Source of the DNA: Dysidea avara
Lineage: Eukaryota; Porifera; Demospongiae; Dictyoceratida; Dysideidae
Reading direction: 5' to 3'
Assembly: GCF_963678975.1 (NCBI RefSeq)
Contig: NC_089276.1
Span: 19,163,272-19,227,271 of the forward strand
DNA length: 64,000 nt
A program made the position numbers and the translations under genes. A model generated the notes under the pieces. The model worked only from the letters and a program-made list of their open reading frames with translations. It made no database searches and was not told where the DNA came from. Shown piece after piece: positions 1-64,000 of this stretch; the stretch's first letter is position 1, and every line of letters starts with the position of its first letter.

Positions 1-120
1 ATGACTGCATGTATGTCTCATTTTTGTACTATGTAACTGTTTGTACCACTCCTACAAGGAAGAACAGCTTAAGCCGATTGCATCGAGTTTAAACAATAAA
101 TCAAATCAAATCAACGTTGC
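1..120 (+). mobile_element. LINE 3' end remnant with A-rich tail
   Basis: The segment ends in AATAAATCAAATCAAATCAA-type short tandem units preceded by a stretch resembling the 3' untranslated tail of CR1/L2-type non-LTR retrotransposons. No reverse transcriptase is visible because the window begins here. The family assignment is from memory of such tails, so it is tentative. An overlapping 138-residue open frame at 41-457 uses this tail as its start and is probably not a gene. Confidence 0.3.
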
Positions 121-457
121 AATAAAGCCTTATGTAATCTTGTTACTGCTGAACAATCTATTGTCTTACTTATCAGATGAAGCCAGGACTCTTGTGAGAT
201 ACTTTACTAGTAGTAAAAAGAAAATAAAACCCAGTGGTGCAGCCAAGGGTGGGCCTGGCCTGCGTGGGCACGTGCCTACCCAAATTTTCATAGGACAGTG
301 GCACCCACTCTCTATTGCTACTACGAACAAGAAACAAGTAGTGCATACCTTGGCAGCACCATATGTTTGGTGTAAATCAGCAGCTGATATTGAAATAAGT
401 TCAATAATTACATCACGGGATCCAAGTAGTTTTGATCCTTTCTGTTTAATGATTTAA

Positions 458-2218
458 TGCACAGCATGACGTGATTCAAATTTTAGGTGGGGAAGAAAGG
501 AACACGAGGAACGAGATCCAGTCTATTTTTCATGACAGGAAACAGCATGGATTCTGCATGCTGCTTAATAACCAAAAGCGATAGATGAAAATTAGATTCT
601 CTGGTGTTAGACAAGTCGGTTGGAGATGAAAGATTCAGTTATGACTGCATTAAGCCATACGACTATCTTAAGAGTCAGGCTGGAGTATAAAGAGTTGTGT
701 ACAAGTACAGGAGAGGAAGTGTAGGTAGTTTTATTTCTAACTTCAATCATATCATTCATGCAGTAGTATTAGACTAATGAAATAAGCTGTAGGAACAGCA
801 GAGTAGTGTATTATTAGCTAGCAAGATACATATATGCACTTTCGAAACAGTTTTTAAACCAAATGTATGTAGACTGCACTAAGGAAGGACTCGTATTTTG
901 TGCTGGTTGCATGGGGTGAGACATGTGGGTGAGTATGCCCACCCTACAATACTACTATTGTGATACATTGTGACTGATTGCTTCATTGTTTTACTAGAGT
1001 ACGAATGTAATAAATGATGGGTTTGTTTTCATCACTAGTTTAAGCAATAAAGTTGCTGGAAGTAATCATCCATTAGCTGCAGAGCAGACTATAACTAGTC
1101 TTCATTGATCTGACATTATGTCAGATCAAAGTCAAAGTTGATCTGACATTGTATGGCAATGCATGTGCAAAGCAGCAAAATGCATATGCATGCAAAGCTA
1201 GGGAGATCTGGGGCATGCTCCCCTCAGAAAATTTTGGAGTTTCATTTTTGGAGATTACAAATGATGAGTATTTTGGCACCCAAAACTCCTTCATAGAAAC
1301 AAGCACTCGCTTGCATGCTTTGTTACTGGACAACTTTTTCTCCAGGCGTTTTCAACTTAAGCGGCTTATTACTCGCCAATCGCTACACCTAGAAGCAGTA
1401 GACAACCATCATCAGGTATAGAAATTACAGTAATTTAGTTTTCCATGCTGTTTTGAAAACTCAGATATCTTCTTTAATTTCTGTGTAACAAAGGATTTAG
1501 TGCCCATGGTTGTCCATTTCCACTGGTTTCTACATATTATTATGGCTAACCACAGCATCCAGTATTGTACAAAGAGCAATTAAAATACTTTCACATTAAA
1601 TGAACTGGTCTATTGCTATAGATTGTGAACCAAGTATTATATAGATGTCACAAAACATTGCATTGGATAATATCATATCAACTCATCATAATGTTATTTT
1701 TATAGATTTATGTATGTGGCTCAGTGATGCGGTGCATGGCTGCTGTTTACAGTACATGGAACAACAATACTAAAACAAGTGTTAGGATCACCTGGATAGA
1801 GTTTGCTGACTTGCTAAACATGGTGTTTGCTTGTTGGCCCGTAAAGTCGATTATCTTTGATGTGATCCATGGAAAACTCTACTACAAAGCTTTGCCTATC
1901 AGTTCTGAGTGGTTTTCAAGTACAAACTCATGATTATCAGCCATGGAAAGCATTATTCAGCAATTTTGTGGCTCTATAACTCGCTCATCCTTTACTCTAT
2001 TCACAGTAGACAACCACAAAGTGAAAGAGAAATTAATGTAGTTTTGTTCTGTGTACAGAGAATTACAGTATATTGTATACTTTGTAAGTAACAGTGATTT
2101 AATAATCAATTATCATCGTTTTCCCAATGGTTTCAATACATTTTTATGGGCATCCACAGCATCCAGTTGCTATGTCATATGCAATTAATACTAATTGCAT
2201 TTTTAAAGTCCTTAAATT
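458..2218. other. Intergenic DNA with a diverged ~605-bp tandem duplication
   Basis: No gene was recognised. Blocks around 1399-1595 and 2005-2195 share landmarks in the same order: CAGTAGACAACCA at 1399 and about 2005, and CACAGCATCCAG at 1551 and 2155. This indicates an old duplication of about 605 bp. The small open frames at 1121-2091 show no family features and look like chance. Confidence 0.4.
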
Positions 2219-2457
2219 TGACCGGATTTGTGAAATGAGGTCTTCCACACACATCCAATTTACCAACCCTGACGATTAATAACTTAAGATTGGAAAAGCT
2301 ATCGATTTAAAATTTTACCAGTAGTAAGCACCAACATAGCTTAATGGATAGAGAAAATGTCAGGTTTATATGTTAGCTGAACACTAGTTATGATCTCCCA
2401 AGTTCATAGAATTGGATGAGTGTGGAAGACCCCTTTTTGCAAATCCGGTCACAAATA
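2217..2457. mobile_element. MITE-like inverted repeat, ~240 bp
   Basis: The left arm (about 2218-2262) begins TTTGACCGGATTTG and includes GGTCTTCCACAC. The right arm (about 2412-2457) is its imperfect reverse complement and ends CAAATCCGGTCACAAA. The arms are about 40-45 bp and the interior is non-coding. Size and terminal repeats fit a non-autonomous DNA transposon; the superfamily cannot be told. Confidence 0.6.
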
Positions 2458-2523
2458 AACTAGTCTATTATGATCATAATTATACTGCAGAACATTTAAA
2501 AACCCTTTATAAGCCACTAAAAC

Positions 2524-2612
2524 AATGAGTGAACATGTGGTAGAATGGTGCAGATTACATTTCATTGATACATAGGTGCAGGTTCGATTTCCCAAGCCAG
2601 ATGAATTTTTGA
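2524..2612 (+). mobile_element. tRNA-derived SINE-like segment
   Basis: A box-like TGGTAGAATGGTG (2538-2550) and B box-like GGTTCGATTTC (2581-2591) are spaced as in a tRNA gene's internal promoter. No cloverleaf with paired acceptor stem could be drawn, so this is read as a SINE head or decayed tRNA, not a working tRNA gene. Confidence 0.4.
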
Positions 2613-3124
2613 ACCTTTTTGGTACCCTTTTTCAGAAGCACTTTGACTGTTCTATTAGAGTAGCTGACTGTTCTGTTAGAGCATATCGATCTTTCTTTTA
2701 GCAGAAAATGGTTGGCCATCCTTGATCGGTTCAGTAGGTAATTGGGCAGTCTTGGACTGAACTTTCATTGGCCTAAATGACTCCGTTTTCAGTGAAAGTT
2801 GAAGTCACTTGCATAGCTGCCAAGGTTGGTGAGTTGTGTTGGTTTACTTAGCTATATATATATTAGAAAAGTACTGTTCAGCACAAAAACACTCAGTTAG
2901 GGTGCAAAAGGGCTGCTTTTGCATAAAAGACTGATTATTCAACAGTACCAATTATCGAATGTCAGTGCAAAAAAAATTATAAGAAGTTTACAAAGTTATT
3001 CAACTAATGAAAATAGCAGTGCTAATGATGAATTAAAGTTTTTGTCACTATTTCACCTTGTATGGCATTACACAAACTCAAAATTACTGTTGAGTTTGTG
3101 TCATTACATTGTTTTGTTTTTAAA

Positions 3125-4017
3125 GGATGTCTTGCTGTCAAAGAAAGCCAAAGCAAAATGGAAATGTAAGCAGATATTCGCCACTCCCAAGGAAGAAGAG
3201 GAAGCAATATATGCCTGAGCAGATGAAAAAGGAAATAGAGACCGTGGTATCTGGGTAGAGCAGTGTTCATGATGCAGCACAGATGCATGATGTCCAAGAT
3301 ATATACCATACTTCAAAACAGATTTAGCAGTCATGGCATGAAGCCAGGGCCAGTGTCATACATGAATGCAATTGCTCTTGGAACATTTTTAAAGAATGTG
3401 CTTCAGCTGGTTATGGGAAGATGAGGAAGCAGGTATTGGCCATTGTAGAGAGAGTTGCTTGTGATAAGGAAGTAAGGAAATGTTAAGGAAGATAAGATCA
3501 GCGAAGATTGGTAGAGAAAGCTTTTGGAAAGACAGGATGACCTCACACTGAGGAAGGAGACAATACTGCCATGGATGCTGTAAACTCTGAGACAATGGGG
3601 TGCTATTTCATGACCAAGAATGACTTGTTGAAATCACCACATCAAATTTACAACATTGACAAAGGCACTAAATGTGGTGACTGCTAGGGGCAGTAAGAAG
3701 GTGTATATATACAAGGTCTACACTCTACAGGGAGGAAGGGACAGGTGATGATGGTAGCCTGTGGTAGTGCTGCTGGCCACGTCAGTGCACCTATGGTGTG
3801 AAGAAGCTATGCCATTCATGGAAAAGAGGTGAAGTCCCTGGAACCATTTATGGACTCAGTGAAAAGGGGTGGATTACGATAGAGCTGTTTCTTGCTGGTT
3901 GACAAAGCATTTTTGAAACATGCTGTATTGGCATGTCCTTTGCTTCTTTTGTTGAATGGACATATAGTACCCACTGCAACCATGAGCTTATTCAAATTGC
4001 TTACTGAGTGAATTTAG
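3125..4017 (+). pseudogene. Pogo/CENP-B-like DDE transposase, 5' and middle part
   Basis: Translation across several frameshifts and stops gives pieces in the order of a pogo/Jerky-type transposase (Tc1/mariner superfamily). GMKPGP then an FL-rich stretch lies near 3335. GYGKMRKQVLAIVE lies near 3410. KSPHQIYNIDKG near 3635 is the degenerate first DDE motif, where families usually have NVDE or NVDK. A GQVMMVACGSAAGHVSAP core lies near 3740. ELFL, then KHFLKHA-like residues and PLLLLLNGH near 3940 form the second DDE motif, with Asp replaced by Asn. The product would have cut and joined transposon ends in the nucleus. At least four in-frame stops and the lost catalytic residue show it is dead. 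The reading stops just before the conserved LPPHTTH block, which lies on the opposite strand nearby. Confidence 0.75.
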
Positions 4018-4034
4018 AAAAGATGTGGCTGAAA

Positions 4035-4140
4035 ATGGGCCAAATGAAAAAACATCATGATCCAAAGTAGAGTCAAACCAGCAACCCCTGGATCAGTCTC
4101 ATGCACTACCGCTTTGCTACTGTATGCACTCATACAAGAT
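4035..4140 (-). mobile_element. tRNA-derived SINE-like segment
   Basis: On the minus strand an A box-like AGCAAAGCGGTAGTG (4104-4118) is followed by a B box-like GGTTTGACTCT (4069-4079). It lies in the gap between the two oppositely oriented halves of the pogo-like transposase, so a later insertion marks or followed the breakpoint. No intact cloverleaf was found. Confidence 0.4.
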
Positions 4141-4309
4141 TGAGTTATTCTAGCTATAAAAATGGAGTGCCTAACCCTTACCCTTACCCTAACCTAATCC
4201 TAGGAGGCACTTTTCCTAATCCTAGGGGTGCTGCTTTTTTAATCCTCAAAAATCAATGGTAACATACTAACTACTGTACCTAGTGGCTAGCCATTCTAAT
4301 CACTATAGA

Positions 4310-4594
4310 CTATACAAAGACTAACTCCCTATATACCAGATTAGTTGGTAACAAAGCATTGAGCCATGATTTGCTGAAAAGACTTGGGTTTTTTACAGCA
4401 GATCCAGGGTTCTTCTGGGTAAAGTCATGGCAAGCAATCCTCCACTGCAACTTCAGTGGAGAGAAAACACAACAATCAAGAGGTTGGGTTTGATGGGTGG
4501 TATGAGGGGGGAGGCGTAGCACTATCACACCCTTCTTATGATAGCGAGGCACCCACAGCACAATCTTTACAACAACCATAGCTATTAAATCCAC
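4310..4594 (-). pseudogene. Pogo/CENP-B-like DDE transposase, C-terminal part in inverted orientation
   Basis: The open frame on the minus strand encodes GVIVLRLPPHTTHQTQPLD, then VFSPLK, then CHDFTQKNPG and an FSKSWLNAL-like stretch. This is the standard order after the second DDE motif in pogo/Jerky-type transposases. The piece starts exactly where the plus-strand fragment at 3125-4017 stops, and the two do not overlap in content. The simplest reading is one ancestral element whose 3' part was inverted; two unrelated fragments are possible but less economical. It is non-functional alone. Confidence 0.75.
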
Positions 4595-4914
4595 ATTTTT
4601 TTGTATTCTTCATGCTTTAATTACATCATGTTTCTGACTCCTGGTATTTACACTAGCCATTAGGGAGAGCACTTTAGCACTCCGTGCAACTTGTGAGCTA
4701 ATGACATCACATAATTCTAATTTATGTGATACATTATAGTTAAGGTAATTATAGGGACCTGCAACTTAGTTGGTGATAATGAAAAGAGAAAGAGAAGAAG
4801 TGGCTCAAGGAGGAAAAAAAATACATCAAGTTACAATTTCAGTGCATCACTTTTATGTCCCTTCTAGCTGAAATTAATGGTGGGTATACATAAGCAATGT
4901 TTTACAAACATTTT

Positions 4915-5640
4915 TATCAAACGGTACAGTCGTACTGTTTAAGTAGGGATTGTGGTGAATGTTTCGCGCGCCACCCAAAATTCCGCCTCTAAAAATCATC
5001 CTGCAGACATTTTACGTGGCGAAAATCATCTTTACGGAATAGTACTAGTCCATATAATACGTAAACAGCATTAAATACTTGCAACAAAGTACTTACAGGT
5101 GGCTGGATATAAAATTTTTAAAAATCGTCAAAACTCCAATTTTAGTCTCACTGCCTCACTCACTACCTCACTCACTGCCTGACCACAGTCGCAAGCCTAG
5201 AGCCCAAACTAAGCAGCGCACGGTCACCATTTTACACCACAACAACAAACTCACCGGTGGGATGTGCCTTTTGGGGTTCCGACGAGTGTATGCCCTGTGC
5301 ACCTTGTATTTTCTTTTATCTTCAATCAGGTAAGTCGTTTTCTTCTTCAAGCATTGAAACTATACCGAGGTGTTAATTTTCCGTATCAACACTTTTTTTG
5401 TAGACACCACAAAATTATTTCAGAAGGCGCTTATGCTGCTGAAAGAGCGGGGCACTTATAATTTCAAGTGTTGCACGAGAAACATTAGTTGTCACTTTGA
5501 CTTTTGCCAATGTCTGGACTGCAATTGACGAAGAGACTTGAGAAGGACTAATACTCGACGGCTTGTTCCTCTGAACACACTGACTCAGCCACTGAGTGCC
5601 GGACGGCGAGATCAGCGAGTGATTCATGTGATTCGATAGT
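4915..5640 (+). repeat. Dispersed repeat K1, copy 1, with internal degenerate microsatellite
   Basis: The segment shares ordered blocks with 58570-59160 (same orientation), 26930-27440 (reverse) and more distantly 57840-58290. The blocks are a GTAGGGAT start, an ACTTACAGGTGG block, a run of CTCACTGCC-type units (5145-5185), then GCAGCGCACGG, a CACCATTTTA block and GGTGGGATGTGCCTTTTGGG. The open frames inside have no recognisable domains and vary between copies, so they are not annotated as genes. Confidence 0.65.
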
Positions 5641-5890
5641 GCTTTGTATTACTTCATCCTGTTAGTCGAGACTAAGCTCCAGACAACTGAAAGGGCCTGT
5701 TCATTCGAACAACTTCCGGCCAGGGTGAATAGAATGGGGACTATCGTACTGAGAATGCAGGTCATAGATCTGAGCGTCACTGCTACTACGATCAAAGGTA
5801 AGCTATGTACACTACTACAGGCTCCAATTTTGGCACAGTACTTTAATAAGCTGTAACTAGCTAGCTGTGCTACAACAAAAAACTAAACAA

Positions 5891-6160
5891 ACTAGTATTT
5901 TAAAAATTGTTAATTTAGAAATGAAGTAGGGATCCATGCAATAAAAAGTAGTGAAACAAGAGATGAATGATGGTATTACAGCATAGCTCGATGGGAAAGT
6001 CCCTACTTTGGCACATTAGCTATAATTTTGCTCAATGCCAAAGTAGGAACTTTTCCATCGATCTATGCTGTAATACCATCATTCCTCTCTTGTTTCACTA
6101 CTTTTTATTGCATAGATCCCTATTTCATTTTTTAAACTAACAATTTTTAAAAATACTAGT
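5891..6160. mobile_element. MITE family A, copy 1
   Basis: A near-complete palindrome of about 270 bp. The left arm runs from ACTAGTATTTTAAAAATTGT through GAAGTAGGGATC, a TGAAACAAGAGATGAATGATG block and TACAGCATAGCTCGATGG. The right arm is the reverse complement, with a short spacer near 6015-6030. There is no coding capacity. Other copies lie at 26292-26566, 59405-59650 and 59738-59980. Confidence 0.75.
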
Positions 6161-6188
6161 GTTACAACTCTGTAATGCTAGAGTGACC

Positions 6189-7468
6189 GGGATGTCTGGA
6201 TTCAGTAGAATGGAATGAAACAGTAATCACCTAATTATCACCTCTTTAGAAAGACCACTTCCCAACAAAAACCACCTCTTATAAAGACCATTTTACTTTT
6301 AATTGCTACCTTGTTGATTTAGAGTGCATCCTCATAGGAAGGTCTTAATTGTGTGCCACATGCTGTAGATTTGATACAACAATATCCCCATGCAAAAATA
6401 ACTGTTGTACCAAAAAGATGTGCCCACAAAACTAAGCAACTAAAGGAGTTGAGGCCAAGAAATGAATGTTAATACGTATAGCTACTAGCAAGAGTATATA
6501 ATAGAAACCAAGAGTATCGAACGCGTGTATTACCCCGTGATTAATGATTGCATAAAGTAACACTGATATTTCAGTAATAGTTCGTTTTCATTGCCATTAA
6601 GGGTTGCTGTATTTATCCCAATTCGGCCACTAAACTAAGCGAAAATGTGATATCATTAAAGGGAATTGGCTAATGTTAAAGTTCTGGCACTGCCAAAGCG
6701 GATCTCTGAAGGTGTGGCAACACGCTCGTTGGTGCAACCGTTGCTTTAGCGAGCTGGAGTTATCTTGGGTCCTTACTACACTTTCTTTGTACAATAACTG
6801 TTGAATACTTGGTTGAATAACACGGAAAACTGGTGAACAAAGACCCGTTGCCATGTACGCATTTCAAATTACCATTTCGCATAAACAAACAATTACTGAA
6901 ATATCTGTTACTTTATGCAATCATTAATAATGGGCTAATACACCATTCGACACTCTTGGTTTCTATTATATACTCTTACGACTAGCAAATAACTAAAATC
7001 TATATAACATTGGTCCTTTATCCTTGACTCGTGTAGTCTGACTGCATCCCCAATTAATTCCCTTTAACTCTAATTATCTAGTAATTTGGTACCTTTTTCA
7101 TTGTAGAGGAGAAAATAGGTGGCCAAATGACTAGCTAATTAGTTTTGTGGCCAATTACTAGCCCCTTCAGTCGTCAGTTACATTTAGTTATGTGAACATG
7201 TCTTTATTGTATAGCCAAGCTTTTTTGAATGGGGGTATTACTGTGTCACAAATCAGATATCACTCTGACTTTTCTAGGCAGTGGCAGTCAATAAGACTAT
7301 CGTATAGAGATACACTCTAAAACAAGATAGCAGCAATCTAGACATTAAAGTAGGTTTTTTTATAATTTGGTCTTTGTTAGGAGGTGGTCTTTATAAGGAG
7401 GTGACACTGGGTGAAATTAACTAATTACCGTTCCATTCCACTGAATCACGTGATCACGGGAGTGGTTG
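6189..7468. mobile_element. 1.28-kb non-autonomous element with long imperfect terminal inverted repeats
   Basis: The left arm (about 6189-6380) and right arm (about 7300-7468) match in inverted order. Landmarks are GGATTCAGTAGAATGGAA against the complement of TTCCATTCCACTGAATC, ACCTCTTATAAAGACCA against TGGTCTTTATAAGGAGGT, and GATTTAGAGTGCATC against a similar block near 7310. Arms are roughly 170-190 bp and diverged. No transposase frame is present. A second inverted-repeat element is nested inside at 6480-7000. Confidence 0.55.
6480..7000. mobile_element. Nested inverted-repeat element, ~520 bp
   Basis: The left arm (6482-6585) contains CTAGCAAGAGTATATAATAG, AAACCAAGAGT and AATGATTGCATAAAGTAACA. 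The right arm (6890-6997) carries the same blocks as reverse complement, ending TACTCTTACGACTAG. The 74-residue minus-strand frame in the loop (6630-6854) has no recognisable domain. It sits wholly inside the longer inverted-repeat element at 6189-7468. Confidence 0.55.
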
Positions 7469-7560
7469 GCAACTGACTCGCTCTCTTCTTTGACCGAAAA
7501 AGTGACTCGTTTGTTGGTTTAACCTATGGTTTAACTCGATTCAACTCCAGTGACGAGGAA

Positions 7561-8537
7561 GTGATAAGTTTTATTGCTGTTGCCATGCCAGTAATTAGAG
7601 GAATCAGGCGCGACCGCGAGCACTACTTGACTTCACCTGAAACCACACCAATCAACGATTGTGATACTTGTATTACTTGTGATAGACCAATTGTCAATGA
7701 CTATCTAGAGTGTGTGTGGTGTGAAAGGTATCAGCACCGAAGTTGTGCAAGGATAAGTGTTGACCTTTGCGACCTTCCCAAAAACATTGTATTTTTCTGT
7801 TGTGAGTGTATCAATAAACTTCCTACTGCTCTTATCACCTATGACAAAACTAAAGAAACTTGTACTACTATTGAAAACAAATTAAAATCAGTACAGGATA
7901 CTTTGTCCAACAGGTTTGATAGTTTAGCTGAGACAATAAATGACCTGTCCTACCAATTAAACTGCCATGATGTAGAAGATTTGGATAATGTCTCTACAGT
8001 AAGTAGTCAGCCACCCAAACAAGAGCTCTCTACTCGACTCTCCAGCAAACATCCCTTATCTGTCAAATCTATTGCTTCGATGACTGCTGACATCATATTG
8101 GAAGAAAAAGAAAAGGAAAAGAGGAGACAAAACCTGATTGTACATAATGTTCCCGAATCAAACTTAACAGAAGCACATGCCAGAAAAAAGAAGACATCCA
8201 GAATCTAACCACTTTATTCAACCAGAATATTGGTGTATCAGCTTCTATCACTAATGCTATACGTATTGGAAAACAAGGTAATAAACCCAAGGTATCACTC
8301 TCTTCTAGAGAAGAAACACTCACCATCCTTCGTAGTCGATGGAACCTGAGAAGCAAAGAGCACCCATCACACGTCACCAAAACTTTCATCACACCTGACT
8401 TGACTTCACTAGAACAACAAAAGAGCAAACAACTTCGTGCAGAACTAGCTAATCTTAACAAGGAAGGAAAACGTTATAGAATCAAGCATGGTAAGATAAT
8501 TCTGAGGGAAGCAGCTACTTTCCAAAGCAACAAGTAA
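7561..8537 (+). pseudogene. LINE ORF1-type protein with PHD-like zinc finger and coiled coil (frameshifted)
   Basis: The N-terminal half holds a Cys/His cluster at residues 36-83: C-x2-C, then C-x2-C, H-x2-C, and C-x2-C. This is a PHD-like zinc finger (CDTCITC, CVWCERYQHRSC, CCEC). A helical, coiled-coil-like stretch follows at about 95-135. RRQNLIVHNVPES begins the RRM-like ORF1 core seen in CR1/L2/L1-type retrotransposons. The frame breaks near 8185. It continues one base out of register from GAAGACATCCAGAATC with a typical ORF1 tail (TNAIRIGK, SREETLTILR, LRAELANLNKEGKRY) to a stop at 8535-8537, giving about 325 residues in total. Such proteins bind RNA and chaperone LINE particles. No endonuclease or reverse transcriptase follows, so this is a 5' fragment or a solitary ORF1. 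Upstream starts are uncertain; a second Met lies at residue 9. Confidence 0.7.
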
Positions 8538-8740
8538 AGTCAGCCAACTCCAAACAACATGTACCTGTAAAACCATGTGATGAACAAATTTAATGAAATC
8601 AAGCTTGATGTTGTGTTTCAACATCTACCACTCTGTAATTATAGAACTCATTTGTACCATTATCTGTGTTATATACTCTCTGTGAGGTTTACACAGTAAT
8701 AATAATCCAGACGCCTACAGTGACCAGACCCTGAGCCAGA
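8538..8740 (+). other. Non-coding stretch after ORF1
   Basis: This short AT-rich segment follows the ORF1 stop. An ORF2 endonuclease or reverse transcriptase is not present in any frame. Confidence 0.4.
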
Positions 8741-9430
8741 CCCTTCCTCTTTATGCGAAGTGGCGGACGCCGCCAGACTAACAGACATAGGTGTAAAAGG
8801 ATCAATGCTAGAAACTCGGCTAGAAAGTAGCGATGCTGTTCGATATGTATACGTGTCCTATATTACAATATTGGTGTTATATAATCGATTGTTTACGACG
8901 TTCAGGCGGGGTTTTATTCGTCACACACTGATCAGTTTCGCGACTAGCTAGCTAACAGGCCAGAGATGGCGCTATCACCTGGCGAAAATTCGACGTCACT
9001 GTACCATCGTTGCGAGATTTATGATAACAGGTAGACTATAAAACCCGTTTGATAATTGGTCGCTTACGCCCGGCTTGCTTGGATTTTACAGTACGTGAGT
9101 ATGGTGCCGGCTAGCCCGGCTGCGTACCCATGCAGACCACTCACACTGAACTAACCAATCCGTTCCGTAGGTGGTCTCCAACGTTGAAAATAGCACTAAG
9201 CAGAGGACCAACTTCATTTTCGTCAATCTGTTCAGTCTGCCGCCCTACAATATAGCAACCGGCGCCGCAGCGGCGAGGACAACTGAGGGGTGAGTAGCTA
9301 TGTAAACACTTGTTACGGTATAGCTATGTAGCTATATCTTTGTAGCTAATTGCATGTCTCGTCATATGTACCCACCTGCAGGATGTCTGTTTATGGTGAG
9401 TAACTAGTTAGTATGTAGCTACTTCTGTAG
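8740..9430 (+). promoter_or_regulatory. CpG-richer patch with possible first exons
   Basis: The stretch contains many CG dinucleotides (for example GGCGGACGCCGCC near 8762 and GGCGCCGCAGCGGCG near 9261), unlike its surroundings. An ATG in good context (CCAGAGATGG, 8966) opens a short frame to a possible donor AACAG/GTAGAC at 9031. A second open block from about 9171 ends at GAGGG/GTGAGT near 9292, and CTGCAG/GATGTC near 9382 looks like another acceptor. The phases of these pieces do not join cleanly, so no gene model is offered. It may be a promoter with a 5' untranslated exon. Confidence 0.25.
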
Positions 9431-9599
9431 TTATTTCAGGTGTTTTCCAATGACGATAATGTTAAGATTTTAGGCAGTAGCGAGGACAGTAGCTATATAC
9501 GTACATGACATATGTAGCTAGCTACACAAATTTAGAATTAAGGGACCTAGAGACTCAGGTGTTAGAACTGGAGCTCTCAAGGGAGTTTTACAAAGCGTA

Positions 9600-9970
9600 C
9601 AAAGATTAGTCCCATTTGACAACATCCTAAGATGTTGAAGATCGAGCATTGAAAATCCTGTATCAGACATCATGCCGTACTTTCATGCATTGCATCTTGC
9701 CAGTATTAGTGAGGTATAACCAAGCCCAAAAGTATCCAGTACAACACTTCCTACAACAAGGAATTTTCTGCTGAATAACTATCTCACTAACTTTCAGACA
9801 AGTATAACTTGATAATGGCTAAGGCTACAGGCTTGATTTCTATGTATGTTGCTTGTTCCAACACGGGCCAACTTACCTTTGTCCTTCTGCATCCCATTGT
9901 TTTGCTGACAGTTCATGAAAAACATTGATTCACAGTAGCTCATCATGGCCACCTAGTCGCTGTACTAACT
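9600..9970 (+). repeat. Dispersed repeat K2, fragment
   Basis: The CTTTCAGACAAGTATAACTT block, then GATAATGGCTAAGGCTACAG and GGCTTGATTT match the same order in 30355-30405 and 50485-50530. CAAGCCCAAAAG upstream also matches. The fragment is strongly diverged and has lost most of the microsatellite found in other copies. Confidence 0.5.
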
Positions 9971-10076
9971 AGCTAACTATCATGTTTATAACAGAAATTG
10001 TCTTTAGTGACTGTATTGATTGCAGAGATACTTCTCTCGTATTGTTTTTCATTTGCAATGTGCTGGTGTAATTGCT

Positions 10077-10298
10077 ATCCACTCAAAGCTGTAAAAAAAG
10101 AGTACGGCCCTCAAAAGCCTGGGTGAAAAAAGTTGTGAAATCAAAGGTGGTGGCCAAGAAATGGCTGCAATGATAAAAATTTTAATAATGGCTGTGTGCA
10201 TTGTTAAAATTTATTAGCATTAACATCATTGCAGCCATTTCTTGGCTGCCACCTTTGATTTCACAACTTTTTTACAGCTTGGCTGTTTTTGAGTGGAT
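10077..10298. mobile_element. MITE family D, copy 1
   Basis: An imperfect palindrome of about 220 bp. The left arm carries AAGCTGTAAAAAAAG, then GTTGTGAAATCAAAGGTGG, then CCAAGAAATGGCTGCAATGA. The right arm is the reverse complement ending ACAGCTTGGCTGTTTTTGAG. There is no coding capacity. Other copies are at 24195-24375, 28345-28485, 33060-33380, 48448-48698 and 49690-49795. Confidence 0.7.
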
Positions 10299-10624
10299 TT
10301 CACTTCTTTTTGTATTTTCAAAAACCAAATCCTGCACCTTTTTACTGGGATATGATTTCCAGGCTGTTGTATCACAAGTTTTGCTAGTGTAGTACTTATT
10401 ATGATGATTGGCACGAGTTGGTCATACTAGTCTGTTTGCAGACTGCCTGGGGGCGAAACTAAGTTAATACTACAAATATACCACTGATCGATATAAAAAT
10501 GGCTGATTTGATGAAATAGCTACCAGATTGAGCCTCAAAGTGTTGCAACAATAGTATGGTGCTAATGCTCTAATAGAGCACACGTTTTTGCTTTTGCTGA
10601 GATCATCTAATAGAACACACATAG

Positions 10625-11688
10625 CAGGGGCGTAGCTAGCCTTCAGGATTGCCTGGGCACTAGGTACAGCAGTCCCCATGCAAGCTACTTAGTAAAAATG
10701 CGAGCCCATCTCTGTGGACTCTTTATTACACATTTGTTTTGAAAAATTGTTTTAAAGTGTGTATGTGTACCTAGCTTGTTACCACACTGCTGTTTATGCA
10801 GCTAATTAAGCTATTAATATTACTGCATGAATATTATAGAAGCAACTGACTTTTCAATTCAATTATTAGCTTTATAGTGCAGTGTTACAGATGTACATGG
10901 TTGCACAACAATAAAAGTGAGTTTGTATACAATTGCACTAAAGGTAATCTGGTATTTAAAGTACCAGATCCCATAACTTAAATTAAGTACTTATCATTAC
11001 TTATATAATTACAATTAGCTGCTAAATGTATCAAAGTTAGGTGGCTTCGGATGTTTGGAGCAGATGCTACGAGGACATGTAAAATGGAAACTATGCTGGT
11101 TGTCTGGATCGAAGTTTCTCATAAAATGCTGCCAGCCCTTAATGCTCCAGCCCCAGTAACGACTTCTCGGTTTTTCACTCTTCCGTATTTGTATACTGTG
11201 ACAACTTTTCTTTAGGCGTACTTCATATATCCAACACTAATATTTTAGTCGATATTTTAGTCTCATATAGTTGCTTCCAGAATCCTCGACGATGACATGA
11301 CCGCAGCTCTTCCCACCATGACCTGGAAGACGACGATAGCCGCGACTTTTGTCAGTTTTTCATCGGTCTACCATTACATCCAGTACTCAGTGTTTTCAAC
11401 TAAGAAAGTTCACCAAAATCGCATGTGCTCAATCCGCGACCACTCAAATTTCAAAAGGTGATCACGTGATGCTGCGCATTATATAGAACTTGACATAATA
11501 GACGAAGGAATCTTCAGAATAGGTGATAGCAACTGCTCAAGTGTCACAGATGCGCAAAAAAGAGCAAGTATGTATTTTAGTTCGTTTCAGTAGGGCGGGC
11601 GCCGCAATTTACTATGTTTGCAGCTTGGGCACCAGCAGTGATTACCCAGGCCTGTGCCTGGGCAGGCCCGGGTGTAGCTACGCCTCTG
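10625..11688. mobile_element. hAT-like non-autonomous element with 8-bp target duplication
   Basis: The left end is CAGGGGCGTAGCTAGC and the right end is the complement of CAGAGGCGTAGCTACACC. ACACATAG occurs directly before the left end (10617-10624) and directly after the right end (11689-11696), an exact 8-bp target-site duplication. Eight-bp duplications with CAGGGGCG-type ends are typical of hAT-like transposons. The 1,064-bp body has no recognisable transposase. A GCCTGGGCA block near each end extends the inverted repeat. Confidence 0.8.
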
Positions 11689-11770
11689 ACACATAGAATG
11701 TTCTAGAACAATCTATAGATCAGTTTTACTTATTAAGCTAGAATTTTCATTTATAAGGTAGAAATGAAGT

Positions 11771-11860
11771 GAAGTGATCAACCAAGATAGCAATGGTTAA
11801 GGATGCAGGCGTTAGGTATGGAGGTCCTTGGTTCGAACTCTGGTCATGATCAGTTCATTT
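11771..11860 (+). mobile_element. tRNA-derived SINE-like segment
   Basis: TAGCAATGGTTAAGGATGC (A box-like, from 11788) and GGTTCGAACTC (B box, 11830-11840) are spaced as in a tRNA. A recognisable second copy lies on the minus strand at 28020-28140 with the shared block TATGGAGGTCCTTGGTTC. Repetition of the pair favours a SINE over a single tRNA gene. Confidence 0.5.
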
Positions 11861-11879
11861 TTTTTTCGAATTTTTATGC

Positions 11880-12170
11880 ACCTTTTTTTTTTGCCCCCCA
11901 GTGACTGCTCTATTAGAGTATCTCGATCCCGCGATTTTACACTTGCTCGGTTTTGCTTTATAACTTTGTAGCTGTAAGTCTGTTGCTGTTCTAACCACCA
12001 AAAGGCACTCCTACGATGATCAGCCTATGTACACAGGAATTTTCAAGGTCTTCCTCTACTCGGTTTAGTTTACCCTGTAGCCGTGACAAAAGTTTCATCT
12101 TTTTTACGTGAATAAGCGCTCATAACTCCTTGGATATTTATCAGATTCATAGCAAACTTGGAACGCGAAT
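11880..12170 (+). repeat. Dispersed repeat R, left half (split by the foldback element)
   Basis: The segment starts with the GACTGCTCTATTAGAGTATC motif and continues through TTTACCCTGTAG, GTGAATAAGCGCTCATAACT and CAAACTTGGAACGCGAAT. The continuation of the same repeat starts at 19288. Related copies at 47300-48145 and 24400-25285 show the two halves contiguous. Confidence 0.65.
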
Positions 12171-12285
12171 GACATACCATTAGGGAGAGGAAGTTTCCAT
12201 AACACGGAGTTAGGATATTACTGTGTACTACTGTACTCTAAATGATGCACATTTTCAGTAGCCTTACACAGTTAGGCGGTTAACT

Positions 12286-15200
12286 CATTGGAGTGATCTG
12301 AGTGATTGGAGTGATCTGAGTGATTGGAGTGATCTGAGTGATTGGAGTGATCTGAGTGATTGCAGTGATTTGAGTGATCTGAGTGATTGGAGTGATCTGA
12401 GTGATTGGAATGATCTGAGTGATTGGAGTGATCTGAGTGTTTGCAGTGATCTAAGTGATTGGAGTGATCTGAGTGATTGGAGTGATCTGAGTGATTGCAG
12501 TGATCTGAGTGATTGCAGTGATCTGAGTGATTGGAGTGATCTGAGTGATTGGAGTGATCTGAGTGATTGAATGATCTGAGTGATTGGAGTGATCTGAGTG
12601 ATCTAAGTGATTGCAGTGATCTGAGTGATCTGAGTGATTGGAGTGATCTGAGTGATTGGAGTGATCTGAGTGATTGGAGTGATCTGAGTGATTGCAGTGA
12701 TCTGAGTGATTGCAGTGATCTGAGTGATTGGAGTGATCTGAGTGATTGGAGTGATCTGAGTGATTGCAGTGATCTGAGTGATTGGAGTGATCTGAGTGTT
12801 TGCAGTGATCTGAGTGATTGGAGTGATCTGAGTGATTGGAGTGATCTGAGTGATTGCAGTGATCTGAGTGATTGGAGTGATCTGAGTGTTTGCAGTGATC
12901 TGAGTGATTGGAGTGATCTGAGTGATTGGAGTGATCTGAGTGATTGCAGTGATCTGAGTGATCGGAGTGATCTGAGTGATTGGAATGATCTGAGTGATTG
13001 GAGTGATCTGAGTGATTGGAGTGATCTAAGTGATTGGAGTGATCTGAGTGATTGGAGTGATCTGAGTGATTGGAGTGATCTGAGTGATTGGAGTGATCTG
13101 AGTGATTGGAGTGATCTGAGTGATTGCAGTGATCTGAGTGATTGGAGTGATCTGAGTGTTTGCAGTGATCTGAGTGATTGGAGTGATCTGAGTGATTGGA
13201 GTGATCTGAGTGTTTGCAGTGATCTGAGTGATTGGAGTGATCTGAGTGATTGGAGTGATCTGAGTGATCTGAGTGATTGGAATGATCTGAGTGATTGGAG
13301 TGATCTGAGTGATTGGAGTGATCTAAGTGATTGGAGTGATCTGAGTGATTGCAGTGATCTGAGTGATTGGAGTGATCTGAGTGATTGCAGTGATCTGAGT
13401 GATTGGAGTGATCTGAGTGATTGCAGTGATCTGAGTGATTGGAGTGATCTGAGTGATTGGAGTGATCTGAGTGATTGCAGTGATCTGAGTGATTGGAGTG
13501 ATCTGAGTGATTGGAGTGATCTGAGTGATGGCAGTGATCTGAGTGATCTGAGTGATTGCAGTGATCTGAGTGATTGGAGTGATCTGAGTGATTGGAGTGA
13601 TCTGAGTGTTTGCAGTGATCTGAGTGATTGGAGTGATCTGAGTGATTGCAGTGATCTGAGTGATTGGAGTGATCTGAGTGATTGCAGTGATCTGAGTGAT
13701 TGCAGTGATCTGAGTGATCGGATTGATTGGAGTGATCTGAGTGATTGGAGTGATCTTAGTGATGGCAGTGATCTGAGTGATCTGAGTGGTTGGAGTGATC
13801 TGAGTGATTGCAGTGATCTGAGTGATTGGAGTGATTGGAGTGATCTGAGTGATTGGAGTGATCTGAGTGTTTGCAGTGATCTGAGTGATTGGAGTGATCT
13901 GAGTGATTGCAGTGATCTGAGTGATTGCAGTGATCTGAGTGATTGGAGTGATCTGAGTGATTGGAGTGATCTGAGTGATTGGAGTGATCTGAGTGATTGG
14001 AATGATCTGAGTGATTGGAGTGATCTAAGTGATTGGAGTGATCTGAGTGTTTGCAGTGATCTGAGTGATTGGAGTGATCTGAGTGATTGGAGTGATCTGA
14101 GTGATTGCAGTGATCTGAGTGATCGGAGTGATTGGAATGATCTGAGTGATTGGAGTGATCTGAGTGATTGGAGTGATCTAAGTGATTGGAGTGATCTGAG
14201 TGATTGCAGTGATCTGAGTGATTGGAGTGATCTGAGTGATTGCAGTGATCTGAGTGATTGGAGTGATCTGAGTGATTGCAGTGATCTGAGTGATTGGAGT
14301 GATCTGAGTGATTGGAGTGATCTGAGTGATTGCAGTGATCTGAGTGATTGGAGTGATCTGAGTGATCTGAGTGATTGGAGTGATCTGAGTGATGGCAGTG
14401 ATCTGAGTGATCTGAGTGATCTGAGTGATTGCAGTGATCTGAGTGATTGGAGTGATCTGAGTGATTGGAGTGATCTGAGTGTTTGCAGTGATCTGAGTGA
14501 TTGGAGTGATCTGAGTGATTGCAGTGATCTGAGTGATTGCAGTGATCTGAGTGATTGGAGTGATCTGAGTGATTGCAGTGATCTGAGTGATTGGAGTGAT
14601 CTGAGTGATCGGATTGATTGGGTGATTGGAGTGATCTGAGTGATGGCAGTGATCTGAGTGATCTGAGTGATTGGAGTGATCTGAGTGATTGCAGTGATCT
14701 GAGTGATTGGAGTGATTGGAGTGATCTGAGTGATTGGAGTGATCTGAGTGTTTGCAGTGATCTGAGTGATTGGAGTGATCTGAGTGATTGCAGTGATCTG
14801 AGTGATTGCAGTGATCTGAGTGATTGGAGTGATCTGAGTGATCTGAGTGATCTGAGTGATTGGAGTGATCTGAGTGATTGGAGTGATCTGAGTGATTGGA
14901 ATGATCTGAGTGATTGGAGTGATCTAAGTGATTGCAGTGATCTGAGTGATCTGAGTGATTGGAGTGATTGGAGTGATCTGAGTGATTGCAGTGATCTGAG
15001 TGATTGAAGTGATCTGAGTGATTGGAGTGATCTGAGTGATTGCAGTGATCTGAGTGATTGGCGTGATTGGAGTGATCTGAGTGATTGCAGTGATCTGAGT
15101 GATTGGAGTGATCTGAGTGATCTGAGTGATTGCAGTGATCTGAGTGATTGGAGTGATCTGAGTGATTGGAGTGATCTGAGTGATTGGAGTGATCTGAGTG

Positions 15201-18200
15201 ATTGCAGTGATCTGAGTGATTGGAGTGATTGGAGTGATCTGAGTGATTGGAGTGATCTGAGTGATCGGAGTGATCTGAGTGATCAGAGTGATTGGAGTGA
15301 TCTGAGTGATGGCAGTGATCTGAGTGATCTGAGTGACCTGAGTGAATGGAGTGATCTGAGTGATTGGAGTGATCTGAGTGATTGCAGTGATCTGAGTGAT
15401 TGGAGTGATTGGAGTGATCTGAGTGATTGGAGTGATCTGAGTGATTGGAGTGATCTGAGTGATCTGAGTGATTGGAGTGATCTGAGTGATTGGAGTGATC
15501 TGATTGATTGCAGTGATCTGAGTGATCTGAGTGATCTGAGTGATTGGAGTGATCTGAGTGATTGCAGTGATCTGAGTGATTGGAGTGATCTGAGTGATTG
15601 GACTGATCTGAGTGATTGCAGTGATCTGAGTGATTGGAGTGATCTGAGTGATTGCAGTGATCTGAGTGATTGGAGTGATTGCAGTGATCTGAGTGATTGG
15701 AGTGATCTGAGTGATTGGAGTGATCTGAGTGATTGCAGTGATCTGAGTGATTGGAGTGATCTGAGTGATTGCAGTGATCTGGGTGATCTCAGTGATTGGG
15801 TGATCTGAATGATTGGAGTGATCTGAGTGATTGCAGTGATCTGAGCGATTGGAGTGATCTGAGTGATTGGAGTGATTGGAGTGATCTGAGTGATTGCAGT
15901 GATCTGAGCGATTGGAGTGATCTGAGTGATTGGAGTGATTGGAGTGATCTGAGTGATTGGAGTGATCTGAGTGATTGCAGTAATCTGAGTGATTGGAGTG
16001 ATCTGATTGATTGGAGTGATCTGAGTGATCTGAGTGATTAGAGTGATCTGAGTGATCTGAGTGATTGGAGTGATCTGAGTGTTCGGAGTGATTGGAGTGA
16101 TCTGAGTGTTTGCAGTGATCTGAGTGATTGGAGTGATCTGAGTGATTGGAGTGATCTGAGTGATTGCAGTGATCTGAGTGATCGGAGTGATCTGAGTGAT
16201 TGGAATGATCTGAGTGATTGGAGTGATCTGAGTGATTGGAGTGATCTAAGTGATTGGAGTGATCTGAGTGATCTGAGTGATTGGAGTGATCTGAGTGATT
16301 GGAGTGATCTGAGTGATTGGAGTGATCTGAGTGATTGCAGTGATCTGAGTGATTGGAGTGATCTGAGTGTTTGCAGTGATCTGAGTGATTGGAGTGATCT
16401 GAGTGATTGCAGTGATCTGAGTGATTGGAGTGATCTGAGTGTTTGCAGTGATCTGAGTGATTGGAGTGATCTGAGTGATTGGAGTGATCTGAGTGATTGC
16501 AGTGATCTGAGTGATCGGAGTGATCTGAGTGATTGGAATGATCTGAGTGATTGGAGTGATCTGAGTGATTGGAGTGATCTAAGTGATTGGAGTGATCTGA
16601 GTGATTGCAGTGATCTGAGTGATTGGAGTGATCTGAGTGATTGCAGTGATCTGAGTGATTGGAGTGATCTGAGTGATTGCAGTGATCTGAGTGATTGGAG
16701 TGATCTGAGTGATTGGAGTGATCTGAGTGATTGCAGTGATCTGAGTGATTGGAGTGATCTGAGTGATCTGAGTGATTGGAGTGATCTGAGTGATGGCAGT
16801 GATCTGAGTGATCTGAGTGATTGCAGTGATCTGAGTGATTGGAGTGATCTGAGTGATTGGAGTGATCTGAGTGTTTGCAGTGATCTGAGTGATTGGAGTG
16901 ATCTGAGTGATTGGAGTGATCTGAGTGATTGCAGTGATCTGAGTGATTGGAGTGATCTGAGTGATTGCAGTGATCTGAGTGATTGGAGTGATCTGAGTGA
17001 TCGGATTGATTGGAGTGATCTGAGTGATTGGAGTGATCTGAGTGATGGCAGTGATCTGAGTGATCTGAGTGATTGGAGTGATCTGAGTGATTGCAGTGAT
17101 CTGAGTGATTGGAGTGATTGGAGTGATCTGAGTGATTGGAGTGATCTGAGTGTTTGCAGTGATCTGAGTGATTGGAGTGATCTGAGTGATTGCAGTGATC
17201 TGAGTGATTGCAGTGATCTGAGTGATTGGAGTGATCTGAGTGATCTGAGTGATTGGAGTGATCTGAGTGATTGGAATGATCTGAGTGATTGGAGTGATTG
17301 GAGTGATCTAAGTGATTGCAGTGATCTGAGTGATCTGAGTGATTGGAGTGATCTGAGTGATTGCAGTGATCTGAGTGATTGAAGTGATCTGAGTGATTGG
17401 AGTGATCTGAGTGATTGCAGTGATCTGAGTGATTGGCGTGATTGGAGTGATCTGAGTGATTGGAGTGATCTGAGTGATTGGAGTGATTGGAGTGATCTGA
17501 GTGATTGCAGTGATCTGAGTGATTGGAGTGATCTGAGTGATTGGAGTGATCTGAGTGATTGGAGTGATCTGAGTGATTGGAGTGATTGGAGTGATCTGAG
17601 TGATCGGAGTGATCTGAGTGATCGGAGTGATCTGAGTGATTGGAGTGATCTGAGTGATGGCAGTGATCTGAGTGATCTGAGTGACCTGAGTGAATGGAGT
17701 GATCTGAGTGATTGCAGTAATCTGAGTGATTGGAGTGATCTGAGTGATTGGAGTGATCTGAGTGATTGGAGTGATCTGATTGATTGCAGTGATCTGAGTG
17801 ATCTGAGTGATCTGAGTGATTGGAGTGATCTGAGTGATTGCAGTGATCTGAGTGATTGGAGTGATCTGAGTGATTGGACTGATCTGAGTGATTGCAGTGA
17901 TCTGAGTGATTGGAGTGATCTGAGTGATTGCAGTGATCTGAGTGATTGGAGTGATTGCAGTGATCTGAGTGATTGGAGTGATTGGAGTGATTGGAGTGAT
18001 CTGAGTGATTGCAGTGATCTGAGTGATTGGAGTGATCTGAGTGATTGCAGTGATCTGGGTGATCTCAGTGATTGGGTGATCTGAATGATTGGAGTGATCT
18101 GAGTGATTGCAGTGATCTGAGCGATTGGAGTGATCTGAGTGATTGGAGTGATTGGAGTGATCTGAGTGATTGGAGTGATCTGAGTGATTGCAGTAATCTG

Positions 18201-18325
18201 AGTGATTGGAGTGATCTGATTGATTGGAGTGATCTGAGTGATTAGAGTGATCTGAGTGATCTGAGTGATTGGAGTGATCTGAGTGTTCGGAGTGATTGGA
18301 GTGATGGGAGTGATCTGAGTGATCT
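12286..18325 (+). repeat. Tandem 18-bp (2 x 9-bp) array, long arm
   Basis: About 335 copies of GAGTGATCTGAGTGATTG. Variants include TTGC, TTTGC, GATGGC and GATCGG forms, and 9-bp single units occasionally break the 18-bp register. One forward frame stays open because the period is a multiple of three (repeated Ser-Asp-Leu-Ser-Asp-Trp/Cys), so long open frames such as 12567-14639 are by-products and not genes. Rare variants recur in order about 2.3 kb apart, showing internal large-scale duplication. Confidence 0.9.
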
Positions 18326-18326
18326 C

Positions 18327-19166
18327 AGATCACTCAGATTACTCTAATCACTCCACTCACTCCAATCACTCAGATCATTCAGATCACTGCAATCACTCAG
18401 ACCACTCAGATCACTCCAATCAGTCAGATCACTCCAATCACTCAGATCACTCAGATCACTACAATCACTCAGATCACTCCAATCACTCAGATCACTCGAT
18501 CCAATCACCCAGATCACTCCAATCACTCCGATCACTCAGATCACTGCAATCACTCAGATCACTCCAATCACTCAGATTACTGCAATCACTCAGATTCACT
18601 CCAATCACTCCAATCACTCAGATCACTCAGATCACTCCAATCACTCATCACTCAGATTACTGCAATCACTCAGATCACTCCAATCACTCCCATCACTCAG
18701 ATCACTCCAATCACTCAGATCACTCCAATCACTCCAATCACTCAGATCACTCCAATCACTCAGATTACTGCAATCACTCAGATCACTCCAATCACTCAGA
18801 TCACTCCAAATCACTCAGATCACTCCAATCACTCAGATCACTCCAATCACTCAGATCAATCAGATCACTCCAATCACTCAGATTACTGCAATCACTCAGA
18901 TCACTCCAATCACTCAGATCACTCCAATCACTCAGATCACTCCAATCACTCAGATCACTCCAATCACTCAGATCACTCCAATCACTCAGATTACTGTAAT
19001 TACTCAGATCACTCCAATCACTCAGATCACTCCAATCACTCAGATCACTCCAATCACTCAGATCACTCCAATCACTCAGATCACTCCAATCACTCAGATC
19101 ACTCCAATCACTCAGATCACTCCAATCACTCAGATCACTCCAATCACTCAGATCACTCCAATCACT
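18327..19166 (-). repeat. Tandem 18-bp array, short inverted arm
   Basis: The same unit in reverse complement (CAATCACTCAGATCACTC), about 46 copies. It joins the long arm at a perfect local palindrome, AGTGATCT-C-AGATCACT, centred on 18326. It is about one seventh the length of the long arm and more uniform over its last 200 bp. Open frames here (such as 18319-18999) are artefacts of the repeat. Confidence 0.9.
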
Positions 19167-19287
19167 CCAATGAGTTAACCGCCTAACTGTGTAATGCTAC
19201 TGAAAATGTGCATCATTTAGAGTACAGTAGTACACAGTAATATCCTAACTCCGTGTTATGGAAACTTCCTCTCCCTAATGGTATGTC

Positions 19288-19640
19288 GCGAATGTACCCT
19301 TATACGTTCTTTACATGTGCCAAATATCGATACAATGGAGTTACAAGTTTGTGTTTTATAGCAATTTTTGCGAAAAGGAAACCAAAGAACTTAAATGAAA
19401 CTTTGGCCACTCATATCTCAGAAATGGCTAGGGAGATTTCCTTCAAATTTGGTATGTGGCGTGGCCTACCTGGCGGGCACCTCTGTAGTGAAACTAGTTC
19501 CAATCGGATAAGGGATCTTGGAGCTACAAAGGTGTGAAAGTCGCATTTTCTTTCTTATACTCACGGTGTGGCGCGCCGGCTTCTTGGGCCGCACGACACA
19601 CTACCGTGTGTCTTGGTTTCACTTTATATTTCTGTATTAA
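19288..19640 (+). repeat. Dispersed repeat R, right half
   Basis: This continues the repeat cut by the foldback element: GTACCC, a GTGCCAAATATCGATACAAT block, GTGTTTTATAGCAATTTTTG, a CATATCTCAGAAATGGCTAG block and GTGTGAAAGTCGCATTTTCT. It ends in ACTCACGGTGTGGCGC and CGCACGACACACTACCG. The copies at 24400-25285, 47300-48145 and 48930-49330 have the same order. Confidence 0.65.
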
Positions 19641-20940
19641 GAATTAAATGTACACTAGTATACACCTCCGCAGGTGTAGGCAACCTTTCCCTTGACTTGT
19701 ACGATATGATTAAAGAGTGAGTCGTGTGCTCAGTGCATATGCTTGATCCGAGATAGGTCCTGTAGGTTCTATGGAAATCTATAGTAGTGCGCTACAAGGT
19801 ACTAGGGATGAGTCTATTTTGCTTTTTTCCCCACCTATTTTTTTTTACAGCAATTCATTTATTATTATGCTCCATATTTTGCTCAAGAATTATCTATTTG
19901 CTCAGCACTGAACTTTGTTAATTGACCATTCTAAGTGCAATGCTACAATTTCACCTTAAAGTGAATGTTCTATTAGAGTATATCAATCTGCACTTGCTCT
20001 TACCATATAAGCTGTAGCAACAAACTAGCTTACCATTAGGGTATCTTGATTGCCACTTGTTCTTCTTAGCTATGTATAAATTGTTGATGTCTGTGTGTGA
20101 CTGTTCTATTAGAGTATCTTGATCTTTTGTGCAATATCAGTTTATGTCCACTTCACAAAAATTGCATCTATTATGCTAGCATTTTGCACATTGCTTTTAC
20201 CCATCTATCATTTTTGAAATTGACACATTCCTAATAATTATATTGCTATGAACTGTTCAGTAACGGAAGCAGATCCAGGATTTCTCTGGGGGGGGGGGGA
20301 GTGCTAAGTTAGGGGCATCCATAGTGGGGGCTAAAAAATGTGGCAACTGGTTGATACCTGTACAACTAGCTATAGTAGTGCAGTGTGAGAAGCACATTCA
20401 GCATGAGAAGCATGCTTTATCTAGGGGGTTGGGGGCATACTCTAACAGGAAATTTTAATTTTGAAAAGCATGATGTGCCACTTTAACTAAGTCAAATCAT
20501 TATTTATTAGCAGTGGCAGCTAACTAGTTGTCATATAAAGGATACAGCATGCATGGTTTGAGCTTCCATGCTCCAAATCTAACCTTCCACGAGATTCAAT
20601 CTGCACCATATCTTCTCAAATCTTTAAATTTCATTACAATCTTATAAATATTTCAAATACCATAAATCTTTAATCTCACTTTAAATCTCTAAATCAAATC
20701 TTCAATCCAGATGTCTCCTAGCAAATTAGTGGTTGTACAGTTCAGTTGGTAAAGTACATGTAGCTGTAAGGAAGCTGTTTAGAGCTCTATGCTATGTTGT
20801 TTTCTATGTGTCTGCATGGGTGTATGAGCTATAGAGTCAGGACTGAATGATTTTACCAAGGTGGATTTTACTGCTCTTTCGATGTGGAGTAGTGACTGCT
20901 CTAAGATAGTTAACCATATTAGTAATACCATGAGCCTAAT
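19641..20940. other. Intergenic AT-rich DNA
   Basis: No gene was recognised. Two copies of the GACTGTTCTATTAGAGTAT motif occur near 19966 and 20100. A run of 11 G lies at about 20289. The 20270 neighbourhood (GCAGATCCAGGATTT followed by the G-run) resembles one end of a hAT-like element, but no partner end was found. Confidence 0.4.
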
Positions 20941-20943
20941 ACT

Positions 20944-21088
20944 GTATAGTAAAAAACTTTGGAGGTAAAAAAGTGTGACGAAACCCCTCTGTTGAAAAAA
21001 TTGGAGGAAAAAACTTTGGCAATTGAAATAATATTCGCCAAAGTTTTTACCGCCAAAGTTTTTACTGCCAAAGTTTTTACTGTACGGT
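20944..21088. mobile_element. Small inverted-repeat element with CCAAAGTTTTTAC units
   Basis: The left end TATAGTAAAAAACTTTGG and the right tract of three CCAAAGTTTTTACTG-type units ending GTACGG are complementary. A related tract lies at 21512-21640. The minus-strand open frame here encodes repeated KNFG only because of the tandem units. Confidence 0.5.
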
Positions 21089-21511
21089 ACGTAAGGATAA
21101 TGACAAGGTGTCAACTCATCAGTTAAGTAGTGTAGTAAGTGTATAGGTAGTTAGCGCTATTGTTGTAGCAGTACTTTTGTAGCTACGGATCTAATGACAT
21201 GGTAGCAAAGGCGTGCTTTGCTATTTCCTGAGATGCAGAGAGCAACTGTATTTAGTTTTTCAGTGAACTCCAGTAGCAGAGGTTATTACGTATATCAAAG
21301 TATTTGGCCAAATCCATCGTGAGACTATGAACTAGCTGATGTGTGAACTGGAAGCTGGTCAGAAATGCTATCCCAAGGAGTCCTTACAACAGTGGGACAA
21401 ATTCCTAGGAAGATCTCCAAAGTCAACCCGATCTTTATTGTGTGGTGGTACAAGCTGACCTTCATCTCAAGTTCTAGTTACTCAATGTGCTCGTGTGATC
21501 ATCTAAAATAA
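21089..21511. other. No recognisable content
   Basis: This stretch lies between two related inverted-repeat tracts. No open frame with a known domain and no repeat shared with the rest of the window was noticed. Confidence 0.3.
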
Positions 21512-21640
21512 TTGGTGAAAAAGCTTTGGCGAATTGAACGCTATTTGCCAAAGTTTTTTACTGCCAAAGTTTTTTACTGTCAAAGTTTTTTACTGCCAAA
21601 GTTTTTTACTGTCAAAGTTTTTTACTATACGGTATATACA
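21512..21640 (+). repeat. Tandem 17-bp units (CCAAAGTTTTTTACTGT)
   Basis: Five units of about 17-18 bp alternate ACTGC and ACTGT, flanked by GTGAAAAAGCTTTGGCG on the left. This makes it an inverted-repeat element of the same family as 20944-21088 with an expanded right arm. Confidence 0.6.
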
Positions 21641-23160
21641 CACAAGCATGAGGGCTGCAGGTCTGAGTGCGAGTGTGTATATATCAGGCAAAGCATGAGT
21701 GCCTGTGGTATAACTAATGTATGCCACATGGGTTAATCACCCACACGTCTGAGAAACTGCTGGAAAGCTTTACGAGTGTATTTATATTGGGCTTTGTGAA
21801 TTTCAATAGTGGGCACTGTAAGAATAACGACAAGGCATTGCCGTGTACGACTTGATAATGATGGTTTAACGCTGTTATACTGCCATGTATTCACTATATG
21901 AGTAAGTTATAACCATGAATAAAATTACAGTCATGATGAATATCATTTCACCACCAATGACTCAATCTACTTAGTGCACGATACGTAACATCAAGACACA
22001 GGACATCTAAATGTGACTTGATAATGATAGTTCAATGCTGTTATAAGTACTTCCAGGTGTTACTATAATAATCGTGAATAAATTATATCCATGAATAAAA
22101 TTATAGTTGTGCATGAATACCACTATGGCTCAATCTACTTTACACGCATTACGTGACATCGAGACAGATATCTAGAACTTACGAAAATAGTATTATAGTC
22201 TATAGAACTCACTTGTATTAAAAACATCTCCATTCCAGCTGAAGGAACTCTTCAGCATGCTTTGAGAATAAGACTAAGAAACTTAATCCCACAATCGATC
22301 TCAAGATGTGTGACTACATAATGACACAGAGATAGCAAAGGACATCAAAGGATTTCTTGGAATGGGTCAATGCGATATATGCACACCTAACTGTGCAATA
22401 TTAAAATTTTGAGTTAACGAGATATACACACTGCCTTAACGAGATGTACGCACTATTTACAGTCTGTATGTATATCTCGTTAACTTTCCTGAACCAGTGC
22501 AATATGTGATATATATGCACTGGCTTTCCTTTGATTTGAGGTGTGAAAGTGGTACATATATATATTATAGGATTACTAGCAATTGGTTTCATTTGTAGTT
22601 GACTTCTCACTATCATTGTGTGTCTGTTAATGGCTGCTTTTCCAATGTCTACCTGTTAAGTCTGGTGTTCTACAAACATTCAACCATATTAAGTTACTTA
22701 ATATGGTTGAATGTTAACCATATTAAGTAAGTCCTATCAGTTCATCAATATATTTATGGTTTATGGTTGGCCAGGAGTATTACAAATAGCTATAGCTATT
22801 ATCTAAATTCTCCAGTTAAAAACTCAAAATTTAATATTTCAAGTTAGTCTTGCATTTCTCTAATCTTTAATGAAGTTATACCTACAATCCATTATGAATG
22901 TTCTAATAGAGTACTTTTGACTGCTCTATTAGAATATGTTGATCTTCACTAATGTTTTCCTAATCATACTCTTGTTCTCCAGTTCTCTATAAATGCACTG
23001 TAGCTCTCCTCTATTCCCATCTTTTTGTACATTTGTACAGCCAAAATATGATGGTTTGGTGTTCTTGCTGCAAGCCCACAAGTTCAAATTTTGAAGGGGG
23101 TTTCTATATATGGGATCAATTTTAATTCAAATAATAATTATACTTTCCATTTTGTATGCC
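21641..23160. other. Intergenic AT-rich DNA with a hairpin
   Basis: No gene was recognised. TTCAACCATATTAAG (about 22677) and CTTAATATGGTTGAA (about 22697), followed by another ACCATATTAAG, form a strong hairpin. Two related motifs of the GACTGCTCTATTAGA family lie at about 22898-22950. A weak tRNA-like B box (AAGTTCAAATTTTG) occurs near 23080. Confidence 0.35.
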
Positions 23161-23400
23161 CTTGTTGTAATTGTGCTAAGCTCCCTACCCTTGTAATTAT
23201 CATTCATTGTAATTAATTCATGTACAGTAGTTAAGTAAGTAATAAGGAAGTAAGTAAGGAAGCAAGCAAGTATAAGTTAGTGTAAGTTTTTGTTTGAATT
23301 GATAGCCATTTGATCTTCAGATCACTTTTTCAATTATTTTTTATCTTGTAATTCTGCATGTGCATCTGTAAATAAATAAAAAATCTGTTTACACATGGAT
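23161..23400 (+). mobile_element. LINE-like 3' tail with TAAA-rich end
   Basis: A stretch of AAGTAAGTAATAAGGAAG-type simple repeat is followed by a CATTTGATCTTCAGATCAC hairpin-prone block and TGTAAATAAATAAAAAAT. This resembles a truncated non-LTR retrotransposon 3' end. No reverse transcriptase is present, so the call rests on tail shape only. Confidence 0.25.
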
Positions 23401-23844
23401 GTTTATATGAATGCTCTGTTAGAGTTATTTGACTGCTCTATTAAAGTATCTTGATTTTGTTACAAATTTTCAAGTAGGTTCATATCCCATCTGTGGATAC
23501 TTCCCTAATGTAAATTATGTTGTTATGCTGTTACCACTCACTTTTTTGTTTCCAAACTTTGTGTGTTAATAGGTTACTACTAATATCTTAGAAGCTAGAT
23601 TCTGAAACCCTTGGAAAATCGCTAATGCACCCTGTATTACACCTAACTTAAATAAATGTACATGCCAGGCATCAGAACTCAGGCATGTGTATAAGTAATT
23701 GCTAGCAAACATCTTCAGTGAGGACAACTAGATCAATTTTAAATACATTGTGACAGCACATCAACACTATCTGTTACATTCAAGAAATTGTGATGTTCAG
23801 AAAAACACCATAACCTAACAATAAGCGTTCCAGTAAGCACTAAA

Positions 23845-24143
23845 CTAATACACAACCAGTTGAGCACACTGCTCTGTTATTCCACCTTCATTAGTAGCCA
23901 CACAACAATACTGTTTGTTGTATGATTGTTTAGCTTTAGGTATAGTTAAGGTTGAAAATGCCTGTCCTGTGTATTTCTTGATAGTGAAAGAGATTACTGC
24001 ATTTGAGGGAAGACTACTGCCATCATTTGTTTTCCAGTCATACTTCAGTACACCGTAACTAAGTGCAAAGCAGCTAAATTCAGCGTCTTCATTTCTCTGC
24101 ACTGTAACCTTCTCTGGTGGACTCAGTATCTCTGGTCTAGGAA
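23845..24143 (-). CDS. Ig-like domain exon (most downstream; ends at a stop)
   Basis: This exon encodes one I-set-like immunoglobulin domain. FSC (first Cys), DWK (core Trp), then TLTI and YCCVATNEGG (second Cys with the usual Asn-Glu-Gly after it). The acceptor is CATTAG/TTCCTAG on the minus strand, phase 1, as in the other Ig exons. The frame closes with TAT TAG after QLVVY, at the spot where sister exons have a G/GT donor, so it may be the terminal coding exon. No transmembrane segment or anchor is visible after the domain. Such domains mediate extracellular adhesion or recognition. It is the most downstream of eight minus-strand Ig exons spread to 54.4 kb; whether all belong to one gene is unknown. 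Confidence 0.7.
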
Positions 24144-24194
24144 CTAATGAAGAAAAAACTAACACTGAATATCTGAAAAGTTATACTACATAAA

Positions 24195-24375
24195 AGCAGC
24201 TAAAGCTGTGAAGAATGAGGACACAGCCTTCAATAGCCTGAGTGAAAAAAGTTGTGAAATCAAAGGTGGCAGCCAAGAAATGGCTGCAATGCTATGTAAT
24301 AAGTTTTAATAATGACGGCATTATTAGCATTAATATCATTGCAGACAATTCTTGGTTGCCAGTTTTGATTTCAGT
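24195..24375. mobile_element. MITE family D, copy 2 (partial)
   Basis: The left arm retains GTTGTGAAATCAAAGGTGG and CCAAGAAATGGCTGCAATG. The right arm is shortened after TTGATTTCAG. It lies just upstream (minus strand) of the Ig exon at 23845-24143, within its presumed intron. Confidence 0.6.
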
Positions 24376-24399
24376 TCCTCGACCCACAATTTAAGTTGT

Positions 24400-25285
24400 T
24401 TGGTTTTTGCATTGTAATTCCATAACTGTTACCTTTTCATTTTTCTAACCCAATTCTATGATGGCTAGCCTATGTACATAACCAAATTTCAAGTCATTCC
24501 CATAAGCGGTTTACCCAGTAGAAGTTTGATCTTCTTTACGTGAAGAAATGTTCATACCACAATGGACACTTACCAGATTCTTTGCAAACTTAGTACATGA
24601 ATTCACCTTTACATGCCCTTCAAACTTCAAGGTAATCAAATTATGCATTTACATGTTATAGCCGGTTTTGTAAAGGCTACTTCAACTAAATCTTTTATTT
24701 CTCAGGCCAAACTCAGCCAAGTACAGGGTTGGTAGGTGGATAAAAATCCAAAATAAAAATTTTAATTTAATTTGCTAGCAGAAGAGTGAAAGTCAAACAG
24801 TAGGCCAAGCTATAATATTTCATGATTGCTGCACCACTAGACAGTTGCCTGTTATGGTAAAATATTAAGTGTTCTTACTTTGTGATAAGCTTAAAAGGTG
24901 ACTTGCAATCCCTTTATGGCATTAATTCTACTTGCATGGTGATCACGTGTAAAAAAAATGTAAATATTTTGCACTGATATTTTTCTTCAGAATTACATCA
25001 GACAATTAATTAACATAGAGTTGGTCAGGTCCGAGAAGCAAAAAAAAAAAGTTGAAGTGGTCAAAGTGTGCAAAAAGAATTCCTGTAAACCATTTAAGAA
25101 GAAAAAATGAAGAAAACAATCAAACCTTTGGCTGCTCATATATCATGAATGGCAAGAACAAATTTAATCACATTAGCTGTGCCACCTGGAAGATAGCTAT
25201 AATGTACTTTGGAGAAGGGACCATGGAGTCATGCAGGTGTGAAAATCGCATTATCTTTCTTCCTGTCACTGTACACACAGTGTAA
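24400..25285 (+). repeat. Dispersed repeat R, copy 2
   Basis: Ordered blocks match the copy split around the foldback element: a TTTACCCAGTAG block, CTTTACGTGAAGAAATGTTC, then CAAACTTAGTACATGAATT with TTACATGCCCTTC, a long A/T-rich middle, and TGCAGGTGTGAAAATCGCAT with TCTTCCTGTCACTGTACAC at the end. The 77-residue open frame 25052-25285 falls inside the repeat and differs in other copies. Confidence 0.6.
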
Positions 25286-26291
25286 CCATAGATAATAGAG
25301 TACATAAATGGGATGGGAAATGCAGTAACATGACATTACTAAATATGTACATTTCTATTGGGATTCTGTGTATTACATCACAAACATACTCCTTATGCTT
25401 GCTGCACTTGTACTGAAGAGAAACAAACCATTGTAATGACAGAATTTTGAGTCCAATGACTGTGAAACTTTGCTACAATGAACTCAAATAAGCAATTGAG
25501 GGAATTGGATGGTACCAACTCTCAAGGAAGTTATACACAAAATAAAATGAGAGTGAAAAGTGAAAAACGGTTCTAAAAGTACCCATAACTTTCTTTGCAA
25601 ATATAGTCTATACTATTAACTGTGATAAGCCTTTTCCTTACCATTTAATAGTGAGAACCAGAGAGAGAATATCAAAACAAAACAGGAACAGTTGCTCAAA
25701 GAAATGGCAAATATCTTTCATTTTAGCAAAAGTTTAAAATCACTAGCAGTACAACACAAGGGTAAAAGACTGTGTTGGTGACACGCCTAGCTTACCACAA
25801 GACTTAAAAAGTGGAAGAAGCAGGAAGCAGTGTATAACGGCAAGAAGTGTGGATGAAGCAGTGCAAGAGGCAATGTGGATGAGGCATGAAGGTACTATGA
25901 GTAAAGGTATAACAGCGTGCAATAGCCACAGTTAATGCGATACGCTTTGTTTCAAAATCTACAGTTTGAAATCTCCTGGCAATATCTCTCACAAAGGCCT
26001 ATACATGCTGTAGTCTGTTTGGAATACTATTTGGCTGCTTAGAACACTAATTCCCCTACTTGAGCACAAAGCTGTCTTGTCTTATAAGATACGCATAACA
26101 AAAATCAAACCGGAAATCGCTTGCGTTTCCTATCCCTTTTATGTACTCTAGGTGTAACGCACCAGCTTTCTTGGCAGTATGACACACTACCGATACATAG
26201 ATTGTAGCTCTACCCTGTACATAGATGATTTAGTAGTATCACATAGAAGAGCCTGCAGCACAAATTACAACTGCTTAATTAATTAAACAAA
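25286..26291. other. Intergenic DNA with a repeat-R 3' fragment
   Basis: No gene was recognised. Around 26150-26200, GTGTAACGCACCAGC and TGACACACTACCGATAC match the terminal block of dispersed repeat R. The rest has no recognised content. Confidence 0.35.
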
Positions 26292-26566
26292 TACTAGTAT
26301 TTTAAAAATTGTCAATTTAAAAATGAAGTAGGGATCTATGTAATAAAAAGTAGTGAAACAAGAGATGAATGATGGTATTGCAGCATAGCTTGGTGGGAAG
26401 TCCCCACTTTGGCATTGAGCAAAATAGTTGTTATAGCTAATGTGCCAAAGTAGGGATTTTCGCACCGAGCTATGCTGTAACACCGTCATTCATCTCTTGT
26501 TTCACTATTTCTTATTGCATAGGTCCCTACTTCATTTTTAAATTAACAATTTTTAAAATACTAGTT
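26292..26566. mobile_element. MITE family A, copy 2
   Basis: A palindrome with ends ACTAGTATTTTAAAAATTGT and its complement, inner GAAGTAGGGATC, GTGAAACAAGAGATGAATGA and GCAGCATAGCTTGGTGGG. The right flank, TTTGTTGTAGCACAGCTAG, is complementary to the left flank of copy 1 (near 5862), so the original element may be longer than the palindrome core. Confidence 0.7.
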
Positions 26567-26599
26567 TGTTTAGTTTTTTTTGTTGTAGCACAGCTAGAT

Positions 26600-26700
26600 A
26601 CAGTGTAACTTGTGACTGTTCTATTAGAATATCATACACGACTGTTGTATTAGAGTGACTGTTGTATTAGAGTAACTCAAGTCAGCCAAGTGGTGTGCAG
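26600..26700 (+). repeat. Cluster of GACTGTTCTATTAGA motifs
   Basis: Three tandem degenerate copies (about 26612, 26640 and 26660) of the short motif found dispersed through the window. Confidence 0.5.
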
Positions 26701-26929
26701 CTAGCTAGACCAATAAGGGGTGAGGTCATATTGTTTACTGTTAAGCAGTTAGATAGATAGATTGTTAAGAGGTGTGGTCTCCATACTCTATTGCTATTAG
26801 TCTACCTAGATCTTTATTTTGGGTGTGGTCACGAACCTATTGTAAATGGGATCCCAATCGTGAAGTTGCAGATATATACCTTTATAGTAGCACCAGGGCT
26901 GAAGTGTTTCTGAAATCCAGCTCTGAATT

Positions 26930-27440
26930 AATTCTGTGGTGTCTAAATATGCAACTGAAAGAAAGTGTTGATATGGAAAATTAATGCCTCTATATGGTAT
27001 CATTGGATGAAGGAGAAGACAAGCAACCTGATTGAAGATAAAAGAAATGACAAAGCGCAGAAGGCCTACACTCATCGGAATCCCAAAAATGCACGTCCCA
27101 CTGGTGAGTTTGTTATTGTGGCGTAAAATGGTGGCCATGCGCTGCTTTGTTTGGCCATTAGCCTTGCAACTGTGGTCAGTCAGTCAGTCAGTCAGTCAGT
27201 CAGTCAGTCAGTCAGTCAGTCAGTCAGTCAGGCAGTCAATCTAAAATTCAAGTTTTGGCAATTTTTAAAATTCTATATCTGGCCACCTGTAAGTGTTTTG
27301 TTACAATTAATGCTGTATTATATATTATATGAACTAGTACTATTCCACAAAGGTGATTTTTGTCTCATAAGATGTCTCTAGGATGATTTACAAAGGTGGA
27401 ATTTTGGGCAGCGCATGAAATTTTCAGGGGATCCCTACTT
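26930..27440 (-). repeat. Dispersed repeat K1, copy 2 (reverse) with GTCA microsatellite
   Basis: Read on the minus strand this matches 58570-59160 and 4915-5640 block by block. The internal microsatellite is expanded here to about 13 GTCA units (27176-27230). The K1 end blocks GTACCATTTG and GGGATCCC lie near 27430-27460. The Ser-Gln-Ser-Val-rich open frames are read-through of the microsatellite. Confidence 0.7.
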
Positions 27441-27479
27441 ATACGGTACCATTGTACCATTTGATATGAAATGTGCACT

Positions 27480-27870
27480 AAGGATATTTGCTTCTTATTG
27501 TTTTACAGGTACATACCACTCTTGTTTCAATACTGTTTGTTGGAGTACAGTACTATGGCTTCTACTCTAGTTGAAGAAGTAGGGCTGTGGCTGTAGCCAG
27601 TTTTCTGCTATGATTGATTGAAAGGCAGACAGTATAAAATTCCATTGAACAATTTTTAAAGAATTCAGCGTAATATATATACAATATGATAGTACTGTGT
27701 AGTAGGAAGAGGAAGTAGCCCATCATCCAAAAAGCCTGTCTTGATTTCCCATCACAACAACATAGCAGTGTTAGTCAAGTTTAAACAAGCCCAAAAGTGC
27801 CTTCAAATTGACCGAAATGCTTTTGTCAAGTTGCTATTAAGACACATGGTAGTGTGTCGTGTGGCCAATA
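27480..27870 (+). repeat. Dispersed repeat K2, diverged copy
   Basis: AGTAGCCCATCATCCAAAAA, CTTGATTTCCCATCAC, CAAGCCCAAAAGTGCCTTCA and AAATTGACCGAAATGCTTTT follow the order of 30130-30290 and 50230-50390. It stops before the microsatellite. Confidence 0.5.
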
Positions 27871-28019
27871 TCGACAGGTAAAGAAAGAAAATGTGATTTT
27901 TCACAACTGCATAGCTCCTTGTTCCCTTCTCTCAATTACATCATTTTTGCATTATAGCTGTCCGGCAGGTAGGGTATTTTCTTAAGGGGCTTAGATTATT
28001 CATTTTGCACAATTTGCAA
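27871..28019 (-). repeat. Dispersed repeat R, 3' fragment (reverse)
   Basis: On the minus strand, CATAGCTC-type and AATCACATTTTCTTTCTTTA blocks run into GACACACTACCATGTGTC, the terminal block of repeat R. Confidence 0.4.
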
Positions 28020-28140
28020 AACTTGAATGTTGAAAAAAGTTATCAGCATTTGAACCAAGGACCTCCATACTGAACACCTGAATCCTTAACCACTTGAACC
28101 ACTGCTATTATGGCTGATCACCTTCTACTTCATAAATGAA
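28020..28140 (-). mobile_element. tRNA-derived SINE-like segment, second copy
   Basis: The reverse complement shares GTGGTTAAGGATTCAGG, TATGGAGGTCCTTGGTTC and a GCCATAATAGCA-type head with 11771-11860. Two copies with the same extra-tRNA sequence support a SINE family. Confidence 0.5.
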
Positions 28141-28344
28141 AATTCTAGCTAAAATTTACTTATTTCGTAGATTTACCAATGGAATTTCTGTGTGAGTTCA
28201 ATTAGATTTTCTCAATAATAAATGAATACTCACTACCCTAGGCTGGCTTTGGGGTTTATTTTTACTCATGTTTACAATGAAGACATTAATACCCATTTTT
28301 ACCCATGTTTCTTCTTATCCACAGACACCAGTTTGACTTTTTGG

Positions 28345-28485
28345 CATGTTAATGCTAATAATGGGTGCATTATTAAATTTTATTAGCATTAATATCATTG
28401 CAGCCATTTCTTGGTTGGCACCTTTGATTTCACAACTTTTTTCACCCAGGCTTTGACTTTTCACAGCTTGGCTGCTTTTGTGCAG
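28345..28485. mobile_element. MITE family D, copy 3 (mostly one arm)
   Basis: The right arm is intact: ATTGCAGCCATTTCTTGG, CACCTTTGATTTCACAAC, TTTTTTCACCCAGGCTTT and ACAGCTTGGCTG. The left arm has been lost apart from TTAATGCTAATAATG. Confidence 0.55.
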
Positions 28486-28489
28486 ATGA

Positions 28490-29563
28490 TATTTGATACA
28501 AACCTTGATGATACTGTATGTAACCAGTTGACAAGATAGAACCTTTGACTACTTTTATCAAGAGTTAAACTATTATTAACTCTTGCTTTTATTTATGGTA
28601 AGGTGGCGGAGGCATAAAAAATGTGCATGCTTCTTGTAGTCTTATGAATAGACTATATGTGTGGTCTATTTGTTGAATGAAAAATGATCAATTTGCATTG
28701 ATTAGTGGTATGCCCAAGAATTTTTGACGGTGAACAACTATCGCATACCCCATACAAAAGCATGGGTAGCAAAAGCAGCTCAAGCTATAACTCGCCACTT
28801 ACACTACAGACTTGGCTTTTCTTTCCAGCTACTATTCTATACAGGTAGAGGAATCTATTGATCTGGAAGAAGTACTGGTAAGTGGTCTATTTTCTGAGGT
28901 TCACAAATTTCTGTGTACATTTATTGCAGTCGTTTACCATCGTGATGTATTAAAATGTAACAAAATATGTTAAAATATCATGTTGTTTTGGAATGTTTTC
29001 GGCAGTGCATATAGTCTATTGTACAAAATTTAATAGATTACACTTAGGGGCCAACCCTTTGTTGAGAGCACCACATGGTTGTCTCATGAAGCATATTGTA
29101 TACAGCTATAGCCAAGACCTAACCATACTTTATGAGTATTTGTAATGATCATTGTTATATTTTATTGTGATGGCAAGCAATGAAATCTTACTGCATTATG
29201 CTGAGGCTACCTACTTGTTAGACCAAAGCAAAATATTTGAATGTCATTGGTTACTTAGGGGGATCTAAATCTTGCAGACCTCTTGTTTTTTGTCTCAATG
29301 GATCCCTTACCTTAGAGTGATACAAAATATGGCAATTACATACACATAGGCAATGCACGAGTGAACAGTAAGTGTTGCACTAATTTATGAGGTGTCATGG
29401 GTTTGTTTTTACTAATAAGTGATACATTTCTCATGTCACAAGCAGCTGTAAAGGTACATTGTACTGTTAGATAATAATAGTCTATGCTTGTCAAATATAC
29501 TCACAGCTGTGAAAGTATATTGTATTGTGTGTGATAATAATAGTCAAATACTCAGATATGTAC
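28490..29563. other. Intron-like or intergenic DNA
   Basis: No exon or shared repeat was recognised. It lies between two minus-strand Ig exons and would be intronic if they belong to one gene. Confidence 0.35.
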
Positions 29564-29854
29564 CTTTTACTGTCAAGTTGGCACATGATGAAACACTTCC
29601 AGCCTCATTATAAGCAATACAACAGTATTTGCCAGTGTAATAACCCACTGCATTGCTGATTTCCAAGATACTTTTAATTTCATCTTCATCCTTTGCGTCA
29701 TTATAAATTCTGGATGTTCTTGGAAGAAGACTCAACTCATGTTTTTGCCAGGTGATATTAGCATCGTAGCCTTTAGCAGCACACTGAAATTTAGCAATTC
29801 CAAATGCCATGATGTTCACATCCTTTGGATGCTGTAAGATTACTGGTGGAGACA
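29564..29854 (-). CDS. Ig-like domain exon (symmetric phase 1)
   Basis: The 291-bp exon encodes one I-set-like Ig domain. PPVILQHPKDV begins the A strand. FQCAAKGYD carries the first Cys, TWQK the core Trp, and GKYCCIAYNEAG the second Cys. Acceptor CTACAG/TG and donor AAAAG/GTACAT on the minus strand are both phase 1, and the length is divisible by three, so the exon can be skipped or shuffled without breaking the frame. Presumed extracellular recognition or adhesion module. The double Cys (YCC) in the F strand is shared with the 23.8-kb exon, suggesting these two are close relatives. Confidence 0.8.
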
Positions 29855-30119
29855 CTGTAGTAGTACGGTACAGTACAATAGCAAAAGGAAAAGGCATTAG
29901 ATATTAAATAAAGCATGACAAATATACAGAACTTTTGAAATATGTAACTCATACCATAATTCACTTAAACTTCGAATTCGTTGTAATCCTTGAATTTTTA
30001 CTAATTACTCACGTAACTGACATAGCTACTAGCAAAATTCCAAACATTATACTACTGTATGTGATGTACTGCTACAGCTTTTGCTGTTAAGTAATCATAC
30101 AGTATGATAGTTACTGTAT

Positions 30120-31230
30120 AGTAGGGACCACAAAGGAGTAGGCGTGGCCCACGAAACAATATCACCCAAATAACAGCCTCAATTTCCCCTGACGACGATG
30201 AGGCAGTATTGGTTAGGTAAAACTAAACCCAAACAGGCTTTCAGATTGACCCGATACGCTTTCAACAAGTTGCTACGGAATTTAAAAAATAATTTATTTA
30301 ATGGAATTTTCTAGTGACTGACTGACTGACTGACTGACTGACTGACTGTCTGATGCCTTCAGACAAGCGTAACTCGATAACGGCTAAGGCTATGGGCTTG
30401 ATTTTTTCACTGTTTGATGTCGCTTCAGCCTGACAGGTGCCCTACCGCAGTACATACAATGCATTCTTCATGGACTTACCAGTGTCCTCCTTTGTGTCCC
30501 ATTCATCTTTGCTGACAGTGAAAAGTGTCGATTTGGTGATAGCACGTGATGGCTTCCATTTGTAACGGAAACATCTGTATTCGTCATAGTGGCTATATAT
30601 TTTGATAGCAGAGGTGCTTTTCAAACAGTTCTTGATTTGTACTGCTGTGTTGAATATAGCCAACAATGAAGTGTAATGGATACTTCATTTTCAGATGATA
30701 ATTGATATAACTGAGATGTACGGCACCATTTCTTTCGGTATGCGTGGACTGCAGAGGTGCTTTTTGAACAGTTCTTGATTCGAAATGCTGCGTAACGGGT
30801 TGAACATAGCAGACAACGAAGCATAATAGATACTTCACTTTTCAGACAATAATTAGGACGTGTGGTGCTATTTCAGATGTGGTATGTGTGGGTTCATCGG
30901 TCATAATAATTATTTACAAAAAGAGTTAACAAACAAGTACACAGAAAAATTTGGAATTTTTAACTAGAGTAGGGACCATAGCACATTGATAAAAAGTACT
31001 GAGACAAGCTGGAGTAGTGCATGATATTAAATCACAGTAAAACAATATCAAGTGTTATGTCCCTACTGTGCTCAAGATACCATAATGGAAATGCACAGTA
31101 GGGATATAACACTTCTTATTGTTTTATTGTGATTTAATATTGTCCACTACTCCAGCTTGTTTCAGTACCTTTTATCAATGTGCTATGGTTGCTACTCTAG
31201 TTGAAAATTTCAAATTTTTCTGTGTACTTG
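30120..31230 (+). repeat. 1.1-kb dispersed element (K2 plus MITE B), copy 1
   Basis: The whole stretch is paralogous to 50215-51370. It starts with GTATAGTAGGGACCAC and GGAGTAGGCGTGGCCCAC, has a GACT microsatellite (30312-30350), then GATAACGGCTAAGGCT, a CTTCATGGACTTACCAGT block, TGATTCGAAATGCTGCG-type blocks, and ends in MITE B (30934-31230). The small minus-strand open frames at 30442-30838 fall in conserved blocks but have different reading states in the second copy. Confidence 0.7.
30934..31230. mobile_element. MITE family B, copy 1
   Basis: A palindrome of about 297 bp. The left arm has CAAGTACACAG, AACTAGAGTAGGGACCATAG, a TAAAAAGTACTGAGACAAGC block and TTAAATCACAGTAAAACAAT. The right arm is the complement ending CTGTGTACTTG. 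Its core AGTAGGGA and TACTGAAACAAG words recur in families A and C. Confidence 0.75.
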
Positions 31231-31528
31231 TTGGAATTAAAGAACATGGCTGACGATATTCCTACCACTGTAGTTATGTGCCATTGCTACAAATACTGTC
31301 ATAGAACGGTAGTTTTTTATTCAGTGTACATGTGTACTTCATATGAAAATTGTTTTACCCCTGTACATAAAACATTTTGCAAAAAACAAAGTGAAGTATA
31401 GTAGGGTAACTGTGTGTAAACAGCGAAGTGGCTTTCTTTTAGTAACAGCCACAACTTTTGTATAACTAATAGCCGGTTTAGTGTGAGTGTGTATGTGTTA
31501 TATTGTTGTATTTTAACGGACTTCTCAC

Positions 31529-31795
31529 CATATACTACTAAATTGGCTGCTAATGTTGATGTAGCTACATCTCCATACTCATTAGTAACACTACACTCAT
31601 AGTCTCCACTATCATTCTCCATCACGTTAGTGATCATCAGAGTGTCTCCAGTCTCTCCAGTAATGTTTGTTCCATTGTGTCTCCACTGGTACATGAAGTT
31701 CTCTACTCCCACACCACTCACTGTAGTAGTGAAGACAGCAGTGTGTGTCACCTCTACACTCTGATTGGATGGCGTCACTGTCACCTCTGGTAGAC
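31529..31795 (-). CDS. Ig-like domain exon (symmetric phase 1)
   Basis: The 267-bp exon encodes an Ig domain: LPEVTVTPSNQSVEV, FTTTVSG where the first Cys would normally be (Thr here), YQWRHNGTNI with the core Trp, then GDTLMITNVMENDSGDYECSVTNEYG with the second Cys. Loss of the first canonical Cys means no standard intradomain disulphide. Acceptor GGTACAG/GT and donor TATATG/GTGAGA are phase 1. It lies 56 bp from the next Ig exon upstream, a very short intron. Several NxT and NxS sites fit a secreted or surface protein. Confidence 0.85.
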
Positions 31796-31851
31796 CTGTA
31801 CCACCGATACAACATCCACACTACCATCTAACAGTATGCCAAAATACTTAC

Positions 31852-32118
31852 CGCAGACTGTTAGTTGAGTAGCATTTGATGAAACACTCCCTCCTTCATT
31901 ACTTACCACACAAGTGTATGTGTTATCATCAGATGATCTCACTTCTGGGATCACCAGGGTATTGGTGTTTGTACTAGTCACTTTACTAGGAAATGATCCT
32001 GATCTAATTGTCCACTGATATTTGACATTATAACCAGTAGCAGAACATGTGAATGTGGCAGTTTGAGTGAGATTCTCTCCTTGTAGTCTTGGATGCATTA
32101 CTATTTCAGGCATTGGAA
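31852..32118 (-). CDS. Ig-like domain exon (symmetric phase 1)
   Basis: The 267-bp exon has the same length as its neighbour at 31529. PEIVMHPRLQGENLTQTATF leads to FTCSATGYN (first Cys), YQWTI (Trp), LVIPEVRSSDDNTYTCVVSN (second Cys) and EGGSVSS. Acceptor ACATAG/TT and donor CTGCG/GTAAGT on the minus strand are phase 1. It is a clean I-set-type domain with both Cys and Trp present. Pairing with 31529-31795 across a 56-bp intron gives the firmest evidence that several Ig exons are spliced into one transcript. Confidence 0.85.
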
Positions 32119-32707
32119 CTATGTAAGAGAGAATACACATATAATATCATAGCAACACATGAACATTTGATTTTCTGTGTGAAAAGCCTTTCCAAAATCT
32201 CATGAATTTACAGTCAGGTGACTAGTTGTGTCACCATGGAATAGTTTAAGATAAACAGGTTTCAAATAGTTGCCTCATTCACAAATCCAGTGTTATGAAA
32301 ATGGTGCAGGTCACATAATTATTATAGTATAAGAATGGCTTTCGCTGAGCAAGTTGTACAGCCCTTTAGTACTATCAAAAAACATGCTATTAAAAATGAT
32401 GTCTTTGTATAGAATACTTCAATGGTCAATGGAGTGTGTTGTCTGCACCCAGAGCCTTTAAATACGAAGGGAAAAAGTTGATCACAAATAAATGGTAAAA
32501 GACTTTAGCATGTAAAGCTTGTTGTGAAATGTTTCGACTGATTTGTAATATTTGACCATTCTATTGAGTATATAAAAATCTGTCTCTTTTTGTGCACTCC
32601 TAGGAATAATGCAGTTCATGAAGTGGGGCTAAGCCCCTATAGCAAACAAAGGATTTTGTTTATGTGTTGTCAACCTTACACTACCAGACAATACAGTAAT
32701 TTCATAC
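32119..32707. other. Presumed intron
   Basis: It lies between two Ig exons of the same strand. No shared repeat is evident apart from a degenerate GACCATTCTATTGAGTATA motif near 32554. Confidence 0.4.
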
Positions 32708-33028
32708 CTGTTACAATTAGCCTGAAACTACTTATGTCATTTCCAGCAGCATTCATGGCCATGCAGCTGTATGTAACACTATGAAATGGCAAAGTGCTTC
32801 TAATGTATAGTCTACTGGATGACACACAGGCATTTCCAGGAGCACAATCTTGAGTTCCTTTTTGAAAAGATGTGATTATAGTATTGGAGTTATTCCTAAC
32901 AGCTTCATTATTTAGAATCCAATGTATTGTTGGGAGAGGATATCCCTTTGCATTACATGTAACAGTAACTGCACTGAAAACACTCACAGTTTCGTTTGGA
33001 GGATTAATGTTAGTAATAACCGCAGGAA
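32708..33028 (-). CDS. Ig-like domain exon (symmetric phase 1, with insertion)
   Basis: The 321-bp exon encodes PAVITNINPPNETVSVFSAV, VTCNAKGYP (first Cys), IHWILNN (Trp) and VTYSCMAMNAAG (second Cys). A loop with two extra cysteines (QDCAPGNACVSS) sits between the C and E strands and may form its own disulphide. Acceptor TCTGTAG/TT and donor AACAG/GTATGA are phase 1. The exon is 54 bp longer than the two neighbours because of the loop. MITE D copy 4 begins about 30 bp upstream of the acceptor. Confidence 0.8.
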
Positions 33029-33059
33029 CTACAGAAATGATTCATGATAATGATAATCT

Positions 33060-33380
33060 AATCCAAAACAGCCAAGCTGTAAAAAAACAGTGCGGCCCTC
33101 AAAAAGGCTATGGTGAAAAAAGATGTGAAATCCAAGGTGGCGGCCAAGAAATGGCTGTGATGGTAGATTAATGGTAAAAATTTTAATAACGACAATTCAG
33201 GTGAATTTTTGTGCCGCTTGGTCTTGGAAAAAATTCACCTAAATTGCCGTTATTAAAATTTTTACCATTAATCTACCATCACAGCCATTTCTTGGCCGCC
33301 ACCTTGGATTTCACATCTTTTTTCACCATAGCCTTTTTGAGGGCCGCACTGTTTTTTTACAGCTTGGCTGTTTTGGATTA
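33060..33380. mobile_element. MITE family D, copy 4 (near-perfect palindrome)
   Basis: About 130-bp arms read identically by eye from ATCCAAAACAGCCAAGCTGT, through GTGCGGCCCTCAAAAAGG, a GTGAAATCCAAGGTGGCGG block and CAAGAAATGGCTGTGATGG. A loop of about 60 bp (33185-33245) separates them. It is the best-preserved member of the family and lies directly beside an Ig exon acceptor. Confidence 0.85.
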
Positions 33381-33545
33381 AATTTCATTTCTTTTTGTAT
33401 TTCTATACCCAAAAGCCGGCCATAGCGGCTTTGGGACTTATTAACCTGTCTTTTTTTTCTTTACCACAGGAAGAAGAAAAGATGAAGCAGATGTACTTTA
33501 AATATTTCTGATTTTATCAGTAAATGTACAAATTAGATATATATA

Positions 33546-33819
33546 CAAGTGGAACAAAAAATTAGGAATTTTCAATATGAGTAGGGATCAAAGTAATAAA
33601 AAGTACTGAAACAAGAGAGATTATCTACCACCTGAAGTCATGCTAGTACACACGTAATCGCTACTTCAGTTGCCAAGATTTAAGATATAATGGCACTGAA
33701 GTAGGGATTATGTGTGTACTAGCATGACTTCAGGTGGTAGATAATCTCTCTTGTTTCAGTACTTTTTATTACTTTGATCCCTACTCATATTGAAAATTCC
33801 TAATTTTCTGTTCCACTTG
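33546..33819. mobile_element. MITE family C
   Basis: Arms of about 120 bp: CAAGTGGAACAAAAAATTAG, GAGTAGGGATCAAAG, TACTGAAACAAGAGAGATT, a CTACCACCTGAAGTCATGC block and TAGTACACACG, with the complement ending GTTCCACTTG. The spacer is near 33675-33700. The AGTAGGGAT and TGAAACAAGAG words link it to families A and B. Confidence 0.75.
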
Positions 33820-34540
33820 TTTGTGTACTTTTTACAAACATTGCATGAATCTTATCTTTTATGTGCATGCAGTTTCTATTACACAGGACACTAAAGTTAC
33901 TATTTCTTCAATGTCCATGGTTTGCTAGCTATGTTATAGAGTCATTGCTTTGATACCACATAGCCTAAATATTTCAAGGGGGAAATTTCAATTTTTGCTG
34001 ATTTTGAGGTTTTGGAGGGTTATCAATGAAAACTTTATCCTTGAAATATTTAGTGCCCTATAGCTACATTACAATTGAAATCAAAAATATTCCCTCCTCA
34101 AAATATTTAGGCTATGCAGTATCATACAGTTATTATGATAGTATTTTTTTGATGTTCATGATAATTGTACATGACTTTGATTGTAGTGTATGAGAAAGTG
34201 CATGAATAAGTAAAATTCTGGTATAGCAGTATGAAATTAGGTATCAGCAGCAATTCAGAGCAGCAATAAGTGAAATATGGGTGTAAACACTGTGGCCAAG
34301 CCAAGAAGCACCACGCATACAGAGGCTAGACCATATTCAACACCTATCAACAGTTTTCTGTAACCAGTAGAGGTGTTAACTTGATTCGATCAAGCTGAAC
34401 TTAAGGTGTGATAGTACAGATTGATGAGTCTCATCCCTTACAAAATAATACTATTAGCAGTGCTGATAATAATTATTGACAACAAATGGTCCTGTGTATT
34501 GCTGTCCATTGTGATCTGCTGCTGGTTGCTGTTGCAGTGT
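33820..34540. other. Intergenic DNA
   Basis: No gene or shared repeat was recognised. It ends at the stop codon side of the RGG-rich gene, so the gene's 3' untranslated region probably lies here. Confidence 0.35.
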
Positions 34541-35099
34541 TTATTGTCCACGTCCCCTTCCTCTGCCCTGTCTTCGTCCCCTGCCTCCTCTTCCTCCATC
34601 CCTCTTCCCATTAACCTGGCTCTGTCCTAGTCTCTCAGGCTTGCCTCTTCCATCTCCTCTTCCTCTATCATCCCAGCTCTGCCTTTCTGTGAGATCATTA
34701 AATCAATCACATGCATGCATCATATCCATGCATCGAAATTTTCCATACTTAGCTTGTCAATCTGCCTTGTTAAGGCGTTCCTCTCGGCGATGAGCTTCTC
34801 GATGTCAACTACAGAATGCAGCCATGGTGTTGTCGTAAAAGGCACAATATATGCCTAGCCTGCATGCATTAACACTAACTTTTGGTGTTCTCGTGATCCT
34901 GACCGTGCTTCTCTTTAAGTGCCACTGAAAACAATAATCGTTAGTTAAGATACTGGCAAAATTTCTGAGCTATTCGCGTACCTTCCCCTTCGTTGCCATT
35001 GGCGCTATCAAGGCTGTAGTTACTTGCTAGAAAATAAGGAAGGCTGTAAAGGGATAAATGTAAAATTTTGTACAAAACGTACCCGACATGTCTGCTGCA
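34541..35099 (-). CDS. Small RGG-rich protein gene, five exons, 100 residues
   Basis: Five exons on the minus strand join without a break: 35093-35099 (ATG TCG G), 34982-35026, 34880-34924, 34749-34808 and 34541-34686 (ends TAA). All four introns are phase 1, 66, 57, 71 and 62 bp, with GT-AG ends. The 303-bp reading frame gives 100 residues. It has a polar start (MSASNYSLDS), a short helical segment (IDIEKLIAERNALTRQIDKL, about residues 33-52), then an Arg/Gly-rich tail (DDRGRGDGRG, DGGRGGRGRRQGRGRGRG). RGG tails commonly bind RNA and are targets of arginine methylation. The layout of helix then GAR tail resembles CCDC9-type proteins, but homology cannot be claimed. A CG-rich stretch just upstream (35100-35240) may be its promoter. 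It sits between Ig exons on the same strand, so it is nested in an intron or separates two genes. Confidence 0.7.
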
Positions 35100-35240
35100 C
35101 AACTTTCTCTTCACACGTGTTGAAACTTCGCGCCCAAATACGGTATGCACGTGACAGAAGACCAGTCTAGTCTCGTGCGCCAAACGCTATTAGCGCGGGC
35201 CTGGCTGCGCATGAGGCTAGACTGGCCGCCCGCCCGTGTA
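35100..35240 (-). promoter_or_regulatory. CpG-rich region upstream of the RGG gene
   Basis: CG dinucleotides cluster here (TTCGCGCCCAAATACGG, TTAGCGCGGGCCTGGCTGCG, CGCCCGCCCG), in contrast to the AT-rich surroundings. Its position directly 5' of the minus-strand start codon fits a promoter. No TATA box was identified. Confidence 0.4.
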
Positions 35241-35639
35241 CCGCACCCATGTGCACGTGAGTCGGTTGTGTGTCAAAATTTTAATGTCAAAATGCACAGA
35301 TAGGGCAGACGCTAATATAAGGGACTATAAAATAAGCGTCCAAGCAAGAGGGTGCTAGCTAAATCCGGGTTGAGCACTTTCCCATCCGGCTACACTGATG
35401 GTTTAGTAGGCTACTTGTTAAGGAAATTTTTTCCCTGGGTTTAGACTGCATACTACCCTCCAGCACCAGATTGCGCCAAGGGAATGGAACCAAGAGCAGC
35501 ATCAACAACTTTCGGCCAAGGAGTAGCTACGCCATGCAAAGATTTGGAATCTCGAAGCCCAGTGATTTAAAGATGCCATTAATGACAATTGGACACATAC
35601 AATGCTGTGTTTGTGTATGCATAGTGTTCATATTCTGCT

Positions 35640-36040
35640 GTGTTGTGATCTCCTTATTGGTCTGGTCTATTGTTAATTTGTTCTCGTCCACGTGCATTTT
35701 TGTCCCCATCTTCTACCTATCTCGTGTTCCTTGCTTGCCCCTGCCTCTTCGACTCCGTGCAGTTCCGTCTCATTGCTCTTCATCCCTACATCCACTGCTT
35801 GGCTCCACTTGGTTTTTCTATAACACAATGTTAGAAACAGAGTGCTGGCATTTCATGTATCACTGACTTACTTTATTTACTTACAGACTATTCCTCTCTT
35901 AATCAGTTTCTTGATGTCAACTACAAAATGAAATGTTATCACATGCCGTAGGAGGCATCAGTACTAACTTTTGTTCATGAAGTCGTCTGGTATAAGTCTG
36001 TACAGCTGCATTATCCTGTTCCTTGGTTGATGCCGAGACT
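35640..36040 (-). pseudogene. Decayed partial copy of the RGG-gene exons
   Basis: On the minus strand, TGTAG/TTGACATCAAGAAACTG (near 35921) matches exon 4 of the RGG gene (TTGACATCGAGAAGCTC). An Arg-rich block near 35740-35790 (AGTCGAAGAGGCAGGGGCAA) matches part of exon 5. An exon-3-like segment ends ACAAAA/GTTAGT at about 35967, the same donor context as exon 3. Joining these leaves a stop codon at the exon 4/5 boundary, so it appears dead. Confidence 0.4.
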
Positions 36041-36318
36041 AAACATCGCCTTACTCATCTTATCAGTAAGGAACTGTTATCACTACAGAACAGCTTACAA
36101 CATGCAAAGTAAGAAAGCAAACAAATGCATGTGGCAATGCATAAATGGCCAGTTAGTGTACTTCCACCATACTCCCGCTTTACCCACACGCACACATTAA
36201 AGTGTACACTAACTGTCCATTTAGTAGCCACATCACACTTCAGTGAAGCATGCAGCAATTGGATGGTTACTGACAATTTCACTTTTATTACTAGCCAAGT
36301 ATATGTACCAACACAGAC
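36041..36318. other. Spacer before the 40-bp tandem repeat
   Basis: No gene was recognised. The open frames here run into the tandem repeat and owe their length to it. Confidence 0.3.
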
Positions 36319-36560
36319 TAGTTCCACACTTTTACCACTGGCCAAGTACCAGCATGGCCAGTTCCACACTTTTACCACTGGCCAAGTACCAGCACGGCCA
36401 GTTCCACACTTTTTCCACTGGCCAAGTACCAGCACGGCCAGTTCCACACTTTTACCACTGGCCAAGTACTGGTATGGCCAGTTCCACACTTTTACCACTG
36501 GCCAAGTACTGGTACGGCCAGTTCCACACTTTTACCACTGACTGAGTATTGGTACGGGCC
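36319..36560 (+). repeat. 40-bp tandem repeat, six copies
   Basis: The unit AGTTCCACACTTTTACCACT plus GGCCAAGTACCAGCACGGCC repeats at 36321, 36361, 36401, 36441, 36481 and 36521 with few changes (GCATGG, GCACGG, GTATGG). It keeps several frames open on both strands, which explains the overlapping open frames. It lies past the 3' end of the Helitron genes. Confidence 0.85.
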
Positions 36561-36721
36561 AGATCCACACTTTGACTGAGAACTACAGTATAAAGTTCCA
36601 TGTTTACTAAGTACCTGAAGGTTTCAAAGCAACACATATAGCATTGATAAAAGCACTGATTGACAATAACCAACATTTTTAGGATAGTACCATTACAGGT
36701 AACGATGACAGTTACCTCCTC

Positions 36722-37130
36722 CCTATTGCAGTAACAACCTCAAAATGATTCCCTATGTAGTATTATGTACATGGATTTACCATATACATCCTCGGGAATT
36801 GTCCGGTTAACACTGCCAGGAAACATGGCTAGCCAAAACTCACCAGCCTTGAAGGAATAAATTACCGTTTGAAGTAAATGGGCCAGTATACCTATTTCAA
36901 AATCAGTACCCCATGTTCCATTATTGGCCATTCCAGTTTGTTCAAGGTAGCTGTCAACAGTAGTATAGCCACCATTATAGGATTCCAAGTAGTTTTGATG
37001 GCCATTGGCTCCAATGCAGCTCAGATATTGACAACATGTGAGCTGTAATGGCACTTCGTATTTCAAAGTGTTGATTTTCTCACCCAGTGATAATGTAGGA
37101 CATGGTTCTAAACAGGCAATTTCCATCACC
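36722..37130 (-). pseudogene. Second OTU-domain copy, broken
   Basis: Reading the minus strand gives the same order as the OTU domain at 38216-38686: IGANGHQNYLESYNGGYTTV, LEQTGM, WGTDFEIGILAHLLQTVIYS, FPGSVNRTIPEDV. Two frameshifts break it. The Cys-loop half reads out of frame (VMEIACLEPC is the shifted form of GDGNCLFRA). The catalytic His segment reads out of frame after SMYII (GNHFEVV is in another frame). It is a segmental duplication of the Helitron's 3' end and cannot give an active protease. Confidence 0.75.
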
Positions 37131-37134
37131 TTAT

Positions 37135-37515
37135 TCTGTAGGGGACATCGCTGTGTGTACAAGAACTCACAAATCACAACACACACCACTTGACATGTGA
37201 TGGGATGGACTGCACAACACCTGTATGCATGAACAATACAATGAAGTGAAGTTAGTTGTAATGGTTACAAACCAGTTCTTACCAGTTTCCCTCTATTCTG
37301 AAGGGGACATCGCTGTGTGTACAAGAACTCACAAATCACAGTATCACTAAGCACACGCCACTTGACATGTGAAGGGATGGAATGCACAACACCTGTATGC
37401 ATGAACAATACAATGAAGTTAGTTGTAATGGACACAAACCAGTTCTTACCAGTTTCCCCTCTATTCTGAAGGGGACATCGCTGTGTGTACAAGAACTCAC
37501 AAATTACAGTACCAG
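37135..37515 (+). repeat. ~165-bp tandem repeat, about 2.3 copies
   Basis: GGGGACATCGCTGTGTGTAC recurs at 37141, 37303 and 37471 (spacings 162 and 168 bp), with the blocks CACTTGACATGTGA, GGATGGAATGCACAACACC and CAGTTCTTACCAGTTTCCC in the same order. The minus-strand open frame 37265-37492 lies within it and is not a gene. Confidence 0.8.
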
Positions 37516-37836
37516 TGTTATATGCTTAAGAAATTTAATACATGTCAGCAGTGATGATGTAATCAGTTAGTGCACTCCCACCACACTCCCGCATTTCAGC
37601 ACACACAAATACTGCGCACTAACTGATCACAAAATAGCTCCATCATTGACTCACAAGTAATTTTCTGTACTTCCAAAGGAGGCGACATATAAGTCTCAGA
37701 ACAAACCATAGACCTCAATGTACACACTAATGGAAGGAAGGACAGCACAGGGACACTTGAGTCCACAAGTGTCACCCATTACTTGTATTGCAGAAGTCAA
37801 GCTAGTCATGTTTAGAAAGACTAACAGGGTCACTAT
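37516..37836. other. Spacer between tandem repeats
   Basis: No gene was recognised. GTTAGTGCACTCCCACCACA near 37566 resembles GTTAGTGTACTTCCACCATA near 36152, so this spacer and the one before the 40-bp repeat may be related. Confidence 0.35.
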
Positions 37837-38120
37837 GTGGTTTAAGTACTCATAGTTTGGCCACACGCCTACCACTGCCTGAGTACCCAAGACTGCCGAC
37901 AGACCAGTTTTTGTGTGGTTTAAGTACTCAGTTTGGCCACATGCCTACCACTGCCTGAGTACCCCAGACTGTCAACAGACCTGTTTTTGTATGGTTTAAG
38001 TACTCACAGTTTGGCCACACACGTACCACTGCCTGAGTACCCCAGACTGCTGACAGACCAGTTTTTGTGTGGTTTAAGTACTCAGTTTGGCTACATGTCT
38101 ACCACTGCCTGAGTACCACA
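37837..38120 (+). repeat. ~77-bp tandem repeat, about 3.7 copies
   Basis: GTGGTTTAAGTACTCA starts at 37837, 37915, 37991 and 38069 (spacings 78, 76, 78). Each copy contains CTACCACTGCCTGAGTACC and GACAGACCAGTTTTTGT. Confidence 0.85.
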
Positions 38121-38215
38121 GACCCCAGTTTAGCAAAAGCATTAAACAATGACAGAGTATATGTGATGGAGCTATTATACACTGCATACAATGTAAGCAC
38201 TGCAATACAACCATA

Positions 38216-38686
38216 CTACCTCCTCCATATAGCAGTGACCACTTCAAAGTGGTTTCCTGTATAATAAATATACATGGACTTGCCATTCACATCCTCTGGA
38301 ATTGTCCGGTCAATACTGCCAGGAAACACTGCCAGCCAATACTCACCAGCTTTGAACGAATAAACCACTGTTTGTAGTAAATGGGCCAGTATAGCCATTT
38401 CAAAATCAGTACCCCATGTTCCACTACGGGCCATTCCAGTTTGTTCAAGGTAGTTGTGAACACTTGTATAGCCGCCATTGTATGATTCCAAGTAGTTTCG
38501 ATGGCCATCAGCTCCAATGCCATTCAATAGCTCAGGTATTGACAACATGTGGGCTATAATGGCACTTCGTATTTCAAAGTGTTGATTTTCTGACCCAGTG
38601 ATGATGTAGGACATGGCTCTAAACAGGCAATTTCCATCACCTGATATGCGCTTGAGAGAACGCAGATCAGGCCGAGTTAATATCAC
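38216..38686 (-). pseudogene. OTU cysteine protease domain at the Helitron 3' end
   Basis: An OTU-family domain. The Cys loop GDGNCLFRA lies at residues 16-24 (Asp17, nucleophile Cys20), RSAIIAHML follows, and the catalytic His is in GNHFEVVTA (His146 of 156). OTU domains cleave ubiquitin-like linkages; Helitrons of animals and plants can carry one of uncertain role. This copy keeps the visible catalytic residues, so the domain itself could fold. It is out of frame with the helicase and separated by about 200 bp containing stops (or a missed intron), so production as a fusion is doubtful. A broken duplicate lies at 36722-37130. Confidence 0.75.
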
Positions 38687-38887
38687 ATCAGAACCACTAT
38701 CTTGTCGTCGAAATGGACCAACAAAACTGTATCCCAGTTGTGTACATTTCTGCCTCTACCAGTCTACATCCACAGGGTAATACCTGTAGTCTCTCCACTC
38801 AGTTCAGTTCTCGGTGCTGTTGGCCTTTCAACAGCAGTGATTTCACAGTCACCACTTGCTGATCTTGAGCCTGTAGATGGTGCTCTA

Positions 38888-39551
38888 TCACTTTTCTATT
38901 TTTTTACTATCACCGCAAGCTCCATCACTTGCAGACATTGTCCTCTTTTTTGATGTAGATTTGTGTACAGTTTTCTTTGCAGGTGGTTCCAACTCACTGG
39001 AGCCATCTAGCAGTGTTCTTTTCACTGGTGCTCTCTTCTGTTTGACAGCTTCGTAGAGAGGAAGGTCCTTTCTGAAGCTGCTTTGCAGTCGATTGGCCTC
39101 TTCAAGGGATTTGTTACACACCTTAATTGAAGATGGATCAAAGGAAGTGAGATACAATCCACTTAATGATCGCACCCGTGAGACAGCCACATAAGCCATA
39201 CCAGCACAGAAGACTTTGTCAGATAAGTCAATTATGGCACAATCCAGTGAAAGTCCTTGGCACTTGTGAATGGTAACAGCATAAGCTACTGTTAAGGGAA
39301 ACTGTTTCCTATACACATAAGTTTTTCATTAGCAGGAATTTACTTTTAACCCTTTCAACAGGATAGGGCACCTCAAAATGGTCAAATTTCACCATCACTG
39401 TATGGGCTGAAATCGCTGCAACCGTACCCAAAGCTCCATTGACCAATCCCTGCTTTGTATCGATGTTTCTCCTAAGCATCACTCGTGCTCCCATGGCAAT
39501 AAACAACTCTGCTTCCAAACCTGCTGTCTGGTTGCAGTCCTTGTTGAGCAT
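38888..39551 (-). pseudogene. Helitron helicase, C-terminal part (two frame segments)
   Basis: Segment one (39309-39551) gives GLEAELFIAMGARVMLRRN and GLVNGALGTV. Segment two (38888-39316) gives YAVTIHKCQGLSLDCAIIDL and AYVAVSRVRSLSGL, the last superfamily-1 helicase motifs of Pif1-type enzymes. The segments are joined by one-base frameshifts, at about 39552 in an A-run and at about 39312. A Lys/Ser-rich tail (PAKKTVHKSTSKKR) ends at 38888. It would be the C-terminal half of the replicative helicase that unwinds DNA during rolling-circle transposition. Confidence 0.85.
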
Positions 39552-41575
39552 TTTAAGTTTTTAGCTGCAGTTTTATCCCACTTACGGGTGGTGACAGTTT
39601 CGTCAATCTCATCGACACATGTCAGCTTATACAATTTGGCGTCCAGGGTGTTAAGCATGTCGTGGTTGAAATCACTACAAGCCTTTCTTGTTGGAAACAG
39701 GCAAACAGGCGAATTGTATGTCTTGCACAATTCCTTGAACTTCTGCACAGTTGTTTCATGTATAACTCTTTCAGCAAGACACTTTGTGGTTTCCTCAGAA
39801 ATGTATCCACGACGAATTTCGTCTAGCACTTCAATGTACTTGCTATCTTTCTTTTGGCGTTCATTCACTGTAAGCTCATCATAGATGATTGTGTCTTTCC
39901 AGATGTTTACAGCAGTCATACAGCCTAGTCTGCTGACCACAAGCTTATTGCTCAACTTTGAGAACACTGGATCACCTGTAACAGGTGGGAGCTGCAAGAT
40001 GTCACCTACAAACAGCATATTCACCCCACCAAACCAATCCGTACCACCAAATATTTCCTGCAGCCTCAAATGAATATATGCTAAGTTAAGGCTGGACAAC
40101 ATGGAGACCTCATCAATGATGACCAACTTCAGAGCGCACAGCTTGGTGCGCATGATCTTCTGTGCATCTTTTGACAGTGACCAATAGCCAGCAGTCTTGC
40201 CTTCATGTTCAATAGGTAGCTGAAACAGTCTGTGGACAGTCACACCACAAACATTATGAGCAGCCAATCCAGTTGGAGCCGCTACAGTACATACAGTCCC
40301 ACTTTCAACATCTTTCCACATATCCTTAACTTGACTTCTAATAGTTTCAATCAAGAAGGATTTTCCAGTACCTCCAACTCCACTGACAAACATATGCAAA
40401 GGTTTGTATTCTTTACAGCCACACTTTCCTGTGTCATGCTCATGTTGGTGGTTGAGATGGTCGGTGATCTTGTCAAAGACACGTCGTTGGTCTGCATTGA
40501 GCATGTCAACACGCTGGTCCAAATCCAAAGAATCTAGTGCGTTATCTTCCATGTCGTGCACATCTTGCATAGCTGCTTCAGCTTCACCGATCAACTTTAC
40601 ACCTTCTTCCTCTTCCCTCTTATCTTCATCAGGGACTTCCTCGCCATCTTCCTTCTTTCTGGCTTCATCAATTTCTTTCATCTTAGATTGCGCTTGCAGC
40701 ATACGTTGAAGGCTCTCGTGGTGATCCTTCAAGCTGTCACAATCCTCCAGAAACTCACTGAAAGCCTCTTCTGCTGTCTTGCCTTCACCTACCAAATCTG
40801 ACTCCTCAGTAAATGGCACAAACAGCAACAACAAGGAGTAGTAGTAGTCTTCACGTTGCTCTGGTTTGTTAGGATCAAATATTTTGTGATTGACAATTTT
40901 TGGTTTTAGCAGCTTTCTGTACTGCCTGTTGCCAGAGGCATCAGTGCCACTTTTCACATACCACTTGACAAAATCAAACAAGCAAACATCCTTCAACTCT
41001 TCAGGCCTTTTGGGATAGAAATCATCTAGCAGGCTTTCTTCATACAGGTCATCACTATCTGGATTGAGTTCTGCCATTTCTTTAAGCTCCTTATGTTTGC
41101 GCACTCTCCTCTTCCTCTTGTGAGGCATATCGGCGGCAACAAACTGAACTGTTTCTGATTTTCCACACAGATGGTCACCAGTAAGCAAATATGATGCTTC
41201 ATAAAGGCCACATTCACGAGAGCGGAGAGACTTTACTCCAAAGCTAAATAACCTTTTGTACAGAGACTCTCCGTCAGGGATTTCTGACCACAACTCCTGC
41301 ATATGGCTCTTCTCTGCCTTCGTGATGTACCCAGTAACATACTGAGCTAGAGCCAAAGAAGATTCTGAAATAAACTGGATGTCAATGTTTGCCTTCCACA
41401 ACAACAAAAGAATGGGATTGTAATCATTCACCCTTATTTCATTTTCGGATCGTGGAAGTGCATATATTTTGCTCTTGGATTTCAAGCTGTCATGCACTGG
41501 CTTCAATTCTCCTTCTTTGCTCACTTCACGAGGGAAGCTAAACCTACATTTTGTTATGTAAGTTGTTCCATACTT
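39552..41575 (-). pseudogene. Helitron Rep Y2 motif and Pif1-type helicase core
   Basis: Counted from 41524, residues 61-69 hold QYVTGYITK, the two catalytic tyrosines (Tyr62, Tyr66) and Lys of the Helitron Rep nuclease. They would attach the nuclease to DNA ends. An acidic linker follows. Then come the Pif1 helicase motifs: LNADQRRVFD, FVSGVGGTGKSFL (Walker A, near 40357-40389), AAPTGLAAHNV, LVIIDEVSMLS (Walker B, near 40096-40128) and FVGDILQLPPV. The frame is open for 681 codons, long for a decaying copy. It is separated from the HUH segment by one nonsense codon (TGA where Trp is expected) at 41576-41578; translation beyond it is in frame (KYGTTYITKCRFSFPREV). The end is frameshifted at about 39552. 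Confidence 0.9.
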
Positions 41576-42325
41576 TCATTTTCTCTTGCAGTAGTCAGAG
41601 CATTTATGAAGTTGGTACTTGGTTACCAAGCGATAAAGTTCAGGCTCTGTCTTTTCATCCGGGATTCTGCAAGTCATCCTGCATTTAATCCACTTGAGCA
41701 CGTCTTCAGGAACATCTTTACCAATGACAGGCGCATTCTCGATCCAGAGTATCACATGGTAGTGTGGTGCCCCTCTGCCTTGATATTCCTTCTTCCAGAA
41801 GAAATGGGTGACCTTGCCAAGGACTTTTCCTTTCATGATGACAGTTTCAAAGAAGTCATGAAACTTCTGGCTAAATTTTCTTGATACAGAAATTGGATCT
41901 TCTGTACACAGCTTGGAAATGGGATACTTTCCGGAAACCTTGTTGACTTTCCGCAAGTAACGCTCGATTTCAGGGGAGTCATATTCCGCACATGAAAAAG
42001 TCAGAAATAATGTGGGACTTCCAAAATCCCTGATCATTGCATTAACATCACTCTTCTTCAAATACCAAAACTGCCGGGTCCCTCTTACAGACTGGAAGAT
42101 AGTCAAGAGGTTAGCCTCAGTAGTGACATCACATTTGTCAACGTTGTCGAGAAATTGTTTAACAGAGAGATCTCTTTTACCACAGGAGCTAAGGACATTG
42201 TAGATTCCTGCAGCTAACTCACGAAGCTCCTTCTGCCAGAGGTAATAAAATACAAACTCACAGTTCTTTCTATATCTGGAATCCTTATTGCAAAGTCGCG
42301 ACTTGACATATTCGGAAAACGTCAA
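41576..42325 (-). pseudogene. Helitron Rep domain with HUH motif
   Basis: This matches the Helitron-like N-terminal (Rep) domain. LFLTFSCAEYDSPEI is followed by HFFWKKEYQGRGAPHYHVIL, whose His188-Tyr189-His190 is the metal-binding HUH motif (genomic 41756-41764). YQLHKCSDYCKRK precedes a TGA stop. The nuclease nicks a single DNA strand to start rolling-circle transposition. The upstream join is broken by a one-base loss at about 42330: the preceding frame reads GEFGEF and then should continue PRAEKLTFSEYV, which is found one base out of register. Confidence 0.85.
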
Positions 42326-43195
42326 CTTTTCAGCACGTGGATAAATTCACCAAACTCTCCAGTTGGGAACAGAGTGGGAAAGCACAGCACATCCAGAAAG
42401 TGCAAACGATTGTCCATGGGAAGTTCATGCACTGTGAGGAGCTTGTAATGCTGAATATCTTTACCTGTGGGCAAATTCTGATCCATAGATCTAACCGTGT
42501 AGGCTTGTAGACCTGCCACATCTTCATCTGAAGCCTTTTCTAGAATAGGACTGCTGGCATCATTGACAATTTCCATTGTCTTCTTAGCAGCTTCGTCTAC
42601 ACAAGCCACATCAACAGATGCATACAACCAGTTCGTTTTTTGCAACTTTTGTGCAGCTTGCTTTACACGTGGAATGTCAACCAAACCTTGCCAAACAATT
42701 TTGTCCTTGGTGGGACGTCCATCAACAATGATGTACAGTTCTGGGTCAGGTAGACCTACTAATTCGTCAATGTTTGAGCCAGCTCTGTATCCTGCTTCAT
42801 CCAGCCTCTCCAAGGTATTCTCTAGTGGCAGTGGTAAGAAAAACATTGTTCCCTTGGCAGCCTTCAGAGCATTGTAAATAGGAATTTTTCCGGTGTAAGT
42901 TCCTAATCTCACAACTGTTTGGAAACACTTGGCTCGCTGAATGAGCTGAGTTTCCAACTGGATTTAATTTTGATAGTTCTTCTGGCACGGGAACCGTCCA
43001 CAACCCATTGAGCACACAACGACCTGGCATTTTGTTGCTGTTCAATATAGGGCGACAATGTTGACAGACGTACAAGTCCTTGCCTGCCACATCGGGATCT
43101 TCCTGTAAGAGGTAACTTTTCAGGTCACACCAGATGTCAGAATTAAACTTTACGTCATGATACTTGAACATCGTGACACTTTTTATCAAGTGCAT
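42322..43195 (-). pseudogene. Helitron N-terminal domain upstream of Rep (two frame segments)
   Basis: The upstream segment (to about 42950) reads LYVCQHCRPILNSNKMPGRC with a Cys pair, then NGLWTVPVPEELSKLNP. The next residues LETQLIQRAKCFQTVVRLGT and GKIPIYNALKAAKGTMFFLP are one base out of register (a one-base insertion near 42956). This block commonly precedes the Rep domain in animal and fungal Helitron proteins; I recall it as DUF6570. A further one-base break near 43190 separates it from the preceding segment (CCSCEQ then HLIKSVTMFKYHDV). Confidence 0.7.
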
Positions 43196-44344
43196 TGTTC
43201 ACATGAACAGCACGGGTATTCAGCATCCTCTTTTAGTTTCTTCTCAAAGTCACAAATGGTTTCGGCATATTTGACCTCCATTGACTCCTCAATGTCTCCA
43301 GTATCATCAACTGAGGAAGACAGTGATGATTCAATGCTTTTCTGATCTGAGGAACTTTTTGATAGAAAATTGCAGAGATCATTGCATTTGATGGCATTTT
43401 TCATACTATCGACATCTCCACTTTGCAAAGTAGTGTCAATTAAATGAACCAAATCACTGCTTCTCTTAGCACTGTAGATGTTAGCAAGCAGGCTGCGTAT
43501 GACAGGATAGTGAACTGCAGCCTGCCTTAGAAGCCTCAGATGACTATTACAATATCCAGAAGCACATGGTAGGGGATGGCCCATAACATTTTGCACTCCC
43601 ACTTCAGAGGCATCACCGTCATCATCATTACTTTCTGTTGCCCATCCATCATGAAGCATTTTCGTGTAATGGCCATGTTCACAGCCACTATCTAGATCTT
43701 GAAGAAAAGCCCGAACTTCTTCTAAGGGCCTTTCAAATGCCAACTTGATTTGTAGGATTTCATCCATCTCTTCATCAGTCAGTTGTTTACAGAGTTCGCT
43801 GCACCTCCAGCTTTTAGGGCGGTCATCACTGGTTCTACCTGTGCCAACTTCTTCAGCTAACACACAACACCCTCTCTCATCAACCGGAATCACAGTGCTG
43901 TACAAAGGACACTCCTGTGGATCAGGGGACTTTGACCTGGTCACAAGACATCTGTTATCATGGTCAACAATTGTAACCTCTTCAGGAGCTGAGAACTTGT
44001 AGGCAGTCTCATAGTAGTATGGCTCAGAAGCTGAAGAGTGTAATTGTATTTCCAAGTCATCTTCACTGACTAGGTGGATACCTGAAATTTTCCTAAGACT
44101 TCTTAAAAGTACCCCAACACTGGTTTTCCTAGTTGACAGTGCTTCATGCATGAGCTTTCTGGATACTATTCTACAAGCAGTCTTTTTCCTGGTGGTAAGT
44201 GACATTTCATCTACAATGGAGTAAAACAGTTCTGTAAATCTATTGACAATTGCAGAGCATGTTTCCTTCTGCTGCAAGAGACCCTTGATCATGCTATCCA
44301 CACACGAATGCATTTGAGATTCAGTAGGCGGCTTAAGCAAGTAC
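43186..44344 (-). pseudogene. Helitron protein, second exon, N-terminal region
   Basis: A 386-codon open stretch enters through an AG acceptor at 44345-44346 (TGCTATAG/GTACTTG). It contains no enzyme motif. It has Lys/Arg-rich helical starts, an acidic stretch near the middle and a C-terminal CCSCEQC cysteine cluster that may bind zinc. The neighbours identify it as part of the Helitron polyprotein. Joining it to the first exon restores the frame exactly: CKESKH, Arg split by the intron, then YLLKPPTESQM. Confidence 0.7.
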
Positions 44345-44410
44345 CTATAGCAACAGAAAGAAGTGACGAGAAAATAAAATTAATTAAGGAATTAAGTGAA
44401 ACAACATTAC
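44345..44410 (-). other. 66-bp intron in the Helitron gene
   Basis: Minus-strand donor CACAG/GTAATG and acceptor GCTATAG/GTACTT. Splitting an Arg codon (AG/G) gives a continuous frame. The size matches the introns of the RGG gene nearby. Confidence 0.65.
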
Positions 44411-44880
44411 CTGTGTTTAGATTCTTTGCACAGTTTCTCAATATTAGAAAAGTAGTACTTGCTGGTTGAGGATCTAGTAGTAGCACGGGATTTGGCAACA
44501 TCCTTGCGGTAATGTTCTTTAGTGCTCTCTGCAGAATCCACACGAGACTTTTCCAAGTCTTGATGGTAGTGTTCCCTTTTCTTTTTTGCAACTTCAGTGC
44601 GAGACTTTTCCAAGTCTTGATAGTAGTATTCCCTTTGCCTTTCTGCTGACTCAATGCGAGACTTTGCCAAATCGTTTTTAAATGATGTTTTGGTGGCTTC
44701 AGCTGATTTCTCACGCGACGCTGTTACATTTTTGTAGTACTCATTAGCATGACGCTGTGATCGGCATTCACTGCTGTACTTGTCCTTTCTCTCTGAGAGT
44801 ATAGACTCTCTATGAGCTTCATAGTACGCCCTGTTATTCTCCTTCTTTCTACTCTTCCGCGCCGCTTCCTTCGAAGGCAT
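44411..44880 (-). pseudogene. Helitron protein, first exon, charged coiled coil
   Basis: The likely start is MPSKEAARKSRKKENN (ATG at 44880); an in-frame upstream Met at 44931 precedes a hydrophobic stretch and is less likely. The exon encodes a highly charged helical domain. It contains diverged tandem units of about 16-17 residues (DLEKSRTEVAKKKREHYHQ, DLEKSRVDSAESTKEHYRK and similar), five or six in all. These repeats suit a coiled-coil or DNA-contact role. Runs of Lys-Arg may act in nuclear import. Confidence 0.65.
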
Positions 44881-45395
44881 TGCCGCACCCAATATTGCCT
44901 CAGAGAAAACACACAAAGCAATAATAACCACAATACCCTTAGTTAACGCTATTTTGCGACGAATTATTTCTAATATCGCTCAAATACTTGAGGTAGATAC
45001 GTTGTTTACAGCAAAGAAATGCGTTTACAAACGCAAGCAATATTAATTTTGCCGGTTAACTTTGCCAGAAACAAAAGATATAAGTCGCTAAATATATTCA
45101 CTTACACGTACAAAGCTTCCCGATTGTGAACAGCTCGCCCTTCCTGCTCAAAATCAACTTCGAACTTTCAACCACGTGTATTCGAATATTTTACCGCGAA
45201 GATTATGATTACCGTATTTAGCGAGCACTTTTATTGAAACGGACGGCGCCATACATTGAAGCCATTTGTGGAGTTATTAACACTACCTGTAGTGAATCCA
45301 GGACGATGGCGACATTAAAGAACGATGAAAGGTAAGACCCTAGCGCAAGGATTGTATTTCTATCGGTGTAGGAAAGGTTTAATCTATAGGCAAAG
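44881..45395 (-). other. Upstream flank of the Helitron
   Basis: This should hold the Helitron promoter and 5' end (a TC start on the minus strand), but no end could be fixed. CG-containing words (ACCGTATTTAGCGAGC at about 45211, ACGGACGGCGCC at 45239) make it CpG-richer than its surroundings. Confidence 0.3.
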
Positions 45396-45399
45396 CGAG

Positions 45400-45660
45400 C
45401 CGTTTTCATGCAAGAAGTAGGACTGTAGCTGTTGCCATCTTCCCGCTAGGCCTGGCTGAAGGCATCAGTTAGGGAGTCAGTCACTAGAAAATTCGATCAG
45501 ATAGAATTTTTTTTTAAATTCGTGGAAACTCATAGGATGCATTTCGTGCCGTTTTGAAGGCGAAATCGTGCTTCACTTTTGTAATACAATACTGCTGAAT
45601 CGCCGAGATGGTTTTGCAAGTCTGCTTTTGGTGCGTAATTTTTTGGCGGGAAATCGTGAA
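45400..45660 (-). repeat. Dispersed repeat K2, copy in reverse
   Basis: On the minus strand: TTTTCTAGTGACTGACTCCC, TGATGCCTTCAG and an AATTTAAAAAAAAATTC block correspond to 30290-30360. The internal microsatellite is reduced to two units. Confidence 0.5.
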
Positions 45661-45734
45661 CCTTGACGATCCCTACCATTAAGTACTACCGTACTTAATG
45701 ATATATATTATATATATATATAATACATATATTT

Positions 45735-47310
45735 ATTACAGAACTCTCCATGGTGGTTTCTTTGTAACTGAACACTCTACAAGGTGACTTCTTCTTGCTG
45801 CTCTCTCTACAGGGTGAATTGTTTGTAGCTGAATAATCTACAAGGTAACTTTTTCTAGCTGATCTCTCTATAGGGTGATTTGTTTGTAGATGAACTATCT
45901 ACAAGGTAACTTCTTCTAGATGATCTCTCTACAGGGTGATTTGTTTGTAGCTGAATTCTGTGCAGGTGATTTCTTTGTAGCTGAGCTCTTTACAGAATGG
46001 TTTCTTTGTAGCTGAACTCTCTACAAGGTAACTTCTTCTAACTGGTCTTTCTACAGGGCAATTTGTTTGTGGCTGAATTTTCTACAGGGTGATTTCTTTG
46101 AAGCTGAACTCTCTACATGGTGGTTTCTTTGTAACTGAACTCTCTACAAGGTAATTTCTTCTAGCTGATCTCTCTACAGGGAGATTTGTTTGTAGCTGAA
46201 CTCTCTACAGGTGATTTGTTTGCAGCTGAACTCTCTACATGATGGTTTCTTTGTAGCTGAACTCTCCACAAGGTAATTTCTTATAGCTGATCTCTCTACA
46301 GGGAGTATTGTTTGTAGCTGAATTCTCTACAGGTGATTTGTTTGCAGCTGAACTCTCTACATGATGGTTTCTTTGTAGCTGAACTCTCTACAAGGTAACT
46401 TCTTCTAGCTGATCTCTCTACAGGGAGATTTGTTTGTAGCTGAACTCTCTACAAGGAAACTTCTTCTAGCTGATCTTTCTACAGGGAGATTTGTTTGTAG
46501 CTGAACTCTCTACAGGTGATTGTTTGCAGCTGAACTCTCTACATGATGGTTTCTTTGTAGCTGAACTCTCTACAAGGTGACTTCTTCAAGCTGATCTTTC
46601 TACAGGGAAATTTGGTTGTAGCTGAACTCTCTACAGGTGATTTGTTTGCAGCTGAACTCTCTACATGATGGTTTCTTTGTAGCTGAACTCTCTACAAGGT
46701 AATTTCTTCTAGCTGATCTCTCTACAGGGAGTTTTGTTTGTAGCTGAACTCTCTACAGGATGGTTTCTCTGTAGCTGATCTCTCTATAATGTAACTTCTT
46801 TTAGCACATGTCTCTACAAGGTCACTAGTTTGTAGCTGAACTCTCTACATGATGGTTTCGTTGTAACTGAAGTCTCTACAAGGTGACTTCTTCTAGCTGA
46901 TTTTTCTAGAGGGTGATTTGTTTGTAGCTGAACTCTCTACAAGGAAACTTCTTCTAGCTGATCTCTCTACAGGGAGATTTGTTTGTAGCTGAACTCTCTA
47001 CATGATGGTTTCTTTGTAGCTGAACTATCTACAAGGTAATTTCTTCTATTGATCTCTCTACAGGGCGATTTGTTTGTAACTGAACTCTCTACATGGTAGT
47101 TTCTTTGTAGCTGAACTCTACAAGGTGATTTCTTCTAGCTGAACTATCTCTTTCCATTGTTGCATGAACTCCCTACAAGGTAACTTTTTTTAGCTGATCT
47201 CTCTACAGGGTGAATTGTTTGTAGCTGATCTCTCTACAGGGTGACTTGTTTGTAGCTGATCTCTATACAGGTTACTTGTTTCTTGCTGATCTCTTGAATT
47301 CTCTTCAGGG
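45735..47310 (+). repeat. ~30.5-bp minisatellite with four-unit higher-order period
   Basis: About 50 units of the form CTGAACTCTCTACAAGG followed by TAACTTCTTCTAG or TGATTTGTTTGTAG. Four unit types often recur in fixed order (CAAGG..CTTCTAG, CAGGGAGA..TTTGTAG, CAGGTGA..TTTGCAG, CATGATGG..TTTGTAG), giving a period of about 122 bp. It ends in three tandem GTGACTGCTCTATTAGGG motifs at 47309-47360. Confidence 0.85.
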
Positions 47311-48145
47311 TGACTGCTCTATTAGGGTGACTGCTCTATTAGGGTGACTGCTCTATTAGAGTATCTCGATCTCGCACTTGCTGCACCAAGTTGGATTTCG
47401 TGTTATAACTCCGTGGCTTGAAGTCTGATTCTTCTACGCCATTGAAGAGCCTTTCTAAGATGATTGCTCCATCTATACAGCGATTTTCAAAGCATTACCC
47501 CAAGCGGTTTATCTGGTAGGCGTGGCAAGTATAGTAGTTTTTATTAGCTAATCTCGATTGCGTAATTGTTACACACTGTTGGTTTTTTCGTTGTATCTTC
47601 CTGGTTTGTAGCTCGATTTCTTTCAAACCACAAAAGGTTTGAGGTTCAATAGTTAACCTATTCACCCACCAATTTTCAGCTTCTTCCCCTACGCGGTTTA
47701 CCCTGTAGGCGTGACAACATATTGGTTTTATTTTTCGTGAATAATCGCTCATAACTCTTTTGCTGTTTATCGAATTCCAGCCAAAGTTGGTACAGTGATG
47801 CGCCGTTATACCCCCCTTCTGTGTGCCAAATTTCAAGGCAATCGGATATTGCGTTCGCGTTTTATAGCAGTTTTTGTAAGTGTGCGAAAAGAGGAAGAAA
47901 AATAAGAAGAAAAAAAAACGAAGAAACTAAGCCAATTTTTGAAGTCGCATATCTCGGGAATGCTTGAAGCGATTTCGCTCAAATTTAGAATGTGGAGTGC
48001 TGAAGGTGGAGGGAATGTCCACAGCAAAAATCGTCTTGTTTCATCAAGGCATCACAGAGCTACGGAGGTGCGAAAATTGCGTTTTCTTTCTTCCTGTCAA
48101 TATACTCACGGGTGTTGCTTGCGTGGCAACGGGTGCTGGTAACCC
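47300..48145 (+). repeat. Dispersed repeat R, copy 3 (contiguous)
   Basis: It starts with the CTCTATTAGAGTATCTCGAT motif, runs through TTTACCCTGTAGGCGTG, GTGAATAATCGCTCATAACT, GTGCCAAATTTCAAGGC, CATATCTCGGGAATGC and GTGCGAAAATTGCGTTTTCT, and ends at ACTCACGGGTGTTGC. It shows how repeat R looks without the foldback insertion. Confidence 0.65.
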
Positions 48146-48447
48146 TGGGAATAATAGTAAAAAATCTAAATAAAAAAGTTTTCATGTATCCATAGCTCCA
48201 TAGTGCTTAAATGGTATAATTAACCATATCTGCAGTGGAAGCTTCCTCAGGGTAGGGCATCTCCTATTCCTAGTTTGAGTCGAATCTGCCCAGCTATCAT
48301 TGGGGTATACACACTTTCAAAATTCATCTTATTTCAGTTTTTCATATAGCCACGCAGTCTTCGATGATTTCTGTAGTAAAGGGAAAAAGTAAAAAGGAAC
48401 AACCATAGGCTGGTCTTGGAACTTGCAATTACAAAAAGAAGTGATAT
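48146..48447. other. No recognisable content
   Basis: Short AT-rich spacer between repeat R copy 3 and MITE D copy 5. Confidence 0.3.
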
Positions 48448-48698
48448 CTGCTCAAAATCAGTCAGGCTGTGAAAAAGGTGCAGCGTTAAAAAGCTTGGGT
48501 AAAAAAGTTGTGAAATCAAAGGTGGCGGCCAACAAATGGCTGCAATGATGTTAATGCTAATGCATTATTAAATTTATGCATTAACATTATTGCAGCCATT
48601 TGTTGGCCGCCACCTTTGATTTCACAACTATAATTATTTTAGCCAGGCTTTTTAAGGCCACACCTTTTTCACAGCTAGGCTGTTTTTGAGTGGATATA
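48448..48698. mobile_element. MITE family D, copy 5
   Basis: A palindrome: CTCAAAATCAGTCAGGCTGT, AAAGTTGTGAAATCAAAGG, GTGGCGGCCAACAAATGGC, the loop GTTAATGCTAATGCATTATT, then the complement ending CTAGGCTGTTTTTGAGTGG. Confidence 0.7.
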
Positions 48699-48929
48699 TT
48701 AACTATTATTGTGAATCCCAGTGAAGCCATACTTCAAAGAATTTATTTGAACAATAATCGTACATCCAAATGCCTACCTTTACTTGGACATAAGCCGGAG
48801 ACATTATCAGTCATCTTGTTTGTATATGAAGCCAAGTACTGACAGTGTTTTATTTGGATATGAGCCAGTTATATCACAGCAGTTGTAGAATATCTTAGTT
48901 ATTAACACTCATCCTCAGCTTTGCCTTGG

Positions 48930-49330
48930 ACTCATGTCGATAACTAAGATATTCTACTCTTTCAGAAACATACCAACTTGGTATGTGAATTCACAGTTTA
49001 AGGCAATTGAGTTACATGTTTGTGTTTATATAACAATTGTTGCAAAAAGTGTGAAAAGAAATCTAAACCCTTGTAGACCCCCTTCAGTCTTAAGAAGAAA
49101 AAAAATCAAAGAAGAAATAAATTTGAATGTCCGTATCTCACAAATGGCTAGTACAATATAATCGAATTTGCTGTGTGGCCTACCCTACGTGGTGGACAAC
49201 CATATAATGCAAAAATGGTGTGCTTTAGAGAAGGGACCATGGAGCTTTGCATATGTGAAAATTACGTTTTCTTTCTTCCTGTCAATGTAGACATTGTGTG
49301 ACCGCATGACACACTACCATGTCAAAGTAA
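48930..49330 (+). repeat. Dispersed repeat R, copy 4 (right half)
   Basis: GTGTTTATATAACAATTGTT, a CGTATCTCACAAATGGCTAG block, CATATGTGAAAATTACGTTT and TCTTCCTGTCAATGTAGAC match the repeat R right half. The open frame 48934-49161 is inside it. Confidence 0.5.
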
Positions 49331-49356
49331 CACAATTACATAAAGTCAAAACTAAC

Positions 49357-49639
49357 CATTTATTCTTAGTAGTCCCAGGCTAGTAACACTGCCAGCCATA
49401 TTGATTACATGTATATGTTCCAGCATCCAACGAAGTAACCTTCAAAATTATCAGTGTACTGTGAACATAATCTGTAGATATTGGTGATGATAAAGAATAT
49501 TTCACAGAACTGGTTGTGTTCACTTTAGCACCATTGAAATACCAATCTATGAATGGAACTGGTTTACCAGTAGCTTGACATGAAAATACAGCTGTATGAC
49601 CGATGTTGTATGCTTGGCTTTTCACTGTTAAGTTGATAA
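49357..49639 (-). pseudogene. Ig-like domain exon with one extra base
   Basis: Splice sites fit the series: acceptor ACTTTAG/TT and donor AAATG/GTTAGT, both in phase-1 context. The exon is 283 bp, one more than a multiple of three, unlike the six other internal Ig exons. The domain is otherwise standard: VFSCQATGKP (first Cys), IDWYFNG (Trp), LDAGTYTC (second Cys). After this Cys the frame slips into NQYGWQCY and a stop, while the correct continuation (NMAGSVTSLGLLRING) is one base away. It is either a disabled exon, a null allele, or an assembly error in one base near 49398. Confidence 0.75.
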
Positions 49640-49689
49640 CTAAAGTACAAATACAAGAGTGTTATAATAAATCTATCCAACCTATAAAA

Positions 49690-49795
49690 AACCCAGGGTT
49701 AAAATATTGTGAAATCAAAAGTTGGTGGACAAGAAATGGTTGCAATAATGTTATTGTCAATCAATTTTAATAGTGACAACATTGTCAGTATTAAA
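49690..49795. mobile_element. MITE family D, copy 6 (fragment)
   Basis: ATTGTGAAATCAAAAGTTGG, GGACAAGAAATGGTTGCAAT and a short complementary TTAATAGTGACAAC tract remain; the outer parts are lost. Confidence 0.45.
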
Positions 49796-49799
49796 ACTG

Positions 49800-50214
49800 A
49801 GTTGGTTTTTAGATCATAACTTAATAGTTTATACACTGATTCTTATAAAGCATTGAAAGGCTGCTTATAATGATTAATCTATCTACATAGCTAAAATATT
49901 CAACAGACATTTAAAAAAAAAACAAGTGGACGTTCTGCTACTTCTAAGAACCAGTCACCTACGTATGCAGTTACTGTATTTATCCATGGGTTCAAATAAA
50001 TGCTAGCCACCAAATGAAGGCCTGTTTGTGCAAACTTAAATACAAGGTCTTGTATGAGATTACAATAGCTTAATTTGTAGAACAAAGCTTACTACAACAA
50101 AAGGATGTATCAACAGCAGCTGCTACAATGAGCAACAAGATTTTCCAAATGGAATAAAAGAAATAAATGCCCAGATGTGTATACTGCAATACTACGTATA
50201 TCCTCTGCTATCAT
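49800..50214. other. Presumed intron
   Basis: No exon or shared repeat was recognised. Confidence 0.3.
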
Positions 50215-51370
50215 ACACTATGATAGTAGTGTATAGTAGGGATCACAAAGGAGTAGGCGTGGCCCACAAAATAAAATCACCCAAAAAGCCTCAATTTTCC
50301 CTGACAATGATGAGGCAGTATTGGTTAGGTAAAACTAAGCCCAAACATGCTTTCAGATTGACCCGAAATGCTTTCAACAAGTTGCTACAGAATTAAAAAA
50401 AAAATTATTCAAGGGAATTTTCTACTGACTGAGTAACTGACTGAGTAACTGACTGAGTAACTGACCAAGTAACTGACTGATACCTTCAGACAAGCATAAC
50501 TCGATAACGGCCAAGGATACGGGCTTGATTTTTTCATTGTTCGACGTCACTTCGGCCCGAGAGGTGCCTTTTGGAATACCGCAGTACGTACAATGTATTC
50601 TTCATGGACTTACCAGTACCCTCCTTTGTGTCCCATTCATCTTTGCTACAGCGAAAAGTGTCGGTTTGGCTGTAGCATGTGATGGCTTCCCTTCGTAATG
50701 GAAATCGTCCATACTTTTCATAGTGGCTGTTTTGATTGCAGAAGTGCTTTTAGAACAGTATTGATTCGTACTGCAGTGTAACGGATTGAACAAAGCCCAC
50801 AACAAAGCGTAATGGATACTTCACTTTTCAGATGATAATTGATATAAATGGGGTGCGCTGCACCATTTCTTTCTTTCGGTATGCGTGGATTGCAGAGGTG
50901 CTTTTTGAACAGTTCTTGATTCAAAATGCTTTGTAACGCATTGAACTTAGCTGACAACAATGCATAATGGATACTTCACATTTCAGACGATAATTGGGGT
51001 GTGCGGTACCATTTCAGATGTGGTATGTGTGGGTTCACCAGTCATAATAATTATTTACAAAAAAAGTTAACAAGCATGTACACAGAAAATTTGGAATTTT
51101 CAACTAGAGTAGGGACCATAGCACATCGATAAAAAGTACTGAAACAAGCTGGTGTAGTGCACAACATTGAATCACAGTAAAACAATAAGAAGTGTTATAT
51201 CCCTACTGTGCTCAAGATACCATTATGGAAATGCACAGTAGGGATATAACACTTTTTATTGTTTTACTGTGATTTAATATCGTGCACTACTCCAGCTAGT
51301 TTCAGTACTTTTTATTGATGTGCTATGGTCCCTACTCTAGTTGAAAATTCCAAATTGTTTTATGTACTTG
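50215..51370 (+). repeat. 1.1-kb dispersed element (K2 plus MITE B), copy 2
   Basis: Collinear with 30120-31230. The internal microsatellite here is GACTGAGTAACT repeated (50428-50475), where copy 1 has pure GACT. Both copies lie in the minus-strand Ig gene region and have the same orientation. Confidence 0.7.
51073..51370. mobile_element. MITE family B, copy 2
   Basis: A palindrome with ATGTACACAGAAAATTTGG, a GAGTAGGGACCATAGCACAT block and ATCACAGTAAAACAATAAG, and their complement ending TATGTACTTG. Confidence 0.75.
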
Positions 51371-53105
51371 TAAGCATTAAAAGTAATGTACTTTTAATAT
51401 TTTAAAACTAGTGTTATTGATTTCTTTAGATTTTGTGTCTCTTGACAAAGCCTTGGTTCTGTTCTTCATTTTCATTCATGTATATATAAGAGGCACATGC
51501 CTCCTTTTGACTTAAAGGGATAAGTAATTTCTGGTAGCCTATAGGCCTGAGCCTAATATGCTCAATATTTTACCTATTATTCTTCTCAAAATTTCTCAAA
51601 TTTTTCTCCTATTATTCTTTTTAAATTCCTTTTCTAGCCTATTATTCCATAATAATGCTCACTTAGTTTCTGTAGCTATAGTCACTTAATTCTCAAGATG
51701 CTGATATAAGTAATTTTGTCAGAATTAATTAATTAATAGCTAGCCATTAATGATGGCATTCCACCTTACACATAATGGTTATAGCCATTACAACAGACAT
51801 AAAATAGCTATTGGGAGAATAACAAAAGAGTTTTCAATTATCAGTGTATTAAAGCTGTTGTAGCTATTACTACTTACATGCTAAGTTTAGTGGATAATGA
51901 TATCAATATGCTTGTTGAAAGACTTAAAGAAGATACGCTGGTATAAGATGTACAAGTTTCAGAATTGCAGATAATCATGCAGTTAAATCCCTGATGCTGT
52001 CTGCAGATTGTTAACATGAAATGATTTGACTGCTCTATTAGAGTATTTGAGCGTTCTATTAGAGTATATCGATCTTTTAGAGGTTTTCAGCTATATAATG
52101 AATTCAGTGGTTGGTCTCATATTAGTTTGGGTGATCAATCGCCTGCAGGTTCTTAGCCTGATTGGCATGGTATATATCAGTTTAATCACGTGCCCTCGTG
52201 ATTTGCCTGATATGTACACCTATGTATGAGTAACGTGTGAGTATGTATGCATGGTAGCAACAGCATTGTATGAATGCCACAGCTGTAGGTCAGAATGTGC
52301 TGAGTTGACTAAGTGAAGGGGGTTACCCTCAACCCAGCTCAGAGACTTGAAAATCCTGGATCTGCCCCATACTAGTGCTGGGCAATAATTTTATAATGAA
52401 TATATTTTGTATTGTGATAATTTATATAATTATGTCGCAATATGATAGCTAGAAATTATTATCGTGATAGAACTCACATGACCTACCCAGTACTATGTAA
52501 GCTTGGTGTCTCTAGTTTTGCCAAGCTTTGCATGGCACGCTCATTGAGAGTGTAGCGTTTTATTATTAGGTATTCTGGTAACATGTACATCCAATCTAGT
52601 ATCCTTTTAATCATTTGAAAGATACTAGGTAAATACACAGATATGTTTACAATGGTCAATGCAATGCAGTGGGCATTAAGAACAGTAATTCAAAGAGCCA
52701 ATGCAATTACACTTGTAAAAGATAAATATGACAAAGGTATCGAAGATTCAACCTTAAGACTAAGTATTGTAACTTGTAAACTAACAACTGTTATGGGTAT
52801 ACTTTTTATCGTGATATGTATTCATATCATGAATAAATTTTACCATGACATATGACATAAAATATCGCCCAGCACTAATACATACATACATATATACATG
52901 CACACATACACACACTTTTTGGAAAATAATTTCAGGAAACCAGGTGCGCACCCTGCGGCCAAGCGTTTGGTTTACAAAAGTTTCATGTGTACTGCTGTAA
53001 TAATTGATTTACGGGTGTGCACAAAACTTAATCAATATTATAATAGCAATAACATAAAACTTCAAAAATCATGAATATATCAAACTACATACATAGTGTA
53101 CGTAC
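51371..53105. other. Presumed intron or intergenic DNA
   Basis: Contains two tandem copies of the CTCTATTAGAGTAT motif at 52027-52080 and a CATACATA/ACACAC simple repeat at about 52877-52915. AATCCTGGATCTGCC at about 52353 resembles one hAT-like end. No exon was recognised. Confidence 0.35.
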
Positions 53106-53471
53106 CTGGTTTAGTAACTGCAACAATTTCTACTGTAGTAGCATAAACCGTACTTGATAGATCTCTTCCAACACCACAAGTATATATGCCATTGTAGGAA
53201 CTGTTTGCAACAGGGATGACCACAAATGATGAATATGCTTTGTGTATTGAGTAAGGAGTAGTCATTTGGCCAAAGTTTTTATTAGTAACCACTTGTCCAT
53301 TTGGAAGAAACCATTTTTTACCCATATATCTTCTATGTCCATCATCATTATAGCAGACACATCTGATATGAGTATTTGGCAGTACATAGATAAGTCTGGT
53401 TCCACCATTAGCAGTGGTAAAAGCTGCATTCTTTATATCTATCAAACATCGCTGAACTGATTGTGCAACTT
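53106..53471 (-). CDS. Ig-like domain exon with CxC motif (symmetric phase 1)
   Basis: The 366-bp exon is the longest of the set. It encodes VAQSVQRCLIDI, a first-strand CVCYNDDG (Cys-x-Cys where one Cys is usual), KKWFLPNGQ (Trp), then SYNGIYTCGVGRD (second Cys). Acceptor TTGCAG/AA and donor CCAG/GTACGT are phase 1 and the length is divisible by three. The extra Cys pairs possibly with C of QRCL. The same CxC and YTCGxG signature is seen in the next exon upstream, so these two form a distinct subtype within the gene region. Confidence 0.8.
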
Positions 53472-54103
53472 CTGCAAAAAAATAAAAATAAATAAATAAA
53501 TATATTTTTAAAAAAACCAGCAAATAATCGTATATTATAGAATTGACATCATGTAGGTGGATGAAAGTGTCAGCTGTCCTGACAATCAAACCAACAACAA
53601 CAATGAAATTGTTACAATCAATTTTTTATGATTTTAAGATATGGTAGTAGTAGAAGTCATCTTGAATAATGATTGTACAGTATTTGTTCAGATCCAAGAT
53701 ATGTACAAACCCATTGTTTACATGTCCCTCATTGTGCCTTGTACCTGGTTTTTACTGTTGGCACTTCTCAATGCTTTCCACCTCTTGCTTATTAGTTGTT
53801 TTGTATCGATTGCACACAGTGACATTGTGTGGACGGCATTGGTATACATCTTCCATGAAAAAAAAGAATATGCTTATAAGAACAAAAGGTAGCTAGGGTA
53901 TGTTTCATCACTACAGTATTTTGATCAGTACTCACACAGTACCAACTTAAAGTTATTCTGTAGCGAATTTAGTGGATGAGCAATTTTATTACGTTGTACT
54001 GTAGTTAATTAGAAGTTAAGCTCATACCCTATATATTATATTTCAGCAACACAAAAATACTGTACCTGTATACAGCATTAAGCATGCATTCACGTTTACT
54101 TAC
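53472..54103. other. Presumed intron
   Basis: It separates the two CxC-type Ig exons. A TAAATAAATAAA simple repeat lies next to the acceptor. No repeat shared with other parts of the window was noticed. Confidence 0.4.
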
Positions 54104-54436
54104 TGAGATCAATAAGAATTGCTGGTCTGGGTGGAAATGGATTTCCAAATCCACAAGTGTATGTTCCAGCATAAGAATAATTGAATGTAGGAATGTACAA
54201 TACAGATGTCCTTCTTACACGATCTGATGCAAGGTAAGGGGTGCCTTTTGGAGCTATGTAAATGTTACGAAATCTCTTGCCATTAGGAGAAAACCACCTG
54301 ACTACATCATTTCCTCCACTGCAGCTACATTTCATTGTCACATCCTTCATGCCATCTTGTAGTGATCCACCAGCAGAGTTCAGGTTAGTAGGATTTATAG
54401 GAGTAATCTTACAGCTGCTCTGAGGTGATACATCCG
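54104..54436 (-). CDS. Ig-like domain exon with CxC motif (symmetric phase 1)
   Basis: The 333-bp exon encodes DVSPQSSCKITPINP, MKCSCSGG (Cys-x-Cys), VRWFSPNGKRF (Trp), RTSVLYIPTFNYSYAGTYTC and GFGNPFPP. Acceptor AATAG/CG and donor CTCA/GTAAGT on the minus strand are phase 1. The PNG after the Trp and the TCGFG after the second Cys match the exon at 53106-53471. It is the most upstream Ig exon found; no signal peptide exon was located between here and 60 kb, so the 5' end of the gene is missing from this annotation. Confidence 0.8.
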
Positions 54437-54675
54437 CTATTGTAAGTATGCAAATGTTGTAAATGGAAACTTATACTTCTCATTATTTACTATGGTGAAA
54501 TGATGTATAAACATACAGTTGGCTATATCTGTGCTTACATGCTTTGCACAAAGTTTTATTAATTGTGAAGATTTATCATTAATGTGCAAATGGTGAACCT
54601 GAGGTCCAAAAAAACTTGGATATACGTACTACTTGAAAGAACAATCAGTAATACGTATGATTTATATTATTTATA
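54437..54675. other. Presumed intron or upstream flank
   Basis: No exon or repeat was recognised. Confidence 0.3.
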
Positions 54676-55334
54676 TGTGACCAGATTTTACAAAACCGAT
54701 CCAAATCGCACATCAGGCAAAATCAAACTAACACCATCAGTGGATAGCTACACTACCGTACTAGTAGTTTTGACCCTCAGTACTACTCAAACTACTCAAG
54801 GCTGGTTTTAACAGATGTCTTTTCTGGGTAGTGTGGAGTGCTCAAATGGCAGTTTCAGGCCTTGTGAAGGACCTGGCTTGGCAAGAATCAGTGGTTTACT
54901 GGTGGACAGCCTTATAATGTTGGCCTGACGTTTTCTCTGTTGATTTTGCTACATATCAGCCACTAAGGAGCCAGCACAGCCCTGTAATCTTGTGTCTGGA
55001 CTCCAATTGTGGTCTGCCTCCATTTTGAGGTCTATTTCTTGCCCTCCCCGCCACCCCCCACCCTCCACCCTCCACCCCTTTGTGAGCACTCATGATACTA
55101 CTTCGCTCGTCCAACTGCTCAGATTTTCTATCTTATTTGGCGGGAAACTCTACAAGCAGCTACAAGTACTGGAAATGGCCTGAAAGGTAACAGATTGATG
55201 CATCTTTTGTGTAAATTTCATACGCGTACTTGCTATCCTTGGAGAGTTATGCTGGCTTCGATTCTTTAAAACCGTTTATCTCAAAACTTCTCATGTGCGA
55301 TTTGGATCGTTTTTCCAAAATCCAGTCACATAAT
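54676..55334. mobile_element. Inverted-repeat element, ~660 bp
   Basis: The left end (54676-54719), ATGTGACCAGATTTTACAAA with ATCCAAATCGCACATCAGG, is complementary to the right end (55290-55334), ATGTGCGATTTGGATCG with CCAAAATCCAGTCACAT. Arms are about 45 bp. The TGACC-AGATTT terminus resembles the TGACCGGATTTG end of the element at 2217-2457, so the two may be one family. No transposase. Confidence 0.6.
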
Positions 55335-57835
55335 TATATAGTTGCATAGTTAAAAGTAAACTTGCATGAGTACAATTGTAGTAGCTGTTTATCCTGGTAA
55401 ACTGTTCAGTGGAAAGTGTATATTGTACGTACATAAATGCATGAGCAGCATTTGTCCTCCAATTACAGTAATACAAACCTATTATGAGTTATATTGCACA
55501 AATTTTCCAAAAAAAGTTCATTTGCAATTTTTCCTACACACAGCAACTTCACCAATAGTATCTGATTAACTTTTTAGCCCAACAGTAGTATATGCTGTAA
55601 CTTTTGAGAAGTTTGTTTTTGGCATAGTTTAATTGATTTTAGAAGAATAATGTATAGTGACTGTCTCTAGGAAAACTGGTTGTAATGGATAGAACTTGAA
55701 TAGTGACTAGCTAATTCAACTCTTATTGCACACACACAAAATGTTGCTATTTACACAGTTGTTATACAATGTTCTAGAAATTTCTGAAACCTGCCAGAGT
55801 AATTAACTACATTACAGTTCCTGAATCTAGGCTTGCGCCAATTATTCCGGCATAATTTCGAGCATAATAGGCTAGCAAAAGCATCAAACATTATGCCAGC
55901 GTAATAGGATGATTTTCAAGATTTTTAATTAAATGCGCAATGCGTGCCAACAATACAGCAAAACATGAACACACTACACCTTAATACTGCATTATATATC
56001 AAGAAAATGTGCACTGTTAATATTTTATTGCTTCATGGCTGATTATTTACACTTCACTAAAAAAATCGAGATACTCTAATAGAGCAGTCACTTACTCTAA
56101 TACAACAGTCAGGAAAGACTGATATACTGTAATAAAACAGCCAACTCTAGAGCATAATCTTGATTTTGAAAGCATAATTTGAGCATAATAGGCTGAATTT
56201 GTGAGCATTGCTCAAAAGCATAATAGGCTATTTTCAAAGCATAATTGGCTCAAGTCTACCTGAATCTTGCGTTTAGTTATGAGTGTTATTAGCCATGGTC
56301 AATTACAAGAAATGAGCATGCGCTTAACAAATAATATGCGCTTAATAGACATGTGCATTTAACAACCCTACTTTACGGTACGTCATTTTGGGGTATCCCT
56401 ACTATGCAGTACTGCAATGGCACAAAATACACAGTGAGTAGAGACCAAGCCAATAAAATTATTTTTAGTCACTACAGTGCTTTTCTAAGGCCACTCAACC
56501 ATGGTATGGGATTTTACTAATATTACAGTTTAGCTTCAGAAAGTAGACTTGACATCTTTATTGTGAAGTTATTAGCCAGATACAAAAATGCTGATCCAGC
56601 ATTTGGAAAGAGGAGGAGCACTATGATAGTAAGTATATAAGGCCACTACAATTAAGACTGTAGTTTTCCGTCCTGAGGTTTTTGTTTTTCGGTGCGGGCG
56701 GGAGGCTTATTATCATTATTCATTATTAAAGATTTGACTGCTCTATTATAGTATCTCTATCTTGAGAGGATTTCAAGGTCATGAAAATGGCTTTTTTGCA
56801 AGCTAGCAACCGTTAGAACCATTTATTTTAGGTTTCATTGTGCTTTTTAGTAATGCAAAATAAAAGGCTCCATGAGAAGTTTCCAGAAAGCAGCACAGGA
56901 AGTGGTTTTGGAAAAATAATGACAATAATGACCATTTAATGTGGGTGCTCAGACATGATGTGGGCGGAGGACGGGAAACTACACTCTCATTTGGAGTGGC
57001 CTAAAGTGAGGGTTCTAAGTGTACAAAGGAACTGAAGTGCCCCTGAAGGAGCTCTGGCTAGCCTGAAGATAGCTGTATATGGGTGTACAGCTCCATGGCG
57101 TTAAACAAAGATCTATTACTGTAAGTAAATTCCTGAATGGCCCATAATTGGGTACAATTCATCCCTTATCTTTCCTCTTTCATTTTGTAAACAACCTCTC
57201 CCTCCCCTCCACCCCCACCCATCACACCTATTGGAGCCTGCTTGATATGAGTAAAATGTTATCTAAACTAGTGAGAAACATTGCGGTTGGCTATTTGTGC
57301 AGTGGATGATCTGGAAGGCAAGAAATTGGTATAAAACATGTGAAGGTTTGTTACTGTAGCTTTGACAATTAGAGAGCTACAACACTCTAGAACTTAAAAC
57401 CAAAACTTCTTGTATATAAGTCACAAGACCAGTGTGAAGGACAGCTATATATCTTAACATTTATATATATCTAGTTTTGTAATTACCTTTGACAGACAAT
57501 AAGTTTTGTAGTTAGCTAGTTTTGTAATTAATGTTTAACAATTAATATTTGTGGTATTTGTACAGGTGTTTCGATCGTATTCACATAACATGCGACAAAG
57601 CTACACACGGGAAGAACAGCTGGAAGTACTGGAAAATTAAAGTTTCCTTAACTGCTTATGTCTCCCTTGAGTCATCTCTTCACTATGCATACAGCAAATC
57701 AGCCTTCTAGATTGCTATATTCCTGTTCATCACGAAGGATTGCATCCAGAAATGGAGTCAAATATTCTTATACACTGTCATGGTGACAGGCACAAACTAC
57801 TAACTACTTTATTACAACATAGTGATTCATGTGCT
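55335..57835. other. Intergenic AT-rich DNA
   Basis: No gene was recognised. Several words based on AGCATAATAGGCT repeat at 55858-56250, a low-order repeat. The CTCTATTAGAGTA motif family occurs near 56065-56145 (reverse) and 56729. The rest shows no supported feature. Confidence 0.35.
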
Positions 57836-57839
57836 TAAC

Positions 57840-58290
57840 AACCCGACTCTACGGTATTCACCCAAAATTCTGCCTTAAAATACTACCTTAAGCGGCAATA
57901 GTCTTAGTGCATTTAACATCACATAATACTAAATCTAAGCAAACGTATGTAATACACATGCAATATTGAATTTAAAAAAAAACAAACCCAAAACTCAAAA
58001 TTTGGTCTGCCTGCCTCATTGCCTGCTATGGTCGCAAGACTAAAAGCTAAATGATGCATCATATGACTACCATTATTTGCAACAAGAGCAAACTCACAAG
58101 TGGCATGTGCCTTTGGGGTTCTGATGAGTGATTGTCTATTGTGTTCAATCAAGCTGGTCGTGTTCTTCTTCATGCTATGAAACCATATCATAGCATTAAT
58201 TTTATGCATTGACACTATCCATATTAGACAATAGACACCACAAATTTATTCACAGCGCTTGTGCTGCTTTAGACACAGGATCTTTTATAA
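57840..58290 (+). repeat. Dispersed repeat K1, diverged copy
   Basis: CTACGGTATTCACCCAAAAT, a CTGCCTGCCTCATTGCCTGC microsatellite relic, GCAAGACTAAAAGCTAAA, AACTCACAAGTGGCATGTGC and CTTTGGGGTTCTGATGAGTG follow the K1 order. It is more diverged than the copies at 4915 and 58570. Confidence 0.5.
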
Positions 58291-58569
58291 TCCTGACCTG
58301 GATGAATAACAACTGAGTGACATACCCTTTTACAATCTAGCTGGACCAGCAACAATTGAGGGACTAATGATCTAGCTGTGCTTATAGCAGGAGATCTTAC
58401 TGTACCGCACACTGTATATCTGTGTAAAACCTTCACTGAGCGAAGATTCACAGTAATGGCAAATATAGTAATTGATCGTAAAACATAGTGAAAAACAGGA
58501 TGTGAAAAACCATAAACATTGCTTATAGTCAGGCTCACTTAAGACACTCTAATAAAGCAGTCACCCTAA

Positions 58570-59160
58570 TCAAATGGTACGGTAGTACCATTTAAGTAGG
58601 GATCTCCTCAAAAATTTTATGCGGCACCAAAAGTTCCACTTTTAAAAATCATCCTAGAGACTTTTTATGCCACGAAAATCACCTTTATGGGATATTACTA
58701 GTCCATATAATATATAATACAGCATTAAATATAATAAAACACTTACAGGTGGCCAGATATAGAATTTCAAAAAAATTACCAATACTCGAATTTTAGTCTT
58801 CTTAACTGTCTGACTGCCTGACCACAATTGCAAGGCTAGAGGCCAAACAAAGCAGCGCACAGCCGCCATTTTATGCCACAATAACAAACTCACCAGTGGG
58901 ATGTACCTTTTGGGGTTCCAACAAGCGTAGGCCCTCTGCACCTTGTCTTTTATTTTATCTTCAATCAGGCTTCTTCATCCAACGAATGCATATCGAGGCG
59001 TTGATTTTCCGTATCAATACTTTCTTTTAGCAGCATATTTAGACATCACAGAATTATTTCAGAACTGCATTTCAGAAGTGCTTTAGTCCCTGCACTACTA
59101 TAGAAGAGCCATACTAGCTAGATATCTGCCTGCAACTCCGCGATTGAGATCCCGCTCGCG
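58570..59160 (+). repeat. Dispersed repeat K1, copy 3
   Basis: GTACCATTTAAGTAGGGATC, AAAATCATCCTAGAGAC, ACTTACAGGTGGCCAGATAT, CTGTCTGACTGCCTGACC, GCAGCGCACAGCCGCCATTT and CAGTGGGATGTACCTTTTGG match copy 1 in the same orientation. Its microsatellite is down to about three units. Confidence 0.65.
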
Positions 59161-59404
59161 ACCATGCTCATCAAATAAAGATCTATATAGGTGGACTAAT
59201 GGCGATAGAGTATGGAGACCACATGCACTCTTTACAATCTAGCTATTTACTTATCAGTAAACAAAATGACCCCACCCCAGCCCTTATTGGTCTAGCTAGC
59301 TGCATGACTCGAGATATACTCTAATACAACAGTCATGTAAGATATTCTTATAGAACAGTCACAAGTTACATTGTAGCTAGATGTGCTACACCAAAAAACC
59401 ACAA

Positions 59405-59650
59405 ACTAGTATTTTAAAATGAAGTAGGGATCTATGCAGTGAAACAAGAGATGAAAGATTCATGCTACTACAGCACAGCTTGATGGAAAAGTCCCTATTT
59501 TGGCAAATTAGCTATAAAAATTATTTTGTTCTGTGCCAAAGTAGAGACTTTTCCATTGAGCTATGTTGTAATACCATCATTCATCTCTTGTTTCACTACA
59601 TTTTATTGCATAGATCCCTACTTCATTTTTAAACTAACATTTTAAAATAT
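59405..59650. mobile_element. MITE family A, copy 3
   Basis: A palindrome with ends ACTAGTATTTTAAAATGAAG and its complement, GTGAAACAAGAGATGAAAG and CAGCACAGCTTGATGG. About 30 bp shorter than copy 1 through internal losses. Confidence 0.65.
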
Positions 59651-59737
59651 ATATAACAGCCATGTTCGATATTCATAGTAATATATAGAACAGTCACACA
59701 TGTATATTATAGCTTAACTATAACAAAAACTAAACAA

Positions 59738-59980
59738 GCTAGTGTATTTCAAAATTAAGTAGGAATCTAAGTGAAAAAAAGTGAAGTAAGAGATATGAAT
59801 GATAGTATTACTGTATAACATAGCTCTGTGGAAAAAATAAACTTGAAAAATAACTTTAGCATTAAACACTATAATTGTTATGAAATGCCAACGTAGGGAT
59901 TTTCCCACAGAGCTATGTTTCATTCATACCTCTTGTTTTATCACTAGGAACCCTACTTCATTTTTTAATTAATAACTCTA
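59738..59980. mobile_element. MITE family A, copy 4 (diverged)
   Basis: CTAGTGTATTTCAAAATTAA, AAGTAGGAATCTAAG, AAGAGATATGAATGATAG and ATAGCTCTGTGG with diverged complement TTTCCCACAGAGCTATG. It lies 90 bp from copy 3 and may reflect a local duplication or independent insertion. Confidence 0.55.
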
Positions 59981-60997
59981 TCTCAGCTTGTGTGTGATAA
60001 TTTGGCATCGATTGTTAGCTGAAATTAACCTTCCGCTTATCATGAGTAGGTACTATAGTGTTCTCATTGTCATAGTGGTGTTCCAGGTCTTGATAAACTT
60101 CACCAAGTGATATATTTGTCTCTCGACTACATACTCCTGGCATGCTGTATTTTCAGTACTGCAGTTGCTGCTATGCTTTAAAGCCACTCCAAGTAGATGC
60201 ATTGTTTCCCATTTCCCAATTCTCTTCTGTATGGTTTTACTCATTATGCTGTCAACTGAACATTTTATTTATTATTTATCACGATTACTAGCACTTGCAC
60301 CCAGGTACTATTTTAGCAATAATTTTATTCAGGATCATAACCCATCAAGCTTTTACCATATTCAGGCCTTAATTTAATTTTTAAGGTGCTGAGGATAAAT
60401 GTCCTTACATATTCACAAATGTACAGACATAGCGTCAAATTGTACAGACATGAGCTAGAGGAGCACTTTGTATAGACTGCTGGAATTGGAATAGGGAGTT
60501 TCCATTGAAAGTTTTGAGGTTAAACACAACCACATAGCTGCAACATATCACCAGACTGTGGTCATAACAGCTGCTGGTGATAGCAGTACACAAAGGGGAG
60601 GTGGCATTGGTAAATCCTTGGGTTGGGAAAATGTAGTATCTCCTAGCAACCAAGTGACAGTTATTGTTAGCACTACAAACAAACATGCACACATCAGCTT
60701 TTATGGTACCACTATTGGTTTTGCAAGGACATGGGTGTCCGCCCAAAACTAATTATGTGCAGACATTGTGCTATTTGTGCGGATTTTGGGGGTGGGGTAA
60801 AAGCGGGACGGGGACCGGGACGAAGCCATGTTGACGTAGCTGTGCTCACGTGTCACTGAGAGATTTCTGCAATAAGCCATAGCTGAGAGCAGCATTCTTT
60901 ACTTCAGAGGTGCTATTTATAATAAAGCTTGAGAGATTTAGCTACATTATACTCAAACTTACAAGACAGACTTATTGTAACGGTGACTTAAATCAGT
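59981..60997. other. Intergenic flank upstream of the MULE-like gene
   Basis: No gene was recognised. A short G-rich stretch (GGGGGTGGGGTAAAAGCGGG, 60788-60807) and CGGGACGGGGACCGGGACG follow. The promoter of the downstream gene probably lies here, but no core element can be named. Confidence 0.3.
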
Positions 60998-63265
60998 TTG
61001 AGCTACTTAGTATCTGCTGAGACTAATCTCTTTATGGATGACTCAGAAGATGGCTCGAATCACGCCACAGATGACTGCACAGTGATTTCAAATGATGCCA
61101 ATGGTGCCCTCGAAATGGAGGAGATTGTATCCTATTTAGAAGGAGCTGGAACCAACTACAAAGATTTTTTGAACACCTCTGTCAAGCCACCCGTGCAACC
61201 CCGAGGAGGAACACTGATATTGTTTGATTTAGGCCCAGATGAATCTCAATGGGAGAGCAACAAAAAGAAGCTAAGGTATAGTGAGCTATGCAATCATGAA
61301 CATATAGAATTATATCAAGAGTTATTATTAACTCTTGCCTATACCTATATTGTTTGTGTATATTATATACTGTGCTAAAATTACCTCTTTATCTACACAG
61401 ATGTGACCAATATAGATGGGTCCATAAAGGCACTAGGACTTTTGACCGTGGGAATTATTCTGTGAAGAAGAAGACTGGAGCTATTGATGTAGCAGGGATA
61501 GAAAAGCAAACTGGTGATAACTCCTTCAAGCGGTTGGAATATTGGGGTATTGGCTCAAGCTATTTAATTCACTATCTGGGAGATCACAATGCATTTGTAC
61601 CATGTGCACACCGGAACAGCAAGAAAAGTACCAAACCATTTGTACGGTCAGCACCTCACATTAAGGAAAAGGTATAGTGTAATAGTTAAGCATGAAATAG
61701 TTAGGGACCTGCCTATTATGTTCAAAATTTTGCAGGTTACTAATAAAGGACCAATGATGTCAGCACAGAAAGTTTATCAACAGTTAGTCAATGAAGATGA
61801 AGGTGGGCCTAGACATGTCATCAACACACCTAGAGACCAGAATCAAATCAAAAACTTCCAGAAAGATGAGAATCGCCAGTTCCGGATTTCACATGATGGT
61901 ATTTACAACACATACCAACTATGTTTCCAGCTGCAACTGAAAGATCGTAAGGGAGAGCCCCAAAATTTTCTTCGAAATTTTCAAGTGTACCCAACAGTCT
62001 GTGTTCACATGGTACCACATCCTCTCTTGGAGAATTTAGAGATGCTTCTGAAAGTTTCCACGACCCCTGTAACCCTGCATTATGACACTGTTTTCAACAT
62101 GGGAGATTTCTATCTGTCTACTCTAGTTTTCCGAAATGCTATTTTCAAGAAAGATCCTATCACACCAGTGGCTTTCTTTATCCATTCCAGGAGGTTTCAG
62201 GAAGACCACATGCTGTTTATGAAAACCATAAGAAAGTCACTACCTCTGCTTGCTTCAAAGAAGATTCTAATCGAGAATTTGATTTTTCTGATGTGTTTCC
62301 AATGTGTCTGAATGTTTTTTGTTGGAACCATCTAGAACGTGATTTGCATTTTTACTTGAAGAATTCAGCCAATTGTAAGCCATCTGAGATTAGTTATTAT
62401 GCCAACAGTTTCAAAGCTTTGATGAATGAAGAAAATGAAGATGATTTCGACAGTTCCTGGAGCATCACCAAGGCTTCCTTTACGAATCCAACTGTTCTGA
62501 GATATTTTGAACAAAAGCTTTTGCCAGCGTTTAAGGAGCATTCATCCATTTGGAAACTTAGAGAAATGGGGGTTTCTGATCCAGAGAATGGGCTAACAAA
62601 TAATCCATCTGAATCCATGAATGCTGTTCTCCACAATCTGCAGCAATGGAAACAAGTTCCCCTTGATGTTATCTGTGTATCTCTATTTCATCTTTCAAGC
62701 TATTACCAGCGAGAAATTATTAGGGCTTACCATCTTTGTGGTTCATGGCAATTGAAAGAAGAACTCTCTTACTTGCAGCGAGATGCCAGTCTAATGCCAT
62801 TCTTGCCAAAAGCAATAGACCCCAAAGAAATTGTGGCCAAAGCCAGGGATAGAATTTTACCATCTTATGAAGAAGCCAGCCCTTGCTCTTTTCGTGATGA
62901 CACTACTGCTTCAGTATCCAGTGACAAAGCCACTTGCAAGCTAAACAGTCAGCTAGAATTGGCACGAGAAGCAGTTCATGACAAGCGAGTTGGTTTGACT
63001 GAAATGGGATGTTGGATTGTAAGAGGTGCAGATAATGAGACACCGTATGCTGTCTGACTGTTTCCAAAAGAGACTTGCTCCTGTCCTTCAGTGAAAAAAT
63101 GTTACCACATAATTGCCTGCAAGCTAATGATAGGGCAGGACATCAGTGACCACACCAAGCCTAATATGACACTGCTTACTCAGAGGGTGAGACAGAAGAA
63201 CAAAGAAAGACCTTCTGGAAGAAAACCTCCAAGAAAAAGAGATTTTGACCAGGTTGCTGCTAATA
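60998..63265 (+). pseudogene. MULE-like transposase with SWIM zinc finger, exons 1-3
   Basis: Exon 1 (60998-61275; an alternative Met at 61034), exon 2 (61401-61671) and exon 3 (61736-63265) join in frame. The splice sites are CTAAG/GTATAG, CTACACAG/ATGTG, AAAAG/GTATAG and TTGCAG/GTTAC. Exon 3 has a MULE-type core: LHYDTVFNMGDFY (first Asp), PVAFFIHSRRFQEDHMLFM, VFPMCLNVFCWNHLERDLHF (C-x2-H). Further on lies a SWIM zinc finger, CSCPSVKKCYHIIACK (CxC then CxH). Two lesions: a small deletion near 62265 shifts the frame and removes the stretch where a TDxE-type Asp is expected, and an in-frame TGA (63055-63057) precedes the SWIM finger. Transposases of this class cut DNA in the nucleus; this copy cannot be active as read. 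Confidence 0.75.
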
Positions 63266-63322
63266 GTAAGTTTATAGTATTTCCAATAGATGTGTACATA
63301 TTCTTGTATTTCCATATTACAG

Positions 63323-63403
63323 ATGTCAATGACAGTGAAGGTGAAGGTGAAACAGTTCACAATAGCCATCAATCAATGGAACAAAAGGATGGCCGCAATA
63401 TAG
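63323..63403 (+). CDS. MULE-like gene, exon 4 (81 bp, phase 1-1)
   Basis: Acceptor CATATTACAG/ATGTC and donor ATATAG/GTAGTA. Joins exon 3 after GCTAATA/GTAAGT in phase 1. Encodes an acidic linker (VNDSEGEGETVHNSHQSMEQ). The length is divisible by three. Confidence 0.55.
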   Translation: MSMTVKVKVKQFTIAINQWNKRMAAI

Positions 63404-63460
63404 GTAGTACATCAATTGTTTTGTCATATATACATGTATAGGTACTACCATTCAACACAG

Positions 63461-63541
63461 GCACAGACAATACTGTAGCTGGAAAAACCAATCACGTTGT
63501 TAGCCAACCTTCTAAGAAACACCGATGTGCTTCCATAGCAG
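63461..63541 (+). CDS. MULE-like gene, exon 5 (81 bp, phase 1-1)
   Basis: Acceptor TTCAACACAG/GCACAG (the nearer TATAG at 63441 would lead to a stop) and donor TAGCAG/GTCGGT. Encodes TDNTVAGKTNHVVSQPSKK-type linker with a basic end. Exactly the same size as exon 4. Confidence 0.5.
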
Positions 63542-63607
63542 GTCGGTTTATTATTAGAATATGGACTACATACATAATGTTAATATATAATTTAATTGTG
63601 AAATTAG

Positions 63608-63685
63608 AACCAAGTCAACCAACCACCTGCACTGAGGCAACTCCTGATCTTGATGAAAGTATTACTGAAAATGTGGAGAATGAAG
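63608..63685 (+). CDS. MULE-like gene, exon 6 (78 bp, phase 1-1)
   Basis: Acceptor GAAATTAG/AACCAAG and donor AATGAAG/GTACAT. Encodes an acidic linker (TTCTEATPDLDESITENVEN). Confidence 0.5.
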
Positions 63686-63778
63686 GTACATAGACCCATA
63701 CTTTAATGTTCACATGCTATGCAGTAGCTAAAATGATAATGCTGAATGATGTATTTCTTATCTTCATTATGATTGTAG

Positions 63779-63844
63779 ATGTCAACACCAACTCAAATGT
63801 GGAAGATCATGAAGATCGGAACTGTATCTTGAATAATTCTAATG
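63779..63844 (+). CDS. MULE-like gene, exon 7 (66 bp, phase 1-1)
   Basis: Acceptor TGATTGTAG/ATGTC and donor TCTAATG/GTACGT. Encodes VNTNSNVEDHEDRNCILNNS. Its start (Asp/Asn-Val-Asn) resembles exon 4, suggesting exon duplication. Confidence 0.5.
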
Positions 63845-63909
63845 GTACGTGAGTTCACATGCATAGTACACTTATCCTAATACTGTCATAATTTCACACT
63901 ACATAATAG

Positions 63910-63975
63910 GCAGCAATCACAACATAAGCAGATGGCTTAGTGACTATGTTTCACACACTTGTTTGGCATCTGAAG
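63910..63975 (+). CDS. MULE-like gene, exon 8 (66 bp, phase 1-1), continues past window
   Basis: Acceptor CATAATAG/GCAGC and donor TCTGAAG/GTATAC. Encodes SNHNISRWLSDYVSHTCLAS. The same size as exon 7; the gene must continue beyond 64000. Confidence 0.45.
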
Positions 63976-64000
63976 GTATACTTACACTCTAAAATGATTA

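Follow-up and report, generated by a model that had tools for sequence, protein, structure and literature searches.

How an array of a very short tandem repeat comes to lie between the inverted ends of a transposon is the question raised by this stretch of DNA from the sponge Dysidea avara. The window, that is, the whole 64-kb stretch analysed, contains a foldback element of 7115 bp (12172-19286), formed by two terminal inverted repeats (TIRs) around one satellite array in two orientations (Table 1). In our proposal, the element is very probably a non-autonomous DNA transposon that moves by cut and paste, has a foldback architecture with arms growing by in-register duplication, and has inserted in a dispersed repeat.

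Table 1. Coordinates of the foldback element, its arms, its block duplications, and its target repeat in the window.
Feature	Position	Strand	Description
Left TIR	12172-12290	+	119 bp, begins ACATACCATTAGGGAGAGG; 118/119 identical to right TIR
Right TIR	19168-19286	-	119 bp
Left direct repeat copy (target-site duplication)	12164-12171	+	8 bp, CGCGAATG
Right direct repeat copy	19287-19294	+	8 bp, CGCGAATG
Long arm	12291-18325	+	6035 bp, 9/18-bp satellite, consensus GAGTGATCTGAGTGATTG
Short arm	18326-19167	-	842 bp, same satellite as long arm, reversed
Arm junction palindrome	18313-18339	.	13-bp perfect arms around base 18326
First copy, 0.86-kb block	13218-14065	+	aligns with 14073-15000; 6 mismatches/838 aligned bases; 5/6 gaps multiples of 9
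First copy, larger block (offset ~2.4 kb)	14109-16146	+	aligns with 16510-18323; 13 mismatches/1804 aligned bases; 10/11 gaps multiples of 9
Second copy, larger block	16510-18323	+	extends to arm junction; first copy instead continues into forward array
Target dispersed repeat, left part	11901-12171	+	aligns with 47344-47511 and 47542-47876
Interrupted target repeat, right part	19295-19556	+	aligns with 47542-47876 (across junction) and 47915-48092
Uninterrupted target repeat copy (empty-site paralogue 1)	47657-47876	+	70.7% over 225 columns or 72% over 227; gaps elsewhere, none at junction
Uninterrupted target repeat copy (empty-site paralogue 2)	24522-24620	+	73.7%, 99 ungapped columns across junction

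An earlier note on this DNA described inverted repeats of about 120 bp differing at one position, and this description is borne out: the sole mismatch between the 119-bp TIRs is at TIR position 92 (C/A). The TIRs are flush with a direct repeat, and the longest exact direct repeat there is 8 bp. Thus, the duplication that the note placed outside the ends exists, but its length is 8 bp instead of 6-7 bp. The shorter reading arises because the 8-mer starts with C and ends with G, a complementary pair that makes the inverted repeat longer by one. We prefer a direct repeat of 8 bp over one of 6 bp, since a single chance base match (1 in 4) suffices for the former, while the latter requires two flanking matches (1 in 16); the joined empty site is the identical string under both. 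With both strands searched, CGCGAATG occurs exactly twice in the window, in the two copies flanking the element.

The flanks separate an insertion from an inverted duplication. Both flanks, reaching out to about 11901 on the left and about 19556 on the right, are parts of one dispersed repeat. The flanks were joined minus the element and one 8-bp copy, and the joined sequence was aligned to other copies of the repeat in the window. Two diverged copies align without a gap at the junction, and both have a single 8-base segment at the junction position. Therefore, the element is an insertion. Long inverted repeats can also form by template switching during replication or repair, so that an inverted segmental duplication or a hairpin-repair product would yield inverted arms with no transposition. 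Such an origin is extremely improbable here, as the direct repeat directly adjoins the TIRs and two paralogues of the target repeat run through that point unbroken. The proposal that satellite and transposon are joined in one object is well supported by the same two observations, in the form of a transposon-like insertion with satellite arms.

A second satellite region lies at 45744-47359, where 31/61-bp units are followed by 17-bp units, AGGGTGACTGCTCTATT. It abuts a copy (47344-48092) of the dispersed repeat hosting the foldback element. This repeat family may itself carry tandem arrays.

The interior of the element is array only. There is no unique sequence between the arms, and the arrays meet near 18325/18326, a border good to a base or two (TRF begins the reversed array at 18324). 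The claim that the interior is nothing but repeat units, 6.0 kb forward and 0.84 kb reversed, holds, though the units vary. Relative to the 18-bp consensus, the long arm has 337 substitutions and 148 deleted positions, and the short arm has 60 substitutions, 24 deleted positions, and 1 insertion. From each TIR, the array reads inward in the same sense, and so it belongs to the inverted repeat. In a search of both strands for the 18-bp unit with up to three mismatches, 415 sites were found in the array, and the window beyond the element has none; at four mismatches, one rotation gives 3 sites outside. This confinement of the satellite to the element within the window is counted in favor of the transposon proposal.

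The two arms share some unit variants and differ in others. The doubly changed unit CAGTAATCT is common to both, being found in 3 places in the long arm and 5 in the short one, which suggests descent from one array. The variant unit CAGTGATCT accounts for 97 of 668 long-arm segments versus 2 of 88 in the short arm. We read these unit sequences as a sign that both arms are of common descent and have probably undergone separate turnover since. Derivation of the satellite from the TIR is not supported, the best 9-, 18-, and 27-base matches between TIR and unit being reached in 78%, 52%, and 69% of 300 shuffles. The array has open frames of up to 1046 aa, in several frames and on both strands. They are uninformative, because a stop-free 9-base unit yields them, and they are not taken as evidence for a gene.

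The perfect palindrome reported at the arm junction is real. It is short (13-bp arms) and not special, because, when inverted joins of the long-arm array were simulated 4000 times, 11.4% gave a palindrome equally long or longer. The 201 junction bases fold as a long single-stranded DNA hairpin, with an energy of -81.3 kcal/mol versus a shuffle mean of -32.1 (z -15.5); we expect that any inverted join of the satellite array would be predicted to fold likewise. The earlier reader feared that the inverted arm was a fold-over artefact of assembly. A fold-over would give mirror identity near 100%, whereas the ungapped identity at the junction starts at 85% for 60 bp and falls to 78% for 200 bp and 54% for 400 bp. 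When gaps are allowed, the two arms, compared as mirror images, differ by 49 substitutions and by 72 gapped bases in 804 aligned bases. In addition, beyond the right TIR comes the right half of the target repeat, which is what a true insertion would show. The fold-over is, thus, disfavored.

Two head-to-tail duplications, one of 2.4 kb and a nested one of 0.86 kb, lie in the long arm, and in both the copies are 99.3% identical. The block alignments were made with cheap gap extension. For 13218-14065 versus 14073-15000, the score is 758, against 289-356 in 10 shuffles of the order of the 18-bp segments; for 14109-16146 versus 16510-18323, it is 1646, against 656-768 in 10 such shuffles. Across these duplications, 15 of 17 gaps are multiples of 9, and the other two are of 10. 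The 0.86-kb block is present in three copies, since 13218-14065 aligns not only with 14073-15000 but also with 16509-17298 (4 mismatches in 763; 3 of 3 gaps multiples of 9). Independently of these alignments, ungapped blocks with at least 148 of 150 bases identical are found at 56 different lags greater than 150 bp, whereas 20 shuffles gave none. A single 3-kb head-to-tail duplication of the long arm was also considered. It is kept as a whole-arm alignment, 12291-15284 versus 15295-18324, in which 2670 bases are aligned with 58 mismatches, 27 gaps (23 of them multiples of 9), and a score of 2151 against 999-1055 in 5 shuffles; the tighter nested blocks supersede it. The duplications account for only part of the 7:1 asymmetry of the arms, because the long arm minus the second copies is still more than 3 kb.

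The block duplications bear on a second form of assembly artefact, in which the long arm has been lengthened by the joining of alleles. Blocks that are 99.3% identical, with gaps in multiples of 9 bp, resemble alleles of a variable-number array, and, as the assembly sequence alone was examined, part of the duplication may come from alleles that the assembly ran together. One block, however, is present in three copies, which is more than two joined alleles alone yield. Moreover, joined alleles would mean a shorter long arm, with the element still there. Taking the fold-over and the joined alleles together, we consider it quite unlikely that an assembly artefact explains the locus.

The inference of a young insertion from near-identical ends is compatible with the TIRs and is weakly supported, since a difference of 1/119 has a 95% interval of 0.02-4.6%, and gene conversion between the ends could also account for their likeness. 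The block duplications have diverged by 0.7% each, about the same as the TIRs (0.8%), and, therefore, they may be no older than the insertion. In the middle of the whole-arm alignment, the divergence (3/1134) is not significantly different from that of the TIRs (p = 0.33). The possibility that the variety of the array is older than the insertion was tested, and the result is not significant: arm-arm substitutions at the TIR-anchored register are 35/788 versus 1/119 for the TIRs (p = 0.07), and the best of 58 arm registers versus the TIRs gives p = 0.16.

It is possible, though we lean against it, that a short inverted-repeat element, consisting of the TIRs and a few units, inserted first and that almost the whole satellite expanded at the site afterward, never having moved as a large array. 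The likeness in divergence of the block duplications (13/1804 and 6/838) and the TIRs (1/119) agrees with such growth. So does the short arm, which has no mutations beside its TIR and more of them toward the junction, as would be seen if new units were born at the TIR: in successive 105-bp steps from TIR to junction, divergence from the consensus is 0, 3.8, 10.5, 2.9, 13.3, 15.2, 16.2, and 19.0% (rank correlation 0.45, p = 0.0016). Growth in place is opposed by the arm-arm difference of ~4-5% substitutions, which would point, short of significance in the comparisons just given, to array variation older than the insertion. It is also opposed by the long arm, which shows no trend of decay from TIR to junction (rho 0.04, p = 0.43). 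That only one of the two arms, the short one, shows a gradient counts against our own proposal, a transposon with arms growing by in-register duplication, as well.

The architecture of the element is that of the foldback elements, as follows. The inverted repeats bear tandem repeats, the arms are unequal (6035 and 842 bp), and a target-site duplication of 8 bp is flush with the ends. The foldback type assigned in the earlier note fits in these respects and departs in one, that a central loop is absent and the arrays meet directly. Drosophila FB arms contain graded short repeats. The TU elements of sea urchin have inverted repeats with an outer domain of ~15-bp tandem repeats, arms of ~0.8 kb, unique inner and middle segments, and 8-bp duplications. 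Elements of the hAT and Merlin superfamilies also leave 8-bp duplications, and, therefore, a duplication of this length is not diagnostic of a Mutator-like element (MULE).

The FB description in PMC4022104 has a central loop of different sequence, and there is none here. In the non-autonomous FB4 elements, the inverted repeats vary in length; their termini are conserved, and the modules inside resemble minisatellites (PMC4022104). The ten FB4 copies analysed in that work are 627-2266 bp with a loop, versus 7115 bp without a loop for the present element. Because the loop is absent, and because the element is known here from one copy in the window, we claim the architecture alone and not membership in the Drosophila FB family.

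Tetris of Drosophila virilis, as described in PMC4079207, is apparently a non-autonomous, foldback-type element with no conserved ORFs. Tandem repeats of ~220 bp lie inside TIRs of up to 1,735 bp, and there are inner and middle domains. Three complete copies have duplications of 8-9 bp, and the length of the array varies by unit duplication; the authors attribute satellite arrays of up to 66 copies to growth within Tetris (PMC4079207). Tetris and the sponge element are alike in the foldback type, the 8 bp duplication, and the arrays within. They are unlike in the 9/18-bp unit, the 6-kb arm, and the lack of a unique interior of the latter, and Tetris is a family with several copies, whereas the Dysidea avara element is one copy in a 64-kb window.

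Three further systems combine inverted ends with internal repeats. Tm1 of root-knot nematodes, described as Foldback-like, has composite TIRs with a varying count of a ~14-bp motif, 9-bp duplications, and one member with a MULE-like transposase (PMC3169594). In the account given there, Tm1 has terminal motifs of 7 bp that are asymmetric and lie beyond its inverted repeat, in contrast to the present element, where the inverted repeat is flush with the direct repeat. Galileo, of the P superfamily, has long, internally repetitive TIRs in which tandem repeats expand and contract (PMC3573991, PMC3688188). It differs in having 7-bp duplications, TIRs of ~0.3-1.2 kb, and a known transposase, versus 8 bp and a 6-kb arm here. 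The Galileo TIR tandem repeats are described as containing extra transposase-binding sites (PMC3688188), and, by analogy, it is possible that the satellite repeats would serve in the same way. Rehavkus, a MULE-like element reported from arthropods and annelids, has TIRs of 26-400 bp, a minisatellite on one side only, before the 3' TIR, a PHD finger transposase, and 9-bp duplications (PMC6446971). In the sponge element, the longest exact direct repeat is 8 bp, and the interior is array only, with no PHD-finger transposase. A non-autonomous Rehavkus derivative is possible. The 8-bp duplication and the 119-bp TIR do lie in the Mutator range given in the same source, duplications of 8-11 bp and TIRs often of hundreds of bases, and are consistent with a candidate MULE affiliation.

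The novelty initially attributed to this object was overstated, as tandem-repeat arms are already on record in foldback elements, and so is the growth of a satellite within such an element (Tetris, PMC4079207). According to a 2007 paper, the longest inverted repeats reported for foldback elements were 1-2 kb (PMC1952172). The two-sided inverted part of the present element, 842 + 119 bp, is within that figure, and the 6-kb single arm is beyond it. The element is, thus, extreme among foldback elements in its 6-kb arm, its asymmetry, its 9-bp unit, and its lack of a unique interior; it is not a new category.

Further copies and a source of transposase were sought. The outer 19 bases of the TIR, with up to three mismatches, are found within the window at the two element ends only. 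A blastn search of the window with the whole TIR returned the two ends and 14 matches of 11-21 bp with E values from 0.24 to 2.9. Exact-pattern scans gave no match in viral_contigs for TIR pieces of 23 and 22 bases or for satellite pieces of 36 and 27 bases and none in genome_contigs for a 44-base TIR piece or a 27-base satellite piece. These collections are viral and prokaryotic, and, therefore, the absence of matches in them is uninformative on the host. Among phages, blastn of the TIR with its flanks, at E up to 10, found two 27-base matches (E 0.1 and 5), which we take as chance.

The element itself is without a recognised gene, and no transposase with these TIRs was seen in the 64-kb window. 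Together with the presence of a single copy there, this weighs against our proposal. The plus-strand open frames at 60992-63441, which we take to resemble a MULE-type transposase, were considered as an autonomous partner. They were not accepted, as there is no foldback TIR match nearby and the domain evidence is a sub-threshold SWIM zinc-finger match only (E = 0.14). None of the 25 inverted-repeat pairs listed for 56500-64000 stood out as the ends of these frames; the window stops at 64000. The window contains no tRNA found by ARAGORN and no Rfam family at the gathering threshold.

Several other features were seen in the window. A Helitron-like element on the minus strand, 36713-44979, has matches to Helitron_like_N (E 1.3e-27), PIF1 helicase (E 3.2e-24), and an OTU-like protease (E 5.3e-7) in neighboring frames. 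A second, weaker OTU-like frame is at 36740-37261 (E 0.0019, below cut-off), and the segment 36713-37134 is duplicated at 38217-38645 with 86% likeness. A dispersed repeat of ~1.2 kb is present in three copies (4908-6163, 26290-27474, and 58569-59649), with pairwise pieces 74-89% alike, and part of it, ~300 bp, is internally palindromic. Open frames at 7477-8537, presumably resembling the first open frame of a non-LTR retrotransposon, have weak zinc-finger matches below cut-off (C1 domain, E 0.0016; PHD, E 2.3). Immunoglobulin-like open frames are found on the minus strand at 31317-33041 and 53080-54470. A Pfam Ig_3 match lies in 31317-31817 (E 3.5e-11), the match at 54096-54467 is below cut-off (E 0.00039), and the remaining frames in these two segments are Immunoglobulin-like by eye. 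Their character suggests receptor-like host genes. The Ig domain and the Helitron with its OTU protease give the window a metazoan look.

Our proposal for the foldback element can be put as a sequence of events. A transposase, presumably supplied in trans from elsewhere, would recognise the 119-bp ends and excise the element. Reinsertion at a staggered cut would generate the 8-bp duplication. The 9/18-bp satellite interior is part of the inverted repeat, and the length of the arms would be altered by the gain and loss of whole 9-bp units and of larger in-register blocks, through unequal exchange or slippage in replication. Of the two arms, only the long one would have been extended, by two nested block duplications, while the short arm remained at 0.84 kb.

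The spread of satellites and their starting points are an old question, and a 2025 review lists array expansion inside transposons among satellite origins (PMC12628747). It is tempting to go further and propose a mobile satellite, in which the array of ~7 kb is the only cargo, moved whole by the 119-bp ends. Units would be born beside the TIR, kilobase blocks would be doubled in the 9-bp register, and transposition would seed satellites genome-wide; we regard this fuller version as improbable. At the level of the locus, an insertion with both ends intact, with paralogues of its target in the window and with satellite alone inside, provides a base-level case for array growth. The unit-sized gaps, the nested block duplications, and the decay of one arm toward the junction are readable inside a single insertion.
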